From Prinia subflava (lineage: Eukaryota; Chordata; Aves; Passeriformes; Cisticolidae), in assembly GCF_021018805.1 (NCBI RefSeq), contig NC_086251.1, positions 17,651,098 through 17,715,097 on the forward strand: a DNA stretch of 64,000 bases, written 5' to 3'. Of this stretch, positions 1 to 64,000 are shown piece after piece. Below the pieces are notes generated by a model that saw only the letters and a list, made by a program, of their open reading frames with translations, had not been told where the DNA came from and did not search any database. How positions within the stretch are numbered: position 1 is the stretch's first letter; each line of letters opens with the position of its first letter. A program made the position numbers and the translations under genes.

Positions 1-100
1 CAGTGCATGTCCTGCGTCTTGCAGCTTTTCTGACACTCTGATCCAGTTGCTCCAGGACCTGCAGAGCTGCAGTTGAAGTAATACATAGGAGCTGGGCAAT
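1..100 (-). CDS. MUC5B: Ovomucin exon 18: start of D', cut by window edge
   Basis: It encodes DCPAPMYYFNCSSAGPGATG and SECQKSCKTQDMH. Acceptor CACTGCAG. It is open to base 1, so the exon continues outside the window. Confidence 0.92.
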   Translation of the reverse strand, partial: MAQLLCITSTAALQVLEQLDQSVRKAARRRTCT

Positions 101-3100
101 CTGCAGTGGGAGAAAACATGCCAGGAAGGTAATTTAGAGAGAGCAAAAAGGATGCCATCAGCAATTGCAAAACCAGCCAGAGGATTTCAGAGGGCAGCAG
201 GTGTCTATCATTTAAAGTTTCTAATAGTTTTGCCTCTGCCCAATAACAGTGAAACGAGAAGCAGGCAGATAACTTCTAAGCTTTGGGAAATATCCTCATC
301 ATCTAAAGAGTCTAGTAAATCTGGTGACATTTTACAAAGACAAATGTTATCAATAACTAACACATTTCAGGGAGAATGAAAAAATGTGCAGAATACTAAG
401 ATGTTAGAGAAAGTCAGAGATAACACAGAAAAACTTTATAAATACTGCCTGACACCATAATGCCATTATTTAACAAAATCTCACCTTTTACCAAGACAGT
501 TTCTCCAATGCAGTCTAATCTTCCTTGAATGCATTTGCTAAAGAGATTCCATAAAACAAAACACATCAGGTCTTTGCACTTTTCTCTCTCACTAGGGAGA
601 AAGGCACTGCAAAGCTTCACTTGTCACATGAATAACAAATTCCTATCAAAATGAATATTTGTTACAGCTATCAGTTTCACAGACAGGAATTACCATCCCC
701 AGAAGGAAGATTAAAAGACCCAGCTCTTAAAATACTCCTCCTTCACCTGCCACTGGTTTATTGTGTGTTTTCTCTAAATCACGTTTTTCCTAAGTACCCA
801 TTTTCCAGTCCATGAGATAAAACTAATACTTTCTTAAATAAGAGATCTCTTAAATTACTAAATGAATATGTGATTACAAAATAGTCTAGAATCATCAGCT
901 GGAAGACAGCTAGAGAGACAACACATAAGCATCTAAAGATAATAAAAAACTTTCCCGTGGCAGTTGTTTCCATTGCTGCCCTAAGGTAGTTGAAAATAAG
1001 AACAATGACAATTGTTTTTCAGTGCAGATAAAAATTAATTACACTATTTTTAGTATCCTCCCCTCCATACCCCCCCTCCCCCCCCCCCCCCCAGTTTCTC
1101 TTTCTCTCTTTTTTAAAAAAATCAGTTTAAAAACTGATAATTGGGTGGGTTTTTTCATGGACCATTTTTATTTTTAAACAGTCTGCAGGGTGGTGTGGTG
1201 GTTTTCACTTTGTTTTTTCATTTCAAAGTCTGAAACTCCTTCAAACCTTCTGTCTTCTAGAAAACTTGCTCCCACTGTTTGTGGATATTTCTTACACAAC
1301 AATGAACTCTGCAAGATCTAGATTACAAATACTGTTCTACTTAAAACGTTTTCAGGTTCTTGTTTGCTGCTAGCAGGAATATAGGATCTTAACATTTGCT
1401 GTGGCTGCACTTCCTGCCAAGGGGAAGATACAATCCAGAAAAAATTTGCCATTATTCCTAACTGTAAAATGATGCCATTCATGGTTGGAGCAGAGACTTC
1501 CCCCGTGAGCCCTGAGGTCCCCAGGCACAGAGCAGCCTTTGCATCATCAGAGAACTCACCACATGAGTTTATCCTCTTGGAAGGAGTTGCCAGGCTGAAC
1601 AATCTTGCCTTTGTAGTAGCAGGGGCAGTCATCTGGAGCCACACATTGCTCCTCGTCGTTTAGGTAGGTGCCTTCAGGGCAAGCGCAGCCCTCCATGGGC
1701 GCGACGCGGACCTTGCACAGCGGGTCGGGCTCATCGAGCGAGCGGCACGACTGGTTGCAGTACTTCACACTATAGTTATAAACCATAGTCTCAGGACACT
1801 CCTCAGAGGGATCTTTGCAAGAGAAATAAAAGGGATGTATGGCCTTCTTTGTGCAATCGTCTCTCATGACTCTAGCATGCCTTTCTGCACAGGTAGCCAT
1901 AAATGTGCTTTTATCAAACTACCAGACCTTGTCTCCCAGGGTTCTGGGAGAATCTAATTGCACAGCCTGAACGATACGACACTGAACACTAAAACACTCA
2001 GCAGGGTGTATATTTTTGTAATTTCCAAAATTTCCTATCTTATGCCAAGAACTGAAACTAGTAACTTCTGATATGTTAAAATTTTATTTTCTGACCTTTA
2101 CTAATGATTTATTTGGCTGGTAATAACTTAAGAAATTATCATATTTTGTAAGAGACAAATTTTGACATTAAATGGCAGTGACAAGGAACTCTGCCAATTG
2201 ATTGATGCTAACAAGAAAAGCATGTTTCAGTTCTCACAGATGTCTTGTCATCCTCTGGGGAAATGAGAAACAACAGTTTCTAAGATCTCTGGGTGATCCA
2301 AACAGGTAAATACCAAAATCTAAAGAGCTCAACTAACCCTGTAAGACAGTAAAAAGCTGCTTAATTTTCACAGGCTGACAGTGAAAAGCTGTGCCATGAA
2401 ATCTGCAGTAATGACCCATAAGGATGACATTAAATTTTGTCAGGAAAGATCACCCACATTAAGACTACATTTTTCAAGAAAGTCTGGCATCCAGATTTCT
2501 TTGAAATTCAGTGAGAACTGGAGATCTAGTCATCTTGGGCCTCTTTCCTATTCTGCAGATTTAACCCCGCAGCTGTTTTTCAGATACACACGGATGGACT
2601 AGAAGGTACAGGGGTGGTGATCGTGGGTGCCTGTACTAATCGGCTTTGCAGCAATGCTAAGAACTTATCAGCAATAGGTTCCATGTTCAAATAAAGCTCT
2701 GTATGGTTTTCCAGTCCATGACCACGGCACACTTTTTTGATTAGTTAGTGTGCTAGGCTTGTGTACACATTCAAAACCAGCACCTCTATCACCATAAACC
2801 AGTTGGTTTTCTGGTCCTAGCTGGAGCAAACACAACATCCCGGACGTGTACAAGTCAGGCAAGCCATATTCTCCTACTTTTTGTTCTTTGAAGATACAGC
2901 AAGTGGTATTTGTAAGTCAAAATAGGCCAAATAAAAAAGATATTAACAAGGATGTTGAGTATGAATTTACATCTGTCCCAATCGTTAGCTACTAATACAA
3001 TAAAATAATGTGTTTACTTTCTCCCTTTAAATTTTCCCAGAGGAATAAGATCACATTCGTTAAAGTGAGACTGGTAAGAGAGAGGTTATTTGATGATGGT

Positions 3101-6100
3101 GCTCATGGTCACAGGAGTGACACACATCTAAGATGACAAATCACAGCCAGAGGCATGAGTGCAGAGAACATGAGCATACCAAAGATACCTTCAAGCTACC
3201 TTGCACAGGGAGCACTGGAAAAGCAGTGCCAAGACTGCTCACCCCAGTGATCTGCTGGGCAACCAGCAACTCCAGTAATGGCTCGTGCTTCTGCTAAAGA
3301 GTGTGTAACAGGCACACACAGGGTTTGACTAGCAGGATTTGCTTGTTTCACACACTGCTGACTGCCATGCAGGCATCTGCTTGGGATTCAACCTGCCTTG
3401 GATGCTGCCTGCAGCTTGGCAGAGTGGATGCAGCTTCAGAAGCTGTAACAGTTTTTCTAACCCCTGCAATGGGACAGAACACAGAGTGAAGGCTGTGGCC
3501 CATTTAGTCTTTCACTCATGAACAGTGAGTCATGAACAACCTTACTCTTATCACAGCCATGTTCCCAAAAGATTATTTTTTTTTGAATAAGGCATAAAGT
3601 GATTGTTCTGATTAAACCATTAGCATTTTTTCTCAAGGTTATTGTACTGTTTGAGTCAATATTACCTACTGTGCCTTAAGAACACAGATTTCAGCCAAAC
3701 CCATGTGCGAACTGGTCTTGATTTGCAATAAAAAATGTCAGTAATTCTATGTTGGGAACAAAGCTTTCAATAAACAGTGTCTGTGTCTAGTGCATAACTC
3801 TGCAGGATTCTAGGACAATTTACTGTGGACTACAGTGTGTTCCTTTGAATTATTTCAGCACAGGTTTGTGAAATGGTTCTTATCGCGGTGTTAAATGCCT
3901 ATGACAATGCGTCACACCAGTTACATTATTTGCCTCTATTAAGTATCCCAGCTGCCCCCTAACTCAGCAATTAAATAGATCATAGTTGCATCAAGCTCCA
4001 AAAGCATAATCATTGTTATGTTGTCTGTTCAGATGTGCAAGTAGTCAGGAAACCCATACATCCATTTTCATGTCGACAGAAGCAAATCTCACTTGAACTA
4101 TTCGACCATCAATGACAACAGGGGAATGTTGAAGCAAAATTCAGAATCCAAGACTGTGAGTTTTATTCTCAGATCTTATGCCATTCTGTAATAAATTCTG
4201 GAAGTGCCAAAGGAAAATACGTACACATGTGGATTCTGAACTCAGGATTTGGTGACAATGTGTATGTCCAAGAAATTTTTGTTCATTTTTTAGGTAATCC
4301 TGAGCTGAAAATGCCTTTAAAGGTTTTCATATTCTCAGATATCACCAATATATATTTATTAAAAAAAATATGATTTTACGGTAACATGGAAAAATGTGGT
4401 TAATGAGAGTGATGTCATTTGTATTGTCTGGAACAAGAGGACTGAATCTAATGCAGAAAAGGTAACCCATGTGTTCAAAAGTAACCTAGTCTTTAACGAA
4501 ACCTAAACTGAAACTAATTCTAACTTCTGTTTTGATTTGAACAATATGCCTTGTACTATTTTGCTTCTCAGAGTACTGAATTCACCAAAGATTTAACACA
4601 AGGAATGTGCATTGTGAGAGCATGAAGCAGTCACAAACTGAATTTTATAGAATAAATGGTTATTCTGTTTTTCAAAGGCTGTCTAATTCAATGACTAAAG
4701 ACAAAAGACACTGACTGCCACAAATGGGGATGTCCTGAAGCTGTTCCCTTATCCCTGCCCAAGGAATTTCAGTTCACATACCACAGACACCCTGCCTCCA
4801 GCCCTGCAGGGACACGCCTGCTGAAGCACAGTCTCTGGAGTAAGTAGAGAGCACACTGCACAGTGCAACTTCACTCTTCTCAGCATTACAGGTGTCATAC
4901 ATGCATTTCTAAAGGACAGAAGAAAAGGACATGGGTATTATTATGTGTAGCTCATAGAAAAAACACTAAAACATGTAGCAATTCAAAAAGCAGTCAACCA
5001 ATATCTTTTTTAAAAAGTATTATTACCAATGAAACTTAATATCTCTAAGAGAAAATGTATACTAATGAAATACTATGCAAACCTGAGAAATAGCAGATCA
5101 GTTACAGAAACTGCAATGATGTCTAACACTCATTAACAGATGAATATTAAAAACAGAGAGGCATCTATAGTTCTTTAAAAGCTAAGAAGTGTCTATACCA
5201 GCCTCCCATGAGGATGTACAGTCTAGGACCTGTCAAAATAAATCATCTGAAAATACTGCACAGTGATGCCTGGCACTTTGTGTACCTATCTAGTAAGCAG
5301 ATGAGATGCCCCAATGACATGACAGGTGCATGACAGAAGATGGCTTATGGAGAGTCAGTCATATGTAATGACATTTTAAGAACTAGTTATGTAAGTATAG
5401 CTGGAATTTAAAGCTTGAGTTCTTTTAACTGTGTGGGCTGTACAAAAGAACACAAATACAGCTAGTCACTCTAGAGCAGTAGGATCATACTGCATAGACA
5501 CTGACTTATCCTGCCATTACTGATGTTGTGGAAAAGGCTTTCACAAATCATGGTTTAAAATCTGATGAGATCAGCAGGAGTAACAGACATATCTATAAGA
5601 AACTGGTTATTACTTCTCCTTAACTGAAAATTGCAAAATCCTATTCTATTTATAGTTTACACGAATTCTCTCTCTCTATAGAAGTATATACATGAAGTAT
5701 ATGTATTTTCTTCTGGGAGAGGTAACACATAAGCCATATTTGTAAAGGTACCTGAAGACATTACATTCTAGGCAAAATTTCAGTCTCAGGTATTTTCTCA
5801 GTGATTTGTATCACACGAACACACATCCTGCAGGAAGTTTCTGTGGTTTTGCAGGAATTTCTTTACCATCCACATAAATGAGGCAACTCTCTAGCTCAGA
5901 CAGCTTTTTCAGCAGCATTATAAAGCTTTACACGAGGAGAACATATGGGGAGCTTCATGCATTCAAAACACAAGGACACTAACAAGATTCAAAGGTAATA
6001 AATGACGTATAAACTATGTAAATACATATTCTCTCCCTAGATGTGAATTTTGAATGAAGCCAGAGGGAATCCATGGGGCTCTTGAAACTCCCAGTTCAAT

Positions 6101-9100
6101 TCCATGCAGAAACACTGATTCTGCTAGTCAAAGAGTGAACAGTTTTCACTCTTTGAAACTTTGAAATCTTGCACTGGTATTTTTTCATTTTGCTTCTGGG
6201 TCATGCAACAGAAGCCAGTGATGCCAACCAATTATTTATGGGGCTGTAGCCAAAAAGGCTCATCTTGCACAAACTCTCATTTTGTAATTTTTCTAATTAT
6301 CATCAGTGAACTTCTTTGTGACCAGTCACTACTGTAGCCTATTTGACTTCCCTAGGCCAAACCACCTTCATGGGGGGTCAGTCTCTGGATGAGATTAAAC
6401 CATCCATTTGGATCAGTGTCTTACCTTGATGTACACAGAAGGGTCTACAACAGAATGGCAGGCAGCAAACACACTGCTTGTATTGGACAGGAGAGCACAC
6501 CAGTGCTGGGCAAATTTTTCTGAAGTGGGAAAAAATACCATTGTCCATAGTCACTTAAACTACATTAGTGTCTGAATCAATATTCTTATCAGGTATCCCA
6601 TTGAACTAGAATGTCCTGAAGTGTTTAGATAATTCTGGATGGAAATACAAGTCATTAACTTATTAAAGGGATAAGCATAGTTGGATGGATTTCCTAAAAG
6701 AAAGGTTTCACCTTCCAAGTATTAACATTATTACTGCAGCTGGATATGCAGAATATATAAAGAACCTCCCCCTTTTCATTGTTTTTCATCAAGCTTTCTT
6801 ACTTCTTTACAGCCAGATAATTCCTTGTAGTCAAGCAATAATATCATGTAGTAATCTTTGAGGAGTGTGGCTATGAGCTGCAGCTTTAATTACATGTGGC
6901 AGTACCTAGGAGACGTCAGTCCAAATAATGTATATATCCAAATCCAGAGTGAAATATCAGACAGGACACCTAGTACAGTGCAGTGCTTGCTTAACTCAGC
7001 ACTGTTGATAACCTCGTCCTCTGGACTTCAGCACAGCTGTAACAACCTAGACTGGATGAAGAACTTGCCCAAATATTGGCAACCAACTGTGCTCTGCCTT
7101 AAACACAAATTGCTGTCACTGGTGCTGTGTGCGCTTTTCAAGTCATCAGTGAATGTGTTGGCCCTTTCTCCAGTAGTGCTGTCTTTTTGTTTTGAAAGCA
7201 AAGCTATCCTCTTAAAGACCTTCAAAACACAATATTTTTTTCTCTAGTAATAGCCTCAAAGGCAGAGGGTTTTGATGTTTATGAGATTTCTAAAGCTTTT
7301 TTGATTATCCATCATGTGAAAATTATTTTGCACTGATAAGCCAGGGATGAAAAGCCTGGTACCTTTATCCACACTGTTTGAACAAGGATCTTCAAAGCTG
7401 TCCTCAACATCAAAACAGCTGGCTCTGGTTTTCCATGAGTTACCAAAAGCAGAAGCTGAATCTTCCACAGCTCCAGTGACTGTTCTGAAGTCATCAGTCT
7501 GGATGTTATTGAAATTGCCACAAAGACCTTGTGTGGGAGGAGGAAAAAAAAAAAAAAAAAAAAAAAGGCAAAAGAAAAGAAGAAATCAGAAATCACTAGA
7601 TGCATGACAAAAGGAATGGCTTCTAGACGAACACTCTTAGCTCTGTAATGGACCTAGCCTGAGAGAAACCCATTTTCCTTCAGAGACGTCCTGATGTTCC
7701 CACAAATCAGATAGGACTCTGTTTAGAGTGTATTTATTATTTTCCTGCATTACAGTAGCACTTAGTGATAGCACAGGAATTGGAACTGCTTAAATGTGCT
7801 TCAGTAAACACTGGCAGAGAACATCTTCCCCAAAGGCTTATAAATAAAGGAAATAGCAAAAGAAAAACAAAACAGGTCAGAGGAACAGGGCGTAATCCCA
7901 TTGCACAGACAGGAAACAGAAGCACAAAAATGTTAAATGGTGTAAACAGGAGACTGGTGGCAAAACCAAGAACATAGTCTGCACTGCACAAGTCTCTGAT
8001 GAAGGCCTGTTTAAACAGATGGAGTCTAAAAGATTTGCACACACTAAACAGCACAGAGATTTTCTTCAGCACATTGAAGGGTTTAGCCTTGTGTGTCCTA
8101 CCAGATGTGCGATTCTGAAAAGAATGATCGACTGTTATGGAGAGCTGCATTACAGGTTTCATTTGTACTCGGATCTGCACTCCAGCTGAGCTCAAGATTT
8201 TGATGAAAAATGTAGATTGTCTGAAGATGGTGATGCCATCTAAAGAAGAAAGAGAAAAAGAAAAAAAAATGTTTTATGCACTTGCAAATCTTTACGAAGC
8301 TGAGTAAACAGGAACTTCCATTTGCCAGTGCATGCAGTAACAGGGATTCCCAAGGAATGCCAGACCTAGTATCCACCTAACAGAGAGTAGGATTGTGTTC
8401 TCTTCAGAGAAAGGAGCAGGAATCCCTCTGCAAACAGATGTAGGTTATTCTGTAAAACAAGTGAAGAAGGGGATTTACCTTTTCTTACAGGCAGCTTCAC
8501 AATGAAATTGTTCATGTAGATATTTCCACAGGAACATACTTTTATAGTCTGCAGGGAAAAGGAAAAAATCCCATGGTAGTGAGTGCATACGACATGAGAC
8601 AGACAAGAGCAACCTAACAAGCTTCATTAAGCATTGAGGAGCAGTGTCTTCAAAACCTCTTCCCTTCTGGGGTCAGTGTAGCTCAGTGTCCAGACACCAT
8701 ACAAAAATGGAAGGAAAAGAGAAGTCACTTTCTATGTATCTCTAATTAAGACAGTTACTCACAGTTCTTCCTAGTGTGACCAATACATTCTTTAGGCAAG
8801 TCATTGTCCTTGAAGTCCCACACTGAATGATCTCCCCGATCACCACAACTGTGTCATCAGTGTTCTGAGAAGACATGAGACAGATATGTGCAGACATTGT
8901 AAGCATGTTACAGGCTGGGAGCTTGAAGAGAAAAAAGTGTCACTGAAAGGCTAAAAAGGAGTAATGAAGAACTGGAGTATTGGATATCTAACTGCAAACT
9001 ATTTCATTGCTGAAATCAATAATTTCACTAACTCTCTGCACTCTTTTTCCTTGCTATCAGCCTGTGCGGGTCTCATGTGAAGGCATTCACGGATAATTCA

Positions 9101-12100
9101 ACCTTTTTTGCAGAAATTTTGGCACATCCACTTCCTTCTTACAGTCACACATGAAGAAAACTTCAAAAGCAATGCTTGAATCAACACTAATACATCCATT
9201 AAGAAATTATTTAATTAAAAGTATACAAGTATGTTGAAGCTGCAAAACTTTGAAGCTAAGCATCAGCAATTGACATGCAATCCATTGTAAATTCAAAAAT
9301 TTACGGGGTTTAAGACTGAACGTGTGTTGAAGTGCTTTGCTGGATTGGTGCCATTTAATTAAATTAAGTCATATAAAGCTCCAGCACAGTTTAATGCCTT
9401 GTGCTACTCAGGAGATTTAGGAATGAAAAGAGAAATTGCTCATACCTTAGCTAAGACATAATGACAGTTGCCATGAAAATTGAACCTCTTATTATCAAAT
9501 GTTGTTATATGGAATCCTCCATCTATGTGGCAACTTCCAGAGCAGGGCAGAGAGATGCAGCTCCAGTGGCCTCCTTTGCAAGTACTGTGCAAAACCCAAA
9601 AAGCAGCTGTTAGAATAAACACAGCTTCTTTATATTTTTAGCTAATTATCTTGGTTTCTTATTAGGATCCTGTGGGTAGAAGCCTTTATATTAGGCCCTT
9701 AAAGTTTGAGGGTTGAACTCCTCTCAGTGAGAGTTAACTGCAGTGGGCTTTAGGTTGGCTCCCTCAGAGACACACTGAGATGGGAAAGCAAGAAATGGTT
9801 TTCTGGGCCTAAATTGTTTAGTTGACTTTTTAAAGAAAGAAAGAACCCCTTCAAGCAGGATCTTGCAACATCTTGTGCTACTGATGCAACTGTTCAGCAA
9901 GTCACTGATGTGATGTTTCAGCAGCTAATTGTGGAGGACCTGAGATAATGAGCAACTCTCACACCTGTGCACACAAGAAGGAAACAGTCCAGCCACGTAT
10001 GCTTGGGCTTTGAGATGAGTAAATGAGGATGTGGCAAGATGGGAACCACCCAAAGCCCATGAAGTTCAATTATTCAAAATTTCTGGAATCTGAAGAGCAT
10101 TTTCTCAAAATGCAGGATATATTAATCCAAAGGGGCTTGCAGCGTGTTTGGCCATGCACCACACTTCATTTCATTCCTCCCTATAGTAAAGCTTTAACCT
10201 ATTGTCAAAAAATGATGTAGTGTCACAGGAGCCTAGATAACACATATAGAGCAAGAAATAAAACTGGCTTGAGAGTAATATACCTAAGATCATATCACCT
10301 TTCACTAGTCCAGAATGGAGATGGGTTCAAGCTGCCAGGCATTTTTCTAAATCAATTCATTCTCAACCATCAGGACTTCTGAGATTGGGCCTTCAAAGTG
10401 AATCTGACCTTGTGGAGATCCAGATGTTTTTGGAAGTGCCCCATGTTAATACATGGTATGACTTCTCACCTCACTCTAGTGGCCAAAGTCTCTGAATTAA
10501 TCAGTATGGAGTCTCATTTTCCTACATTCTTGAAATCTTGATCTCAGTTTTCACAAGCAATTTCAAGTCAGGGTGGGTAATAACTCTATGTGGTTGAGGA
10601 ATACCTCTAAGCTTTCAAACACCATTGAAATTCACAGCAAGGTTTTGAATTAAGACAAATGACAGGAAAAGATTTAAAAAGAAAAAAAAAAGGGGAAAGT
10701 ACAGAATGCAACTTGTCAGTGTTTTGCAATATATACTTCTGCCTTATTAGTGCAATCAAGACCACAACAGTACCAGTTCTGGCAGGGAGTGGAGTAAGTT
10801 CCTCCAGATGAGTAGACTTTGCCTTGAAATGTACAGGGGCAGCTGTCTCTGGGGATGCACTTCTTGCTGCTGAGGTCATCAAGGATAGTTCCTGTTCAGA
10901 CACAATGGCTAGTTAATATTCCTTTGGTGAGTCTGGGAAACACCATCAAGGAGACTAGAGTACAGAAAAAACTCTGTATTCAGCATTTCTTAAAATGAAT
11001 GGGATACTTTTAAAGGAAAACATCACACCAGGCCCTTTCAGATGTTAATGGATGGGAAATATTTCCTGCTAGAGCTCAAATGAAAGCAATGCAAAACTCA
11101 AAGAACATTCCCTGTTACAAAATTTTTCACTGAGCAGGATTATGAAGTGCCAGGTTATAAGGGTGTGAGCCAGTTTCCATCCTTTTCTAATAGTGACTCT
11201 AACTAAGAAATCAGAGCCTCATGTTAGACTATTTCATGTGCAAATTTACACATGCACATACCTGGAAATGCATTTACGTTTTGTGTCACATAAGCTACAG
11301 CAAGAATTAGTGCCATAGCAGGGAGGCATCTCATGAGACATTTTCACCTGCATTCTTACTGTCTACAGAACACCTTTTCTCTTTCATATCTGCACCATTT
11401 TTCCCCTGTCTACTTCTTAGAAGTCTTTGCCTCCCTTCTCTGGTGTCAGGATCTCATATCTTTAGAAATCTGGCTCTTCCAAGAAGAAAGTTGGTAAATT
11501 ATGCTAGAAGCAGCAGTTTATTTGTTGTGTGAAACGGTAAAGGAGGGAACAATCTTCCTTTTTGTCCCTTGATGTGTGTGTTCATTGGCAGAAGTGAGCT
11601 GCTTACCAGGAGGACAGAAACAGCCATCCGTACATGGGGCTTTACAAATCTTGCTCCTTTCTGGATCTGCACATGTGTCAGCACAGGAATTTCCACATTC
11701 CATGTACTCCATGTTGTTTGGGCATTCCTGATCTGCAAGACGAAACCAAAATGGAGTATGTTACTGATGAATTTATAAGATCTCTCAAATCGTTGTGTCT
11801 CTACCCAACCCCTTCTTCCTCCTTTCCTCCATATCTTGTTTGCAAGACCTTCTGTCCAGATATGTATGTTTGTTTAACCTCTTAAAGGAATGTTTTATGG
11901 CCACTTTTACTTTATCTTTTGGACAAAACTGTGCTGCTGGGAAATATGAGCTATTTCACATTACTAGCTCAAGGTTGGCTGAACTCACAATACAAGCAAA
12001 GAACACCAGAATCATTTGGGGAGTCATAACAGTTTATTTTTGCCTGAAGCATCAGTTCTTCTGGCATTAGTTTGCTGTCCCAATCCACACCAGCAGTTTG

Positions 12101-12764
12101 GGTGAACTACCTGCAGCCTTTCCCCTGGACTTAAAGAGATTTCCTGCTCAGTAACTGGACTACTGAGCATGAAAACAGGGTAAGATAAGTACAAACATAT
12201 TGCTCTTCTCAGTAACTAGTTCTGTCTAATTGTCACCATGTTGAAATAAGGCTCTTTGTGAGTTAACCGCGCATAGTAAAATTAAAAAAAAATAAAAAAG
12301 AACTTGAGGAAACCTAATTGTAAGAAGGAGCTAGGCAATACCAAGGTGTAGTTCTAATTTAAGATGCAAAATCAAGTTAAATTTGTAGAATCCTTTCCAT
12401 TAACAATGTTTGTATCTAAGTACTTTCACAGACTGATTCAAGGTAGTTACCAAAGCTCATAGCTTTGCTCTGCTGGGATCAGAATACTTGTGTAAATGTC
12501 TAACCTGAAATAAATCTCCAGAGCAGTAGCTACTTACAGCAGAGTTCTTTGGTCCTCCATTCCCCAGGGTCTCCCTTCCTCAGGACACAGTCTCGAGAGT
12601 ACTGGTTTAAAGTGCTGCATATGCAGCTGGAAACCAAATCAGAGTGAGAAGAATTAACTGCACAGTGGCACATATCCTCAGCACAGGTCTCTATGTAGTC
12701 ATCAAAGGCAACCACTCTGGGGCAGTTTCCAAAACGGGACATAAGTTTCTTGCATCCTTTTTTC

Positions 12765-12810
<46 letters not shown>

Positions 12811-15800
12811 CAATACTTGACATTTTACCACCTTTTAGGATTTTGAATATACATCCCAAGTTTTGGTGACACAATTCCAGGGTCACAGAATAATTCAAGT
12901 TGCAAGGGATCTCAGGAGACTATCCAGTCTAACTTTCTGCCACAATGTTCTTTTGCCTTGGAGTGGAAGCTGTCATTCAATAGGACATTTTCCTAATATC
13001 TATTTCTTTAACACCATAATAGGCTATTCTTTCAGCTATAAGATCATAATTTTGCTTGAATTCATGTTTAGAGTTCTGAAAAATTCAGTTTAGTGCATGC
13101 TCTGTAATTAAGATTTGTTTCAACATCTCTTCAACACTGTAGGTCGGGAGGGTTTGTACTTCTTGGTCCCACACACTTACATATGTACTGCACCTATTGT
13201 CTTTCCTCCTGGGATGTCTTCCAGTGTGGTCATCTGGGCTCACATCAGCACACTTTTGTGATGGATCCTCTACTTTATGGAAGTTCCCAAACTGTCTCGG
13301 ATGCATTTTATACCCTGCAAAAATCCCCAGATGCATTTCAGTAACTTCCCGCAATTCTTTAGTTCAATTAATGGGCTATAAAAGTGCACTTAGTCTTTGG
13401 GCTCAAAGGCAGTATGCGCTTCCTGAGATGCCCAAATTTAACCAGCACCCATATTTTATAGAGGATGACAGCCTGATACAACCTTCTGTTGGGCTAGAGT
13501 CAGGAGTCTGGCACAGTTGTATCAAGGGCTACTGTCAGCCTGGGCATTTAAAATCATGTGAGACTCTTGAATTTGCTGTTACTTCTGATAATTTCCAAAG
13601 ACTTCTCTTTGTTTTGGGTGTGTTTGATCTTTTCTGTTCACACGTATAACAGTCATACTGGTATTACATAAAGGGATGCTGTTATAACTTTGGATCCAGA
13701 TCCTGCAGCTGATATCCCAAGATGAAGGTTTCTTTCCATCCATACAACCTGCTGCAGGTTTATAGGCTGAGCTATTTGCAGTATCTGAAGGTGTCAGTGG
13801 ATGGCACCACAGTTTCTTCAAACACACTTTGTGTTTTCTCTTCATTTCATTATAGAGGCAAAAATAATCACCCATACAATGATTAAAATAGAAGAACAGA
13901 AAATGCACTCATGCATTTCCTTACAGTATGTTATTGTCAGTGGGGAACCTGGCAATGTTGCTGCATGACAGCCAAGCAATTAATTTTGGTCAAAGAGGTT
14001 GGAGACTCTTACAAATATGAAAAGAGCAGAAAATCCCAAATTATCTCAGAACCTCTAAAGATACATCTCCTGTATATGGAAATGTCCATGTGCCTGTCAG
14101 GAAATCTGAAAGCCTGCTCAGAGGAAACAGACACCAAGTTTCATGTCAGGTATAAGGAGGTCTATTCTGGATGGAATATGCTGTATTTATGACCTACCAT
14201 CCAAAATCAAATCATTCTTCTCGTTGCCATCATAGTTCCCACACAGACCACATATTTTCTCTTTATATGTTTCTTCCAGGTCCAGCTAAAAAAGAGGAAA
14301 CACAGAGTTCAGAGGCTTTTCCCCATATCAGCAGCACTTGTTGCAAAGTGATTCACAACAGAAAAGTGCAATGGCAGAAATGCTCATTCCCAGTTTGTAG
14401 CAATCTCTGTTCTGGTACAAATCTCTCATAAAATTTATCTGCAGACAGACTGAATTCAAATGGGAAGAGAATCCTTCAGCAATTGTCACTCCCACCCACT
14501 GAAGAGGTAACTGAAGCATGCTGAATACCAGACTGATCCCTGTACCAGTGTGTCCCAGTAGAGAGACACTGGTATACAGACATTTGGTACATCCTGCAAG
14601 GTACCACAGCTCCTCTCTGGGCAGATCAGATAACTGTGTTCTAATGCTTGATGCTGTAAAGCAGCATCATCTGGTTTAGCCATATAGAATGGGTTTTCTA
14701 GTCCATAGGGTGATGGAAAATTTTATAGCACTTCTAGGCATGGGTCTGCCCAGCATTACTTGTTTTGCCTATACTTAGTGGAAATAAACAGCCAGGTTAG
14801 CATGCTATTGCCTTGATGGATAAAACTATTGCACTTTATCACTCCTCTATGCTTGAGGAACAGTACTGGTGCCACGCAAAAAAAGGCAGTGCTTTTCCTA
14901 CTATTGTGTCCACTCTACAGTAATGTACAGATACTGCCTTTAACCCTAGGTATTAATTTGTACACGGGAAGGGGGAAAGCAAATACTTCAATAAATCAGA
15001 ATTTTAATATTACTTGATTACTTCCTGATATTTTTTCTCTCTATTCACCTTTTACCCTCTCTCTATCTCTCTGAATGGCAAAACATGACACACAACTTCC
15101 ATTTAGTTAATCTCAGTCCCTGACTGTGAAGGATAAGCATTCACACACAAAAATGTGAATGCACTGTTGCAGAAGAGGACATTGCAGGGTAGATGTCTGG
15201 AGAAGAATTCCCACACAGCGTGGCTTTGGAGTGGAAGAGGCTCAGGTCTGAGGTGGTCACACAGATTAGTTTCCCACACAAGACGTGCTTGAGACAGAGT
15301 AGCAAGGCAGAGCTGAAGGGCTGTGTTGCTGCAGTACCCCATGGAGCATGGAACTAACTACAGATGTATTATATCCAGGGTTAACCCTTTTGTCACATAA
15401 AATGAGCTGGAAATACCACGGGGCTGTGCCTCCATGCCCATGCCCTGAGGAACTATTGCCCAGTTTGGTATTTTCTATCAGCTTACAGACAGAGTGATGC
15501 CTCCCTCCCATAATTTCATCTATCAACACAGTGCCTGCATCCAGCCCTGCTTTTCATTACTCATGAGGTTCACCAGCAGGAAAACAACTGACTGCTCATA
15601 CTAGGAGAGTGTCAGCCCAGTTCCACTTGAGTGTCAGGCCCAGCTTGGAAGTGACTTGGAAGTAAGTACAGGTGTCCTCAATCAGAATGCTCTTCAAGCT
15701 GAAAGGCATGTCAATCCTGGAAATTTGAGGGAAAAAAACAGATTGCAGCAAAAAAAAGGACTGATGAAATCCTTATGGACATATAGGCAGGAAAACTAGA

Positions 15801-18800
15801 GTTAAAAGGAACTAAATAAGACATGGGAACAGTCTTTGCAAGGTCAGATTTCATCCACACAATGCATTACATTGTCCACTGTGACCTTTTACCAACCTTA
15901 ATACACAACACAATGCATTTTAGTCTTGTATCAATACTACATCAGCCACTCAACTGATAGAAAGCACCCAAACCCAAGGACTTAACCCAAAAGTTTATAA
16001 AGAGCAAGATGACAATATTGGGAAAATGGCCCTCCACATGAGGACACTGCAGGTATCATCATCCTTCCAGGACCTCCTTGATATTTGGGATTCACAAGCA
16101 ATTCTGTTCTGTTACTCATGTACTCAAGAAACTCAGGCCTATATTACTTTTCCATCTTACCAAGACAATTACTGTTCATATTCAAACAGCCTAAAAACTT
16201 AGAAGTTCAGAAAATGGCTAGAAGATAGGAGATTTCTTGCCCCTTTTGTTTAGGAGACACATATGGCCTTCGGTGCTATAATTCCAACAGGGTGGTGCTA
16301 TTCTATATTTAGTTGTTTCTAGAAGGCTGTCAAGACAGCCCATATGCTTACAATTTTCTCTCCAACAAGATTGTGAGGGGTTTTCCTAGAGTCAAAAGTT
16401 GCCTAGGCCCTTCATAATTATATGTTAGGAGCAGAATTCTGCACTTCTCATGAGGACTGCCCTTAACATTGTGCCCGATTTCCAGCTATTGTAGTGTATG
16501 ATTTTTACTTATGGATTTTTTTGCCCCCCTCTTTGCAGTTTCCTTTGTGCTTCATTTTTGAATTGCAATTAAAGGTGTGGATTTTGATGTCTAAAAATTC
16601 TGCCTTTTCTTATAAGAAGATCCCTGGGCAAGTTGTGATCTGCAAAACAGTGGAATTTTCTAGACTAATCTATCTGGAAGCAGAAAACTATTCCTAAAAG
16701 AGCCATCTGTTCCTGAACAGCAACATAAAACAGTAGGGTTAGCCACAGAAATGACATTTTGAGAAAAAGAAAAGCCACCGAGCTTCTACAAAACCTAAAC
16801 TTTTTATAAATAAAGTTTGGGGGTTATGTACTTTCCTCCATCCCTCCCTCTCAAATCAAAGCAACATTAAGGAAACCTTAAAATACTTTCTGTTTTTCTA
16901 ACATACACATTGTTCTCTGCTTAACTTGTTGGTGTTGATTCCTGGGATATGTAGTTTAGTTGAAATGCTTCTTGCCTTCTCAACCACTATAGGGGGTATT
17001 TTTCACAATACCTTGTTCAAAAGGCTGTGGACATCTCACACACAGCCAGTGCTTTCCAGGCAGACCATCTAACACACAGCAATAAAAATGCAGCACAGAG
17101 CAACAGTGCAGTCTTTACTCACTTCTTCCCGTTCACTGTGATCCCCGTCTCCTTCACCTCCAGGACCACGCCATCGATGGTGACAGTGAAGTAGATCAGG
17201 AAGCTGTTCCTGGCACTGCGCCTGATCTGAATGTTGAAGTCCTGGTAGCTGTCATTGCAGTGCGAAGCAAAGACGTATGTGCAGGTTCCGGGAAAAGTAA
17301 ACTTTACATGGTCAAATGTATGGAAGTGGAAATTGCCCCAGGTGGCACATTCACTCTTACTGACTGTAGAGACCTGGACTAAAGAAAAATCATAGCAGAG
17401 GAGCTTAGAAATTCACCCAATATGAGATGCTTGCCCTTTTTTGTTGGAAAACATTAAAGGGGAGATTTTCAAAGGCAAAAATGATAACTCCTGGAAGATA
17501 CTAGCCTGTGGGAAGCAGTTTCGTCTCACTGGACTTTTGAAGTTCATGACTTTTGAAGTGCAGAGATACCTGCAATGTGAGCACATTAGACCAGTCTCCT
17601 TTGAAGTTAACAGAGAAGCAGAAGAGGTTCCGCTTTCTCATCTTACATATGTGCCTAGCAAGAAGATGCTGAAAACCACAAGCATCTCTCCATTGTCTAG
17701 AAAGGCTGTGCCTATATTTATGCTGTAGACATATTTACACTGTAGATATCTAACGTGAAGTGAGAGGAATCCCATTCTGGTTTGTCTAAATCTCATTTAA
17801 CTCAGGCAAGACTTTGTATTGGGTGCTTTCCAGGAAATGTCACAGGTGGCATGAATTTACAGCAAAGTGGCTGCTGCTGATCTCAGTGGTTGAGGCTGCT
17901 GCCAGCTTCAGCTGTTGGCTGAGAGATATTTGGTTTTCCTTCTCAACCAAAACTCATGTTTTGGACCTCTAAGTTATACCTCTGTCAAAGGTATAGATAC
18001 ATACTCTAAGTGTATATAAGACATTACTCCAGAAAACAGTTTTCACACCACTGAGTTTCACAAAGTAAACATGAATCCCCTTGAATTAAATTATATATGC
18101 TTGCTGCAAAATACTTTCAACATTTCTTCTGAAAGAATGACCAATGAAATGGGCACATTTCTTTGTGTTGTTCAGGTAGCATGTTTAGGAATATCAACAT
18201 AGCAACATCCACCACAGATCAAATCAAAAACACTCACTTACTCAGTGAACTCAAAAATATTATTAAATATTTCTGCCTAAGAATCAGCAGGGAAGAACTG
18301 AGAAATTAAGATCCTTATGTTATAAATGTGCAGCCCAACTCAAGTGCCCAGTAAGTCCTTGAAGAAACAGCTTTTTAAAGGGACTGCTGCTGTCATAGAT
18401 GGTTGCAGCACCAGAGTAAGGCAATTCAGCACTTTTCTACACAGTAGCGAGGCCAAGTGAGAAAGTTTGGCTATACTAGAAGTGAAATTGCTGGAATTAC
18501 TAAGGCAGCAATAACTGGTACATCAGCTGTGTATTAAGCAGTTGGGAAAAGTGTAAGACATTAAAAATCAAACCAGGAGGTAGCAGTTCAGCAGACCACA
18601 AAAAATGTGATTCCTGCTAATGCAGCATTTCATACTGGTCAATCAAGCCTAGCTGGTGATATGGTAAGTACTTCTTCTATGAAGAATATGTGTGAAATGT
18701 GTTGAAAAGGGTGTCACCATTTTTTTGTTTTGTTTTTTTTTGGTGCAAACTGCATTTAGAGGGTCTCCTCTTTAAGATTAGTCACTTAGGACATAAAACA

Positions 18801-19089
18801 GTTGATACACTACCTAGTAATGAAAGAAATAAAAGTAAAATACTTAAAGAGGTGACAATAAGGAAAAAATGTACAATGTTTAACAGTATCTGGCATGTCT
18901 ACAGCTCTTAAATGAATATATTACACATTTTCATTTGTCAACTGTATTTCTCATCTATGGAGAGCCATATGAAAGCAAGTAATGCAAGAATTAGATTCTT
19001 TTCTTACCTATCTGAACTGGTTCTTTGCCCTTGCAAAAACTCCAAATTAGGCAGAAGATCCAGAATGATCTCCCGTTTTTTATTTCCAT
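1..19089 (-). CDS. MUC5B: Ovomucin alpha-subunit (avian MUC5B) gene, 5' part (18 exons, continues past base 1)
   Basis: Secreted gel-forming glycoprotein of egg white and the oviduct magnum. It forms disulfide-linked polymers with beta-ovomucin (MUC6). The exons encode a signal peptide (1 to about 20), VWD1 (about 38-200) with CGLCGNYDGN, C8/TIL of D1, VWD2 (about 390-560) with CGLCGNFNN, C8/TIL of D2, and the start of D' (795 codons in all). The protein follows chicken ovomucin alpha as I remember it nearly residue for residue (SFWIFCLIWSFCKGKEPVQI, CTYVFASHCNDSYQDFNI, MKPVMQLSITVDHS). All junction phases agree. It lies tail-to-head behind MUC2. The remaining two-thirds (D3, D4, cystine knot) is outside. 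Naming varies between databases: ovomucin alpha or MUC5B. Confidence 0.94.
485..537 (-). CDS. MUC5B: Ovomucin exon 17: 53-nt exon
   Basis: It encodes CKCIQGRLDCIGETVLVK, identical to chicken as I remember it. Acceptor CTCTTTAG, donor G|GTGAGA, phase 2 in and 1 out. Confidence 0.92.
1071..1092. repeat. C-rich homopolymer tract
   Basis: 22 bp with a single T; uninterrupted C from 1078 to 1092. Intronic in ovomucin, between exons 16 and 17. No function is evident. Confidence 0.9.
1560..1812 (-). CDS. MUC5B: Ovomucin exon 16: TIL of D2
   Basis: It encodes DPSEECPETMVYNYSVKYCN, SLDEPDPLCKVRVAPMEGCA, CPCYYKGKIVQPGNSFQEDK. Acceptor TTGCAAAG, donor TG|GTGAGT, phase 1 in and 2 out. GC content is locally high around 1690-1750. 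Confidence 0.95.
4782..4908 (-). CDS. MUC5B: Ovomucin exon 15: C8 of D2, part 2
   Basis: It encodes KCMYDTCNAEKSEVALCSVL, STYSRDCASAGVSLQGWRQG. Chicken has MYDTCNAEKSEVALCSVLST. Acceptor CTTTAG, donor G|GTATGT, phase 0 in and 1 out. Confidence 0.93.
6425..6519 (-). CDS. MUC5B: Ovomucin exon 14: C8 of D2, part 1
   Basis: It encodes KFAQHWCALLSNTSSVFAAC, HSVVDPSVYIK. Chicken has KFAQHWCALLSNTSSTFAAC. Acceptor CTTCAG, donor AAG|GTAAGA, phase 1 in and 0 out. Confidence 0.93.
7363..7527 (-). CDS. MUC5B: Ovomucin exon 13: CGLCG region of D2
   Basis: With the previous exon it completes CGLCG-type GLCGNFNNIQTDDFRT, then AFGNSWKTRASCFDVEDSFE and DPCSNSVDK. Acceptor CACACAAG, with a 23-nt poly-T just upstream; donor G|GTACCA, phase 1-1. 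Confidence 0.93.
7544..7566. repeat. 23-nt poly-A run (poly-T on the gene strand)
   Basis: It lies 16 nt above the ovomucin exon 13 acceptor and forms its polypyrimidine tract. Confidence 0.95.
8102..8239 (-). CDS. MUC5B: Ovomucin exon 12: VWD2
   Basis: It encodes DGITIFRQSTFFIKILSSAG, VQIRVQMKPVMQLSITVDHS. Acceptor TTCTTTAG, donor G|GTAGGA, phase 1-1, 138 nt. Confidence 0.94.
8479..8548 (-). CDS. MUC5B: Ovomucin exon 11: VWD2
   Basis: It encodes TIKVCSCGNIYMNNFIVKLP and VRK. There are two donor candidates 10 nt apart (CCT|GTAAGA and G|GTAAAT). Only the second keeps phase 1 and the Asp-Gly-Ile continuation known from chicken, so I chose it. Confidence 0.9.
8763..8864 (-). CDS. MUC5B: Ovomucin exon 10: VWD2
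   Basis: It encodes NTDDTVVVIGEIIQCGTSRT and MTCLKNVLVTLGRT. 102 nt, phase 0-0, acceptor TTCTCAG, donor ACT|GTGAGT. Confidence 0.94.
9446..9584 (-). CDS. MUC5B: Ovomucin exon 9: start of VWD2
   Basis: It encodes CTCKGGHWSCISLPCSGSCH, GGFHITTFDNKRFNFHGNCH and YVLAK, the beginning of the second VWD. Acceptor TGCACAG, donor AAG|GTATGA, phase 2 in and 0 out. Confidence 0.95.
10774..10891 (-). CDS. MUC5B: Ovomucin exon 8: end of TIL
   Basis: It encodes TILDDLSSKKCIPRDSCPC, FQGKVYSSGGTYSTPCQN. Acceptor GAACAG, donor TG|GTACTG, phase 1 in and 2 out. Chicken has CPCMFQGKVYSSGGTYS here; the Met is Thr in this sequence. Confidence 0.93.
11607..11732 (-). CDS. MUC5B: Ovomucin exon 7: TIL module of D1
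   Basis: It encodes NNMEYMECGNSCADTCADPE and CKAPCTDGCFCPPG, identical to chicken over long stretches. The split codon T|AT gives the Tyr expected from chicken. Acceptor TTGCAG, donor G|GTAAGC, phase 1-1. Confidence 0.95.
12538..12763 (-). CDS. MUC5B: Ovomucin exon 6: C8 domain of D1
   Basis: It encodes CKKLMSRFGNCPRVVAFDDY, NSSHSDLVSSCICSTLNQYS and GDPGEWRTKELC. Donor T|GTAAGT, phase 0 in and 1 out. The acceptor is TTTTATAG, directly preceded by a 42-nt poly-T run, and the exon itself opens with six A. Confidence 0.92.
12768..12809. repeat. 42-nt poly-A run (poly-T on the gene strand)
   Basis: Uninterrupted A-run directly upstream, on the gene strand, of the ovomucin exon 6 acceptor. It replaces the normal polypyrimidine tract; only ATAG separates it from the exon. 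Confidence 0.95.
12881..12960 (-). mobile_element. CR1 LINE 3' end fragment in ovomucin intron 5
   Basis: Plus strand reads TCACAGAATAATTCAAGTTG, GGGATCTCAGGAGACTATCC and AGTCTAACTTTCTGCC, the reverse complement of the CR1 3' end. Only the last 80 bp or so are recognisable. The poly-A run at 12768-12809 lies about 70 bp away. Confidence 0.8.
13181..13314 (-). CDS. MUC5B: Ovomucin exon 5: end of VWD1
   Basis: It encodes GYKMHPRQFGNFHKVEDPSQ, DDHTGRHP and RCSTY. Chicken has GYKMHPRQFGNFHKVEDPSE. Acceptor TTTGCAG, donor TAT|GTAAGT, phase 1 in and 0 out. Confidence 0.93.
14198..14285 (-). CDS. MUC5B: Ovomucin exon 4: CGLCG motif of D1
   Basis: It encodes LDLEETYKEKICGLCGNYDG and NEKNDLILD. CGLCG is the CxxC motif typical of polymerising mucin and VWF D domains. 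Acceptor TTTTAG, donor G|GTAGGT, phase 0 in and 1 out. Confidence 0.93.
15602..15716 (-). CDS. MUC5B: Ovomucin exon 3: VWD1
   Basis: It encodes MPFSLKSILIEDTCTYFQVT, SKLGLTLKWNWADTLL. Acceptor TTTCCAG, donor CTA|GTATGA, phase 2 in and 0 out. It continues the exon 2 frame exactly as in chicken. Confidence 0.93.
17123..17378 (-). CDS. MUC5B: Ovomucin exon 2: VWD1 start
   Basis: It encodes SECATWGNFHFHTFDHVKFT, PGTCTYVFASHCNDSYQDFN, and VVLEVKETGITVNGK, the first strands of VWD1. Acceptor TTCTTTAG, donor AA|GTGAGT, phase 1 in and 2 out. Differences from chicken are scattered substitutions only. Confidence 0.95.
19008..19089 (-). CDS. MUC5B: Ovomucin exon 1: start codon and signal peptide
   Basis: ATG in a strong context (A at -3, G at +4), then MEIKNGRSFWIFCLIWSFCK and GKEPVQI, an evident hydrophobic signal peptide. 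Donor G|GTAAGA in phase 1 joins exon 2 to give Val. Chicken ovomucin starts MEIKKERSFWIFCLIWSFCK. A TATA box lies about 66 nt upstream. Confidence 0.95.
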
Positions 19090-19097
19090 CTTGCCAT
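19080..19097 (-). promoter_or_regulatory. Five-codon uORF overlapping the ovomucin start codon
   Basis: An upstream ATG at 19097 begins ATG GCA AGA TGG AAA TAA and overlaps the main ATG at 19089 in another frame. Its context is weak (T at -3), while the main start has A at -3 and G at +4, so leaky scanning is expected. Confidence 0.6.
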
Positions 19098-19154
19098 GAA
19101 GTCGTAACTTGAAAATCCTTTCAGGGAAGTGCTTTTTCTTGGCTTATAGGCAGA

Positions 19155-19162
19155 TTTTTATA
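19155..19162 (-). promoter_or_regulatory. TATA box of the ovomucin gene
   Basis: Minus-strand TATAAAAA about 66 nt before the start codon, predicting a transcription start near 19130 and a 5'UTR of about 40 nt. An AGAACA/TGTTCT half-site of the progesterone and glucocorticoid receptor type lies at 19181-19186, about 20 bp upstream. The half-site alone is weak evidence. Confidence 0.72.
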
Positions 19163-22100
19163 GTCCAGGAGTTTGGCATAAGAACAAAGCATTGATGGCA
19201 GGGTCCCTGAAAGGTGGAGCTTCATTAAATTTTCTTTCAGTCATTCATTATTAGCACCCAGAAACCTCCTCTCTTTCAGACAGGACAGGTATCCAGTTGC
19301 TTTATGGGGAAGAGAGCTGTCTGTTTCTAATTTCCTCCTTTGAAAAGAGTCCCCTCACCGTCCTCCTACAGTTGCTATTTCTTTGGCAGCAAGAATTTTT
19401 ATTTTTTGTAACATCTGATTAGTTACAAGCAATGACTGACCTCTTTCAGAGCTTTACCCTGTCTTGCATATCAGCAGAGTCCCCCAATGCAAGAAAATGT
19501 GTTCGTTGCTTCTATCAGCTTTAATGGTGACTTCTAAATAGAGAGAAAAGTGTTATCAGGTCAGGCATAATGTATGGTTTATTTAGAGCAAAAGCTTTTG
19601 GCAGGAGGGCATTGTCCTGTAAGAAGTGTATCCAAAATATCTTACAAAAAAAGGCTAGATCTACTGCTTCAATAGACCAGAAACAAAACCAAAAGTGCCA
19701 AAATTCTCACTTCAGCTGCACAAATGGGATGTAATTTATTCTTTATGCACACAGAGGTGGTGGATTCTCCGAACATCATAAGGTAGCAGTGCCCAAGTCC
19801 CATCATAATGTAGACCACAGTTCATTCCTTCACCACCTCAATTACGCTGCTGCAAAAGGGTCCCTTGGTGCTCTCAAAGTACTTTAATACCCTACCACAT
19901 ACCCATAAAAAATCCAGCGAGCTCAGTCATAATCTTTACAGTGCCTTGCAGGACATCCTGTCAGATATTCTGATATCAGTAATTTTAGAGTCCCTTCTAG
20001 AGATTTACTTACTTTGTTGACACAAACTTGCATTTCTTTTCCTCATCTGTGCTATGGGAGAACTGCTCCTGACAAGAGAGGAAGCCCCTCACCTAGTCCC
20101 AGCAAACCAAATGTGGATAACAGACATTACCACGCTTCCAGCTGCTCCATCCCCTTTGGGAAAACAGTAAAACCTGAGTGATTGTCAGTAGTTAAGTGGG
20201 CACAAATACAGTTTAAGGTGGAAATAGTTTTGCCCCTTCCTGTAAGGCCTCAGGTCAAGCCTGCCCATGCGCCCATTGAGGAATAGGAATTTGAATGCCT
20301 TGTATCTGGTTGGCAGGCAGCAAGCTGGGCCTTGGGAACGGGGTCTTGCTCACTGCTTTACCAGGCTTTGTGCTATTGCCAAAGCAGAGTGTCCCAAAGC
20401 TGGCCCACTGCTCCCACCAGCTGCTGCTCTACACAGGCACAAAGTGCTTTGCAGAACTGCAGGTGACAGCATCTGCCAGGTGAAGATTTGCTGCTGCCCT
20501 TGCTCCAATGAAAACTCTGCACCAGTGTGCACGAGCATTGTGCAGGACATGAAACATGAGTTCATGTTACCCCTTTGCCACTGCCCGTGTCCCATTAATT
20601 CCATTGTCAGTCTCACTTGAGGCAGGGCGCTACTGGAAGGTAGTTCTTGAAGCACTGCCATTTTGGCTGGAATACAGAACCAACAGATTTTATGGCACTG
20701 GTGATGGAAGTCATGGACGGCTGCTGCTTGTCCTTTTCATCACCACACATCTTCCCTCCAGATCTCTATCCAAATAGGTACAAAGTAAGCTAGAAGAATA
20801 TCTAGGAGAAAAACTTAACCATGAGAATATGACATTGGAAATATGAGGATGATCTGAAATTGAATACAGTGAAATATCAATACTCAAATTCAACAGGTTC
20901 TCCTGGTTATTTTCATACTGAGTTCTTGTTCAGGTCACAGAACAGGGCTAATGGCAGGTGTAGGGAAGGGCTGTGAAGACCAGGAGGAAAAGCATGTAGG
21001 TCAGTAGACCACAGATACAGACAAACAGTGCTTAGTTGAGGGTAAAGGTGGATAACTGAAATACATTAATTTTCCAAAATCAATGCTAGTGTCAAAATCC
21101 AATTGAAGAACTCTGCTGAGATAAAAGTCCATGTCTCTTCAACCACTGTCCTCTTCCTTTCCCATTCCCACCCAAGAAATCAAAGTACCTATTTCATTCA
21201 TCTTCATAGGAGAGTAGAAGGAAGAATCAGACTCTAGGAGTATGATTCCTGACTCTGGGAAAAAATTCCTTTATTCCCACTGAGCTGCACAAAAGCAGCT
21301 GCCCTTTGTGTTCTGCATGTGGGGCGATTCAAGTAATGTGAGGATGCGCAGGAGGAATGAGCTAAGGCATGACATCCCCCTGTAAGCCCCACTTAGCACT
21401 TAGGGGCCTGGGAAGAACATGAACCAGTACATGTTAAAACTGTTCAAGAAACAGACAGAATAAAACAAAGTATTCATTGAACCAACATCCACTTATGCTC
21501 TAGACAGCAGAGACAGCAGTATCAGTCATCTGGGATCCTCCCCTGAGGAAAGTAAGAGCAAAATTCTACTCAGAGAAATGGGAAACCCAGTCCTCTTGCA
21601 CTGTACCTAGCCATTTTCTTACCTCTGCTTGTCTTCTCTGTCATTTGTATCATTCCTTTGCCATTTCTTGGGGAGTAGAATTTCTGCCAATGACTAACTA
21701 GAGCTGCTGCTTCTGACTTCTCCACAGATACTGCAGCCTACACTACTTAGAAATCACTGGTTGCTTCAATCCTCTGCAATGATTTCAGGGCTACTGACAG
21801 GGAAGGATATTTACATTCAAATGAAGTTTTTATATTCAAGCATGGAAACACTGAGGTTTTCAGGAGAAATACATGGAAGCTTTTCAGAAGGAAATGCAGA
21901 CTGACAGGGAGCTTACAGAATGTGCTGATCACTTAGCACTGAATCATTGCTATTGGCATGCAAGTTATAACTATTCCCCCTGCAATGACAAACTGGGATA
22001 ATAACTCTTCCCTTTATTGGACCCTGCAGGATAAGAGGCCTTCCCTCTCCTGCAGCTGTATTAGCAAAAAGAACAATTCCTCTTGGCCCCTTTACAGCCC

Positions 22101-22184
22101 ATTTCATGGATCATTTACCATTAAAGGGTATGTGATTTTAGTAAATACAATAGGTAAATATTAACTCAGCTTCTTTATCACCAC

Positions 22185-22237
22185 TGACTCACTGAAGATA
22201 AGCCATCATGAAGCTAATGTGATACACCAGTGACTCA
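22185..22237. promoter_or_regulatory. Pair of AP-1 type TGACTCA sites
   Basis: TGACTCA at 22185-22191 and again at 22231-22237, 46 bp apart, in the intergenic interval 3.1 kb upstream of the ovomucin promoter. Two perfect heptamers this close are unusual, but a single look cannot show function. Confidence 0.25.
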
Positions 22238-23211
22238 CAAAAATATATTTTTGCTACAAACTTGGTAAAAGACACTCTCAAATAGGAGGTATCTGGTGGA
22301 TTAATGCCCTTCATAGCCAGCCACTGTACTGAAGTCTGGCAGTTGCATTTGTATCATATCCTTCAGTCAAAAGGTGATTCCATATGTGCTGTAAAGAGTT
22401 ATGGCCATCCTGAGTCAGTCCAACACCAGGAGGTTGAGCTGGGAAATCCTCTAACAATCCAGGTCATTTCAGGCAAAACTGGTACTGCTTCTTGAAATGA
22501 GTATCCACTATAAGACGGTGTTTTACAAGCACCGCCTAGAAAATAACTCCAGAGAAATTATGTGTGCTCCATTCATAAAGCAATGCTAGCTAGGAAAACA
22601 TTTCATTTGGTGCCAGGCAGTTGTGCCAATAATCCATATGATAAAAAATACAAAGTGATTTTGGCAAAATATTTTACATAACTGGTAGTTATAACAATCA
22701 TTTGTACATTCTAAATTGCCAGTAGAATTCAAGAAAAACATGGATTATTCTTTTTTAATCCTTTTCATCCTTTAATCCTTGATATCATAGAATTTAGGAA
22801 AGCTACGTTAAAGATTTATTTGATCTATCAGATTTGTGTCTACCACACAGTTTGAAACAGAGGTCATTAAGTATAAGGTGATCTGTAGCAGGCAGTGGGA
22901 AAGGAGGGAATGGATATCTGTCATTAATTGTCCATTAAAATACATGATGAAAGTCTTCAGTATTTCAGTTTTGGTTGTAGGTGGTTGGATGTTTTCTTGT
23001 ATTTTGCCTCTAGAATGGACACAAAGCTCCTTAACCTCTCATCTTGCCATAGGGCTCCTTGACTTTTTGTGAACAAATCAAGGACATTAGTTATTCCTAT
23101 TTGCAAGGACTGAGTCCAGCTGCTCTTTTCTCCTTTTCTTTAAGAAGATGTAGATCTTTCAAAACCCACGTACACGGAGTAATGACACGGCTGATTGGTG
23201 TTCGTGCACAC

Positions 23212-23226
23212 AGGTCTCCTTGACCT
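23212..23226. promoter_or_regulatory. Near-palindromic estrogen response element
   Basis: The sequence AGGTCTCCTTGACCT fits AGGTCA-nnn-TGACCT with one mismatch in the twelve half-site positions. It lies about 4.1 kb upstream of the ovomucin promoter. Ovomucin is made in the estrogen-driven oviduct, so the site is a plausible enhancer; function is inferred. Confidence 0.4.
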
Positions 23227-26200
23227 ATTGGCACTTCCTCACGTAAGAGAGACTCCCTGCACAGAAAGTCATCTCATCAGGAGGCTGGGCCCTTGAGATT
23301 TTCTATGTGAAAGGTTTTTCTTTAAACAACCTTCCTGATGGAAAAATATGGGGTAGCAAAACAAAGGGAAGCATATGAATTTTCTGCTTTAGTAATTAGA
23401 ACTTTTATGGGGTTTAGGCTAGAGCAGATTCTACCTCTTTTAAAAAAGCAATTTCTTACTTCATGGGTGCCAAGGTAATTCAGACGAGGCTACTGCATGT
23501 TTAATACTGAAGTCTCTATAACCTTGAAATCACATGAAATTACATACCCAGTGACCATGTCCACCACTGCAAGCCAAAAGAAAGGCTAAGAGATGGGGCA
23601 GAAAACAAGTTAAGGTGGGAATCTAAGCAACCTTGGCCTAGGGTTTTTGTGTGGAAGGTAGAATTAGCTGCCCAAGGACTACCTGCCCTTACAATTTGCT
23701 CAGACTCCCTGTACATTTAAAGGGAAGAATGATCATACAGATCCCATAGATTCTGCAAAAAAGGGCAAGAAGTGCTCAGCTACTAGTCCAACTGACAGAC
23801 TATTGAAATTTAATTGCTGTGTCAGGTCACAGGCACTCTGTAAAGCTACATTACTTGATCACTGTTCATGTTGCCTTTTGTTACTGCTAAAAAGAAAGCT
23901 GCATGGAGCACAGGTACTCCTTCTCAGTGCCAGCTCTGCCATACTTTCTCTCTGTTTGAGTTTTCTTAAAGTCGTGGGGTAATGAAAACATCACAGTGGT
24001 GTTTTTTATTGTTCTAGAGATTAGTTTTTGAAAAGAATTCAAGCATTTCATGTAAGAGTGCTGAAAAACTGGAATATTAAAGGGAATTCAGTTTGTACAG
24101 AACAGATTTTAGAAACATGATGCTGAAAAAGAACTTACAGAATTTTCTGTGTTAGTGATGGAAATATGGCTTAGGTAGCCTGCTTGGACCTCTTTGGACC
24201 TTAGTCTGGGAGGTTGCCAGAACACAGATGTTTGTGGTAGCCTGAAAAGAGTCAGTTAATTTTGGAAATTTGGCCCTGGAAGAGGGCTGCTCAACTTTAA
24301 GAACTTGTTCTACCCTAAAATATCCCTCAAAGCTTCTGCTGGGAGGTGAAAATTCAGAAATTGTATATCAGTGTTGCAGTTATTTAAATGTATTTCATTT
24401 TTTGTCAGACCTAAAACTAAAAGAATGTTCTTTCCTATGATCTCAGAGTTTGCAAGTCTATTTCTGTCTTTTCCCAGTATCTGAGTTTGCTTTTCCAGAC
24501 AAGTGCAACAGTGTATAACAAGCACAGTAACTGCACGATTATTTACTTAGGGCTTTGCCTTTGCTAAAGTCCTTTCACTGGGGCTTATGTGCCGAGTTGC
24601 ATGTGCTTAGTTCAGTGAAGTGTGGTTTAGCAGAGTACACTCAAATGGTAAACACACTGAAAATTTTATCCGACCCTTCCCACAGCACAAAATAATACTA
24701 TTAAAGAACATAGTTAGATTAGAAAACAAGGTAATTATTAGATCAGAAGGCCCTACCTTTTATTATTTTGGGAAGAACTCTTGGTTTGCATGTGGTTTTT
24801 TTCCCCTTTCTGAATCCCATCTGCCTCACCTCAGATTGCAGAAGTGATTTTTCCATATTGCTAACAAGCATTTTCCTTTCTGTCTCTGGTGTTCTCAAAA
24901 CACTTATCCACCAGAAATGCTTCATAAAACATCTGTGCTCTCTTTATCAGCAAATTTTCTGTGAACTCCTTTTTAACTGCTAATGGAAATTCTCACTGTG
25001 TTGCTGAAGAGCCTTATGAACAACACTGAGTTTCCAGTGCATCTCCAGATAACTCTAAGGAAATTGTTTGACATTCAAACTATATTGGATGAGAAGACTA
25101 CCTGTGGGAATGAAACCCATGAGATCCTGGACAGCAGGAGCTGGGACCTTGGGGTTTGGTGCCTTCAAAGGCTGTGTGGCTGGAAGTCCTACTTGCCTCC
25201 CAAGAAGGCTTCTCCATTTTTCAAGACAAGACTGAAACTTAGGTACTGGGAGAGGAAGAAAAAGGAACAAAACAAAGCAGAAACCCCTCACCACCAATGA
25301 AAATGGGAGGCTAGATAGAAAGTCTGCAGGAGATGAACACAGGGCTCAGGCATGGAGACAAGACATGGGCTCTTGCTACTGCTCCCTTTTTGCTAGACTC
25401 CAGAAGACAAGGCAATTCCTGGAGAATGGAGTCATTCTTTGAGTCAGAGAGATTCAAGCCCACTCTTTTCCAGCAGTCATGAAGCTGTCATGGTCCTTTT
25501 TAGTAGGTCCTGCCTAGAAGACAATGGGATCAGAAGGTTCCACAATCTCCTGAGTCCCTAATGGGCTGGTATCACCCTTTCAGAGAGGGTGATGAGACAT
25601 TTCCTCAGTTTTTTTCCTGGGTTTTCCAGAAGAATCTCTTCTTGTGGCCTGGAGACCCAACAGCTCTTGCTTAAGAAACAAAATGCTTCCTGAGATCAGA
25701 TAATATAGATCTCAATTTACTTCCAAGAGGGCTGTGGAAGGGACCAACAGTGCTGCTCACTGCCACTACTACTCTTCGTAGGGATACACAGTTAAGGTTT
25801 CTTTCTTTCTTTCCTTTCTCTCCCAAACACTATTGGTGGATTTCTCCACTGGAGAAAGTTTAATCTGTTCAACTCTGTCACCCAGTTGCACTGGAAATGC
25901 AGGTGCAAACAGAACCACAAAGCTCTAAAGTGACAATGAGTGCAGAAGGGGGTGGAGGTTTAACACGTGCAGTGTGACCTGGAACTGCCATGCATTTGTA
26001 AGTAAGAATTCTCTGACAGTGTTTGCTTGTGAACCTGCTCATGGGCAGCACTGACCCAGCACCACAATGGACAGGGCTGCCATAACCCAGAGCACTGTGA
26101 GCACCCAACACCTTGCATGTAAATTCCTGTCAGAACAATTGTTTTTCCAGTGCTTACTAAGAACATATAAATGTCTGTGGGGAGAGATCAGCATTCATTC

Positions 26201-27706
26201 TTCTCATAGATAAAACCCTCAATGTGATGAAATAAAAACTCCCTTTCAAGGCAGCTTGCTTTTTTGGTGACTTTATATTCTCAGCCATAGAGTGCCCTGC
26301 AGTGGTGAAGCCAAAATCTGCAGCCTTACTGACTTTTATCCAGGATCTTTAGAATTCCTCATTAAGAAGTAGTTTGCCCATCACTAGTAGGGACAGAAAG
26401 AGCCTGTGCAAAGCCTACAGACTAAATGAAAAATAAATGAAGCAAGGAAGATTTTATATTTCAGTGTAAATACAGTGTGCAGCAAAATGCCACTTCTGAC
26501 TAGTAATATTTTATCTCCTTTTCATAGGAAACAAGGCAGATTTGATCACACCTTGTATCTGTCTCTGGAATTTATTTGCTGACTTCAGCCAAATTTAACT
26601 GCAAAAATGAAAATCTCAAAGACAGCTAAATGTCAACAGATTTTGAGAAAAGCAGTTTTTGCAAAAAGCTCAAGGAAACATATGGTTCTAGTGCCAGCAC
26701 AGAAATTGTTGGATAACAAAGAATCCACAGAGGAGAGTGACTTTGTAAGTGTCCTGAGAGAAAACTCTCAGTTGCATCTTACAATAAATGTAGAGATAGA
26801 AATCCTTAGAAACCTGTACTAAAGCATAAACTGAGCTTCATTAATTCTGCAGTTTTTCTGTAAACTGACAAAACTTCCTTCTTGTTAGATCAGCTACCTC
26901 TCCAACTCCAGAGACATATGTTTTCCAATCATAGTATTGCAATGCTGAATAAAATGTGGAGTTTCATTTTCTACATATCCTTATCAGTCTTATAAAAAGG
27001 CAGAAATCCTATCTGCTTTTTTTTTTTTCACTACAACAGGTGTGGTTTACCCTCATTGTACTCTAAGATGATTCAAGAAAAATGAACATCTTCCAGTTAC
27101 TGGCTTCAGCTCCCCTTACAATAAGATAAACAGGCACTCCTTTACATATGTCCTTTGTTGTGAGAGAAATTAGTATCAAAAATGTCTATTGTTTTCCATT
27201 TTCTGCAGAGGAAGCCTAGGACTACTAGCTTAAGGGTGGGCATCTGTTTTGCAAATGTTGGAATTTGGAGAGCTCTTACTACAGTAGTAACCATACATCC
27301 TGAAAGCACTGTGAGTGAACTTCAAATAGCTGAGGGACTACTTTTGTTATGTGAAAATATGCAATTGCAATGAACTCAGACAGTTCTAACATTCAGAACC
27401 CTGCTAAAGTAAATTCTGGTGCTGAACTAGAAGTTTCTCCAAGTCATCTGAATAGTTTCCTGATCATTATTCATCTTTGCCTTTGTCCTGGCAGACAGCA
27501 TCATCTTCTCTCCCACCTAATAGATCAGGTCTTCTGAACAGCACAATCTGATCAGCTTTTAAGGAGCCAGGACTAGATACCCCAAAAATTTAGGAAATCA
27601 CTTGACTTCCTATAACTTGAAAAAGAACTTTTCTTCTCTCTTCAACCTCGAAGTCATCAAGACTGTATAAGAATAAGTACAAAAGCCATGCTTTTTGAGA
27701 TGTGCT

Positions 27707-27712
27707 TTTAAT
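27707..27712 (-). promoter_or_regulatory. Possible MUC2 polyadenylation signal ATTAAA
   Basis: This is the first AATAAA-type hexamer on the minus strand after the stop, about 230 nt downstream, followed by a T-rich stretch. It would give a 3'UTR of roughly 250 nt. I saw no canonical AATAAA on this strand between here and the stop codon. Confidence 0.45.
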
Positions 27713-27938
27713 CATTCAGAGAAAAATAAGGAGATTTGAGAAGGACCCAAGAGGCTGTGCACTTGTAAGAATACAAATTTGTGTTCTCATTTTGTGCACA
27801 AATAAATAGGGTACTGTTCAAATTAATTAGAGAACAAACAGGATGCAGTTACTGGAAAAAGTAAAGTTCAAAAGTAGTCAAGGAAGTTAAAAATGGTTCA
27901 CAGTCCTTTTAGTTAATGATGCCAGGGGTTTTTTGCCT

Positions 27939-28194
27939 TCAGTTTGATGTTAAGCTGATGGCTCTCTTGATCCGGTTCAGCGCACTCGCCTTGTCATTTT
28001 CTTCATTGTTCTGCAGCTCTCTGGACTGTGGCCTGCTGCACTCAGTGTCTTGACAGCTGCAGCTCTCCACGTAGATGTACTTGTGTGACACGGAGTGCCC
28101 ACCGGGGCATTTCAGAACCACGTGCTTCTCAGTGGTCCTTGTTTCTCTGCAGCAGGAGCAGCTGTGGTCCATAGAATTGGCCTCAGCAGAGTAT
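27939..28194 (-). CDS. MUC2: MUC2 last coding exon: cystine knot second half and stop
   Basis: It encodes YSAEANSMDHSCSCCRETRT, VVLKCPGGHSVSHKYIYVES and CSCQDTEC, then a polar tail ending RIKRAISLTSN and TGA. Human MUC2 has MYSAKAQALDHSCSCCKEEK and CQCQDTVC, also with a basic tail. Acceptor TTAACAG, phase 2 in. All conserved CTCK cysteines appear to be present. Confidence 0.95.
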
Positions 28195-31100
28195 CTGTTA
28201 ACATGCAAAATGGCAATGTTAGTCTGTGCCAGGAGCCAAGGCACAGGAAAGGGTGAAACCAGGTACAGAACTCCTGTGAGAAGAGCTTGAGTTGTGGCTA
28301 ATGGAAGTGCTGAGCTCATCTGACAGAACAGTGATTATAAAATGCATAACCCAATTAGGGCAGTGTTTATATGAAGAGGAAGCAGCAGCTCTTTCTGTTC
28401 CCATCTCACAGCAAAGTATTTTTTGCAGACTTGTGTTCACCAGCTTCCTAAGCACCATTCCTAGCCTGAAGAATCTGTCAATATCAGGCTATAAACTGGG
28501 ACAAGAGCGGCCTTTTTCTTCGGTATTTGGTCAAAGCAACCACAGCAAGACCCTAAGATGATCAAGAATTTTAAAATACTGATAAACTCTCTGGCTTCTC
28601 AGAGTTCCATGTGATACTAAAGATCAGTTTTCATCCATGTAAGGTGCACCATGGCAGACTCAGTGATAGGCAGTAAGTTTCTTTGGAGAGTTAGACTTAT
28701 TTTTCTAGCGTTTTAGTAGCTCACTATCAGGTGTCCTGCTAATCACTTCCTTATAGTCACTTTTTAATATAGTCTCTCATTTCAGAGAAAAATGTACAGT
28801 CAAGTTACTCTACTAACACCACATCTAAAGCATTTGTTTTCTCATTTCTTCACTGTATAAAAATTGTGCATATTTGAATCTTCCTTTAAAAGATGTATGT
28901 GTATTTCACTTTCTTTCACTTTAGGTGTTTACTATTGAGAAGCAGCTTTTCCATTTCCAGTTGTCATTCTGGCTGCTCTCTGGGCTCATTCTCCTTAGAG
29001 GAAATAATCCATGTTCTTCTGTGGCGAAGTCTAGCCTAGGTGGTCTGACACAAAGCCAGCTCTTAGTAGATGAATAGGTCTTATCAGAACTGTCTGGACC
29101 CCAAGACAATTTAATACACTTTTCTGCTTTGTATTATGACAAATGAACCGGTCAGTCACAGATTCCATGATTTTATGTCCATGACTTAGGAAGCAGATAG
29201 TTCCAGGTCTTCTACCATTGTGTAGTCTACTATGTATTGTTCCTTTTATATAAACAAGCTCAGTTCTACCAGGACCTAAGTCTCATTGTCTGGTGAGTTT
29301 ACTTACAGCGAGAAGGTTCCACATGTTCCTTCACATTCAGTCAAGTCAATTCTGTCCACGGAGCGGCAGCCGTTGTAGACAATAAAGTCTTTTCTGTGGC
29401 GCACAGAGCACGGTGTGCGGCTGTCCACAGGGGCACCTACAGGGAAAGAGCAGGAAATACTCGTAGTGAAACAGATCCAGACATCCCTGGCCTTCCCTAG
29501 TGCTCTCAAAGAATTGCCTCAAGTGGTCTTTCTGCTTCAGCCTAAACTTCTCCAGAGAGACCAAACAGCGAAGGCTTGGAATGACAAATATAAATATAAA
29601 AGTATCTAGTCAAATACAAATCTATCTGGAAAATGGGCTGATTTAAGAAGACAATTCATTCTCTGTATTGTTGATTCACATACACTGGCATACTTACAGG
29701 TTCTGCAACAACCATTAGGTAAGAATGAAATAGTTCCCTAAAAGAAAAAAGAAACAGAAAAAGTTTACATTATATTATTTTTCTATATTAAATAGGCATT
29801 AAGGCCAAAAACTGAGGAAAGCAATTCTTCAGTGGCTGGAAATAACCAGTAGAACTGTAACATTGATCTAAATAAGCAAAGATGATAGCCTCTTCCTGAC
29901 TTGAAATCTATCAATTTACAAAGGCTTGTGAAAACAAAAACAATTCTTTGAAGGAAGTCTACAGGTAACATCAATTTACTCCTCAGGAGCAATTCCAACA
30001 AATGGTTTCTCAGAGTCCTCTGCATTTGAATGGGGACTATACATGGTGTTACTGGCAGCCTACTGACTGAACAGATTGTGTTTATGTAATATTCAAGCAG
30101 ATACTCTGCTGGTTCTTGCTGAGACAGAACCCCAAACAAAGCAGTCAGTAAAGATTCAGTATCTTGGTGGTGACCAGTATTTTGGCTACTGAGAGACAGC
30201 TACCAGTTATAAACACTGAATTCTCACCCAGCTATCCTATTTTATACACTCTATAGGGTTGTGCATGGATGCATCTGGACCTTCTGTCCTTAGGACTGAG
30301 AAGTTATAACAAAAGGCCATCAGAGCTAAATTTTACTTTTGTTGTTAGGTAGATGGCTAAACTAAACTGAAGATATCTATGTATGGAATAGAGGGTAAAA
30401 TTTCCATTTTTACTCACAGGTTTGCAGCTCTCCTCATTGAATGCTGGACAGGTAATCTCAGATGTGGAAGCAATAAGCTGGTTGTGGACATCTACACAGC
30501 TATAAATGGTGCAGTTGTTGTGAGGATCATTTTTAATGTCTCCAGGCTGCAAGTGAAATGCAAAATGTAATAAGGAAAGCTGAAGGGGGTTCAGACTGAA
30601 ATTTTCTTGCCCTCTGATAATGACTTTCATCTTGTTTCCCAGTCCATTATTTTTAGGTGAACAGCCATCTGGGATACAGATCGTGACATGCATTGCAATA
30701 TGCCATACATGGAGAGAATTTCAGTTTTACCTGGTATTTTTCTTCAGAAAGAAAAATGTCTCTAAAGTACAGAGTACTTCAACAAAATCATCCATGCAAA
30801 TGGATTTTGCCTTCAAAAAGCTAGACTGTTTTATTTAGACTATTATATATTAGACTACTAATGTATATAGACTATTATATATATACTATTAATATATTAG
30901 ACTAATACATTTCTATTAGACTGTTTTAATTAAGAAAACCCCTAAACCTTCATCCTACTAGGGCAATAGAATTTTTACATATGCAGGCTTTAATAGCGTT
31001 TTTCAGCATACAGAAATCAAATAACATAGAAAAGCCCAAGCTTCCAGACACTGGAAGAAAACCCCTTCCAATAGTATTGGATTTCTCATTCCAGGAAGGG

Positions 31101-34100
31101 CCTTACAGAGAATTTTATTTCATGAGACCTACCTTCAGGTCAAAAAATTGTAGGTAGGTTTTGCTTTAGATGAGATCTTGCTCTTTCAGGTGCAAACTTA
31201 TACTAAAGCCTTGTCTCTGGCAAGGAGATGTTCCCTTTCTCGAACTGGGAACTTTACAGAATTGGTGGAAAACGAAGACATAGAGTATACTTACACTCAA
31301 GATGAGTTCAGAATTGTCTGCTGTGTGTATGATACACTTGGTCTGCACACATTTTCCACAGCATTCACCTTTCACTGGTTTAATTTCATATCCCTAGAAA
31401 TTAAAATTAAAAACAATAGCACTATGATAGATGAATTTTTGAGAAATAAATGAAAACATACAAATTGATTACACTCTGAAGTGCACTCTGGATTTGTGCC
31501 TTTTTGTGTTTCAACCCAACAGAAGACAAGTAATAGAAGCAGGTTATAAATGGAATAAATTAAAGCACTAAAATAAATATGCATAATAACTAAAATATCA
31601 CTTCACAAGGTGGTCTACAGAAATTTCCCAGATATTTCTGCCAGAGTGAACTGAATGCTGACAGTTGCACAGTCAATCTCAGGCAGTAGATTGCTCAGAG
31701 AACAGTTGGTATCCATGCTGGAGTTGATCTCTAGGCTTCAACTCCCTGTCCTTTGCCTAATATCACTCATTGATCAAACTGGTATTCAGATATATGAGTA
31801 TTTTGGAGTCTTTTGTTTCTTTAAGTTTGCCACTTACTGGTTGACAGTATGTGTTGCAGGGGACACGTTCACAGGAGATGATGTTCAGTTGAGTGCTGAC
31901 GTTCACATCATTTGTGCAGACACAATTCTGACACTTGTCAACAAAGACTGAGGAGTTGGGCTACAAATTTTAAGCAAAACAAAATCACATATTAATGAGA
32001 TATTACATGTTTAGCAGACATTTATTTATTATTTAAAAATCTGTAAATGAAGCCAATGGAAATGGAAAAAGTGTAAAGACCACTGGATAGCTATGTGGTT
32101 AGCCATTTATGAAGACAACATTTTAAATACTGAATATAATTTAACATGTGTCTTTATAGAAGTACTGTATAGCAATGACAAACTCTGATATTAAAAGAAT
32201 AGGTACAATTACTAGACCCAAGAGAATTTATTAGAAATCTAGATTTGGTTAGAATACTACTTAATTACATGTCTTTTAATTTTTGAAAACAGAGTCTTAG
32301 AACAGCAATAATGTGCTGATAGTAAATGTGGACTGACTTTTTCAAATGTCAGCACACTTAACCCAAATTCCTGCATGATACTGACATACATGCAGCTCTT
32401 CAACTTCTTTCCTACAAGGAAACTTTTCAGAAAAGATTTAGGCTTTGTGAAATTGATAAACTCCTGACAGAGATTTGAATTTTTTTAAAGTATTTGTTGT
32501 ACTGGATAAACCTCTTCATAGCTTTTTTGATCAAGTATCCTAACTGGTCTTTTAAGCATTTTTAGAAGACTGTTGAAACAGGAACTTACCAAGAACTCAG
32601 CATTCCCGTGTACGCAAACGCCCTTGGGAACTGTTAATAAACAAGGAGTTAGATGTTTAGATAGGAAAAAGAATAAAAAATGTCTTCACCCCACTCTAAT
32701 CAAACTCATTTCTTCCACAATGAATCACAATTCATGTGGTTATTCCCCAATTCTGGTAGCAGATAGGACATGTATAAAAACTAATACTGCATGTGCAAAA
32801 AGGGAAAAAGATTTGTCCCAAAATACACAGTCCAGTTCAGAGCCAAGAACGTCCACTTAACAAGTACAAGTACTTCCTTGTTTCAGTTACCAAGAACTGT
32901 AAATCTGTCTTCTACTGGGGATGATTCTGGGGCCTTTTTGTTAGATTAAGCTGAGACCATCATCCCAGTTAATTCTGTAGCTGCTCTTACATGTATTTAT
33001 AAGCAGGAAATTGAACTTGAGTCACTTGAGCTATATCTGATTTCCTAGTTTCATAACTATAGCACTAATAACCAATTTTAATAGTAGTGAATTTGTAGAA
33101 TCTGACTGTGTTTAACACCTCTTTCAACAGGCTATTGCATACAGTCTTATTAAGTGTAACGTTAAATTATGTAATAAATAAAACTGTAAGGCTAATCACT
33201 GCAATATATTTCCAAGGGACTTACCACATTGGTATGCAGGACAGCACTGACCACTGGGAATATAAGAATGAACTTCAAATCCCAGTGAGCATTTGGGGGC
33301 TTTAGCTGTGCACAAGCTTGTATTGCACTCTGAGGGAGAAAAAAAAAAAAAAAAAAAGAATAAGACAGAAAGTACACTAAATCACAGCTACTAGAAATAA
33401 GCAACTATCAAAGCACTTAGGATGAACTTTCCATTGCTAGGAAACAGTCCAGATTCTTTTCAAAGAAACAATATGGAACACATTTTTCTTAATAAATCCA
33501 GGCAATGGAAACGGGGTACTGTATTAGTTTATGATTTTTTTTCTACTCTGCAATTATCCTGTGTTAATAAAGAATCACCACTCTTTGCAAAGAAGTAGGG
33601 AACAACTCTTACTCTTTCCAGGATTTTAGGCAACTGCTGGAAAATGAAAATGCACAGAGAATTCCATAATCTCCATAAGCATTTTGCTTAAGTAAAATGT
33701 GGCCCTGAATGCAAGAACTATAGCTTGAGTTATGTTGAGTCCCATAACTGTAAATTCAGTTATATTGAATCACTGCAATATTACAATGTATTTTCCCTAG
33801 CACTGGACAAGTTGATTTTAAAAAGCATGAGGAAAGACACTATTTTGTGACTCCCTACTATAGATCTCTGGTACCAAGGTAGTTCAGTCTCTTTTCCTCT
33901 CTATTTCCTAGAGATATAGAAAGACTACAAACAAAAGTATAAACTCACTGCAAGTGAAAAGAGGGCAGCAGGAGTCTTGAGGATTGACTTCAGTGACCTC
34001 ATAGAAGCCTTCTCCATCACAAGTGACTTTCTTTGGATCACATACATGAGGTTCACATACAATGCCATGTTCACCTTCCAGGCAAATACAGTCCTGACAG

Positions 34101-37100
34101 TCCACTGTAAACTTTTCTCCAAACTGTCATTGAAAAACAATAAAATGAGTGATTGCATAGTAACCAATTAAAAGGAAAAGAAGTAAAACCAGCAATACAA
34201 ATTTTGGAGATGACAAAACAAGATTGTACAAGTGGAGACCACTCTCCTCTCCCCACCCAAACTTTACTTGAAATCCAAAAGCATACAGCATCATACCTCT
34301 CTTGGTATCATATCCACTCCAACACAGCCTGGAAAATACCAAAATAAATTTCCATTACCAGTCATATAACAGGAGGCATCTCTACTACACATCGAATGAG
34401 CAATGCATACAGTCAAATCTACGTTGCATACACAGAAAGAAACAAAAAGGAAACAAACATGCATCTAAGTGAGGCAGTAAAACTCACCACAGGTTTTCAC
34501 GCAGACATCCACACCAGAGTCATACAGCATGGTTCCATTAGGACAGAAACAGCCTTCCACTTGTTTAGTTGATGTGTCATTCTGTCCTCTGTGAGACAAA
34601 ATGTTCAGAGGAACACCATTAGTGTTGTAGGCACATACGGAGGATTATGATAAATGAGCTTTTACTGAAAATACACTGGGAAATGATCTGCACATCTGTG
34701 ATTGGGCATTGATACAGCTAAACAACAGAAACAGAAACAGTTCAGGCACACAGATTTAGGGTCAACAGAATAGTGCTAATAAATTTGACAGTCAGTTTAA
34801 GACATGAGAGGAGGTTGATTTTGCTCATGCACCTGTGCATTAGATACAACTGAATAGTTGTACAAACTATAACAAACTGTGAAGGAATTTTTTACCTTGA
34901 TTTGCAGGTCATCTCTTTAATAGGACCACATGCTCTGTATTCTTTACCTGGAGGACATTCATGAGCTGGAATGGAAGTACAAAAAAGAGGAAGAGCTCAG
35001 CAACGTCATATAAAAGCCTCGTGACCTTATGCCAAGAACTTAAACACTGTTTACTTGTTTTCCTATGTATCTGTGACAATCTTGAGAAGCAAAGAGGAAA
35101 AATCTCAGATAGACTCATGTCTCTAAATGGAATAATTTTGTGCAATTTAGCCATAGAGATACAATACTGTACTTTACACTAAGGCAATAAAGCCAAGAGT
35201 CTACATCTTGATTAATTTTTTTTTACATAATTTCAGCCTCTTTTGCATAAATTCTCAAAGGAGAGTGTCATCCTTCCCTCTGTGCTCTTACTACAGGTGA
35301 AAACGAATGTACATGTCACTGAATAGAGAGTGATCTGCTGATGCCTGCAAAGCAGAGAACGGCCTGCGTACAAAAAAGTATGTACTGATAGGGGATGTTT
35401 CTGGCACAATCAATACATGTACATTTTTGCAGGCCCATTTATCATTTCCATTGTTAAAAGTGTTACCTGCAAAATTACTTAAGTAGAGCAGCTGCTGTGA
35501 TTTATTGGTGTCTTCATTATTCTGAAAGCAGTATGACATTACTGCTGAAAAAGTTCCACATAATCTTCCTTAATAATTCAAAATGAATGGCCAGATACTT
35601 ACAGCATACACCGTTGGTGTGTTTTCTCCAGTCAATGCACACACCCTGGTCAGCACAGGTGGCAGCGTAGATCTGCAGACTTGAGCATTCCAGGTCTAGG
35701 TTGGGAAGCACACAGCTATCAAAAACACAGGCTGCATAGTACTTCTCAGGCTGGACAAATGCATGGCATGGCTTGAACACACTAGAAACAGAAATATTTA
35801 TCATTATTAGTTACTGAATGATCCATACATTTTTCAATGTGCCTAACATGTTATGATGTGGCAACAGTGGACATGGGAGATGAAGGAGCTGTGGATGGGG
35901 ACTGCTGATGAGAGATTTGTGCTAAGAGCACTTATCCAGATAATAACTTTCCAACATATCTTAAAATATTATTCCCTCACCTACAAAACACTTAGACTCT
36001 GACATTTTGAGTCCAGGAGCTGTATATTATTGGGTGCAACCATGCGCTATCTCTTTAAAGTAATTTTGATTTTTTTTCTTTTTTAGTTCTAACATGGTGT
36101 TCTAAAATTTAAGATCTCTGTTTTCAGTTTGACTCTGTTTTCTGCTAAGTAAATTTGGGAAAAGGCAAGAAAATGGGACAGGGGAGGGCAGAGAGTGTAG
36201 AAGAATGTGGGAACATCAACAAAGGTTAATGTGGCAGCCAGAGGGTTGAAAGAAACTGTCAGCAAAAAATAACCAGAAAAAGTGAAAGGAGTAGAAACAA
36301 ACCATAAAGGTACAAGAAAAGGAGCAATAGTGAGCAACACTTTCCATTGGTAAATTAATCCAAAAAATTTCCATTTAAATCAAAGACCAAGGGCTTGTAA
36401 AACCAAGAGGAATTTTACCTTCCCAAAAGAAGCTCACAGATGGAAGATTCTTTGCAAGGCTGTGTTGGTGTTGTGCTAGGTGAACCTGTAGGAACTAGGC
36501 CTGGAGAGCACTGTGGTTTGGAAGGATCAACAACTTGCCAGTGATCTGCCATGGTTTCACAGTTTTCTGCAATGTTTCCATTTGGCAGCATGCAGTCATC
36601 TGCCGTGTTGTTGTTGCAAGTACCTAAGGGTGGTAAGGGGAGAAAGAATTCACTCACAGATTTGCTAGGAAGTTCCATTCATCTTTGCAGCAGGGCTGTC
36701 ATTGTGGTTTTCTGAGAGCGCTGAATTGGAAGAGAAGCCTTACCACACTGTCCCTGGGTGTTGTTGCCAAACAGGCTGTAGGGCAGTCTGATGGAAAAGG
36801 ACAAGCCATTGTAGCTCAGATTCATTTTCAGCTCAGGAATTTCCACAACTCGATTTATGCCTGACTCATAGATGCTCACGCCAAACTTCTTGTAAGGCAA
36901 AGCCACGGGCTGGTTGTTTACTGTCACCTAATAAACAAAGGAAAACAGAAAAGAGGCATAAATTTAGTTTGATTTTTCAAAACAATTGACTGTTCCTTTG
37001 CTTTGCAGAGAGAATGTAAAGGTAAATAATATCCTTTTAATATGTAACAAATGTTCCTGTGTTTCCTTTGTTACTGGAAAGTCAAACTTACTTCACTGAG

Positions 37101-40100
37101 CCACAAAAAGCCCATCAACCTCAGACAAATGAGGCTATAAATTCAAGGTTTGAACCAGCTAAATCCTAACACTCAACAGAGTTATTAAAGTAACTGTGGC
37201 ATCAAGGACTCCTCATGAAAGTGAAATATAAAATTCTCCTAAATTCATATGGTATAAAGTTTTAGGTTTCTTGGCATAAAGGACACATGCTTATAGGAAA
37301 ATTAAATAATGGAAATAAGACTAAAACTGTATTATTTATTTAAATGTAGTAGCCATGATATACTTGAGAAACTGACACTACTACCTTCACTCAGCAACTG
37401 GAGATTTCTTTGGTTTAGAGAAAAAAAAAGAGGTCTAAATATTGTAAATTGTCAACAATATGTTGCAACCTAACTTGTAATATTCTCACACAATAATGTA
37501 CAAAAAAACCCCAAACAAACAGTAAAAAGCTACAAAAAGCCCCAAACATGTCTCACTAATTTTGAAACGCAAAAACTGTGACATCACATTTATCAATGGA
37601 ATAAACACATAAGTGCCCTATTATGAAAAGTTAAAAAGATCACACAAGTCAAAGCTACTAATGGTACTTCTAAAAAATGCTTCAGGCCAGCACTTTATTG
37701 TTATGTCTACCTTACATGATCTCCTCCCATTCCATATTGTTTTCTTTTGTTACATTAATGTTAATTATAAATTAACTGATTTTATATCCTTAACCCTTAG
37801 CAATTTAGTCCACACTTTGTATTTAGGAGAGATCTGCAAAGATTTGAGATTAAAAAGACAAGAAGTTGTAGAATTTATCATCCCCACATTCAGAGTAAAA
37901 AAATGCTTTGAAGTAGTCCTTTGAAGTCCTTTGAAGCAGTCCAGTTTTATATTTTGAACTATTACTGAGTCTAAAACACAGAAGAATTTTTTCCCAAACA
38001 TTGGGAATATGAATACAATTATCCTGTTGATGCAGTATTAATATCTGAATCAAGAAATCAATGGTAGCATTCTTTAGTACCTCTACTTGTAGAGTATTTG
38101 GTTGTGCTGTTGTTAGCCTCACTTCCTGAGTCTCATGTCTCAGGATGAGCGTTCGGGGACAGGACACTACATCCCGTGCATCACAGTGGTAGTTATCGAT
38201 GTAGACACCGAAGTTGTCAACCTTCTTATTGATCTCTTCCACAAGGACATATGTGCAATTCCCTTGGTAGCTGTAGTACAATCCATCGAAAGTCATGTAA
38301 TGTGGATCTCCCCAGCCAGTGCAGTAGCCTAAAAAACATACAGCTAAGTTAGGCTCTTGTGGCAACATATAAAATCATATCAGACTACAAGCAAAATCTG
38401 TAGATATGAGAAACATCTCAGTGAACTTGGGGCATTTTCAATTTTATGAAGTGTATATGTCAATGCATGAGCTCATTAGCTAGAAGTCATCAATAAAAAC
38501 CAGGCACTTTCAATGCACAGTTCATCTAACATTAATGACAGACAACTAAGAATAGGATTAACTGTACCACAGATATATCTTTACCAGTAGTCTGAACAAG
38601 TAACATATATCTAGGCTTCTAGCCTATAGATGTCTGCATCTGGACATTTAAATCCTACTTTGGGAGACGAATTTACTCTACTAATACAACAGTTACGCAG
38701 AGAAAATGGCAACTTAAGCAAATCCCTCAATTAGCTAAAAAGAATCAACAGAGCACTCTAAGCAACACCAGAAGACTGTCGCACAGCCTTTCACGATACC
38801 TGTTCCCTGATAAATATTCTTGGTCTTGACAATAGTACTGTTTCCTCAGGAGATTAAATATTGAACAAAATATGTACTTACAATCACACTCCCAGTGCCA
38901 ACAGCATCCATCCTCATCAATGACTGGCACAGGAGACAGTCCATTGGCACACGTTGGTTTCGGAGGCGGATTGCAGATTACTGGAATCACCTGGACAATG
39001 TTGTCTTCTATACATATCACCTTAGTGCAGTTACAGAGCCACCATGATTCACCTTGCTGTGTTTGAAAAGAGACAGGGAGAGGGGAAACGGAGACAAATC
39101 TTAGGAAGCAGTGAGACTGACAACAGTTATGCCTGAATATCTTCTGCAGGTTTCTAAAAAGCCATATATTTATTGACAATTTTTCCCCCACCAGAAATCT
39201 GAAAATAAGATGGAAGTGCATCATTCAGCACTATCTAGGTCTGTAAGATAAACTAGAACAACTGAGAGCTGCAAAGTGAAAAGCATTACTTTCAAAAGCC
39301 AAGCCAGTAAACTGAAATGAGAATCACTTTTTCTAGTTTCAGCTATCTAAAAGTGAGGTGTTTCATCTAATCTCATCACCCTAACACCCTCTCCAAAGAA
39401 CAGTGAAAGACACTGATCAATATGAAAGGCCAATATATGATCAGTTCCCTTCCATGGATGCCTGGAACAGATTAATAGCTGAAGCTACAATGAACACCAA
39501 CTGTTTGGGGAAAAATGTCCAAGGTGATTCTATGCATTGGGATTGCATGAGGTTTTTTTCTATCTTCTTTTTCAGCCATGTATAATTTTTATTCCTGCAG
39601 ATCTACTGAGCAAGTTGGTAGGCATCTAAACTATGAGGAGGCTTTAAAAATGTACAAGACACTAACTTATCTGTGTCAGAGGTGGAGGGTTCAAAAAACA
39701 GAAAAAAAAAAAAAAAAGAACTCTGAGTCAAATTTCACAAGCATTTGAATGCATTGATCTGTTTCACAGTCCTCTCCTGAAACCACTCTGAGAACAAATA
39801 TGACTCATCCCAAACTCACACAAATTCAGCCCTGTGTAATTTTGTTGGGCTGCAATGTAAACACACAAATTACATTTACCCACTTTGGACTTATTCAAAA
39901 GCAGAAATAGAAAAGATAGCTTAGCACCATTTAGCTCTTGGTTTCCTCTTCATCAGAGCTATTCTGCAACAAAAACAAACAGAATGCGATCCAGGTCCTT
40001 ACAGAAAACTTTTTAAAAATTATCCTTGAAGAGCTAATAGCAATATATAAGCTATCAATCCAAATATCATTGGAAGTCCTGCTGATGCCCAAGAAAACTA

Positions 40101-43100
40101 AAGAAATAGAACAGACTGATACTTCCTTTCCTATCCAGTTTATTGCCTGCTCTCCATGTTACTAACAATAAAGCTATGTGTCTAGTCTCCATCCGAAGCA
40201 CAATGAAAGCATGAAATCTACTCACCTCATAAGATTCATTAGGGAAGATAGTACAAGTTTTTTTAGGAGTGGTAGGTATTAGACCTGTAGTTGAACTTGA
40301 GCCATTAACTGGAGGAGTTGCACTGTGTGTAGAACTTCCTATAGTGGTGACTGCAGTTGATGTTGCAGTAGGCCCAGATGAAGTGGTTGAGCCAGGACGA
40401 GGGGTTTTGAAGGTGGTGGAGGTGGTGGTTGCATTGATTGTGACAATACTAGAGGTGGTTCCTAAAGTAGTGGTAAAGCTCTCTGTTGGAGTAGTACCAG
40501 AGGTGGTGGTTGACACAGGGCTGGTTGATGCAGGTGATGTTGTTGGAGTAGTAACAGTTGCAGAGGTTGTCGTTGGGGTACTTATTTCTGTTCCTACTGT
40601 GGTGGTGGAGCGAGTGGACACTGAGGTTGTGGGACCTGAAGTGGTTGTTGATGTTGATGGTGGTGTTCCCGAAGGGCTGCTCGGTCCCGAGGTTGTGGTG
40701 GTGCCAGGGCTGGAAGTGGTGGTAGATGATCCTGTTGGAGGGCTTGGGGTCCTGGTGGTGGTGGTTTCAGGGACAGGTGTTCCTGTTACTGGTGTGGTGC
40801 TGGTGGAACTTGAGGGTGTGGGGCCTGAAGTGGTGATCTTGGTGGTTGATGCTGTTCCAGTGAATGGGGTTGTTGATGTTGATGGTGGTGTTCCTGAAGG
40901 GCTGCTTGGTCCTGAGGTTGTAGTGGTGCCAGGGCTGGAAGTGGTGGTAGATGATCCTGTTGGAGGGCTTGGGGTCCTGGTGGTGGTGGTTTCAGGGACA
41001 GGTGTTCCTGTTACTGGTGTGGTGCTGGTGGAACTTGAGGGTGTGGGGCCTGAAGTGGTGATCTTGGTGGTTGATGCTGTTCCACTGAATGGGGTTGTTG
41101 ATGTTGATGGTGGTGTTCCCGAAGGGCTGCTTGGTCCTGAGGTTGTGGTGGTGCCAGGGCTGGAAGTGGTGGTAGATGATCCTGTTGGAGGGCTTGGGGT
41201 CCTGGTGGTGGTGGTTTCAGGGACAGGTGTTCCTGTTACTGGTGTGGTGGTGGTGGAACTTGAGGGTGTGGGGCCTGAAGTGGTGATCTTGGTGGTTGAT
41301 GCTGTTCCAGTGAATGGGGTTGTTGATGTTGATGGTGGTGTTCCCGAAGGGCTGCTTGGTCCCGAGGTTGTGGTGGTGCCAGGGCTGGAAGTGGTGGTAG
41401 ATGATCCTGTTGGAGGGCTTGGGGTCCTGGTGGTGGTGGTTTCAGGGACAGGTGTTCCTGTTACTGGTGTGGTGCTGGTGGATCTTGAGGGTGTGGGGGC
41501 TGAAGTGGTGATCTTGGTGGTTGATCCTGTTGTAGTGACTTCAGAGGTGGTAGCTGTCACTGGGCTTGTTGATACTGGTGATGTTGACTGTTGACTAGTG
41601 GTGCTGGGAGTAGACACTGTACTTATTACTGTTGTTCTTGTTGTTGGCAGTGGGGTAGCTGAAGGAGTAACTGGAGTGCTTGTGGGCACCTCTGGTTCAG
41701 GTGTCTCTTTAAGATACAGAAAAAACAGTATTTTAAGTAGGGAAATCGCATTTTCTTCCTAATGTCATGTCATTTTCTACTAAGCATATGTAGTTAACAA
41801 ACCTAGTCATAGGGTCTTTAGATAGAAATAAAGCAGAAATTTCTTTATTAATGGTTTTTGCATCACTGAGGGATTATTAGCAAAATCTCCTACATCTTGC
41901 ATAGGAGACATTGATATAAACACTTTATCAACAATCAGTGTCAGAGGGAACATCTTCTGCAGTTTTAAAACTTTATATAGCAGAGAACAGTTCAGCAGTC
42001 CTAGACCCAGGGGAATCCACTGAGTAGATCAGTGAACTCTGGTTAATACTGTAGTGCTGTCATACTATATTCTGTGGAAAGATCATTATTCCCTATGCTG
42101 CTTCATGTGGCACATTCACACCACCATTGATTATGCTCACAGTCATTTGATTTTACAGAAACTGAGCAGTTGCTGGAGCAGTCTGTGTTCCATTTCTAAT
42201 GCCCAAGCCTTTAAGACTACTCACACACAAGCTATTTTGGGATGCTATGAACCCCAAATACACTTTTCTGGTTTTTCATGTGGCCAGTTTTCATTATAGT
42301 TGCTAATGGAGACTCTTTTAAAATAGTTTTTGATTACAATGCTAAAAAGTGTTGATGATGCTCACACGCCAGCCTCAGAGCCATCTATTTGTGCTTTTAT
42401 AGCATGATATAAGTGACACATAGTAGAGAGGGAAGCACTGTGTACATAGTAAGAGTGCAGTAATGATGCTAAAGGAATTAAGATACACTGGTTCTGCTCA
42501 GGCAGCCCACAAGGACAGTCCTTCAATGAAAATTAATTCACATTTAGGTGAGGACAGGCAAACTCCTTTATGTACTTCATGCCCTTTAACAGAGGCAGAT
42601 GAACTGGATCAGTAGGGGCTGTGACATTGCTGCTGATAGGTTAGCTGAGATGTTTTTAAAATATAATCAACTACATTAGTGCAGAGTATAGAAACTAAAG
42701 GACTTTATAGTATAGTACTATACTTTCGTATAGTACTAAAGTATACTAAAGTATATTAAGCTGCCAATAAACCCTGCTTTCTAAAACCAGCAAAGGACAT
42801 GAAACCCTGGGAATTACTTAATGCTCCCGTGACTGGAGGCGTCGGGGTTCTGGTGAAAACATTTTCAGGAACACTGGTGGTTGTGCTCGGAGGGCTGGTG
42901 GTGGTGGTGTGAGGCTCTGGTGGCGAGGGAGTGGTTGTTGACTTTGGTGTGCTTGGTGTGGATGGAGTTGTGCCTGTTAGAAACAGCAGGGACGGAGAAA
43001 ACAAACACAAAGGCATCAGTTAGAAACAGCACAGACAGAGAAAACAGGCACAAAGGCATCAGTGGGACTCAGTGTCAACTGAACAGAAGTTGCACATGAG

Positions 43101-46100
43101 GCAGCTGCCACAGAGCTAGAGAGGTCAGCCTACCCTAGCACCAGCCCTTCCTTTCTGGCCCCAAAAAGTACAATATTTGAAATCTATGCACACAGGGTCA
43201 TGGCCCTTCCCTCTAAGCAAAGAGATGGTACTGGAAGGTGCTTCTCATCAAATCAGAGAGATCTACCAGTAGGTAAGAGATGAGAAGGAGCAATGTTTTT
43301 GATCTTGCTGGAGCTTTCTATCTCTGTGTCATTATCTCGAACACCTTGCTAAATCGTGGGGTAAAAATTGGGATGGGAAGCTGTGATCAGGGAAGGAGGC
43401 ATTCACAGGAATATGTTCCTGCCTGATTGGCATGTGGTTTTCCCAATGTCACTCTGAGAAATGGCTTCCCAGAGTACTAGTGGATCTCATCAGCCAAAGA
43501 CCACTATTCAAAGAAAGTCACAGTCTGCAGAGTGAAACTGTTCCCAAAAGCATATCCATCCTACCTACATCTAGAACAGCTGATAAGCATTAGCACTGAC
43601 AGGGAAAAGGAACAGGGGAGAGGGAAGATCTACACAGTTATGCCAAATCAGTGCCTAAAATGCCAGTACCAAAAAACCAAAGCCATGGCACAATTGCATG
43701 TACGTCCAGTGAATATATTCTGGCCAGCTGAGGGAAGAGGTCCAGAAGCAAAAAAGACAGGATTTCTCATCAGTTCAAGATCTGTGTAAGCTGAGCATCA
43801 GCATGAAACATCTCTGAGTCTTTTTTAAGTGAGGGAAGACCAGACCTTTACCCCAGAACCCCAAAACCTTGTTCCTTTTAAATAGCCAGATGAAAGGCAA
43901 GTTTTAAGCAAAGGCTGTTCCAGGGATGCTCTGCAGTTACACGCACCCCTGATACTACTGAGAGGCCCAATTTGAGGTGCTCATGTACCTTAGGGCAACC
44001 ACAGGAAGGGAACAAACAACAGCACAGGCCAGAGAAGTACCTGGAGTAGGTAGGGTGGTGGTGTATGTTGGTGCTGGTGAGGATGTGCTTGAAGTAGTTG
44101 GGGTGGGTGTTGGTGATCCAACAATAACAGTGGCTGTTGTCGGGGTGCTGGTGGGAGTCTCTGGTGTTGAGGGAGTCGTTGTTGATTTTGGTGTGCTCGG
44201 TGTCTGCGTAGGTGGGACTGTTAGAAACAGCAGGGACAGAGAAAACAGACAAAGGCACAAATGCATGAGTGGGACCCAATGTGAACTGAACAGAAGCTGT
44301 ACATGAGGCCACAGAGCTAGAGAGGTCTGCCCACCCTCAGCACTGCAAAGGTTCCTAGCACCAACCCTTCCTTTCTGGCCCCAGAAAGGAGACTCCTTGA
44401 CATCCATGAAGATATGGTCATGGCCCTCTTTGCCAGGTGAAGAGACTGGGGATGGTGCTAGAAGGTGCTTCTCACCAAATCAGAGAGACCTACCAATAGA
44501 TAAGAGATGAGGAGGAGTAGTTCTTTGGATCTCACTGAGGCTTTTTATCTCTGAGTCATTACCTAGAACACCTCACTAAATCCTGGAGCAAGAGCTGAGA
44601 GTGGAATATGCAGTCCAGGAATGAAGCATGCACTAGAGTAGGTACCTGATAGTCATGGTATTTTCCCAATGTCACCCTGATAAAGGACACCCCAGCATAC
44701 TAGTGGATCTGGTCACCCAAAAGCCACAATTGACAGCACGATGCAGTATGCAGAGTGAAACTTCTCCCAAAAGCATGTTAGGGGAATCCTTTCTCACAAT
44801 ATTTATAACCTCTGAAAACCATTAGCATAGACAAGGCAAAGGAGTAGGAGAGAAAGGGAAGAATGTCTACAAAGCTTTTCCCAAAGACTGTCTAGAATGC
44901 CAGTATCACTAACTAATACTCCATTCCAACTGCACACCATGGATCCAGCGGCTACATTCTGCCCAGCTGAAGAACGAGGTCCAACAGTAGCAAAGCAAGA
45001 TCTCCCGCCAGTTCAGCATCTGTCTAAGCTGTGCACTAGGATGAAAAACCTCCTCAGAGACTGTTGAATGAAAGATGCCAAGGCCTTCTCCTCGTGACCC
45101 CTGAATCCTTCTTTCTTCTGAAACCAGCCAGCCCGAAAGACCAGCTTTGGGCACAAGACATTTCCTGGAATGCCCAGTAGTTAACCCCTCATCCTGAATC
45201 CCATAGAGAGCCTCAAATGGTGGTGCTTATAGACCATCATTACAACCACAGGAAGGCAGCACAGTAGTGCACAAAACATAAAAGTACCTGGAGTAGGTAG
45301 GGTGGTGGTGTATGTTGGTGTTGGTGAGGATGTGCTTGAAGTAGTTGGGGTGGGTGTTGGTGATCCAACAATAACAGTGGCTGTTGTCGGGGTGCTGGTT
45401 GTGGTGGTGGGAGTCTCTGGTGTCGAGGGAGTCGTTGTTGATTTTGGTGTGCTCGGTGTCTGCGTAGGTGGGGCTGTTAGAAACAGCAGGGACAGAGAAA
45501 ACAGACAAAGGCACAAAGCCATGAGTGGGATCCAATGTGAATTGAACAGGCCACAGAGCTGGAGAGGTCAGCCCACCCTCAGCATTGCAAAGGTTCCTAG
45601 CACCAGCCCTTATTTTCTCAGCCAGAAAAAAAAGTCCTTGATATCCATGGACAGAGGTGGTCATGGTATGGGCCTGATAATTTTGGGCCTTAGAGATTTT
45701 AGCCTGCTGGTAGCTGCTAACTCCTCTCCCAAGGGAAAAGTTTCTTAGGAAAGCTTCTTCCCAAAACAATCTTGGCAAAACAACTATCCTTTCCCAAAAC
45801 AATCTTTCTCCAGGTGGCATGTTGCTTTTCTGGTTCTCAGAGAAAAACATTTTGAAACAACATGTTTCTCTAGTTTGACCAGTGGGATTGGGGAGGTGTC
45901 AGTCCTGTTCAACAAACGTGTTAAGTCTGTATCGGAAACCTTATAAAATAAACAATTAAAGTTTTTTTATGCTTTTTGCCCTCTGAAATATTTGGAGTCT
46001 TTCGTCTTTTGTTCATGTTCAATAATGACAGTCATGGCCCTCCTTTCCTATTGAAAAGAGTGAGGCTGGTGCTGGAAGGTGTTTCTCACAAAATCAGAGA

Positions 46101-49100
46101 GGCTTACCAGTAGGGAAGAGATGAGGAGGAGTAATGCTTTGAATCTAGTTGGAGCTTTCTATCTCTGCCTCATTACCTAAACACCTCGCTGATTCATGGA
46201 GTAAAAGGTGAGGGGAATCTGTGGTCCAGGAACAGATCATGGACCAGAATATGTTTCTGCCTGATAGTCATGTGATTTTCCCAATGTCACCCTGATAAAG
46301 TACATCACAGAGTAGTAGTGGATCTTGTCAGCTGAAGATCACAGTTCACTGCAAGAGGTAGTATGTACTCAAAAGCATGGCAGGGGAATCCTTCCTACAT
46401 CTGTAACCACTGACAAGCATCAGCACAGACATGGCCAAGAAGGAGGAGACAGGGGAAAAAGTCTATACAGCCTAAAACAGTGCCTAAAATGTCAGTGCCA
46501 AAACCCAAAGTCACTGTCCAACTGCCCATCATGTATTCCATGACTGCTCAGATGAAGGACACAGTCCAACAGCTGCAAAAGCAATATTTCACATCAGTTC
46601 AGCATCTGTCTTAGCTGGGCAGCAAGATGAGATACCTCCTCAGAGCACTGTTACATCAAGAAAGACAAGACCTTCTTGTCTGTCCCAGGATTCCTGCATC
46701 CTCATCACTTTTGAAACAGCCCAAATGAACTTTGGGCACAACTCATTTCCTGGAAGTCCCAAAAGTTACACACATCCTTGATCCCACACAGCCCCACAAA
46801 TGGATGTACTCACAGACCCTCATTACTCCCACTGCAAGACCAAAAAGGATGAAAGAACCAGAGAATTTTTTGTTGGTTCTGTGGTTAGAGGCCGAGGGGT
46901 TTTTATGCGAATTACTAGCATTGGGAACATACTTTCAGGAGTTGAGATGGTTGTTGTTGATCCAGGAACAGTGGTTGTTGTGCTCGGAGGGCTGGTGGTG
47001 GTGGTGCGAGTCTCTGGTGGTGAGGAAGTGGTTGTCGATTTTGGTGTGCTTGGTGTGGATGGAGTTGTGCCTGTTAGAAACAGCAGGGACAGAGAAAACA
47101 GAGACACAAAGGCATCAGTGGGACTTAATAGGAACTAAACAGAAGCTGCACATGAAGCAGCTGCCGCAGACCTAGAAAGGTCAGCCACACCTAGCACAGC
47201 AAAGATCCCTAGCATGAGCCAGTCCTTTCTGGCCCCAGAAAGCAAACTCCTTGAAATTTGTGCACACACAAAGTCATGGGCCTCCTCTCCTCGCAAAGAG
47301 ACTGGGTGTAGTGCTGGAAGGTGCTTTGTACAAAATCAGAAAGACTTAGCAATAGGTAACAGATGAGAAGGAGCAATGTTTTTGATCTTGCTGGGGCTTC
47401 CTATCTCTGCTTCATTATCTAGTACACCCCACTAAATCCTGGGGTGAGAGCTGAGAGGGGAAGCTGTGATCAGGGAATGAAGCATGCACAGGAATATGTT
47501 CCTGGCTGATTGGCATGTGGTTTTCTGACGTGAGGAGTTACCAGAGTACTAGTGACTCTTGTCAGGCAAAGACCACAGTTCATAGAAAGTCTGCAAAGTG
47601 AAACCAAAACCAAAACCCTGGCAGAGGAATGCTTCCTTCCTACATCTATAATAGCTGAGAAGCATTACTATTGACATGGCAAAGGAGCAGAAGAGAGGGA
47701 AGAAGGTCTACACATCTGTGCCTAAAGACAGCTTGAAATGCAAGTGTCACAAAATCAAGCCTAACTCCATTACAACCCATGTATCTAGTGATGCCACACT
47801 GGCCAGCTGAAAGACAAAGTCCAACAGCAGCAAAAAGCTACTGGGTCCTTGTCCCTTCTGAAACAGACTAAAGGGGCAGCTATGGGGATAGGCTGTTTCA
47901 GGGGCTCTCCAGAAGTTAAACCCATTCATGATGCCATACAAGGTAAAAAATTAGGTGTTGACAGACCCTCAGTACCCTCAAAGGAAAAGAACATATGAGA
48001 CTACAAAACTTAGAAGTACCTGGAGTTGATAGGGTGGTGGTGTATGTTGGTGAGGGGGAGGATGTGCCTGAAGTAGTTGAGGTGGGTGTTGGTGATCCAG
48101 TAACAGTGGTTGTTGTGCTCGGAGAGGTGGTGGTGGTGGTGGTGGTGGTGCTGGGAGTCTCCGGTGACTTGGTTGGCAGTTCTGATGTAGTGGGTGGTAT
48201 GCTTGGTGTGGATGGGGTTGTGCCTGTTAGAAACAGCAGGGACAGAGAAAACAGACAAAAGCACAAAGGCATCAGTGGGACCCAATGTGAACTCAACAGA
48301 AGCTGCACGTGAGGCAGCTGCCACAGAGCTAAAGAGATCAGTCCACCCCTTGCACAGCAAAGGCACCCAGCACCAGCCCTTCCCTTCTGGCCCCAGAAAG
48401 CAGAATCCCTGACATCCATGCACACACACAGGGTGACAGCCCTCCACGCCTTGTGAAGATACTGGGGATAGTGCTGGAAGGTGCGTCTCCCAAAATCAGA
48501 CAGATCTACCAGTAGGGAAGAGAGGAGGAGGAGTAATGCTTTTCATCTACTGGGGGATTTCTATCTCTGCCTCATTACCTGAACACCTCACTAACTCATG
48601 GAGTAAGAGCTGAGATGGGAATCTGTGGTCAGGGAAGGATGTCTGCACAGTACCAAGAGGATCAATATCTCCACAGGACAGGAGGACATAGAGCCCTGTA
48701 TCCTTGCTCCTTCTGAAACAACTAGCCCAAGGGAGGCCTTCGGGCAAAGGCCACTTCAGGAGATACACAGCAAACAGTCCAATCTCAGATCCCACACAGA
48801 GGCACAAATGGAGGGGCTCACACCTTCAATTTCCCACAGCAAGGAAACACACAAGAGCACAGATCAGAGAAGCACCTGGACTTGGTGTGGTGGTGGTATA
48901 TGTTGGCGTGGGCATGGATGTGCTTGAAGTAGTTGAAATGGGTGTTGTTGAGACAGGAGGAGTAGTTGTCGTCTGTGAGGTGCTGCTGCCGCTGGTGGTG
49001 GTGCTGGGTGGCATCGTGGTGGTGGTGGTGGTGGTGGTGGTGGTGGTGGGGGTAGGGGTGGTACTGCTGGAAGTCTCCCCTTCTGTTGGCGTTGGAGCGG

Positions 49101-52100
49101 TTGTTGATATTGGAGGGGTCACACTGCTCGTTGTGGATGAAGCTGTGGAAGCTGTGGTGCTCGTGGTGCTTGGAGATGGAAGACACTCTGGTTTGTTGGG
49201 CGTGCAGCAGACACTGATCTCGTAGTTGAGGCAGACTGGCATTGGTATTATCCCTCCTAGCTGCTGATCTTTATTGTTACAGATGAGCCCTACGTTAACA
49301 TCACATTGCACCTTCTGCCCTAAATCTGCAATGGAAGTGTTAGGGAATTTCTCTGCTCGGCACGAAATATTCTCAACTTTTGCACACTCCCAGGAGGGGT
49401 TGTTCTTCCAGATGTTCTCAAAGGTTTCGTAGTCACCACTGTTCCTGTCAGAACCATCTGGGTAGGTCACATCGATCCAGTCCGTCCAGACGCACTCACA
49501 AGCTGGGAGGCACCAACAAAACGGACAATTAGAAACAGACAGGACAGAGACAACAATGCAGGGCACCAGCTCACGCACAGGTGGTGCTCTGCGCATCCCC
49601 TGCACTCAGCAGTGCCCATCAGGATGCTGCTGCACTCAGCCAACACTGGCCACAAGAAAGCTCAGCGGTGTGGCCAGGCCTCCCCTCCTTGGCCCCACAA
49701 ACCGCTCCAGGCCCAAATCAGGACACGGGCACTGGTGAGTTATGTGTGTGCCCCCACAGCTGGCTCACATTGCTCTATATAGACTCTCGTGTGCAAAAAA
49801 CACTCACATAAGATGCACACATGAGGCAGAGCAGGACTAAGCAGAGACTCCTGCCACTCTCTCAGCTTCCTGGGCCATGCAAGCCACCACACCCTCCCAC
49901 GGAGAAACCAACCACTGGAAAGGCACTCATCCACTGGGAAAGCAGGCACAGCACATACACTGCTGACAAAGCCTCAGCTGCCTCCCAGCAGCACAGATCG
50001 CTGGAGACAAGCACCAACAGGAACGCTGGGAGAATGCAGCTGCCTAGAGCTTGTGTCTGTCAGAGGGGGCAATCTGCACTCTAAATCCATTCCCCAAACT
50101 CTACCATCAAAAGCCACGGAAGCTTAATACAGCCCAAACAGCTGCTAAGTAACAGCAATAGCCACACAGACAAATCAGAAGAGAAAGGGAAGAAGGTCTG
50201 CACAGCTGTGCCCAAACAGAGCCACGGCCACAAACTTTAGCCTCACTCCAACTGCACATCTTGGGTCCAGTGTCTATATTCTGGACAGCTGAAGCACATG
50301 GCCCTATAAGCAGCAAAAGCAATATTCCCATCACTTCAGTAGCTGTCTAAACTGGGCACAAGCACAAAATACCTCCTTGGACCACTGTTGAGTCAGCATG
50401 GGCAAGGATCTCTGTATTCTTGCTCCTTTTAACAGCCAGCCCAAAGACCATTTTGGGCACAGGACTTTTCCTGGGATGCCCAGAAGTTACACCCATCCCT
50501 GATCCCATCCAGATCTACAAATGGAGGGGCTCAGGGAACTTCACTACTCCCACAGCAAGGCCAGAAATGACAACAGGGCCAGGGAATTATTTGTTGGTAC
50601 TGTAGTCCGATGCAGAGGGCTTTCAGCAGGAATTATTTGATTTTGGAACATACGTTCAGGAGTTGGCACAATCGGTGGTCGAGTTGTTGTTGTCGTAGGT
50701 CCGGTGGTGGTGGTGGGAGTGGTGGTGGTGGTGGGAGTGGTGGTGGGAGGAGTGGTGGGAGTGGTGGTGGTGGTGGTGGGAGTGGTGGTGGGAGGAGTGG
50801 TGGGAGTGGTGGTGGTGGTGGTGGGAGTGGTGGTGGGAGGAGTGGTGGGAGTGGTGGTCGGAGTGGTGGTGGGAGTGGTGGTCGGAGGGGTGGTGGGAGT
50901 GGTGGTGGTGGTAGGAGTGGTGGTGGGAGTGGTGGTGGGAGTCTCCGGTGATGTGGAAGTGGTTGGCGATTCCGTTGTACGGGATGTTGTGCTTGGAGTT
51001 GTGCTTGTTGTGCCTGTTAGAAACAGCAGGGACAGAGACAACAGACAAAGGCACAAATGCATGAGTGGGACCCAATGTGAACTGAAGTTGTGCACAAGGC
51101 AGCTGCCCCATACCTAGAGGGGCAGCCTGTCCTTAGCACAACACAGATCCCTATCACCAGCCTCCCCTTTCTGGCCCCAGAATGCTATATTCTTGACTTC
51201 CATGCACAGAGATGGTCATGTCCCTCCTTTCCTTGGAAGAGACTGGGAATGGTTCTGGAAAATGCTTCTCACAAAATCAGAAAGTCCAAGTTAGGGATGA
51301 GGAGCAGTAATGCTTTGGATTTGGCTGGGGCATTCTATCTCTGCCTCAATACCTTAACACCTCACTAAATCCTGGGTCAAGAGCAGAGAGGGGAATGTGT
51401 GGTTGGAGAACGAAGCACACACAGGAATATATTCCTGCCTCATTGTCATAAGAGTTCTACTGATTCAATGCCAGCTCTCTGAAGGGTTTCCCAGAAGATT
51501 AGTGAATCTCATCAGCCAAAGACCACACTTCAGAGGAAGTGACAGTCTGCAGAGTTAAACTGTTCCCTAAAGTCTGTCACAAAAATCCTTGCTTCCTGCA
51601 TCTATAAACATTGGCATCCACTAACACTGACATTGCAAAGGAGAAGACAGTGAAGGAAGTCTGCAAAATTTTTCCCAGAAAGCACCTGAAATTACAGTGC
51701 CACAAGAGTGATTCCCACTGCAATGTCACATCTTAAGTCCAGTGACTACATTATTGACAATCGAAGGACAATGTACAACAAGAATATAAGATTTCCCATC
51801 AATTTAGCATCTCTCTAAGCATGAAATACCTTCTTAGATGTTTGTTGAGTAATGGAAGCTAAGAGCTTCTCACAAGGACCCCTGAATTGTCATCACTTCT
51901 GAAACAGCAAGCCCAAGTTCCAGCTTTGGGCAAAGGACATTTCATGGGATGCACAGCAGTTACACCCATCCCCAATTCCATACTGAGGCACAAATGGAGG
52001 TGCTAACAGATCTTCATTACTCCCAAAGAAAGGGGACACAAGATCAGACAAGACAGAAGTACCTGGAGCTGGCAGGGTGGTTGTATATTCTGTTATGGGT

Positions 52101-55100
52101 GTGGATGTGCTTGAAGAAGTTGAGGAGGTTGTTGACGAGCCAGTAACAGTCGGTGTTGTGTTAGGGGTGCTGAAGCTGGTGGTGGTGCTGGGGGGCATTG
52201 TGGTGCTGGCAGTGCTGGAGAGAGTTCCAGGTCCTGTTGGTGGGGCAGTAGTAGGCATTTCTGGTGTGCTTGGTCTCTTTGTAGGTGGGGCTGTTAGAAA
52301 CAGCAGGGACAGAGAAAACAGGCAAAGGCACAAAGCCATGAGTGGGACCCAACAGGAACTCAATGGAAGCTGCACATGAGGCAGCTGCCACAGAGCTAGA
52401 GAGGTCAGCCCACCCTTAGCACAGCAAAGGTTTCCAGAACTAGCCCTTCCTTTCTGTCCCCAGAAAGAAGACTCCTTGACATCCATGCACAGAGAGGGTC
52501 ATGGCCCTCCTCTCCTGGTGAAGAGATTAGGGATGGTACTGGAATGTGCTTCTCCCAAAATCAGAGAGACCTACCAATAGGTAAGAGATGAGGAGGAGCA
52601 ATGTTTTGGATCTAGCTGGAGCTTTCTATCTCTGCCTCATTACTTGAACACCTCACTAATTCATGGAATAGGGGATATGAGTGGAAGCTGGAGTCAGGGA
52701 AGAAAGCATGCCTAGGAATACGTTCCTGCCTGATTGGCATGTGGTTCCCCCATATTTCAATGTCAGCCAGATGCAGGGCTTCCCTGGGCACTAGTGGATC
52801 TCACCAGGTGAAGTGTCAGCCAAAGACCAAAAGTTCACAGCAATGGGCAGTGTCCAGAGTGAAACTGTTCCCTCAGAGGCTGGCAAGAGAATCCTGCCTT
52901 CTTACATGTCTAACAGCTGACAACCACTAACACTGAGAGGGCAGAGGAGAAGGAGAAAGGGCTGAGCCCAAACACAGCTTGAAATGCCACTGCTACAAGA
53001 CCAAGTCCCACTGCAATTGCACTCCACGTGTCCAGCAACTACATTCTGGCCAGCTGAAGGACATGGTCCAACAGCTGCAAAAGCAATATAACCCATAGGT
53101 TCAGTGTCAGCCTAAGATGGGCAATAGCATGAAATACCTCCTTGGAGCACTGTTGAATCAGGATAGGCAAGGCCTTCCCCCAAGAACGCCTAAATCCTTG
53201 TTTCTTATGAAATAGCCAGCCCAAGGGCCAGATTTGGCCACAGATTTTCCTGGGATGCCCAGGAGTTACACCATCCCTGATCCCATCTACAGACACATAT
53301 GGAGCTGTTCATGGACCTTCACTACTCCCATAGCAACGGCAGAAATGACAACAGAACCAGACAATTTTTTGTCAGTTCTGTTCCTGGGGGCAGAGGGGTT
53401 TTGGTGGGAACTATTGCTTTCGGAAACATACTTTCAGGAGTTGAGATGGTTGTTGTTGATCCAGGAACAGTGGTTGTTGTGCTTGGAGGGCTGGTGGTGG
53501 TGGTGCGAGTCTCTGGTGGTGAGGGAATGGTTGTCGATTTTGGTGTGCTCGGTGTGGATGGAGTTGTGCCTGTTAGAAACAGCAGGGACAGAGGAAACAG
53601 ACAAAGGCACAAAGGCATCAGTGGGACTCAATGTTAACTGAAAAGGAGCTGCATATGAGGCAGCTGCCACAGAGCTAGAGAGGCCAGCCCACCTTAGCAC
53701 AGCAAAAGTCCCAGCACCAGCCCTTCCTTTCTGGCCCCAGAAAAAAGACTGTGAAATCCATGCACAGACAGGGTCATGTCCCTCTTTGCCTAGTGAAGAT
53801 ACTGGGGATAGTGCTGGAAGGAGCTTCTCACCAAATCAGAGAAACCTACCAACAGGTAAGAGATGAGGAGGAGCAATACTTTTGATCTGGCTAGGACTTT
53901 CTATCTCTGCCTCATTACATAGAACCCCTGACTAAATCCTGTGGTTAGAGCTGAGACGGGAAGCTCTGGTGAGGCAAGGAAGCATGCCCAGGAATGAGAG
54001 CACTAACAGGATGGGACAGGAGGACATAGTCTCAAGTTGTGCCAGGGGAGGTTTAAGTTGGATATTAGGAGGAATTTCTCCAGAAAACAAATTATTAGAC
54101 ACTGCAATGGACCGCCCAAGGAGGTGGCAGAGCCACAGTGTTTCTTGGCCTTTAAGACAAAAGTGGAAGTGACAGTTAGTGCCATGATCTCATTGACATA
54201 GTGGTGTTGGACATGATGATCTCAGAGATCTTTTCCAACCTAACTGATTCTGTGAATATATTCCTGCCTGATTGTCATGTGATATCCCTGTCGTGCAATG
54301 AAGGCCCGATGAACGACTTCCCTGGGCACTAGTGAATCTCATCAAAGGCCACAGATCACAGCAAGAGGCAGTCTGCAGAGAGAAATTGTTCCCAAAAGCC
54401 TGGCTGGGGAATCCTTCCTTCCAACATCTGTTACAACATCTGTTAGCACTGACAGGACAAGGGAAAAGGCGAAAGGAAAAAAACTTGGCACAGCTGTGTC
54501 CAAACAGAGCCTGATATATGCCACTGCCACTAGACCAAGTCCCACTCCAATTGAACTCCACAGCTCCAGTGATGCCATTCTGGCCAACAGAAGGACGAGG
54601 TCCAAAAACAGCAAAAGCAATATTTCTCATCAGTTCAGCATCTTTCTAAGCTGGGCACCAGTGTGAAATGACTACTTGGAACCCTGTTGAGTCAGGGAAG
54701 CCAAGACCTTCTCCCCATGACCCCTGAATTCTCGCTTCTTATGAAACAACCAGCCCAAAACACCAGATTTGGAACCGGCCATTTCCTAGAATACCTGGGA
54801 ATTATGCCCATCCCTGATTCCATACAGAGGCAAAAAGAGGTGCTTACAGACCTTCACTACTCTAACAGCAGGGGAACATGTAAGAGCACAAAATGTAGAA
54901 GTACCTGGAGTTGATAGGGTGGTGGTGTACGTTGGTGTGGGTGTGGATGTGCTTGGAGTAGTGGAAATGGGTGTTGATGGTCCAGTAACAGTTGTCGTGC
55001 TGGGGGTGCCCATGGTGGTGGTGGAGCTGGAGGGGATCGTGGTGCTGGCAGTGCTGGTGGGAGTCTCTGGTGTCGAGGGAGTGGTTGATGGTTCTGGTGT

Positions 55101-58100
55101 AGTGGATGCTGTGCTTGGTGTCTGCGTAGGTGGGGCTGTTAGAAACAGCAGGGACAGAGAAAACAGACAAAGGCACAAAGGCATCAGTGGGACCCAATGT
55201 GAACTCAACAGAAGCTGCACGTGAGGCAGCTGCCACAGAGCTAAAGAGATCAGTCCACCCCTTGCACAGCAAAGGTACCCAGCACCAGCCCTTCCCTTCT
55301 GGCCCCAGAAAGCAGAATCCCTGACATCCATGCACACACACAGGGTGACAGCCCTCCACGCCTTGTGAAGATACTGGGGATAGTGCTGGAAGGTGCGTCT
55401 CCCAAAATCAGACAGATCTACCAGTAGGGAAGAGAGGAGGAGGAGTAATGCTTTTCATCTACTGGGGGATTTCTATCTCTGCCTCATTACCTGAACACCT
55501 CACTAACTCATGGAGTAAGAGCTGAGATGGGAATCTGTGGTCAGGGAAGGATGTCTGCACAGTACCAAGAGGATCAATATCTCCACAGGACAGGAGGACA
55601 TAGAGCCCTGTATCCTTGCTCCTTCTGAAACAACTAGCCCAAGGGAGGCCTTCGGGCAAAGGCCACTTCAGGAGATACACAGCAAACAGTCCAATCTCAG
55701 ATCCCACACAGAGGCACAAATGGAGGGGCTCACACCTTCAATTTCCCACAGCAAGGAAACACACAAGAGCACAGATCAGAGAAGCACCTGGACTTGGTGT
55801 GGTGGTGGTATATGTTGGCGTGGGCATGGATGTGCTTGAAGTAGTTGAAATGGGTGTTGTTGAGACAGGAGGAGTAGTTGTCGTCTGTGAGGTGCTGCTG
55901 CTGCTGGTGGTGGTGCTGGGTGGCATCGTGGTGGTGGTGGTGGTGGTGGTGGTGGTGGGGGTAGGGGTGGTACTGCTGGAAGTCTCCCCTTCTGTTGGCG
56001 TTGGAGCGGTTGTTGATATTGGAGGGGTCACACTGCTCGTTGTGGATGAAGCTGTGGAAGCTGTGGTGCTCGTGGTGCTTGGAGATGGAAGACACTCTGG
56101 TTTGTTGGGCGTGCAGCAGACACTGATCTCGTAGTTGAGGCAGACTGGCATTGGTATTATCCCTCCTAGCTGCTGATCTTTATTGTTACAGATGAGCCCT
56201 ACGTTAACATCACATTGCACCTTCTGCCCTAAATCTGCAATGGAAGTGTTAGGGAATTTCTCTGCTCGGCACGAAATATTCTCAACTTTTGCACACTCCC
56301 AGGAGGGGTTGTTCTTCCAGATGTTCTCAAAGGTTTCGTAGTCACCACTGTTCCTGTCAGAACCATCTGGGTAGGTCACATCAATCCAGTCCGTCCAGAC
56401 GCACTCACAAGCTGGGAGGCACCAACAAAACGGACAATTAGAAACAGACAGGACAGAGACAACAATGCAGGGCACCAGCTCACGCACAGGTGGTGCTCTG
56501 CGCATCCCCTGCACTCAGCAGTGCCCATCAGGATGCTGCTGCACTCAGCCAACACTGGCCACAAGAAAGCTCAGCGGTGTGGCCAGGCCTCCCCTCCTTG
56601 GCCCCACAAACCGCTCCAGGCCCAAATCAGGACACGGGCACTGGTGAGTTATGTGTGTGCCCCCACAGCTGGCTCACATTGCTCTATATAGACTCTCGTG
56701 TGCAAAAAACACTCACATAAGATGCACACATGAGGCAGAGCAGGACTAAGCAGAGACTCCTGCCACTCTCTCAGCTTCCTGGGCCATGCAAGCCACCACA
56801 CCCTCCCACGGAGAAACCAACCACTGGAAAGGCACTCATCCACTGGGAAAGCAGGCACAGCACATACACTGCTGACAAAGCCTCAGCTGCCTCCCAGCAG
56901 CACAGATCGCTGGAGACAAGCACCAACAGGAACGCTGGGAGAATGCAGCTGCCTAGAGCTTGTGTCTGTCAGAGGGGGCAATCTGCACTCTAAATCCATT
57001 CCCCAAACTCTACCATCAAAAGCCACGGAAGCTTAATACAGCCCAAACAGCTGCTAAGTAACAGCAATAGCCACACAGACAAATCAGAAGAGAAAGGGAA
57101 GAAGGTCTGCACAGCTGTGCCCAAACAGAGCCACGGCCACAAACTTTAGCCTCACTCCAACTGCACATCTTGGGTCCAGTGTCTATATTCTGGACAGCTG
57201 AAGCACATGGCCCTATAAGCAGCAAAAGCAATATTCCCATCACTTCAGTAGCTGTCTAAACTGGGCACAAGCACAAAATACCTCCTTGGACCACTGTTGA
57301 GTCAGCATGGGCAAGGATCTCTATATTCTTGCTCCTTTTAACAGCCAGCCCAAAGACCATTTTGGGCACAGGACTTTTCCTGGGATGCCCAGAAGTTACA
57401 CCCATCCCTGATCCCATCCAGATCTACAAATAGAGGGGCTCAGGGAACTTCACTACTCCCACAGCAAGGCCAGAAATGACAACAGGGCCAGGGAATTATT
57501 TGTTGGTACTGTAGTCAGATGCAGAGGGCTTTCAGCAGGAATTATTTGATTTTGGAACATACATTCAGGAGTTGGCACAATCGGTGGTCGAGTTGTTGTC
57601 GTCGTAGGTCCGGTGGTGGTGGTAGGAGTGGTGGTGGTGGTGGTGGGAGTGGTGGTGGGAGGAGTGGTGGGAGTGGTGGTGGGAGTGGTGGTGGGAGTGG
57701 TGGTGGTGGTGGTGGTCGGAGTGGTGGTAGGAGTGGTGGTCGGAGTGGTGGTGGGAGTGGTGGTGGGAGTGGTGGTGGGAGTGGTGGTCGGAGTGGTGGT
57801 GGTGGTGGTAGGAGTGGTGGTAGGAGTGGTGGTGGGAGTGGTGGTGGGAGTCTCCGGTGATGTGGAAGTGGTTGGCGATTCCGTTGTACGGGATGTTGTG
57901 CTTGGAGTTGTGCTTGTTGTGCCTGTTAGAAACAGCAGGGACAGAGACAACAGACAAAGGCACAAATGCATGAGTGGGACCCAATGTGAACTGAACCGTT
58001 GAGGCAGCTCATCTATTCACAGTTCAACTGAACTGTGCATGAAGCAGCTGCCCGATACCTAAAAGGGTCAGCCCATCCTGAGCACAAAGGTCCCTAGCAC

Positions 58101-61100
58101 CAGCCATTCCTTTCTGGCCTCAGAGTGAAGACTCCTTGACATACATTCACAGAAAGGGTGATGGCCCTCCCCTCCTAACTATGAGACAGGAGATATTGCT
58201 GGAAGGTGTTTCTCACCAAATCAGAGGCCTACCAGTACAGAAGCAATGAGACGGAATAATGCTTTTAATTTGGCTGGGGCTTTCTATCTCCACCTCATTT
58301 TCTGAACACCTCACAAAGTCCTGGAGTAACAGTAATTCCTCGTATCTGCAACCCCATGGAGACACACTAAAGGAGACACTAAGGCACCTTCATTTCTCCC
58401 ACAGCAAAGGAACATATCAGAGAACAGTCCAGAGAAAGTACCTGGAGTAGGTAGGGTGGTGGTGTATGTTGGTGCTGGTGAGGATGTGCTTGAAGTAGTT
58501 GGGGTGGGTGTTGGTGATCCAACAATAACAGTGGCTGTTGTCGGGGTGCTGGTGGGAGTCTCTCGTGTTGAGGGAGTCGTCGATTTTGGTGTGCTTGGTG
58601 TGGGTGGAGGTGCTAGAAACAGCAGGGACAGAGAAAACAGACAAAGGCACAAATGCATGAGTGGGACCCAATGTGAACTGAACAGAGGCTGTGCATGAGG
58701 CAGCTGCCACATACCTAGAGAGGTCAGCCCACCCTTAGCACAGCAAAGGTCCCTAGCACCAGCCTCCTCTTTCTGACCCCAGAAAGAAGACTCCTTGACA
58801 TCCCTGCAAAGAGATGGTCATGGGCCCTCCTTTCCTAGTGAAAAGATTAGGTATGGTGCTAGAAAGTACTTCTCACAAATTCAGAAAGACCATGTCAGCC
58901 TGGAGAAGGAAGCCTGCACAGCCCCACCCAGAAAATGCCTCCAGCAACAGGAGTTTGAACCATGGCCTACTCTTTTCTCACACAGCAGGTCCTTCTGGGA
59001 ATATTGTCTCCAGCAGACACTTGAAAGTCAAACCTTCCTAAGGAAGACTTCCATGCAGATCAATGTTTTCTATGATTGTGACCTGCCTTTAGTAGCCAAT
59101 AGCTCTATTTCTCCAAAGGCGAACTAAGATCACAGAGTATTTTTCTGTTAAATACCTGTAGATGTTGAAGTTACTGGAGTGGGGACTAATAGTGTATACT
59201 CACTTGTTGTGGAATGGACGGGCTTGGGCGTGGTGGTAATTTCTGTTGAAGTCCTGGTTGTAGTGGTGCTGGGTATTGTTGTCTTGGTGGTGGTTGAAGT
59301 TGGAGTTGGTGTAAATCCGGGCTCACAAGGAATTTCTTGCCACTCACAACAGTTTACTCTGATTTCATAATTATAGCAAAGCGGCCACATAGTTACATCT
59401 TGCTCATCATTTTTACAGATTAGCCCATATTTAACATCACACTCTACTTTCTGACCAAGTTCTTCTAAGGTTGCATCAGGTTGATCCTTAGCCCTGCATT
59501 CAATTTTTTCAGGAGCTGTACATATTTTGTATCCATGTTTTCTTATTTCATCATATGTTTCATAGTCACCACTACCTTCATCAGGTTTACTAACATCAAA
59601 CCATTCAGTCCAATCACAGATTAGTCCAAAGCATGGAGCTGCAAAAAAGGACAGAAATTTCAGGCTTTACAGCGAACATCCTAAGATCCATTTTTTATTT
59701 TCTTCCACTAAGGACTAGAGGACTGCATTGCAATTTGTCATCTTACCAAACAAAAGAGTTGTAAAATTGGTTCGGTATTACCAGGTCTTTAAACTGAAAG
59801 CTTTGCATCAAAATAAAATCACCAAACGAAAGCCTTTAAAGGTCCTTCTTCTCTCTATACTAATGGCACTTTTGAAATTATAAAACAAAATTTTTGTTTA
59901 AAATATATTTTTCTGTATTGACTATCTTTAATTTACTCTTCCTTTAAATATTCCTTTGACATTTTTAACAACCTTGTTTTGTATTTATAACTTACTTGTA
60001 GTTTCTGGACGGCTTGTAGTGGAAACTGAAATAGAACAACAAGAGATTATCATTTCAAAAGAAATATAATAGTATTTTTTTTTCTGACACTTCTAACATT
60101 ATTTCTACTATTGCATTAGGATATTGAAAAGCTAACATTTTTTTCAGAAATAGGAAGGCACACTGTACATATATACTTACAGTTTCTTTCATGAGAAATA
60201 AATCAACTCAAAATGCTAAAAGACTTTCTTAGTGTGGTGTGATAATACAGTCCATAAATATTGCTCTGTCTTTGTCAACTATAATCCCATATAATTGTAC
60301 ATTCTACATTTAACAGAAAATTTAATATATTTTCCTTAAAGAAAGCAATTTTTAGATCACATCTGTGTTCATTATTTACCGGTGGTGGTAGTGGTGGTGA
60401 GAGTACTGGAAGGGAAGGAGGTTGAAGTTGTTGTAGGTGAAGATGTTGGACAAGGATAGATTTCACCAGGAACTACGGAACCATTTTCTGCACAAATGTA
60501 TGTTATACATATTTCGCCATCCTGTACTTGTGCCACAGTAGAACCCACTTCATAGCTTGTTCCATTGATGACACAAGGACACCCTGGAAGAAAGAGCTTT
60601 ACTGTGCAATTTTTCTACTACCATGTAAGAGGCAGAGGAAAAACACTTAAGGACAAGAGAGCATTTACATGAGTCATGCCTGTTTTTCAGAGCTGTACCT
60701 AGAGCTTAGATCTACTATATTGTGCTCATTTATCTTTACATTTAAAGCAATATTAGAACATATTTAATCAAGTCCAGAATAAAATGCCTGGTGGTACAGA
60801 CTTTGAAACCAGGTTATAAATGTGCTGAGAGAAATAATAATTGCAATTTACTATCTGACACTTTTCCATTAATAACTACATGTTCAGGAAGTGCGAACTT
60901 GTAGTGAAATCCATTAGTTTGGATATGGGATATGGGGAGAAAGACTGAAGGGGCATGACAAAAAGGTTGAACTAGAAGTACTAACAGCAAGGTTCAACAA
61001 AAGTGCTGCCACAATTTCTTTAGTAGCAACTTTCACTAGCACTGGAAAGAATTATTCTAGATCAATGCTAAGTTTTTTGTAGAGTCAGACAGAGCAGTTC

Positions 61101-64000
61101 TGTGCTTTTGTTTGTTTGTTTGTTTTTGTTTCCAGAAAAACCCAAATGTTATTTACCTGGTACTGGTTTACACTGTATGGATCCTGATGGGACACAGACA
61201 CTAAAAGAAAATTTTTCAGAAATTAAAATGTTGCTGATGTTTTATGACACCTGTTAGCAAAGTCAAGAGCACAGAAGCAGATATTTGTCACTTGATCTTC
61301 ATTCACACTACTAGATATTTTTCTGGGTATATTTTCCAGTATTGCCTACCATTTTTCTTTCAAATTAAGTCACCACTTTCAGTACAATTGCAAGTTGCAA
61401 TACTGCAATAACAACTGTTTTGCAGAGTGAACTTACAGCTAGATCAGGTCATTCTCTGGTCACCATGTAGAACCAGAGGTGAAAGTGCTGTCATTCCTAA
61501 CCCTCTAAGCAAACAGTTGGGACTCAATTATCTCTTTCAGGGCAAGAGTATTTCAGATCACAGTGATTTTGAAGTCACAGTTTTAAGTGAGAATGCAAGG
61601 CAGAGTAGCCCCTCTCCTTTCCAAAGAGTCATAAGAATTGAGAGGTTGTTTTAGAAATTCACCCATGTTTCATTATATAATTTATGACAGTTGACAGGTA
61701 TAATTAGTGAATTTGCTAATATACTTATTATAATAATGCTACCATCCTGAAATCTGGATTATTATGGGTTTGGAAAATTATGAAATGCAAGAATATATCA
61801 GCTCATCAGCTGAAGCTGCATCTCTGTTTGAGGCCCAGTAAAGTAAATGAGGGACTCAGCATAAACAAATTATTTCCTGAATTACTGCAAGTAATTTTTA
61901 TATACCATATTGTACAGTTTTCTTCTGTGGGTATTTCTTGCCCAGGGGGTACATGGGTTCCATCCTCCAGGTAACATCCACATTGATCTTCTGTCACACA
62001 TTCCTTTGTCTCTTCATTATAAATAGGCCTGTCCTTAGGGCATCTGGGGTAGCAACCTATTGATGACAGGTAGAACAGAATACAGGATGAAGAAAAAGTA
62101 CAAAAGGTTAATTCAGTGATATGTTACCTTCTGAAGCTAAATTATTCTCACTGAATCAAGCATAGTGAAAGAAACCTAAAACTTCCCATTCAAACCAAAC
62201 TGTGGAGAATTAGTCTTTCCAAAAGACTTCAACAGTTCTCATTGGGGTGAGGAGGATTAAGAGGTTTTTTATGAAAACCAGTGAAGTTTCTTTTTCTTGG
62301 TTCAATGCCTTAGAGAAACCCCTAATTTATACTCATTTCTATGGGCAGCTAGTAATTTTCAGACAAAGAAACATCCCAATTTTTGTATAGATCACTATAT
62401 CAATAATACTTTCTGAGGAATACAGAAGCGGATTTATTAACAAACAGATTTTTCTCTACATTTCTTGAAACATTAGACCTTGTTGATATGTTTTGAATAC
62501 ACCAGGTATATCTACCTCAAACAGATAATTTATCTGTGTTTTTCCTTACCTCGAGCAATGATCTGAACTTCACTGCAAGGGATTAACTGACTGTCAATTC
62601 TCATTCTATTTTTCATGTAAATACACTTACTAATATTATTCTGTTATTAGTGTATCTCCTTCCTCTACATAACCTCTTACTAAGTCCAATTATTAATGAC
62701 ACAAAATCCTCTTTATACTGTACTGGACTTCTAAATAACCTTTAAACTGAAGCACCATGTACTTAGAAGTCACTTTACACTGCCAGACTGTACTTACGAT
62801 GTCCTAACAAAAATAGGTGTGCTCTATATTTCTTTTGAAATTAAACAACAAAAATAATTCAGAAAGATAATTGGATATATAGTAATCTGCCTTCTGACAC
62901 TTCCCAAATCTTTCTAATAATATAAGACAATTTATTTTAAAACACAGAGGTTTGTTGGGTTTTCAAAAATATTTTGGTTGGGGATTTTTGTTGATTTTTT
63001 AAGTAGGGTTTTTTCATGGTATTTTGTTTTGTTTTGTTTCTCTTCAGTTTTGGTTTGTTTGATTTTTTCTTTTGATTTTTCTACTAGCAGTTCAAAGCAA
63101 AGTCAAGCTCAAGGCCTTTCTTGCCAATCCCTAAACTGGAGATAAGTGCTTCCAGTCCACACCAAAAAGACTTTATGGCTAGAAACACAGTTTTCTTCCT
63201 CCAGCTTTACCATGTGGTAAACCAGAAGATACTTGTAAAGTCTTTTACATTCTTGGATCATTGCAGTCCTTTAAATGTGAAATTCCTGTTCCATTATCAA
63301 CCCCAAGGACTGCCACCTACTATCTCATCTACAAAGGAAACAGAATCTCAGTTAAGAATCCAAAATATAGCAGCATCAGTATGTCTGCTATGAAAGATGT
63401 TCTCTAGTGTAAATGTAGGAGAATGTTGCACACTAATCTAGTAAAGGCAAGATGATCTGGTATATAAAAAATGATAAGGTTAAAAACACCCAATTAACAG
63501 TGACTTGCTTCTTTGCCCTATCAAAGATTTTCCTGCTTTTGAAATACTTTCACACGGGATTCAAAATAACCATGATGCAATAATAATGCATGTTTCAGGT
63601 AGACACCTCGTTTTGTGGCTGACAGCAATGTAACTATCACCCATTGATGTTAATAACTAATAAATTACATTATAGGAAGTATTTATGTAAGACTGGAGGT
63701 GAACTCAACATAGTAGATTTAGGAACATCTCATCAAGTTGACTGACTAGTCTGTAAGTATTATATCTGACTAGTCTAGTAAGTATTAAAAGATATCAGAA
63801 CAACGTTATACAAAACAAAATATAGAATGGCAAGGAATTTATTACCTTCCAGTAGTGGCACTGTAAAGTTGGTGCTGACATTATTGATCATCTTGCAGGT
63901 TGTGATACTACTGCCACAAGGCTCGTAGTGCCAGTCACACTCGTTGCGAGGGTTGTAGTAGTCACAGAATATCGCTGATAAGAAAAGAGAGAAGCTGATT
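27939..64000 (-). CDS. MUC2: MUC2 gel-forming mucin gene, 3' part (37 coding exons, 5' part outside window)
   Basis: Secreted gel-forming mucin that builds the intestinal mucus layer by disulfide polymerisation and dense O-glycosylation. Domain order read from the exons: end of D3, CysD, multi-exon PTS region with two more CysD domains, a long repeat PTS exon, VWD4 with the motif GWGDPHYMTFDG, C8, TIL, VWC modules and the C-terminal cystine knot. The C-terminal half aligns closely with human MUC2 as I remember it (WHWECDCYCTGWGDPHY, VDNFGVYIDNYHC, CVHGNAE, CQDT near the end). Summed exon lengths are 8366 nt: two leading bases of a split codon, then 2788 codons including TGA, with no frame conflict at any junction. 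Neighbour: the ovomucin gene starts 8.8 kb downstream in the same orientation, as expected for the avian mucin cluster. Signal peptide, D1, D2 and most of D3 must lie beyond base 64000. Confidence 0.95.
29307..29436 (-). CDS. MUC2: MUC2 exon: cystine knot (CTCK) first half
   Basis: It encodes RTPCSVRHRKDFIVYNGCRS, IDLTECEGTCGTFS. The spacing matches the first half of the mucin CTCK domain (human NHCSGSCGTFVMYS), which forms the C-terminal dimer in the endoplasmic reticulum. Acceptor CTGTAG, donor CT|GTAAGT, phase 1 in and 2 out. Confidence 0.93.
29698..29737 (-). CDS. MUC2: MUC2 40-nt exon (LPNGCCRTC)
   Basis: It encodes GTISFLPNGCCRTC across the junction, matching human GSITFMPNGCCKTC. Acceptor TTTTAG, donor T|GTAAGT, phase 0 in and 1 out. 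Confidence 0.88.
30418..30546 (-). CDS. MUC2: MUC2 exon before the cystine knot
   Basis: It encodes PGDIKNDPHNNCTIYSCVDV, HNQLIASTSEITCPAFNEES. Human: PGDFKSDPKNNCTFFSCVKI and HNQLISSVSNITCPNF. 129 nt, phase 0-0, acceptor TTGCAG, donor CCT|GTGAGT. Confidence 0.94.
30838..30905. repeat. TAGACTATTATATAT-type degenerate AT repeat
   Basis: Repeated short AGACTA/TATATA words in the MUC2 intron between 30546 and 31295. Simple low-complexity expansion. Confidence 0.75.
31295..31393 (-). CDS. MUC2: MUC2 exon: GECCGKC segment
   Basis: It encodes GYEIKPVKGECCGKCVQTKC and IIHTADNSELILS. Human: GFELMEAPGECCKKCEQTHC. 99 nt, phase 0-0, acceptor TTCTAG, donor AGT|GTAAGT. Confidence 0.92.
31838..31960 (-). 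CDS. MUC2: MUC2 exon: VWC-like module
   Basis: It encodes DKCQNCVCTND, LNIISCERVPCNTYC. Human: SKCQDCVCTDK and CTHVPCNTSC. 123 nt, phase 0-0, acceptor TTTGTAG, donor CCA|GTAAGT. Confidence 0.91.
32590..32630 (-). CDS. MUC2: MUC2 41-nt exon (GVCVHGNAE)
   Basis: It encodes PKGVCVHGNAEFL; the human protein has SKGVCVHGNAEYQPG at this point. Acceptor AACAG, donor TTG|GTAAGT, phase 1 in and 0 out. Confidence 0.87.
33225..33329 (-). CDS. MUC2: MUC2 exon: KCNTSLC segment
   Basis: It encodes KCNTSLCTAKAPKCSLGFEV, IPSGQCCPAYQC. Human: KCNTSLCKEK and CPLGFEVKSKMVPGRCC. Acceptor CCCTCAG, preceded by a long poly-T tract; donor G|GTAAGT, phase 1-1. Confidence 0.93.
33339..33357. repeat. 19-nt poly-A run (poly-T on the gene strand)
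   Basis: It lies about 9 nt above the acceptor of the MUC2 exon 33225-33329 and serves as its polypyrimidine tract. Confidence 0.95.
33949..34123 (-). CDS. MUC2: MUC2 exon: VWC module
   Basis: It encodes FGEKFTVDCQDCICLEGEHG, CEPHVCDPKKVTCDGEGFYE and VNPQDSCCPLFTC. Human has FDCKNCVCLEGGSG and EVNPADTCCNITVC. Acceptor TGACAG, donor A|GTGAGT, phase 0 in and 1 out. Confidence 0.94.
34297..34328 (-). CDS. MUC2: MUC2 32-nt micro-exon
   Basis: It encodes only GCVGVDMIPRE, matching human CGCVGPDNVPREFGEHF. Acceptor TTCCAG, donor GAG|GTATGA, phase 1 in and 0 out. Without it the flanking exons are out of phase, which supports it strongly. Confidence 0.85.
34488..34588 (-). CDS. MUC2: MUC2 exon: TIL-type module, part 2
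   Basis: It encodes GQNDTSTKQVEGCFCPNGTM and YDSGVDVCVKTC. Human has NNTVLVEGCFCPEGTMNY and DVCVKTCGC. Acceptor CTCACAG, donor G|GTGAGT, phase 2 in and 1 out. Confidence 0.9.
34896..34965 (-). CDS. MUC2: MUC2 exon: TIL-type module, part 1
   Basis: 70 nt encoding SHECPPGKEYRACGPIKEMT and CKS. It aligns with human ECPSHREYQACGPAEEPTCKS. Acceptor TTCCAG, donor AG|GTAAAA, phase 1 in and 2 out. Confidence 0.88.
35603..35781 (-). CDS. MUC2: MUC2 exon: C8 domain
   Basis: It encodes FKPCHAFVQPEKYYAACVFD, LDLECSSLQIYAATCADQG and CIDWRKHTNGVC, a typical C8 module with its regular cysteine spacing. Human MUC2 has YYDACVFDSC and CLDWRNHTHGAC. Acceptor TTTCTAG, donor T|GTAAGT, phase 2 in and 1 out. Confidence 0.94.
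36419..36623 (-). CDS. MUC2: MUC2 exon: end of VWD4 and start of C8
   Basis: It encodes TCNNNTADDCMLPNG, ENCETMADHWQVVDPSKPQC, a short Pro/Thr linker and CKESSICELLLG. Human MUC2 has DDCILPSGE and DPSKPHC followed by a similar linker. Acceptor CTTAG, donor AG|GTAAAA, phase 1 in and 2 out. Confidence 0.93.
36744..36927 (-). CDS. MUC2: MUC2 exon: VWD4 second half
   Basis: It encodes VTVNNQPVALPYKKFGV, ESGINRVVEIPEL, SYNGLSFSIRLPYSLFGNNT and QGQCG. It matches the human ALPYKKYG and SYNGLSFSVRLPY segment. Acceptor TATTAG, donor G|GTAAGG; the split codon with the next exon completes a CGTC motif. Confidence 0.95.
38081..38328 (-). CDS. MUC2: MUC2 exon: VWD4 first half with GDPH motif
   Basis: It encodes YCTGWGDPHYMTFDGLYYSY, NCTYVLVEE, VDNFGVYIDNYHC, VSCPRTLILRHETQEV. 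This is a near match to human MUC2 D4. GDPH is the known site of autocatalytic Asp-Pro cleavage at low pH in mammalian MUC2; the cleavage in this protein is inferred from the motif. Acceptor TTTTTTAG, donor GAG|GTACT, phase 1 in and 0 out. Confidence 0.95.
38882..39056 (-). CDS. MUC2: MUC2 exon leading into D4 (WWLCNC motif)
   Basis: It encodes ESWWLCNCTKVICIE, CNPPPKPTCANGLSPVPV and DEDGCCWHWECDC. Human MUC2 has ETWWLCDC, ECEPPPMPTCSNGLQPV and GCCWHWECDC at this place. Acceptor CACAG, donor T|GTAAGT, phase 0 in and 1 out. Confidence 0.94.
40226..41706 (-). CDS. MUC2: MUC2 long PTS exon with four 75-residue repeats
   Basis: 1481 nt, open throughout on the minus strand. The acceptor is CTTAAAG just above; a second AG two bases further in would break the phase-1 frame. 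Donor GAG|GTGAGT. It encodes PEVPTSTPVTPS-type sequence, four copies of a 75-residue repeat (motifs TTKITTSGPTPSSST, VTGTPVPETTTTRTPSPP, SGPSSPSGTPPSTSTT), then non-repetitive PTS and the Cys-containing end KKTCTIFPNESYE. This is the counterpart of the large central mucin exon of mammalian MUC2, but much shorter. The long plus-strand frame over it is a shadow. Confidence 0.93.
40640..41524 (-). repeat. Four 225-bp tandem repeats in the long PTS exon
   Basis: The landmark GATCTTGGTGG recurs at 40835, 41060, 41285 and 41510, exactly 225 bp (75 codons) apart. Copies differ by very few bases; the 3'-most copy breaks off into unrelated PTS sequence. As the period is a multiple of three, copy-number change keeps the frame. 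Confidence 0.93.
42818..42973 (-). CDS. MUC2: MUC2 PTS exon, type G with shifted donor
   Basis: The acceptor TTTCTAACAG is shared with its sisters. It encodes GTTPSTPSTPKSTTTPSPPE, TTTTSPPSTTTSVPE. Where the sister exons end at GAAA|GTATGTTT, this one reads GAAAATGTTTTC with no GT donor. The next usable donor in phase 1 is TTAA|GTAATT, extending the exon to VTGAL and 156 nt. Acceptor and frame are secure; the low-coordinate boundary is inferred. Confidence 0.68.
   Translation of the reverse strand, partial: AQLHPHQAHQSQQPLPRHQSLTPPPPALRAQPPVFLKMFSPEPRRLQSREH
42974..43062 (-). repeat. Tandem duplication of a splice-acceptor tract
   Basis: The roughly 43-bp intron text beginning (plus strand) GTTAGAAACAGCA and ending CAAAGGCATCA occurs twice next to the exon at 42818-42973. 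The copy adjoining the exon supplies CTAACAG. In the outer copy the AG is replaced by TG. Confidence 0.75.
44041..44217 (-). CDS. MUC2: MUC2 PTS exon, type V
   Basis: 177 nt, phase 1-1, acceptor CTAACAG, donor CCAG|GTACTT. It encodes VPPTQTPSTPKSTTTPSTPE, TPTTATVIVGSPTPTPTT and TYTTTLPTPG. Very close to 58442-58612 although 14 kb away, so exon types are interleaved along the array. Confidence 0.84.
45288..45473 (-). CDS. MUC2: MUC2 PTS exon, type V
   Basis: 186 nt, phase 1-1, acceptor TTTCTAACAG, donor CCAG|GTACTT. It encodes APPTQTPSTPKSTTTPSTPE, STPTTATVIVGSPTPTPTT and TYTTTLPTPG. Compared with 44041-44217 it carries three extra Thr codons. The intron upstream of it contains the possible LTR at 45667-46030. 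Confidence 0.84.
45667..46030. mobile_element. 364-bp insertion, possibly a solo LTR
   Basis: It interrupts text that is continuous in sister introns (GGTCATGGCCCTC). The insert is flanked by a 7-bp direct repeat GTCATGG (45660-45666 and 46031-46037), as a target-site duplication would be. Inside are TATAAAATAAACAATTAAAG, combining TATA and poly(A)-like signals, followed by a T-rich stretch. It ends in CA but starts TATGG rather than TG, so the LTR reading is tentative. No coding sequence is seen. Confidence 0.5.
46933..47070 (-). CDS. MUC2: MUC2 PTS exon, type G
   Basis: 138 nt, phase 1-1, acceptor TTTCTAACAG, donor CCTGAAA|GTATGTTT. It encodes GTTPSTPSTPKSTTTSSPPE, RTTTTSPPSTTTTVPG and ISTPE. 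Nearly the same as 53432-53569. Confidence 0.84.
48020..48223 (-). CDS. MUC2: MUC2 PTS exon
   Basis: 204 nt, phase 1-1, acceptor TTTCTAACAG, donor CCAG|GTACTT. It encodes GTTPSTPSIPPTTSELPTK, a poly-Thr run, TTTVTGSPTPTSTTSG and TYTTTLSTPG. It combines the type-G start with the type-V end, as if the two exon types had recombined. Confidence 0.84.
48876..49502 (-). CDS. MUC2: MUC2 exon: CysD domain 3 fused to PTS tail
   Basis: 627 nt, phase 1-1, acceptor CCTCCCAG, donor CCAG|GTGCTT. The CysD protein part is identical to the one in 55788-56411. The differences I see are a silent base in the Asp codon near 49474, one Ser/Gly change in the tail (SGSSTS against SSSSTS) and one extra Thr codon. 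The open frame and intact splice sites argue against a pseudo-exon. Confidence 0.93.
50654..51013 (-). CDS. MUC2: MUC2 PTS exon with (PTTT)n repeat, copy A
   Basis: 360 nt, phase 1-1, acceptor TTTCTAACAG, donor CCTGAAC|GTATGT. Same start (GTTSTTPSTTSRTTES) and end (RPPIVPTPE) as 57563-57922. The inner array here is rich in TPTTPPTTTPT blocks, whereas the other copy is mainly PTTT. The total length is nevertheless the same. Confidence 0.85.
50701..50942 (-). repeat. Thr/Pro minisatellite in PTS exon, copy A
   Basis: Plus-strand GGTGGT/GGGAGTGGTGGT 12-mer array encoding PTTT and TPTTPP blocks. The higher-order order differs from the array in copy B at 57610-57852. Confidence 0.85.
52063..52290 (-). 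CDS. MUC2: MUC2 PTS exon
   Basis: 228 nt, phase 1-1, acceptor TTTCTAACAG, donor CCAG|GTACTT. It encodes APPTKRPSTPEMPTTAPPTG, then TMPPSTTTSFSTPNTT and EYTTTLPAPG. Somewhat more diverged than its neighbours, with fewer perfect repeats. Confidence 0.84.
53432..53569 (-). CDS. MUC2: MUC2 PTS exon, type G
   Basis: 138 nt, phase 1-1, acceptor TTTCTAACAG, donor CCTGAAA|GTATGTTT. It encodes GTTPSTPSTPKSTTIPSPPE, then RTTTTSPPSTTTTVPGS and STPE. Sister exons are 46933-47070 (same length) and 42818-42973 (altered donor). Confidence 0.84.
54005..54256 (+). mobile_element. CR1 LINE 3' end fragment in a MUC2 intron
   Basis: Plus-strand sequence with the avian CR1 3' region: GGATGGGACAGGAGGACATA, TTGGATATTAGGAGGAATTT, a CCCAAGGAGGTGGCAGAG segment, then GATGATCTCAGAGATC and the end CCAACCTAACTGATTCTGTG. 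It is absent from sister introns, whose text resumes directly after it (ATATATTCCTGCCTGATTG). Confidence 0.88.
54905..55135 (-). CDS. MUC2: MUC2 PTS exon
   Basis: 231 nt, phase 1-1, acceptor TTTCTAACAG, donor CCAG|GTACTT. It encodes APPTQTPSTASTTPEPSTT, a TMGTPSTTTVTG stretch and the shared end TPTYTTTLSTPG. It starts exactly where the copy-B duplication block ends, and the exon itself is not part of that block. Confidence 0.85.
55788..56411 (-). CDS. MUC2: MUC2 exon: CysD domain 2 fused to PTS tail
   Basis: 624 nt, phase 1-1. Acceptor CCTCCCAG, donor CCAG|GTGCTT. It encodes CECVWTDWIDVTYPDG, GDYETFENIW, ISCRAEKF, LGQKVQCDVNVGLICNN and CLNYEISVCC, then a PTS tail with a run of Thr and the end SMPTPTYTTTTPSPG. 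That tail and its donor resemble the ordinary PTS exons, so the exon looks like CysD joined to a PTS unit. Almost identical to 48876-49502, with one Thr codon fewer. Confidence 0.94.
57563..57922 (-). CDS. MUC2: MUC2 PTS exon with (PTTT)n repeat, copy B
   Basis: 360 nt, phase 1-1. Acceptor TTTCTAACAG, donor CCTGAAT|GTATGT. It begins GTTSTTPSTTSRTTESPTTS, runs through a long PTTT/TTT/PTT array and ends RPPIVPTPE. It is the partner of 50654-51013 within the recent duplication: flanks are almost identical, but the internal repeat order differs. Clustered Thr and Pro are ideal O-glycosylation substrate. Confidence 0.85.
57610..57852 (-). repeat. Thr/Pro minisatellite in PTS exon, copy B
   Basis: Same 12-mer family as 50701-50942, here mainly a uniform PTTT series. 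Flanks are nearly identical between copies, so the arrays changed after duplication. Confidence 0.85.
58442..58612 (-). CDS. MUC2: MUC2 PTS exon, type V (TPTTATVIVG)
   Basis: 171 nt, phase 1-1. Acceptor tract ends TTTCTAG; donor CCAG|GTACTT. It encodes a Thr/Pro/Ser exon with the rare hydrophobic insert TATVIVGSPTPTPTT and the end PTYTTTLPTPG. Near-copies lie at 45288-45473 and 44041-44217. This is the most 5' member of the repeated exon family and its intron is the shortest. Confidence 0.85.
59204..59638 (-). CDS. MUC2: MUC2 exon: CysD domain 1 with PTS tail
   Basis: It encodes a complete CysD module: C-x-WTEWFDV (a WxxW C-mannosylation-type motif), GDYETYDEI, then IECRAK, LGQKVECDVKYGLICKNDEQ, and CYNYEIRVNCCEW. 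A Thr/Pro/Ser tail follows. Human MUC2 has the same module beginning WSDWINEDHP. Acceptor TTTGCAG, donor A|GTGAGT, phase 1-1, 435 nt. CysD domains make non-covalent contacts that set gel mesh size. This copy is clearly diverged from the two downstream CysD copies. Confidence 0.95.
59996..60025 (-). CDS. MUC2: MUC2 30-nt PTS micro-exon
   Basis: It encodes only ten codons (VSTTSRPETT across the junctions). Acceptor TTTCAG and a consensus donor A|GTAAGT, both in phase 1. It is Thr/Ser/Pro-rich and keeps the frame between its neighbours. Its small size makes it likely to be missed by gene predictors, and it could be skipped without a frameshift. Confidence 0.75.
60380..60583 (-). CDS. MUC2: MUC2 exon: last Cys-rich piece of D3 and first Thr-rich residues
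   Basis: It reads GCPCVINGTSYEVG, then DGEICITYICAENGSV, and turns into a Thr/Ser/Pro tail ending with a run of Thr. It matches the human boundary between the D3 assembly and the first PTS stretch (FCYWEICGPNGTVEK). Acceptor CTTCCAG, donor G|GTAAAT, phase 1-1. Confidence 0.9.
61157..61200 (-). CDS. MUC2: MUC2 44-nt exon: VWC-like CVC motif
   Basis: A short exon with acceptor TTTTAG and donor G|GTAAAT. It completes the split codon TG|T (Cys) and reads VCVPSGSIQCKPVPG, aligning with human CVCTNSSQVVCRPEEG. Phase 2 in, phase 1 out. Confidence 0.87.
61906..62056 (-). CDS. MUC2: MUC2 exon: TIL-type module of D3
   Basis: It encodes CYPRCPKDRPIYNEE through CGCYLEDGTHVPPG to EENCTI. Human MUC2 has CYPRCPKDRPIYEEDLKKC and CGCYVEDTHYPPGASVPTEE here. 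Acceptor ATAG, donor TG|GTATAT, phase 1 in and phase 2 out. Reading on past the donor turns an intended Cys codon into Trp, which supports the splice. Confidence 0.92.
63846..63974 (-). CDS. MUC2: MUC2 exon: end of D3 (CDYYNP motif)
   Basis: Acceptor CTTATCAG at the high end and donor G|GTAAT at the low end. It encodes FCDYYNPRNECDWHYEPCG and runs to PLLEG, matching the human MUC2 segment that starts FCDYYNPPHECEWHYEPCG. It ends in phase 1 and joins the next exon as GG|C (Gly-Cys-Tyr). This is the first MUC2 exon in the window. Confidence 0.93.

Follow-up and report, generated by a model that had tools for sequence, protein, structure and literature searches.

Mucin length and the spacing of CysD domains are thought to set the properties of mucus, and the locus described here raises the question of how either can change when both are laid out in separate, phase-matched exons and introns, as in birds, and not within one repetitive exon, as in human MUC2. 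The central exon 30 of the human gene spans 8,793 bp and carries 98 tandem repeats of 69 nt, and the human region that corresponds to ours (two PTS and two CysD domains) lies in one exon, going by the description of that exon in Svensson et al. (2018, PMC6269512). Because the bird exons are separated by introns, it is possible to tell duplication from conversion and from the gain of modules: the introns time the units in the manner of a clock, and exchange that came later is recorded in the exons. We analyzed a window of 64,000 nucleotides from Prinia subflava (contig NC_086251.1, positions 17,651,098 to 17,715,097; coordinates below are those of the window), in which 42.8-58.9 kb of the minus strand is the central PTS/CysD region of a songbird MUC2.

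The assignment of the gene to MUC2, already made in the initial annotation, is borne out by the VWD4 and C-terminal domains, which are nearest MUC2. Compared with PDB sequences, from which the C-termini of MUC5AC and MUC5B may be missing, VWD4 scored 148 bits with human MUC2, 144 with FCGBP and 68 with MUC5B, the exon for the end of D3 scored 74 bits with MUC2 against 44 with MUC5B, and for one C-terminal exon MUC2 chains were the sole matches at E<=1. The C-terminal exons, from VWD4 to the cystine knot (27945..39098, minus strand), lie 3' of the array and are colinear with a MUC2 model of Corvus moneduloides, at 59-97% identity per exon (tblastn). CysD domains lie between the PTS regions, with PF13330 above the cut-off in both exons tested. 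The first CysD+PTS exon (59156..59638, minus strand; 483 bp, phase 1-1, placed by Pfam Mucin2_WxxW and its junctions) stands just outside the array and marks its 5' border. Its top scores are with CysD chains of MUC5B/MUC5AC (99 bits), followed by MUC2 (82), and it is 70% identical to a turkey MUC2 model; its acceptor and donor motifs are nearly those of chicken MUC2 exon 30 as tabulated by Jiang et al. (2013, PMC3549977), and it is likely the counterpart of that exon. Elsewhere in the window, near 11.6 kb and on the same strand as MUC2, there is a mucin/VWF-like exon, which may belong to the second gel-forming mucin that would be expected downstream if the avian gene order is kept.

About 13 separate exons, spaced about 1.25-1.3 kb apart, had been proposed to carry the PTS region. 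Thirteen are indeed found on the minus strand at 42818-58612, 11 of them PTS-only and two CysD+PTS, and their acceptor-to-acceptor spacing has a mean of 1.30 kb; individual spacings range from 0.69 to 1.60 kb, however, with 7 of 12 at 1.15-1.28 kb, and the small exons do not carry the region alone. Downstream of them lies a single large PTS exon of 1481 bp (40226..41706, minus strand; borders set by inspection) with four 225-bp repeats that are 97% alike, which is a mammal-like mode within the same gene. In the direction of transcription, all on the minus strand, the array begins with V58.5 (58442..58612, 171 bp, its acceptor re-formed as TTTCTAG after a small deletion), P57.7 (57563..57922, 360 bp, with 12-bp internal repeats), C56 (CysD+PTS, 55788..56411, 624 bp; PF13330 shown on its near-identical copy C49), V55.0 (54905..55135, 231 bp) and G53.5 (53432..53569, 138 bp). 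It continues with V52.1 (52063..52290, 228 bp), P50.8 (50654..51013, 360 bp, again with 12-bp internal repeats), C49 (CysD+PTS, 48876..49502, 627 bp; PF13330, E 5.7e-23), V48.2 (48020..48223, 204 bp) and G47.0 (46933..47070, 138 bp), so that the order V-P-CysD-V-G is present twice, and ends with V45.4 (45288..45473, 186 bp), V44.1 (44041..44217, 177 bp) and G42.9 (42818..42973, 156 bp if a donor GTAATT after AA is used, the usual G-type donor GT being lost). Among the best 120 of 144 matches, C49 is 94% identical to a MUC2 fragment of Cisticola juncidis over 69% of the exon.

All 14 exons (the first CysD exon and the 13 of the array) have open frames, phase 1-1 and a length that is a multiple of 3. 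The initial annotation held that every intron keeps the same acceptor tract; this is so in 9 of the 11 PTS-only exons, where the 24 nt CTCTGTCCCTGCTGTTTCTAACAG are identical, while G42.9 has one change and V58.5 is truncated to ...TTTCTAG. The introns of G and P type (4 of 4) start about 100 alignment columns before those of V and CysD type. With a common acceptor, different donors and an invariable phase 1, V and G/P exons resemble variants of a single exon. As the phase does not vary among units, the frame can survive the gain, loss, swapping or skipping of any of them, and the length of the glycosylated domain and the number of CysD domains could change by unit turnover.

That the units are copies of exon plus intron, and not of exons only, is seen in the introns, all 13 of which share sequence with others of the set. 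A self-comparison shows offsets near 1.2-1.3 kb, close to the 1.25-kb period that had been expected, and a dominant offset of 6.9 kb. Self-BLAST of 42.8-58.9 kb gave 101 off-diagonal matches (E<=1e-5), the longest of 2407 bp; among 20 dinucleotide shuffles 19 gave no match and one a single match of 44 bp, and no match was found in three further stretches of 16.1 kb, two of which overlap and which jointly cover 1-40.1 kb of the window. Homology of all 13 introns from end to end was considered and rejected: full-length alignments exist for seven, with pairwise identities of 69-77% (mean 73%, 21 pairs), three lack the middle, two share the 5' part only, and one, the first intron, matches others in its 3' part only. 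In their 3' parts the introns before C56 and C49 are 41-47% identical to the others, which is at chance level.

The exons behave differently from these introns. The interleaved types V and G are real: V58.5, V45.4 and V44.1 are 95-98% alike and G53.5 and G47.0 97%, against 69-77% for the seven full-length introns, with G42.9 at 90-92% to the other G exons and exons of different types at 55-83%. Synonymous divergence was computed for 12 exon pairs and is rough, since a same-type pair of such small exons offers 40-53 synonymous sites: dS is 0.019-0.125 within V58.5/V45.4/V44.1 and 0.051 between G53.5 and G47.0, the values for pairs with G42.9 (0.28-0.36) including a poorly aligned tail and not being relied on. 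In a runs test on two overlapping sets, each of 6 of 11 units, the strongest tracts of the V trio and of G53.5/G47.0 extend over the exons and into the preceding intron, by as much as about 225 alignment columns (z 12-20, global P 0.0005, which is the floor of 2000 permutations).

At a larger scale, the 6.9-kb offset reflects a stretch of P exon, intron, CysD exon and intron (48240..51043, minus strand) and its partner (approximately 55150..57950, minus strand). Outside the repeat tracts the two blocks are identical at 99-100 of every 100 bases; the CysD stretches of C56 and C49 are identical, and the P exons are 94% alike, with their 12-bp repeats arranged differently. Tandem duplication of a five-exon block, a candidate source of this offset, was rejected, only 2.8 kb being near-identical; what is recorded here is one recent multi-exon exchange of 2.8 kb that comprised a P exon and a CysD exon. 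At both edges the similarity drops off at acceptor regions. From these two edges of the one block we propose the acceptor tract as the exchange junction, with the qualification that an edge anywhere inside the tract would look identical, as hardly any unit departs from its sequence.

Several rounds of multi-unit duplication or unequal crossing-over had been offered as the source of the interleaved exon types. The 2.8-kb exchange preserves a part of that claim, a two-exon block being present twice 6.9 kb apart, and the repeated V-P-CysD-V-G order and a Corvus model whose three CysD modules recur exactly every 259 residues would also fit. If V58.5/V45.4/V44.1 and G53.5/G47.0 were block duplicates, however, their flanking introns should group alike, and for the most part they do not. 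The intron trees (11 of the 13 introns each, the 3' tree without the last 136 columns and without the introns before CysD exons) are nearly star-like, with one of eight and two of seven inner branches starred. For the 5' parts, a grouping of G53.5 with G47.0 is rejected (p-AU 0.004), and one of V45.4 with V44.1 is not (p-AU 0.095); for the 3' parts, a grouping of V58.5, V45.4 and V44.1 is borderline rejected (p-AU 0.048). Some groupings, mostly weak, are compatible with duplication: in the 3' tree a branch of negligible support (55/9.9) has the three G units on the same side, and within it G47.0 and G42.9 pair at 94/92, and the introns that follow the neighbors G47.0 and V45.4 group together (98/97). 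Same-type exon dS is nevertheless well under the intron distances, and outside the 2.8-kb blocks neither the flanks nor the five-exon groups as such are clearly closer than other units, the G exons themselves excepted. Duplication in several rounds is thus poorly supported, and we regard it as doubtful. Near-star intron trees combined with same-type exons of low dS point instead to exon-scale gene conversion.

We therefore consider it probable that in this tandem array of phase 1-1 exon+intron units the same-type exons were later kept alike by gene conversion. Units with a mean length of 1.3 kb are mutual copies whose introns have since diverged with little grouping; short conversion tracts would then keep same-type exons and some of the preceding intron alike, and an occasional longer exchange would move the two-exon P+CysD module. 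More tentatively, conversion may proceed largely exon by exon, with acceptor tracts as junctions and the introns left to drift, making songbird MUC2 a cassette-swapping mucin of lineage-variable unit order and CysD number whose frame is kept; we hold this fuller version possible, at rather less than even chances.

Could strong selection on the exon sequence, synonymous sites included (for example, splicing enhancers), produce the same pattern with no exchange at all? The acceptor region gives the idea some substance: the last 60 nt of the introns are on average 90% alike across all types, compared with 71% further up, which makes a splicing constraint likely there. The runs test is also ambiguous in this respect, since of 30 pairs 17 reached a global P below 0.05, and for 10 of these 17 the tract is confined to introns, meaning either that exchange reaches beyond the exons or that the test reflects uneven constraint, between which it does not discriminate. 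Against selection, dS is 0.38-0.46 in four V pairs that include one or two exons from beyond the V58.5/V45.4/V44.1 trio, so synonymous sites in such exons are able to change, and the motif TATVIVG, common to three V exons of the window, is absent from all 223 bird and other records compared. We judge selection without exchange unlikely, and conversion of same-type exons continues to be the reading that we prefer.

Other birds are consistent with homogenization within species. In comparisons of the window and six species, two non-independent comparisons per species, the V58.5 and V45.4 slots (chosen after the sequences had been inspected) were closer to each other within a species than to their foreign counterparts in 10 of 14 cases; in the other 4 the own paralogue was not favored. 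Among species with at least two recovered copies, second-type CysD copies were 98-100% identical within each of nine other species and closer than any foreign copy, with 8 of 18 rows left out for want of a pattern match (Passerculus, Aquila, Buteo, Morphnus, Accipiter, Larus, Gallus and Tympanuchus). The bird MUC2 models used are automatic. Among 14 oscine records, 5 of them without a usable 3' segment, the 3' order V-G-V-V-G ahead of the large exon is exact in the Serinus and Molothrus models and is found in four others with a single G-type unit added. The songbird models that were inspected have V/G/P-like units, and those of manakin, chicken and grouse have repeated units; the rhea model has no such units. 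By pattern, several CysD copies occur in raptors and others among the 37 of 83 proteins tabulated (two of the 37 are non-bird, and some are isoforms of one species). Copy numbers and unit sequences differ between the window and other bird models by lineage. The layout in separate exons makes mucin-domain turnover testable across the many sequenced birds.

These models also bear on whether many of the 13 exons might be dead or unused copies, as could be supposed from G42.9, without its usual donor, from the truncated acceptor tract of V58.5, and from a 2217-residue Corvus model that omits most of the array. Each of the 14 frames is nonetheless open and symmetric, the replacement splice sites of G42.9 and V58.5 preserve phase, longer deposited models of relatives hold the same units in the same order, and a cDNA-based chicken protein has units at exon-length spacing (PMC3549977, as far as its exon table and deposited protein go). 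The view that the 42.9-kb exon is dead was rejected, a phase-1 donor 45 bases on keeping the frame open, and G42.9 is retained as a predicted exon. Splice sites, frame and the deposited models of relatives together suggest that the array exons are spliced, and wholesale disuse is very unlikely. An origin of the near-identical 2.8-kb pair as an artefact of assembly, which identity of 99-100% outside repeats in a repetitive gene could indicate, is highly improbable given the different flanks, the differently arranged 12-bp repeats, the 3-bp difference between the CysD exons (624 versus 627 bp) and the models of nine other species, also assembly-based, with at least two near-identical CysD copies.

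How far is this a different way for a mucin to lengthen, as the initial annotation put it? Relative to human MUC2 it is (PMC6269512, in the description cited), but the layout has precedents in chicken MUC2 and Muc13. In the gene-structure account of chicken MUC2 cDNA, PTS repeats extend over exons 32-45 with four CysD motifs, and repeated elements are reported from the DNA around the PTS exons (Jiang et al. 2013, PMC3549977); the 11 PTS-only exons of the window are a domain of this kind, divided over many small in-frame exons. The deposited chicken protein has units with a period of mostly 80 or 85 residues, corresponding to exons of about 240 and 255 bp in the published table after our own adjustment of splice points (PMC3549977); in the stretch compared they are nearly identical and, unlike those of the window, of other sequence. 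The account includes neither a unit genealogy nor an exon-versus-intron comparison (PMC3549977, in its gene-structure sections). Chicken Muc13 has a mucin domain with one repeat unit per exon, and a zebrafish Muc13 domain in several exons is mentioned as unpublished (Lang et al. 2006, PMC1552070); as described there, chicken Muc13 differs from the MUC2 of the window in being a membrane mucin with 20-residue units and no CysD described. In Schistosoma SmPoMuc genes, exon and flanking introns form tandem repeats of about 1 kb under concerted evolution, and intron homogenization is likewise reported for spider silk genes (PMC2576457, in the sections on gene structure). Tandem repeats of exon and flanking intron are present in the window as well, yet the pattern is reversed: in SmPoMuc the introns are homogenized and the exons differ, whereas here same-type exons are homogenized and the introns differ (PMC2576457, same sections). 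The multi-exon layout is therefore not new; the new part is the combination of homogenized exons and diverged introns. Concerted evolution of avian MUC2 was not found in the open-licence full-text literature, a corpus in which subscription journals are mostly uncovered. The structure of the array may also be part of the reason why automatically made bird MUC2 models appear broken at this place: in 7 of the 14 oscine records there are stretches rich in His/Asn, apparently array exons translated in a wrong frame.

Most of a MUC2 gene lies on the minus strand of the window, running from the end of D3 (63972) to the cystine knot (27945), and a Corvus moneduloides MUC2 model is colinear with it at both ends, with per-exon identities of 59-97%. 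The bit scores of the VWD4 exon are 148 with human MUC2, 144 with FCGBP and 68 with MUC5B, and those of the D3-end exon 74 with MUC2 versus 44 with MUC5B. C49, an exon of this gene coding for CysD plus PTS sequence, matches a Cisticola juncidis MUC2 fragment at 94% identity over 69% of its length, and passerine genus names make up 52 of the first 53 matches listed for it, which makes a songbird the most probable source of the window.

The initial annotation's observation of an array of exon-plus-intron units is correct and well formed. The array consists of 13 exons at ~42.8-58.9 kb, 11 of them PTS-only (named by type, V, G or P, and kb position) and two CysD+PTS (C56 and C49), with a mean acceptor-to-acceptor distance of 1.30 kb (range 0.69-1.60 kb) and a common 24-nt acceptor tract that is identical in 9 of the 11 PTS-only exons. 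Within these bounds there are 101 off-diagonal self-matches, the longest 2407 bp; 20 dinucleotide shuffles gave no match in 19 cases and a single 44-bp match in one, and three further 16.1-kb pieces of the window, jointly spanning 1-40.1 kb, yielded none. All 14 exons, counting the first CysD exon (59156-59638) at the 5' border, are multiples of 3 in length with an open frame and phase 1-1 borders. The PTS-only exons sum to 2349 bp (783 codons) with a Ser+Thr content of 49-71%; downstream of the array lies one PTS exon of 1481 bp (40226-41706) holding four 225-bp repeats, so that two modes of building a mucin domain coexist within one gene. G42.9 (42818-42973) has lost the usual G-type donor GT, and an in-phase AA|GTAATT occurs 45 bases further on. 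The P exons at 50654-51013 and 57563-57922 are of equal length (360 bp) despite a differing arrangement of their internal 12-bp repeats.

The copied units are exon plus intron. Seven of the 13 introns that separate these 14 exons align end to end (pairwise identity 69-77%, mean 73%), two of these otherwise homologous introns (53570-54904 and 45474-46932) being interrupted by insertions of ~230 and ~350 bp; three more lack the middle part, the two preceding C56 and C49 resemble other introns in the 5' part only, and the first does so in the 3' part only. The intron starts ~100 alignment columns earlier after G and P exons than after V and CysD exons, and the exon types thus have a common acceptor and differ in donor position. 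C56 and C49 carry a V-type tail at the exon end and may have arisen by fusion of a CysD exon into a V unit. Upstream of their acceptors (minus strand, 56412-56470 and 49503-49560) a degenerate PTS acceptor tract lacking the AG, TCTCTGTCCTGTCTGTTTCTAATTG, was discerned by eye; the remainder of the intron end shows no resemblance to other introns.

The copying of whole units, which appears to be old, stands, but the several rounds of multi-unit duplication or unequal crossing-over that the initial annotation proposed for the interleaved exon types fit the introns poorly. Block duplication predicts that introns group as the adjoining exons do, and in the intron trees they mostly do not. One of eight branches is starred in the tree of 3' intron parts (the recent pair V55.0/V48.2) and two of seven in that of 5' parts (one joining the recent pair P57.7/P50.8, the other the introns that follow the adjacent exons G47.0 and V45.4). 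Constraining G53.5 with G47.0 was rejected in the 5' tree (p-AU 0.004), as was V58.5+V45.4+V44.1 in the 3' tree (p-AU 0.048); the constraint V45.4+V44.1 was not rejected (p-AU 0.095), and one branch of the 3' tree, with negligible support (55/9.9), unites the three G units. Same-type exons, by contrast, show low dS: 0.019-0.125 among V58.5, V45.4 and V44.1 and 0.051 for G53.5/G47.0, with 0.38-0.46 in four V pairs not drawn wholly from that trio. In a runs test for exchange tracts (2000 permutations), the strongest same-type tracts cover the exons and up to ~225 columns of the preceding intron; of the 30 pairs, 17 had a global P below 0.05, with 10 of the 17 tracts intron-only, so exchange, or uneven constraint, extends beyond the exons. 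On balance, the sequences argue for same-type exons exchanging short tracts by gene conversion, and we infer an old copying of units with later exchange on the scale of exons in place of repeated multi-unit duplication.

A recent, larger exchange is seen from ~51.04 to 48.24 kb, where a P exon, intron, CysD exon and intron (48240-51043) match a partner 6.9 kb distant (~55150-57950) at 99-100 per 100 bases, repeat tracts excepted. Identity falls to 75 of 94 bases at the V48.2 acceptor (columns starting at 48249), and on the other side similarity drops away less than 100 bases upstream of P50.8, so that each edge is at a conserved acceptor region. The two copies differ within the repeat tracts, which argues against a simple assembly duplicate.

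A protein collection yielded 83 matches among deposited MUC2 models, birds not exclusively; the 37 tabulated have 1 to 10 CysD domains by a simple pattern. The 3' unit order was compared in 14 oscine records, five of which had no usable segment: Serinus and Molothrus show exactly V-G-V-V-G ahead of the large exon, and Passerculus, Zonotrichia, Ammospiza and Pyrgilauda have one G-type unit more; Agelaius has the order partly merged, Corvus shortened and Melospiza melodia misread in part. A Corvus model has three CysD modules with a 259-residue period plus a fourth, and a Manacus model 19 similar unit starts. For the V58.5 and V45.4 slots, 14 comparisons place the own-species paralogue closer than every foreign counterpart 10 times; the comparisons depend on each other in pairs, and the slots were picked once the sequences were known. 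Second-type CysD copies are identical in the window and 98-100% identical within each of nine other species with at least two recovered copies, and TATVIVG, present in three V exons of the window, is absent from all 223 records fetched. Such within-species likeness, and a motif with no match in those records, are what concerted evolution predicts. Of 14 automatic songbird MUC2 models, seven (P0158, P0163, P0164, P0165, P0166, P0167 and P0171) contain His/Asn-rich stretches (e.g. LNYFKHI) that look like V-type exons in the wrong frame. In the Rhea pennata model (P0191) there is a single long repeat of TTTPSTTV type, and V/G units are not recognisable.

The small-exon layout is already known in kind, and the window adds a further case. 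Chicken MUC2, cloned by Jiang and colleagues, has 64 exons with PTS repeats across exons 32-45, four CysD motifs and repeated elements in flanking DNA (PMC3549977); the spacing of its units is mostly 80 or 85 residues, fitting the ~240 and ~255 bp exons tabulated in that 2013 study after adjustment of the splice points. Chicken Muc13 has one repeat per exon (Lang and colleagues; PMC1552070), and human MUC2 holds both PTS and both CysD domains inside one 8,793-bp exon (PMC6269512). The repeats of all canonical mucins lie in a large exon according to a 2026 human study (PMC13345508), which makes birds an exception that deserves citation. In a schistosome mucin family, exon+intron tandem repeats of ~1 kb are under concerted evolution, and the introns are reported to be more homogenised than the exons (PMC2576457), whereas in the window the balance is the opposite for same-type exons.

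With symmetric exons and one common acceptor, units can be gained, lost, exchanged or skipped and the reading frame is kept, and unit turnover is predicted to alter glycosylated length and CysD spacing. Deposited MUC2 isoforms are numerous in some array-bearing species (for example, numbered as high as X50 in Manacus and Tympanuchus), which would agree with variable splicing, although these isoforms are automatic models.

Further exons follow MUC2 on the minus strand at ~1-12.7 kb and look like those of a second gel-forming mucin; such a gene seems, from its sequence, to lie downstream below ~12.7 kb and is possibly avian ovomucin or MUC5AC. The one exon tested has MUC5B and VWF as its best PDB matches.
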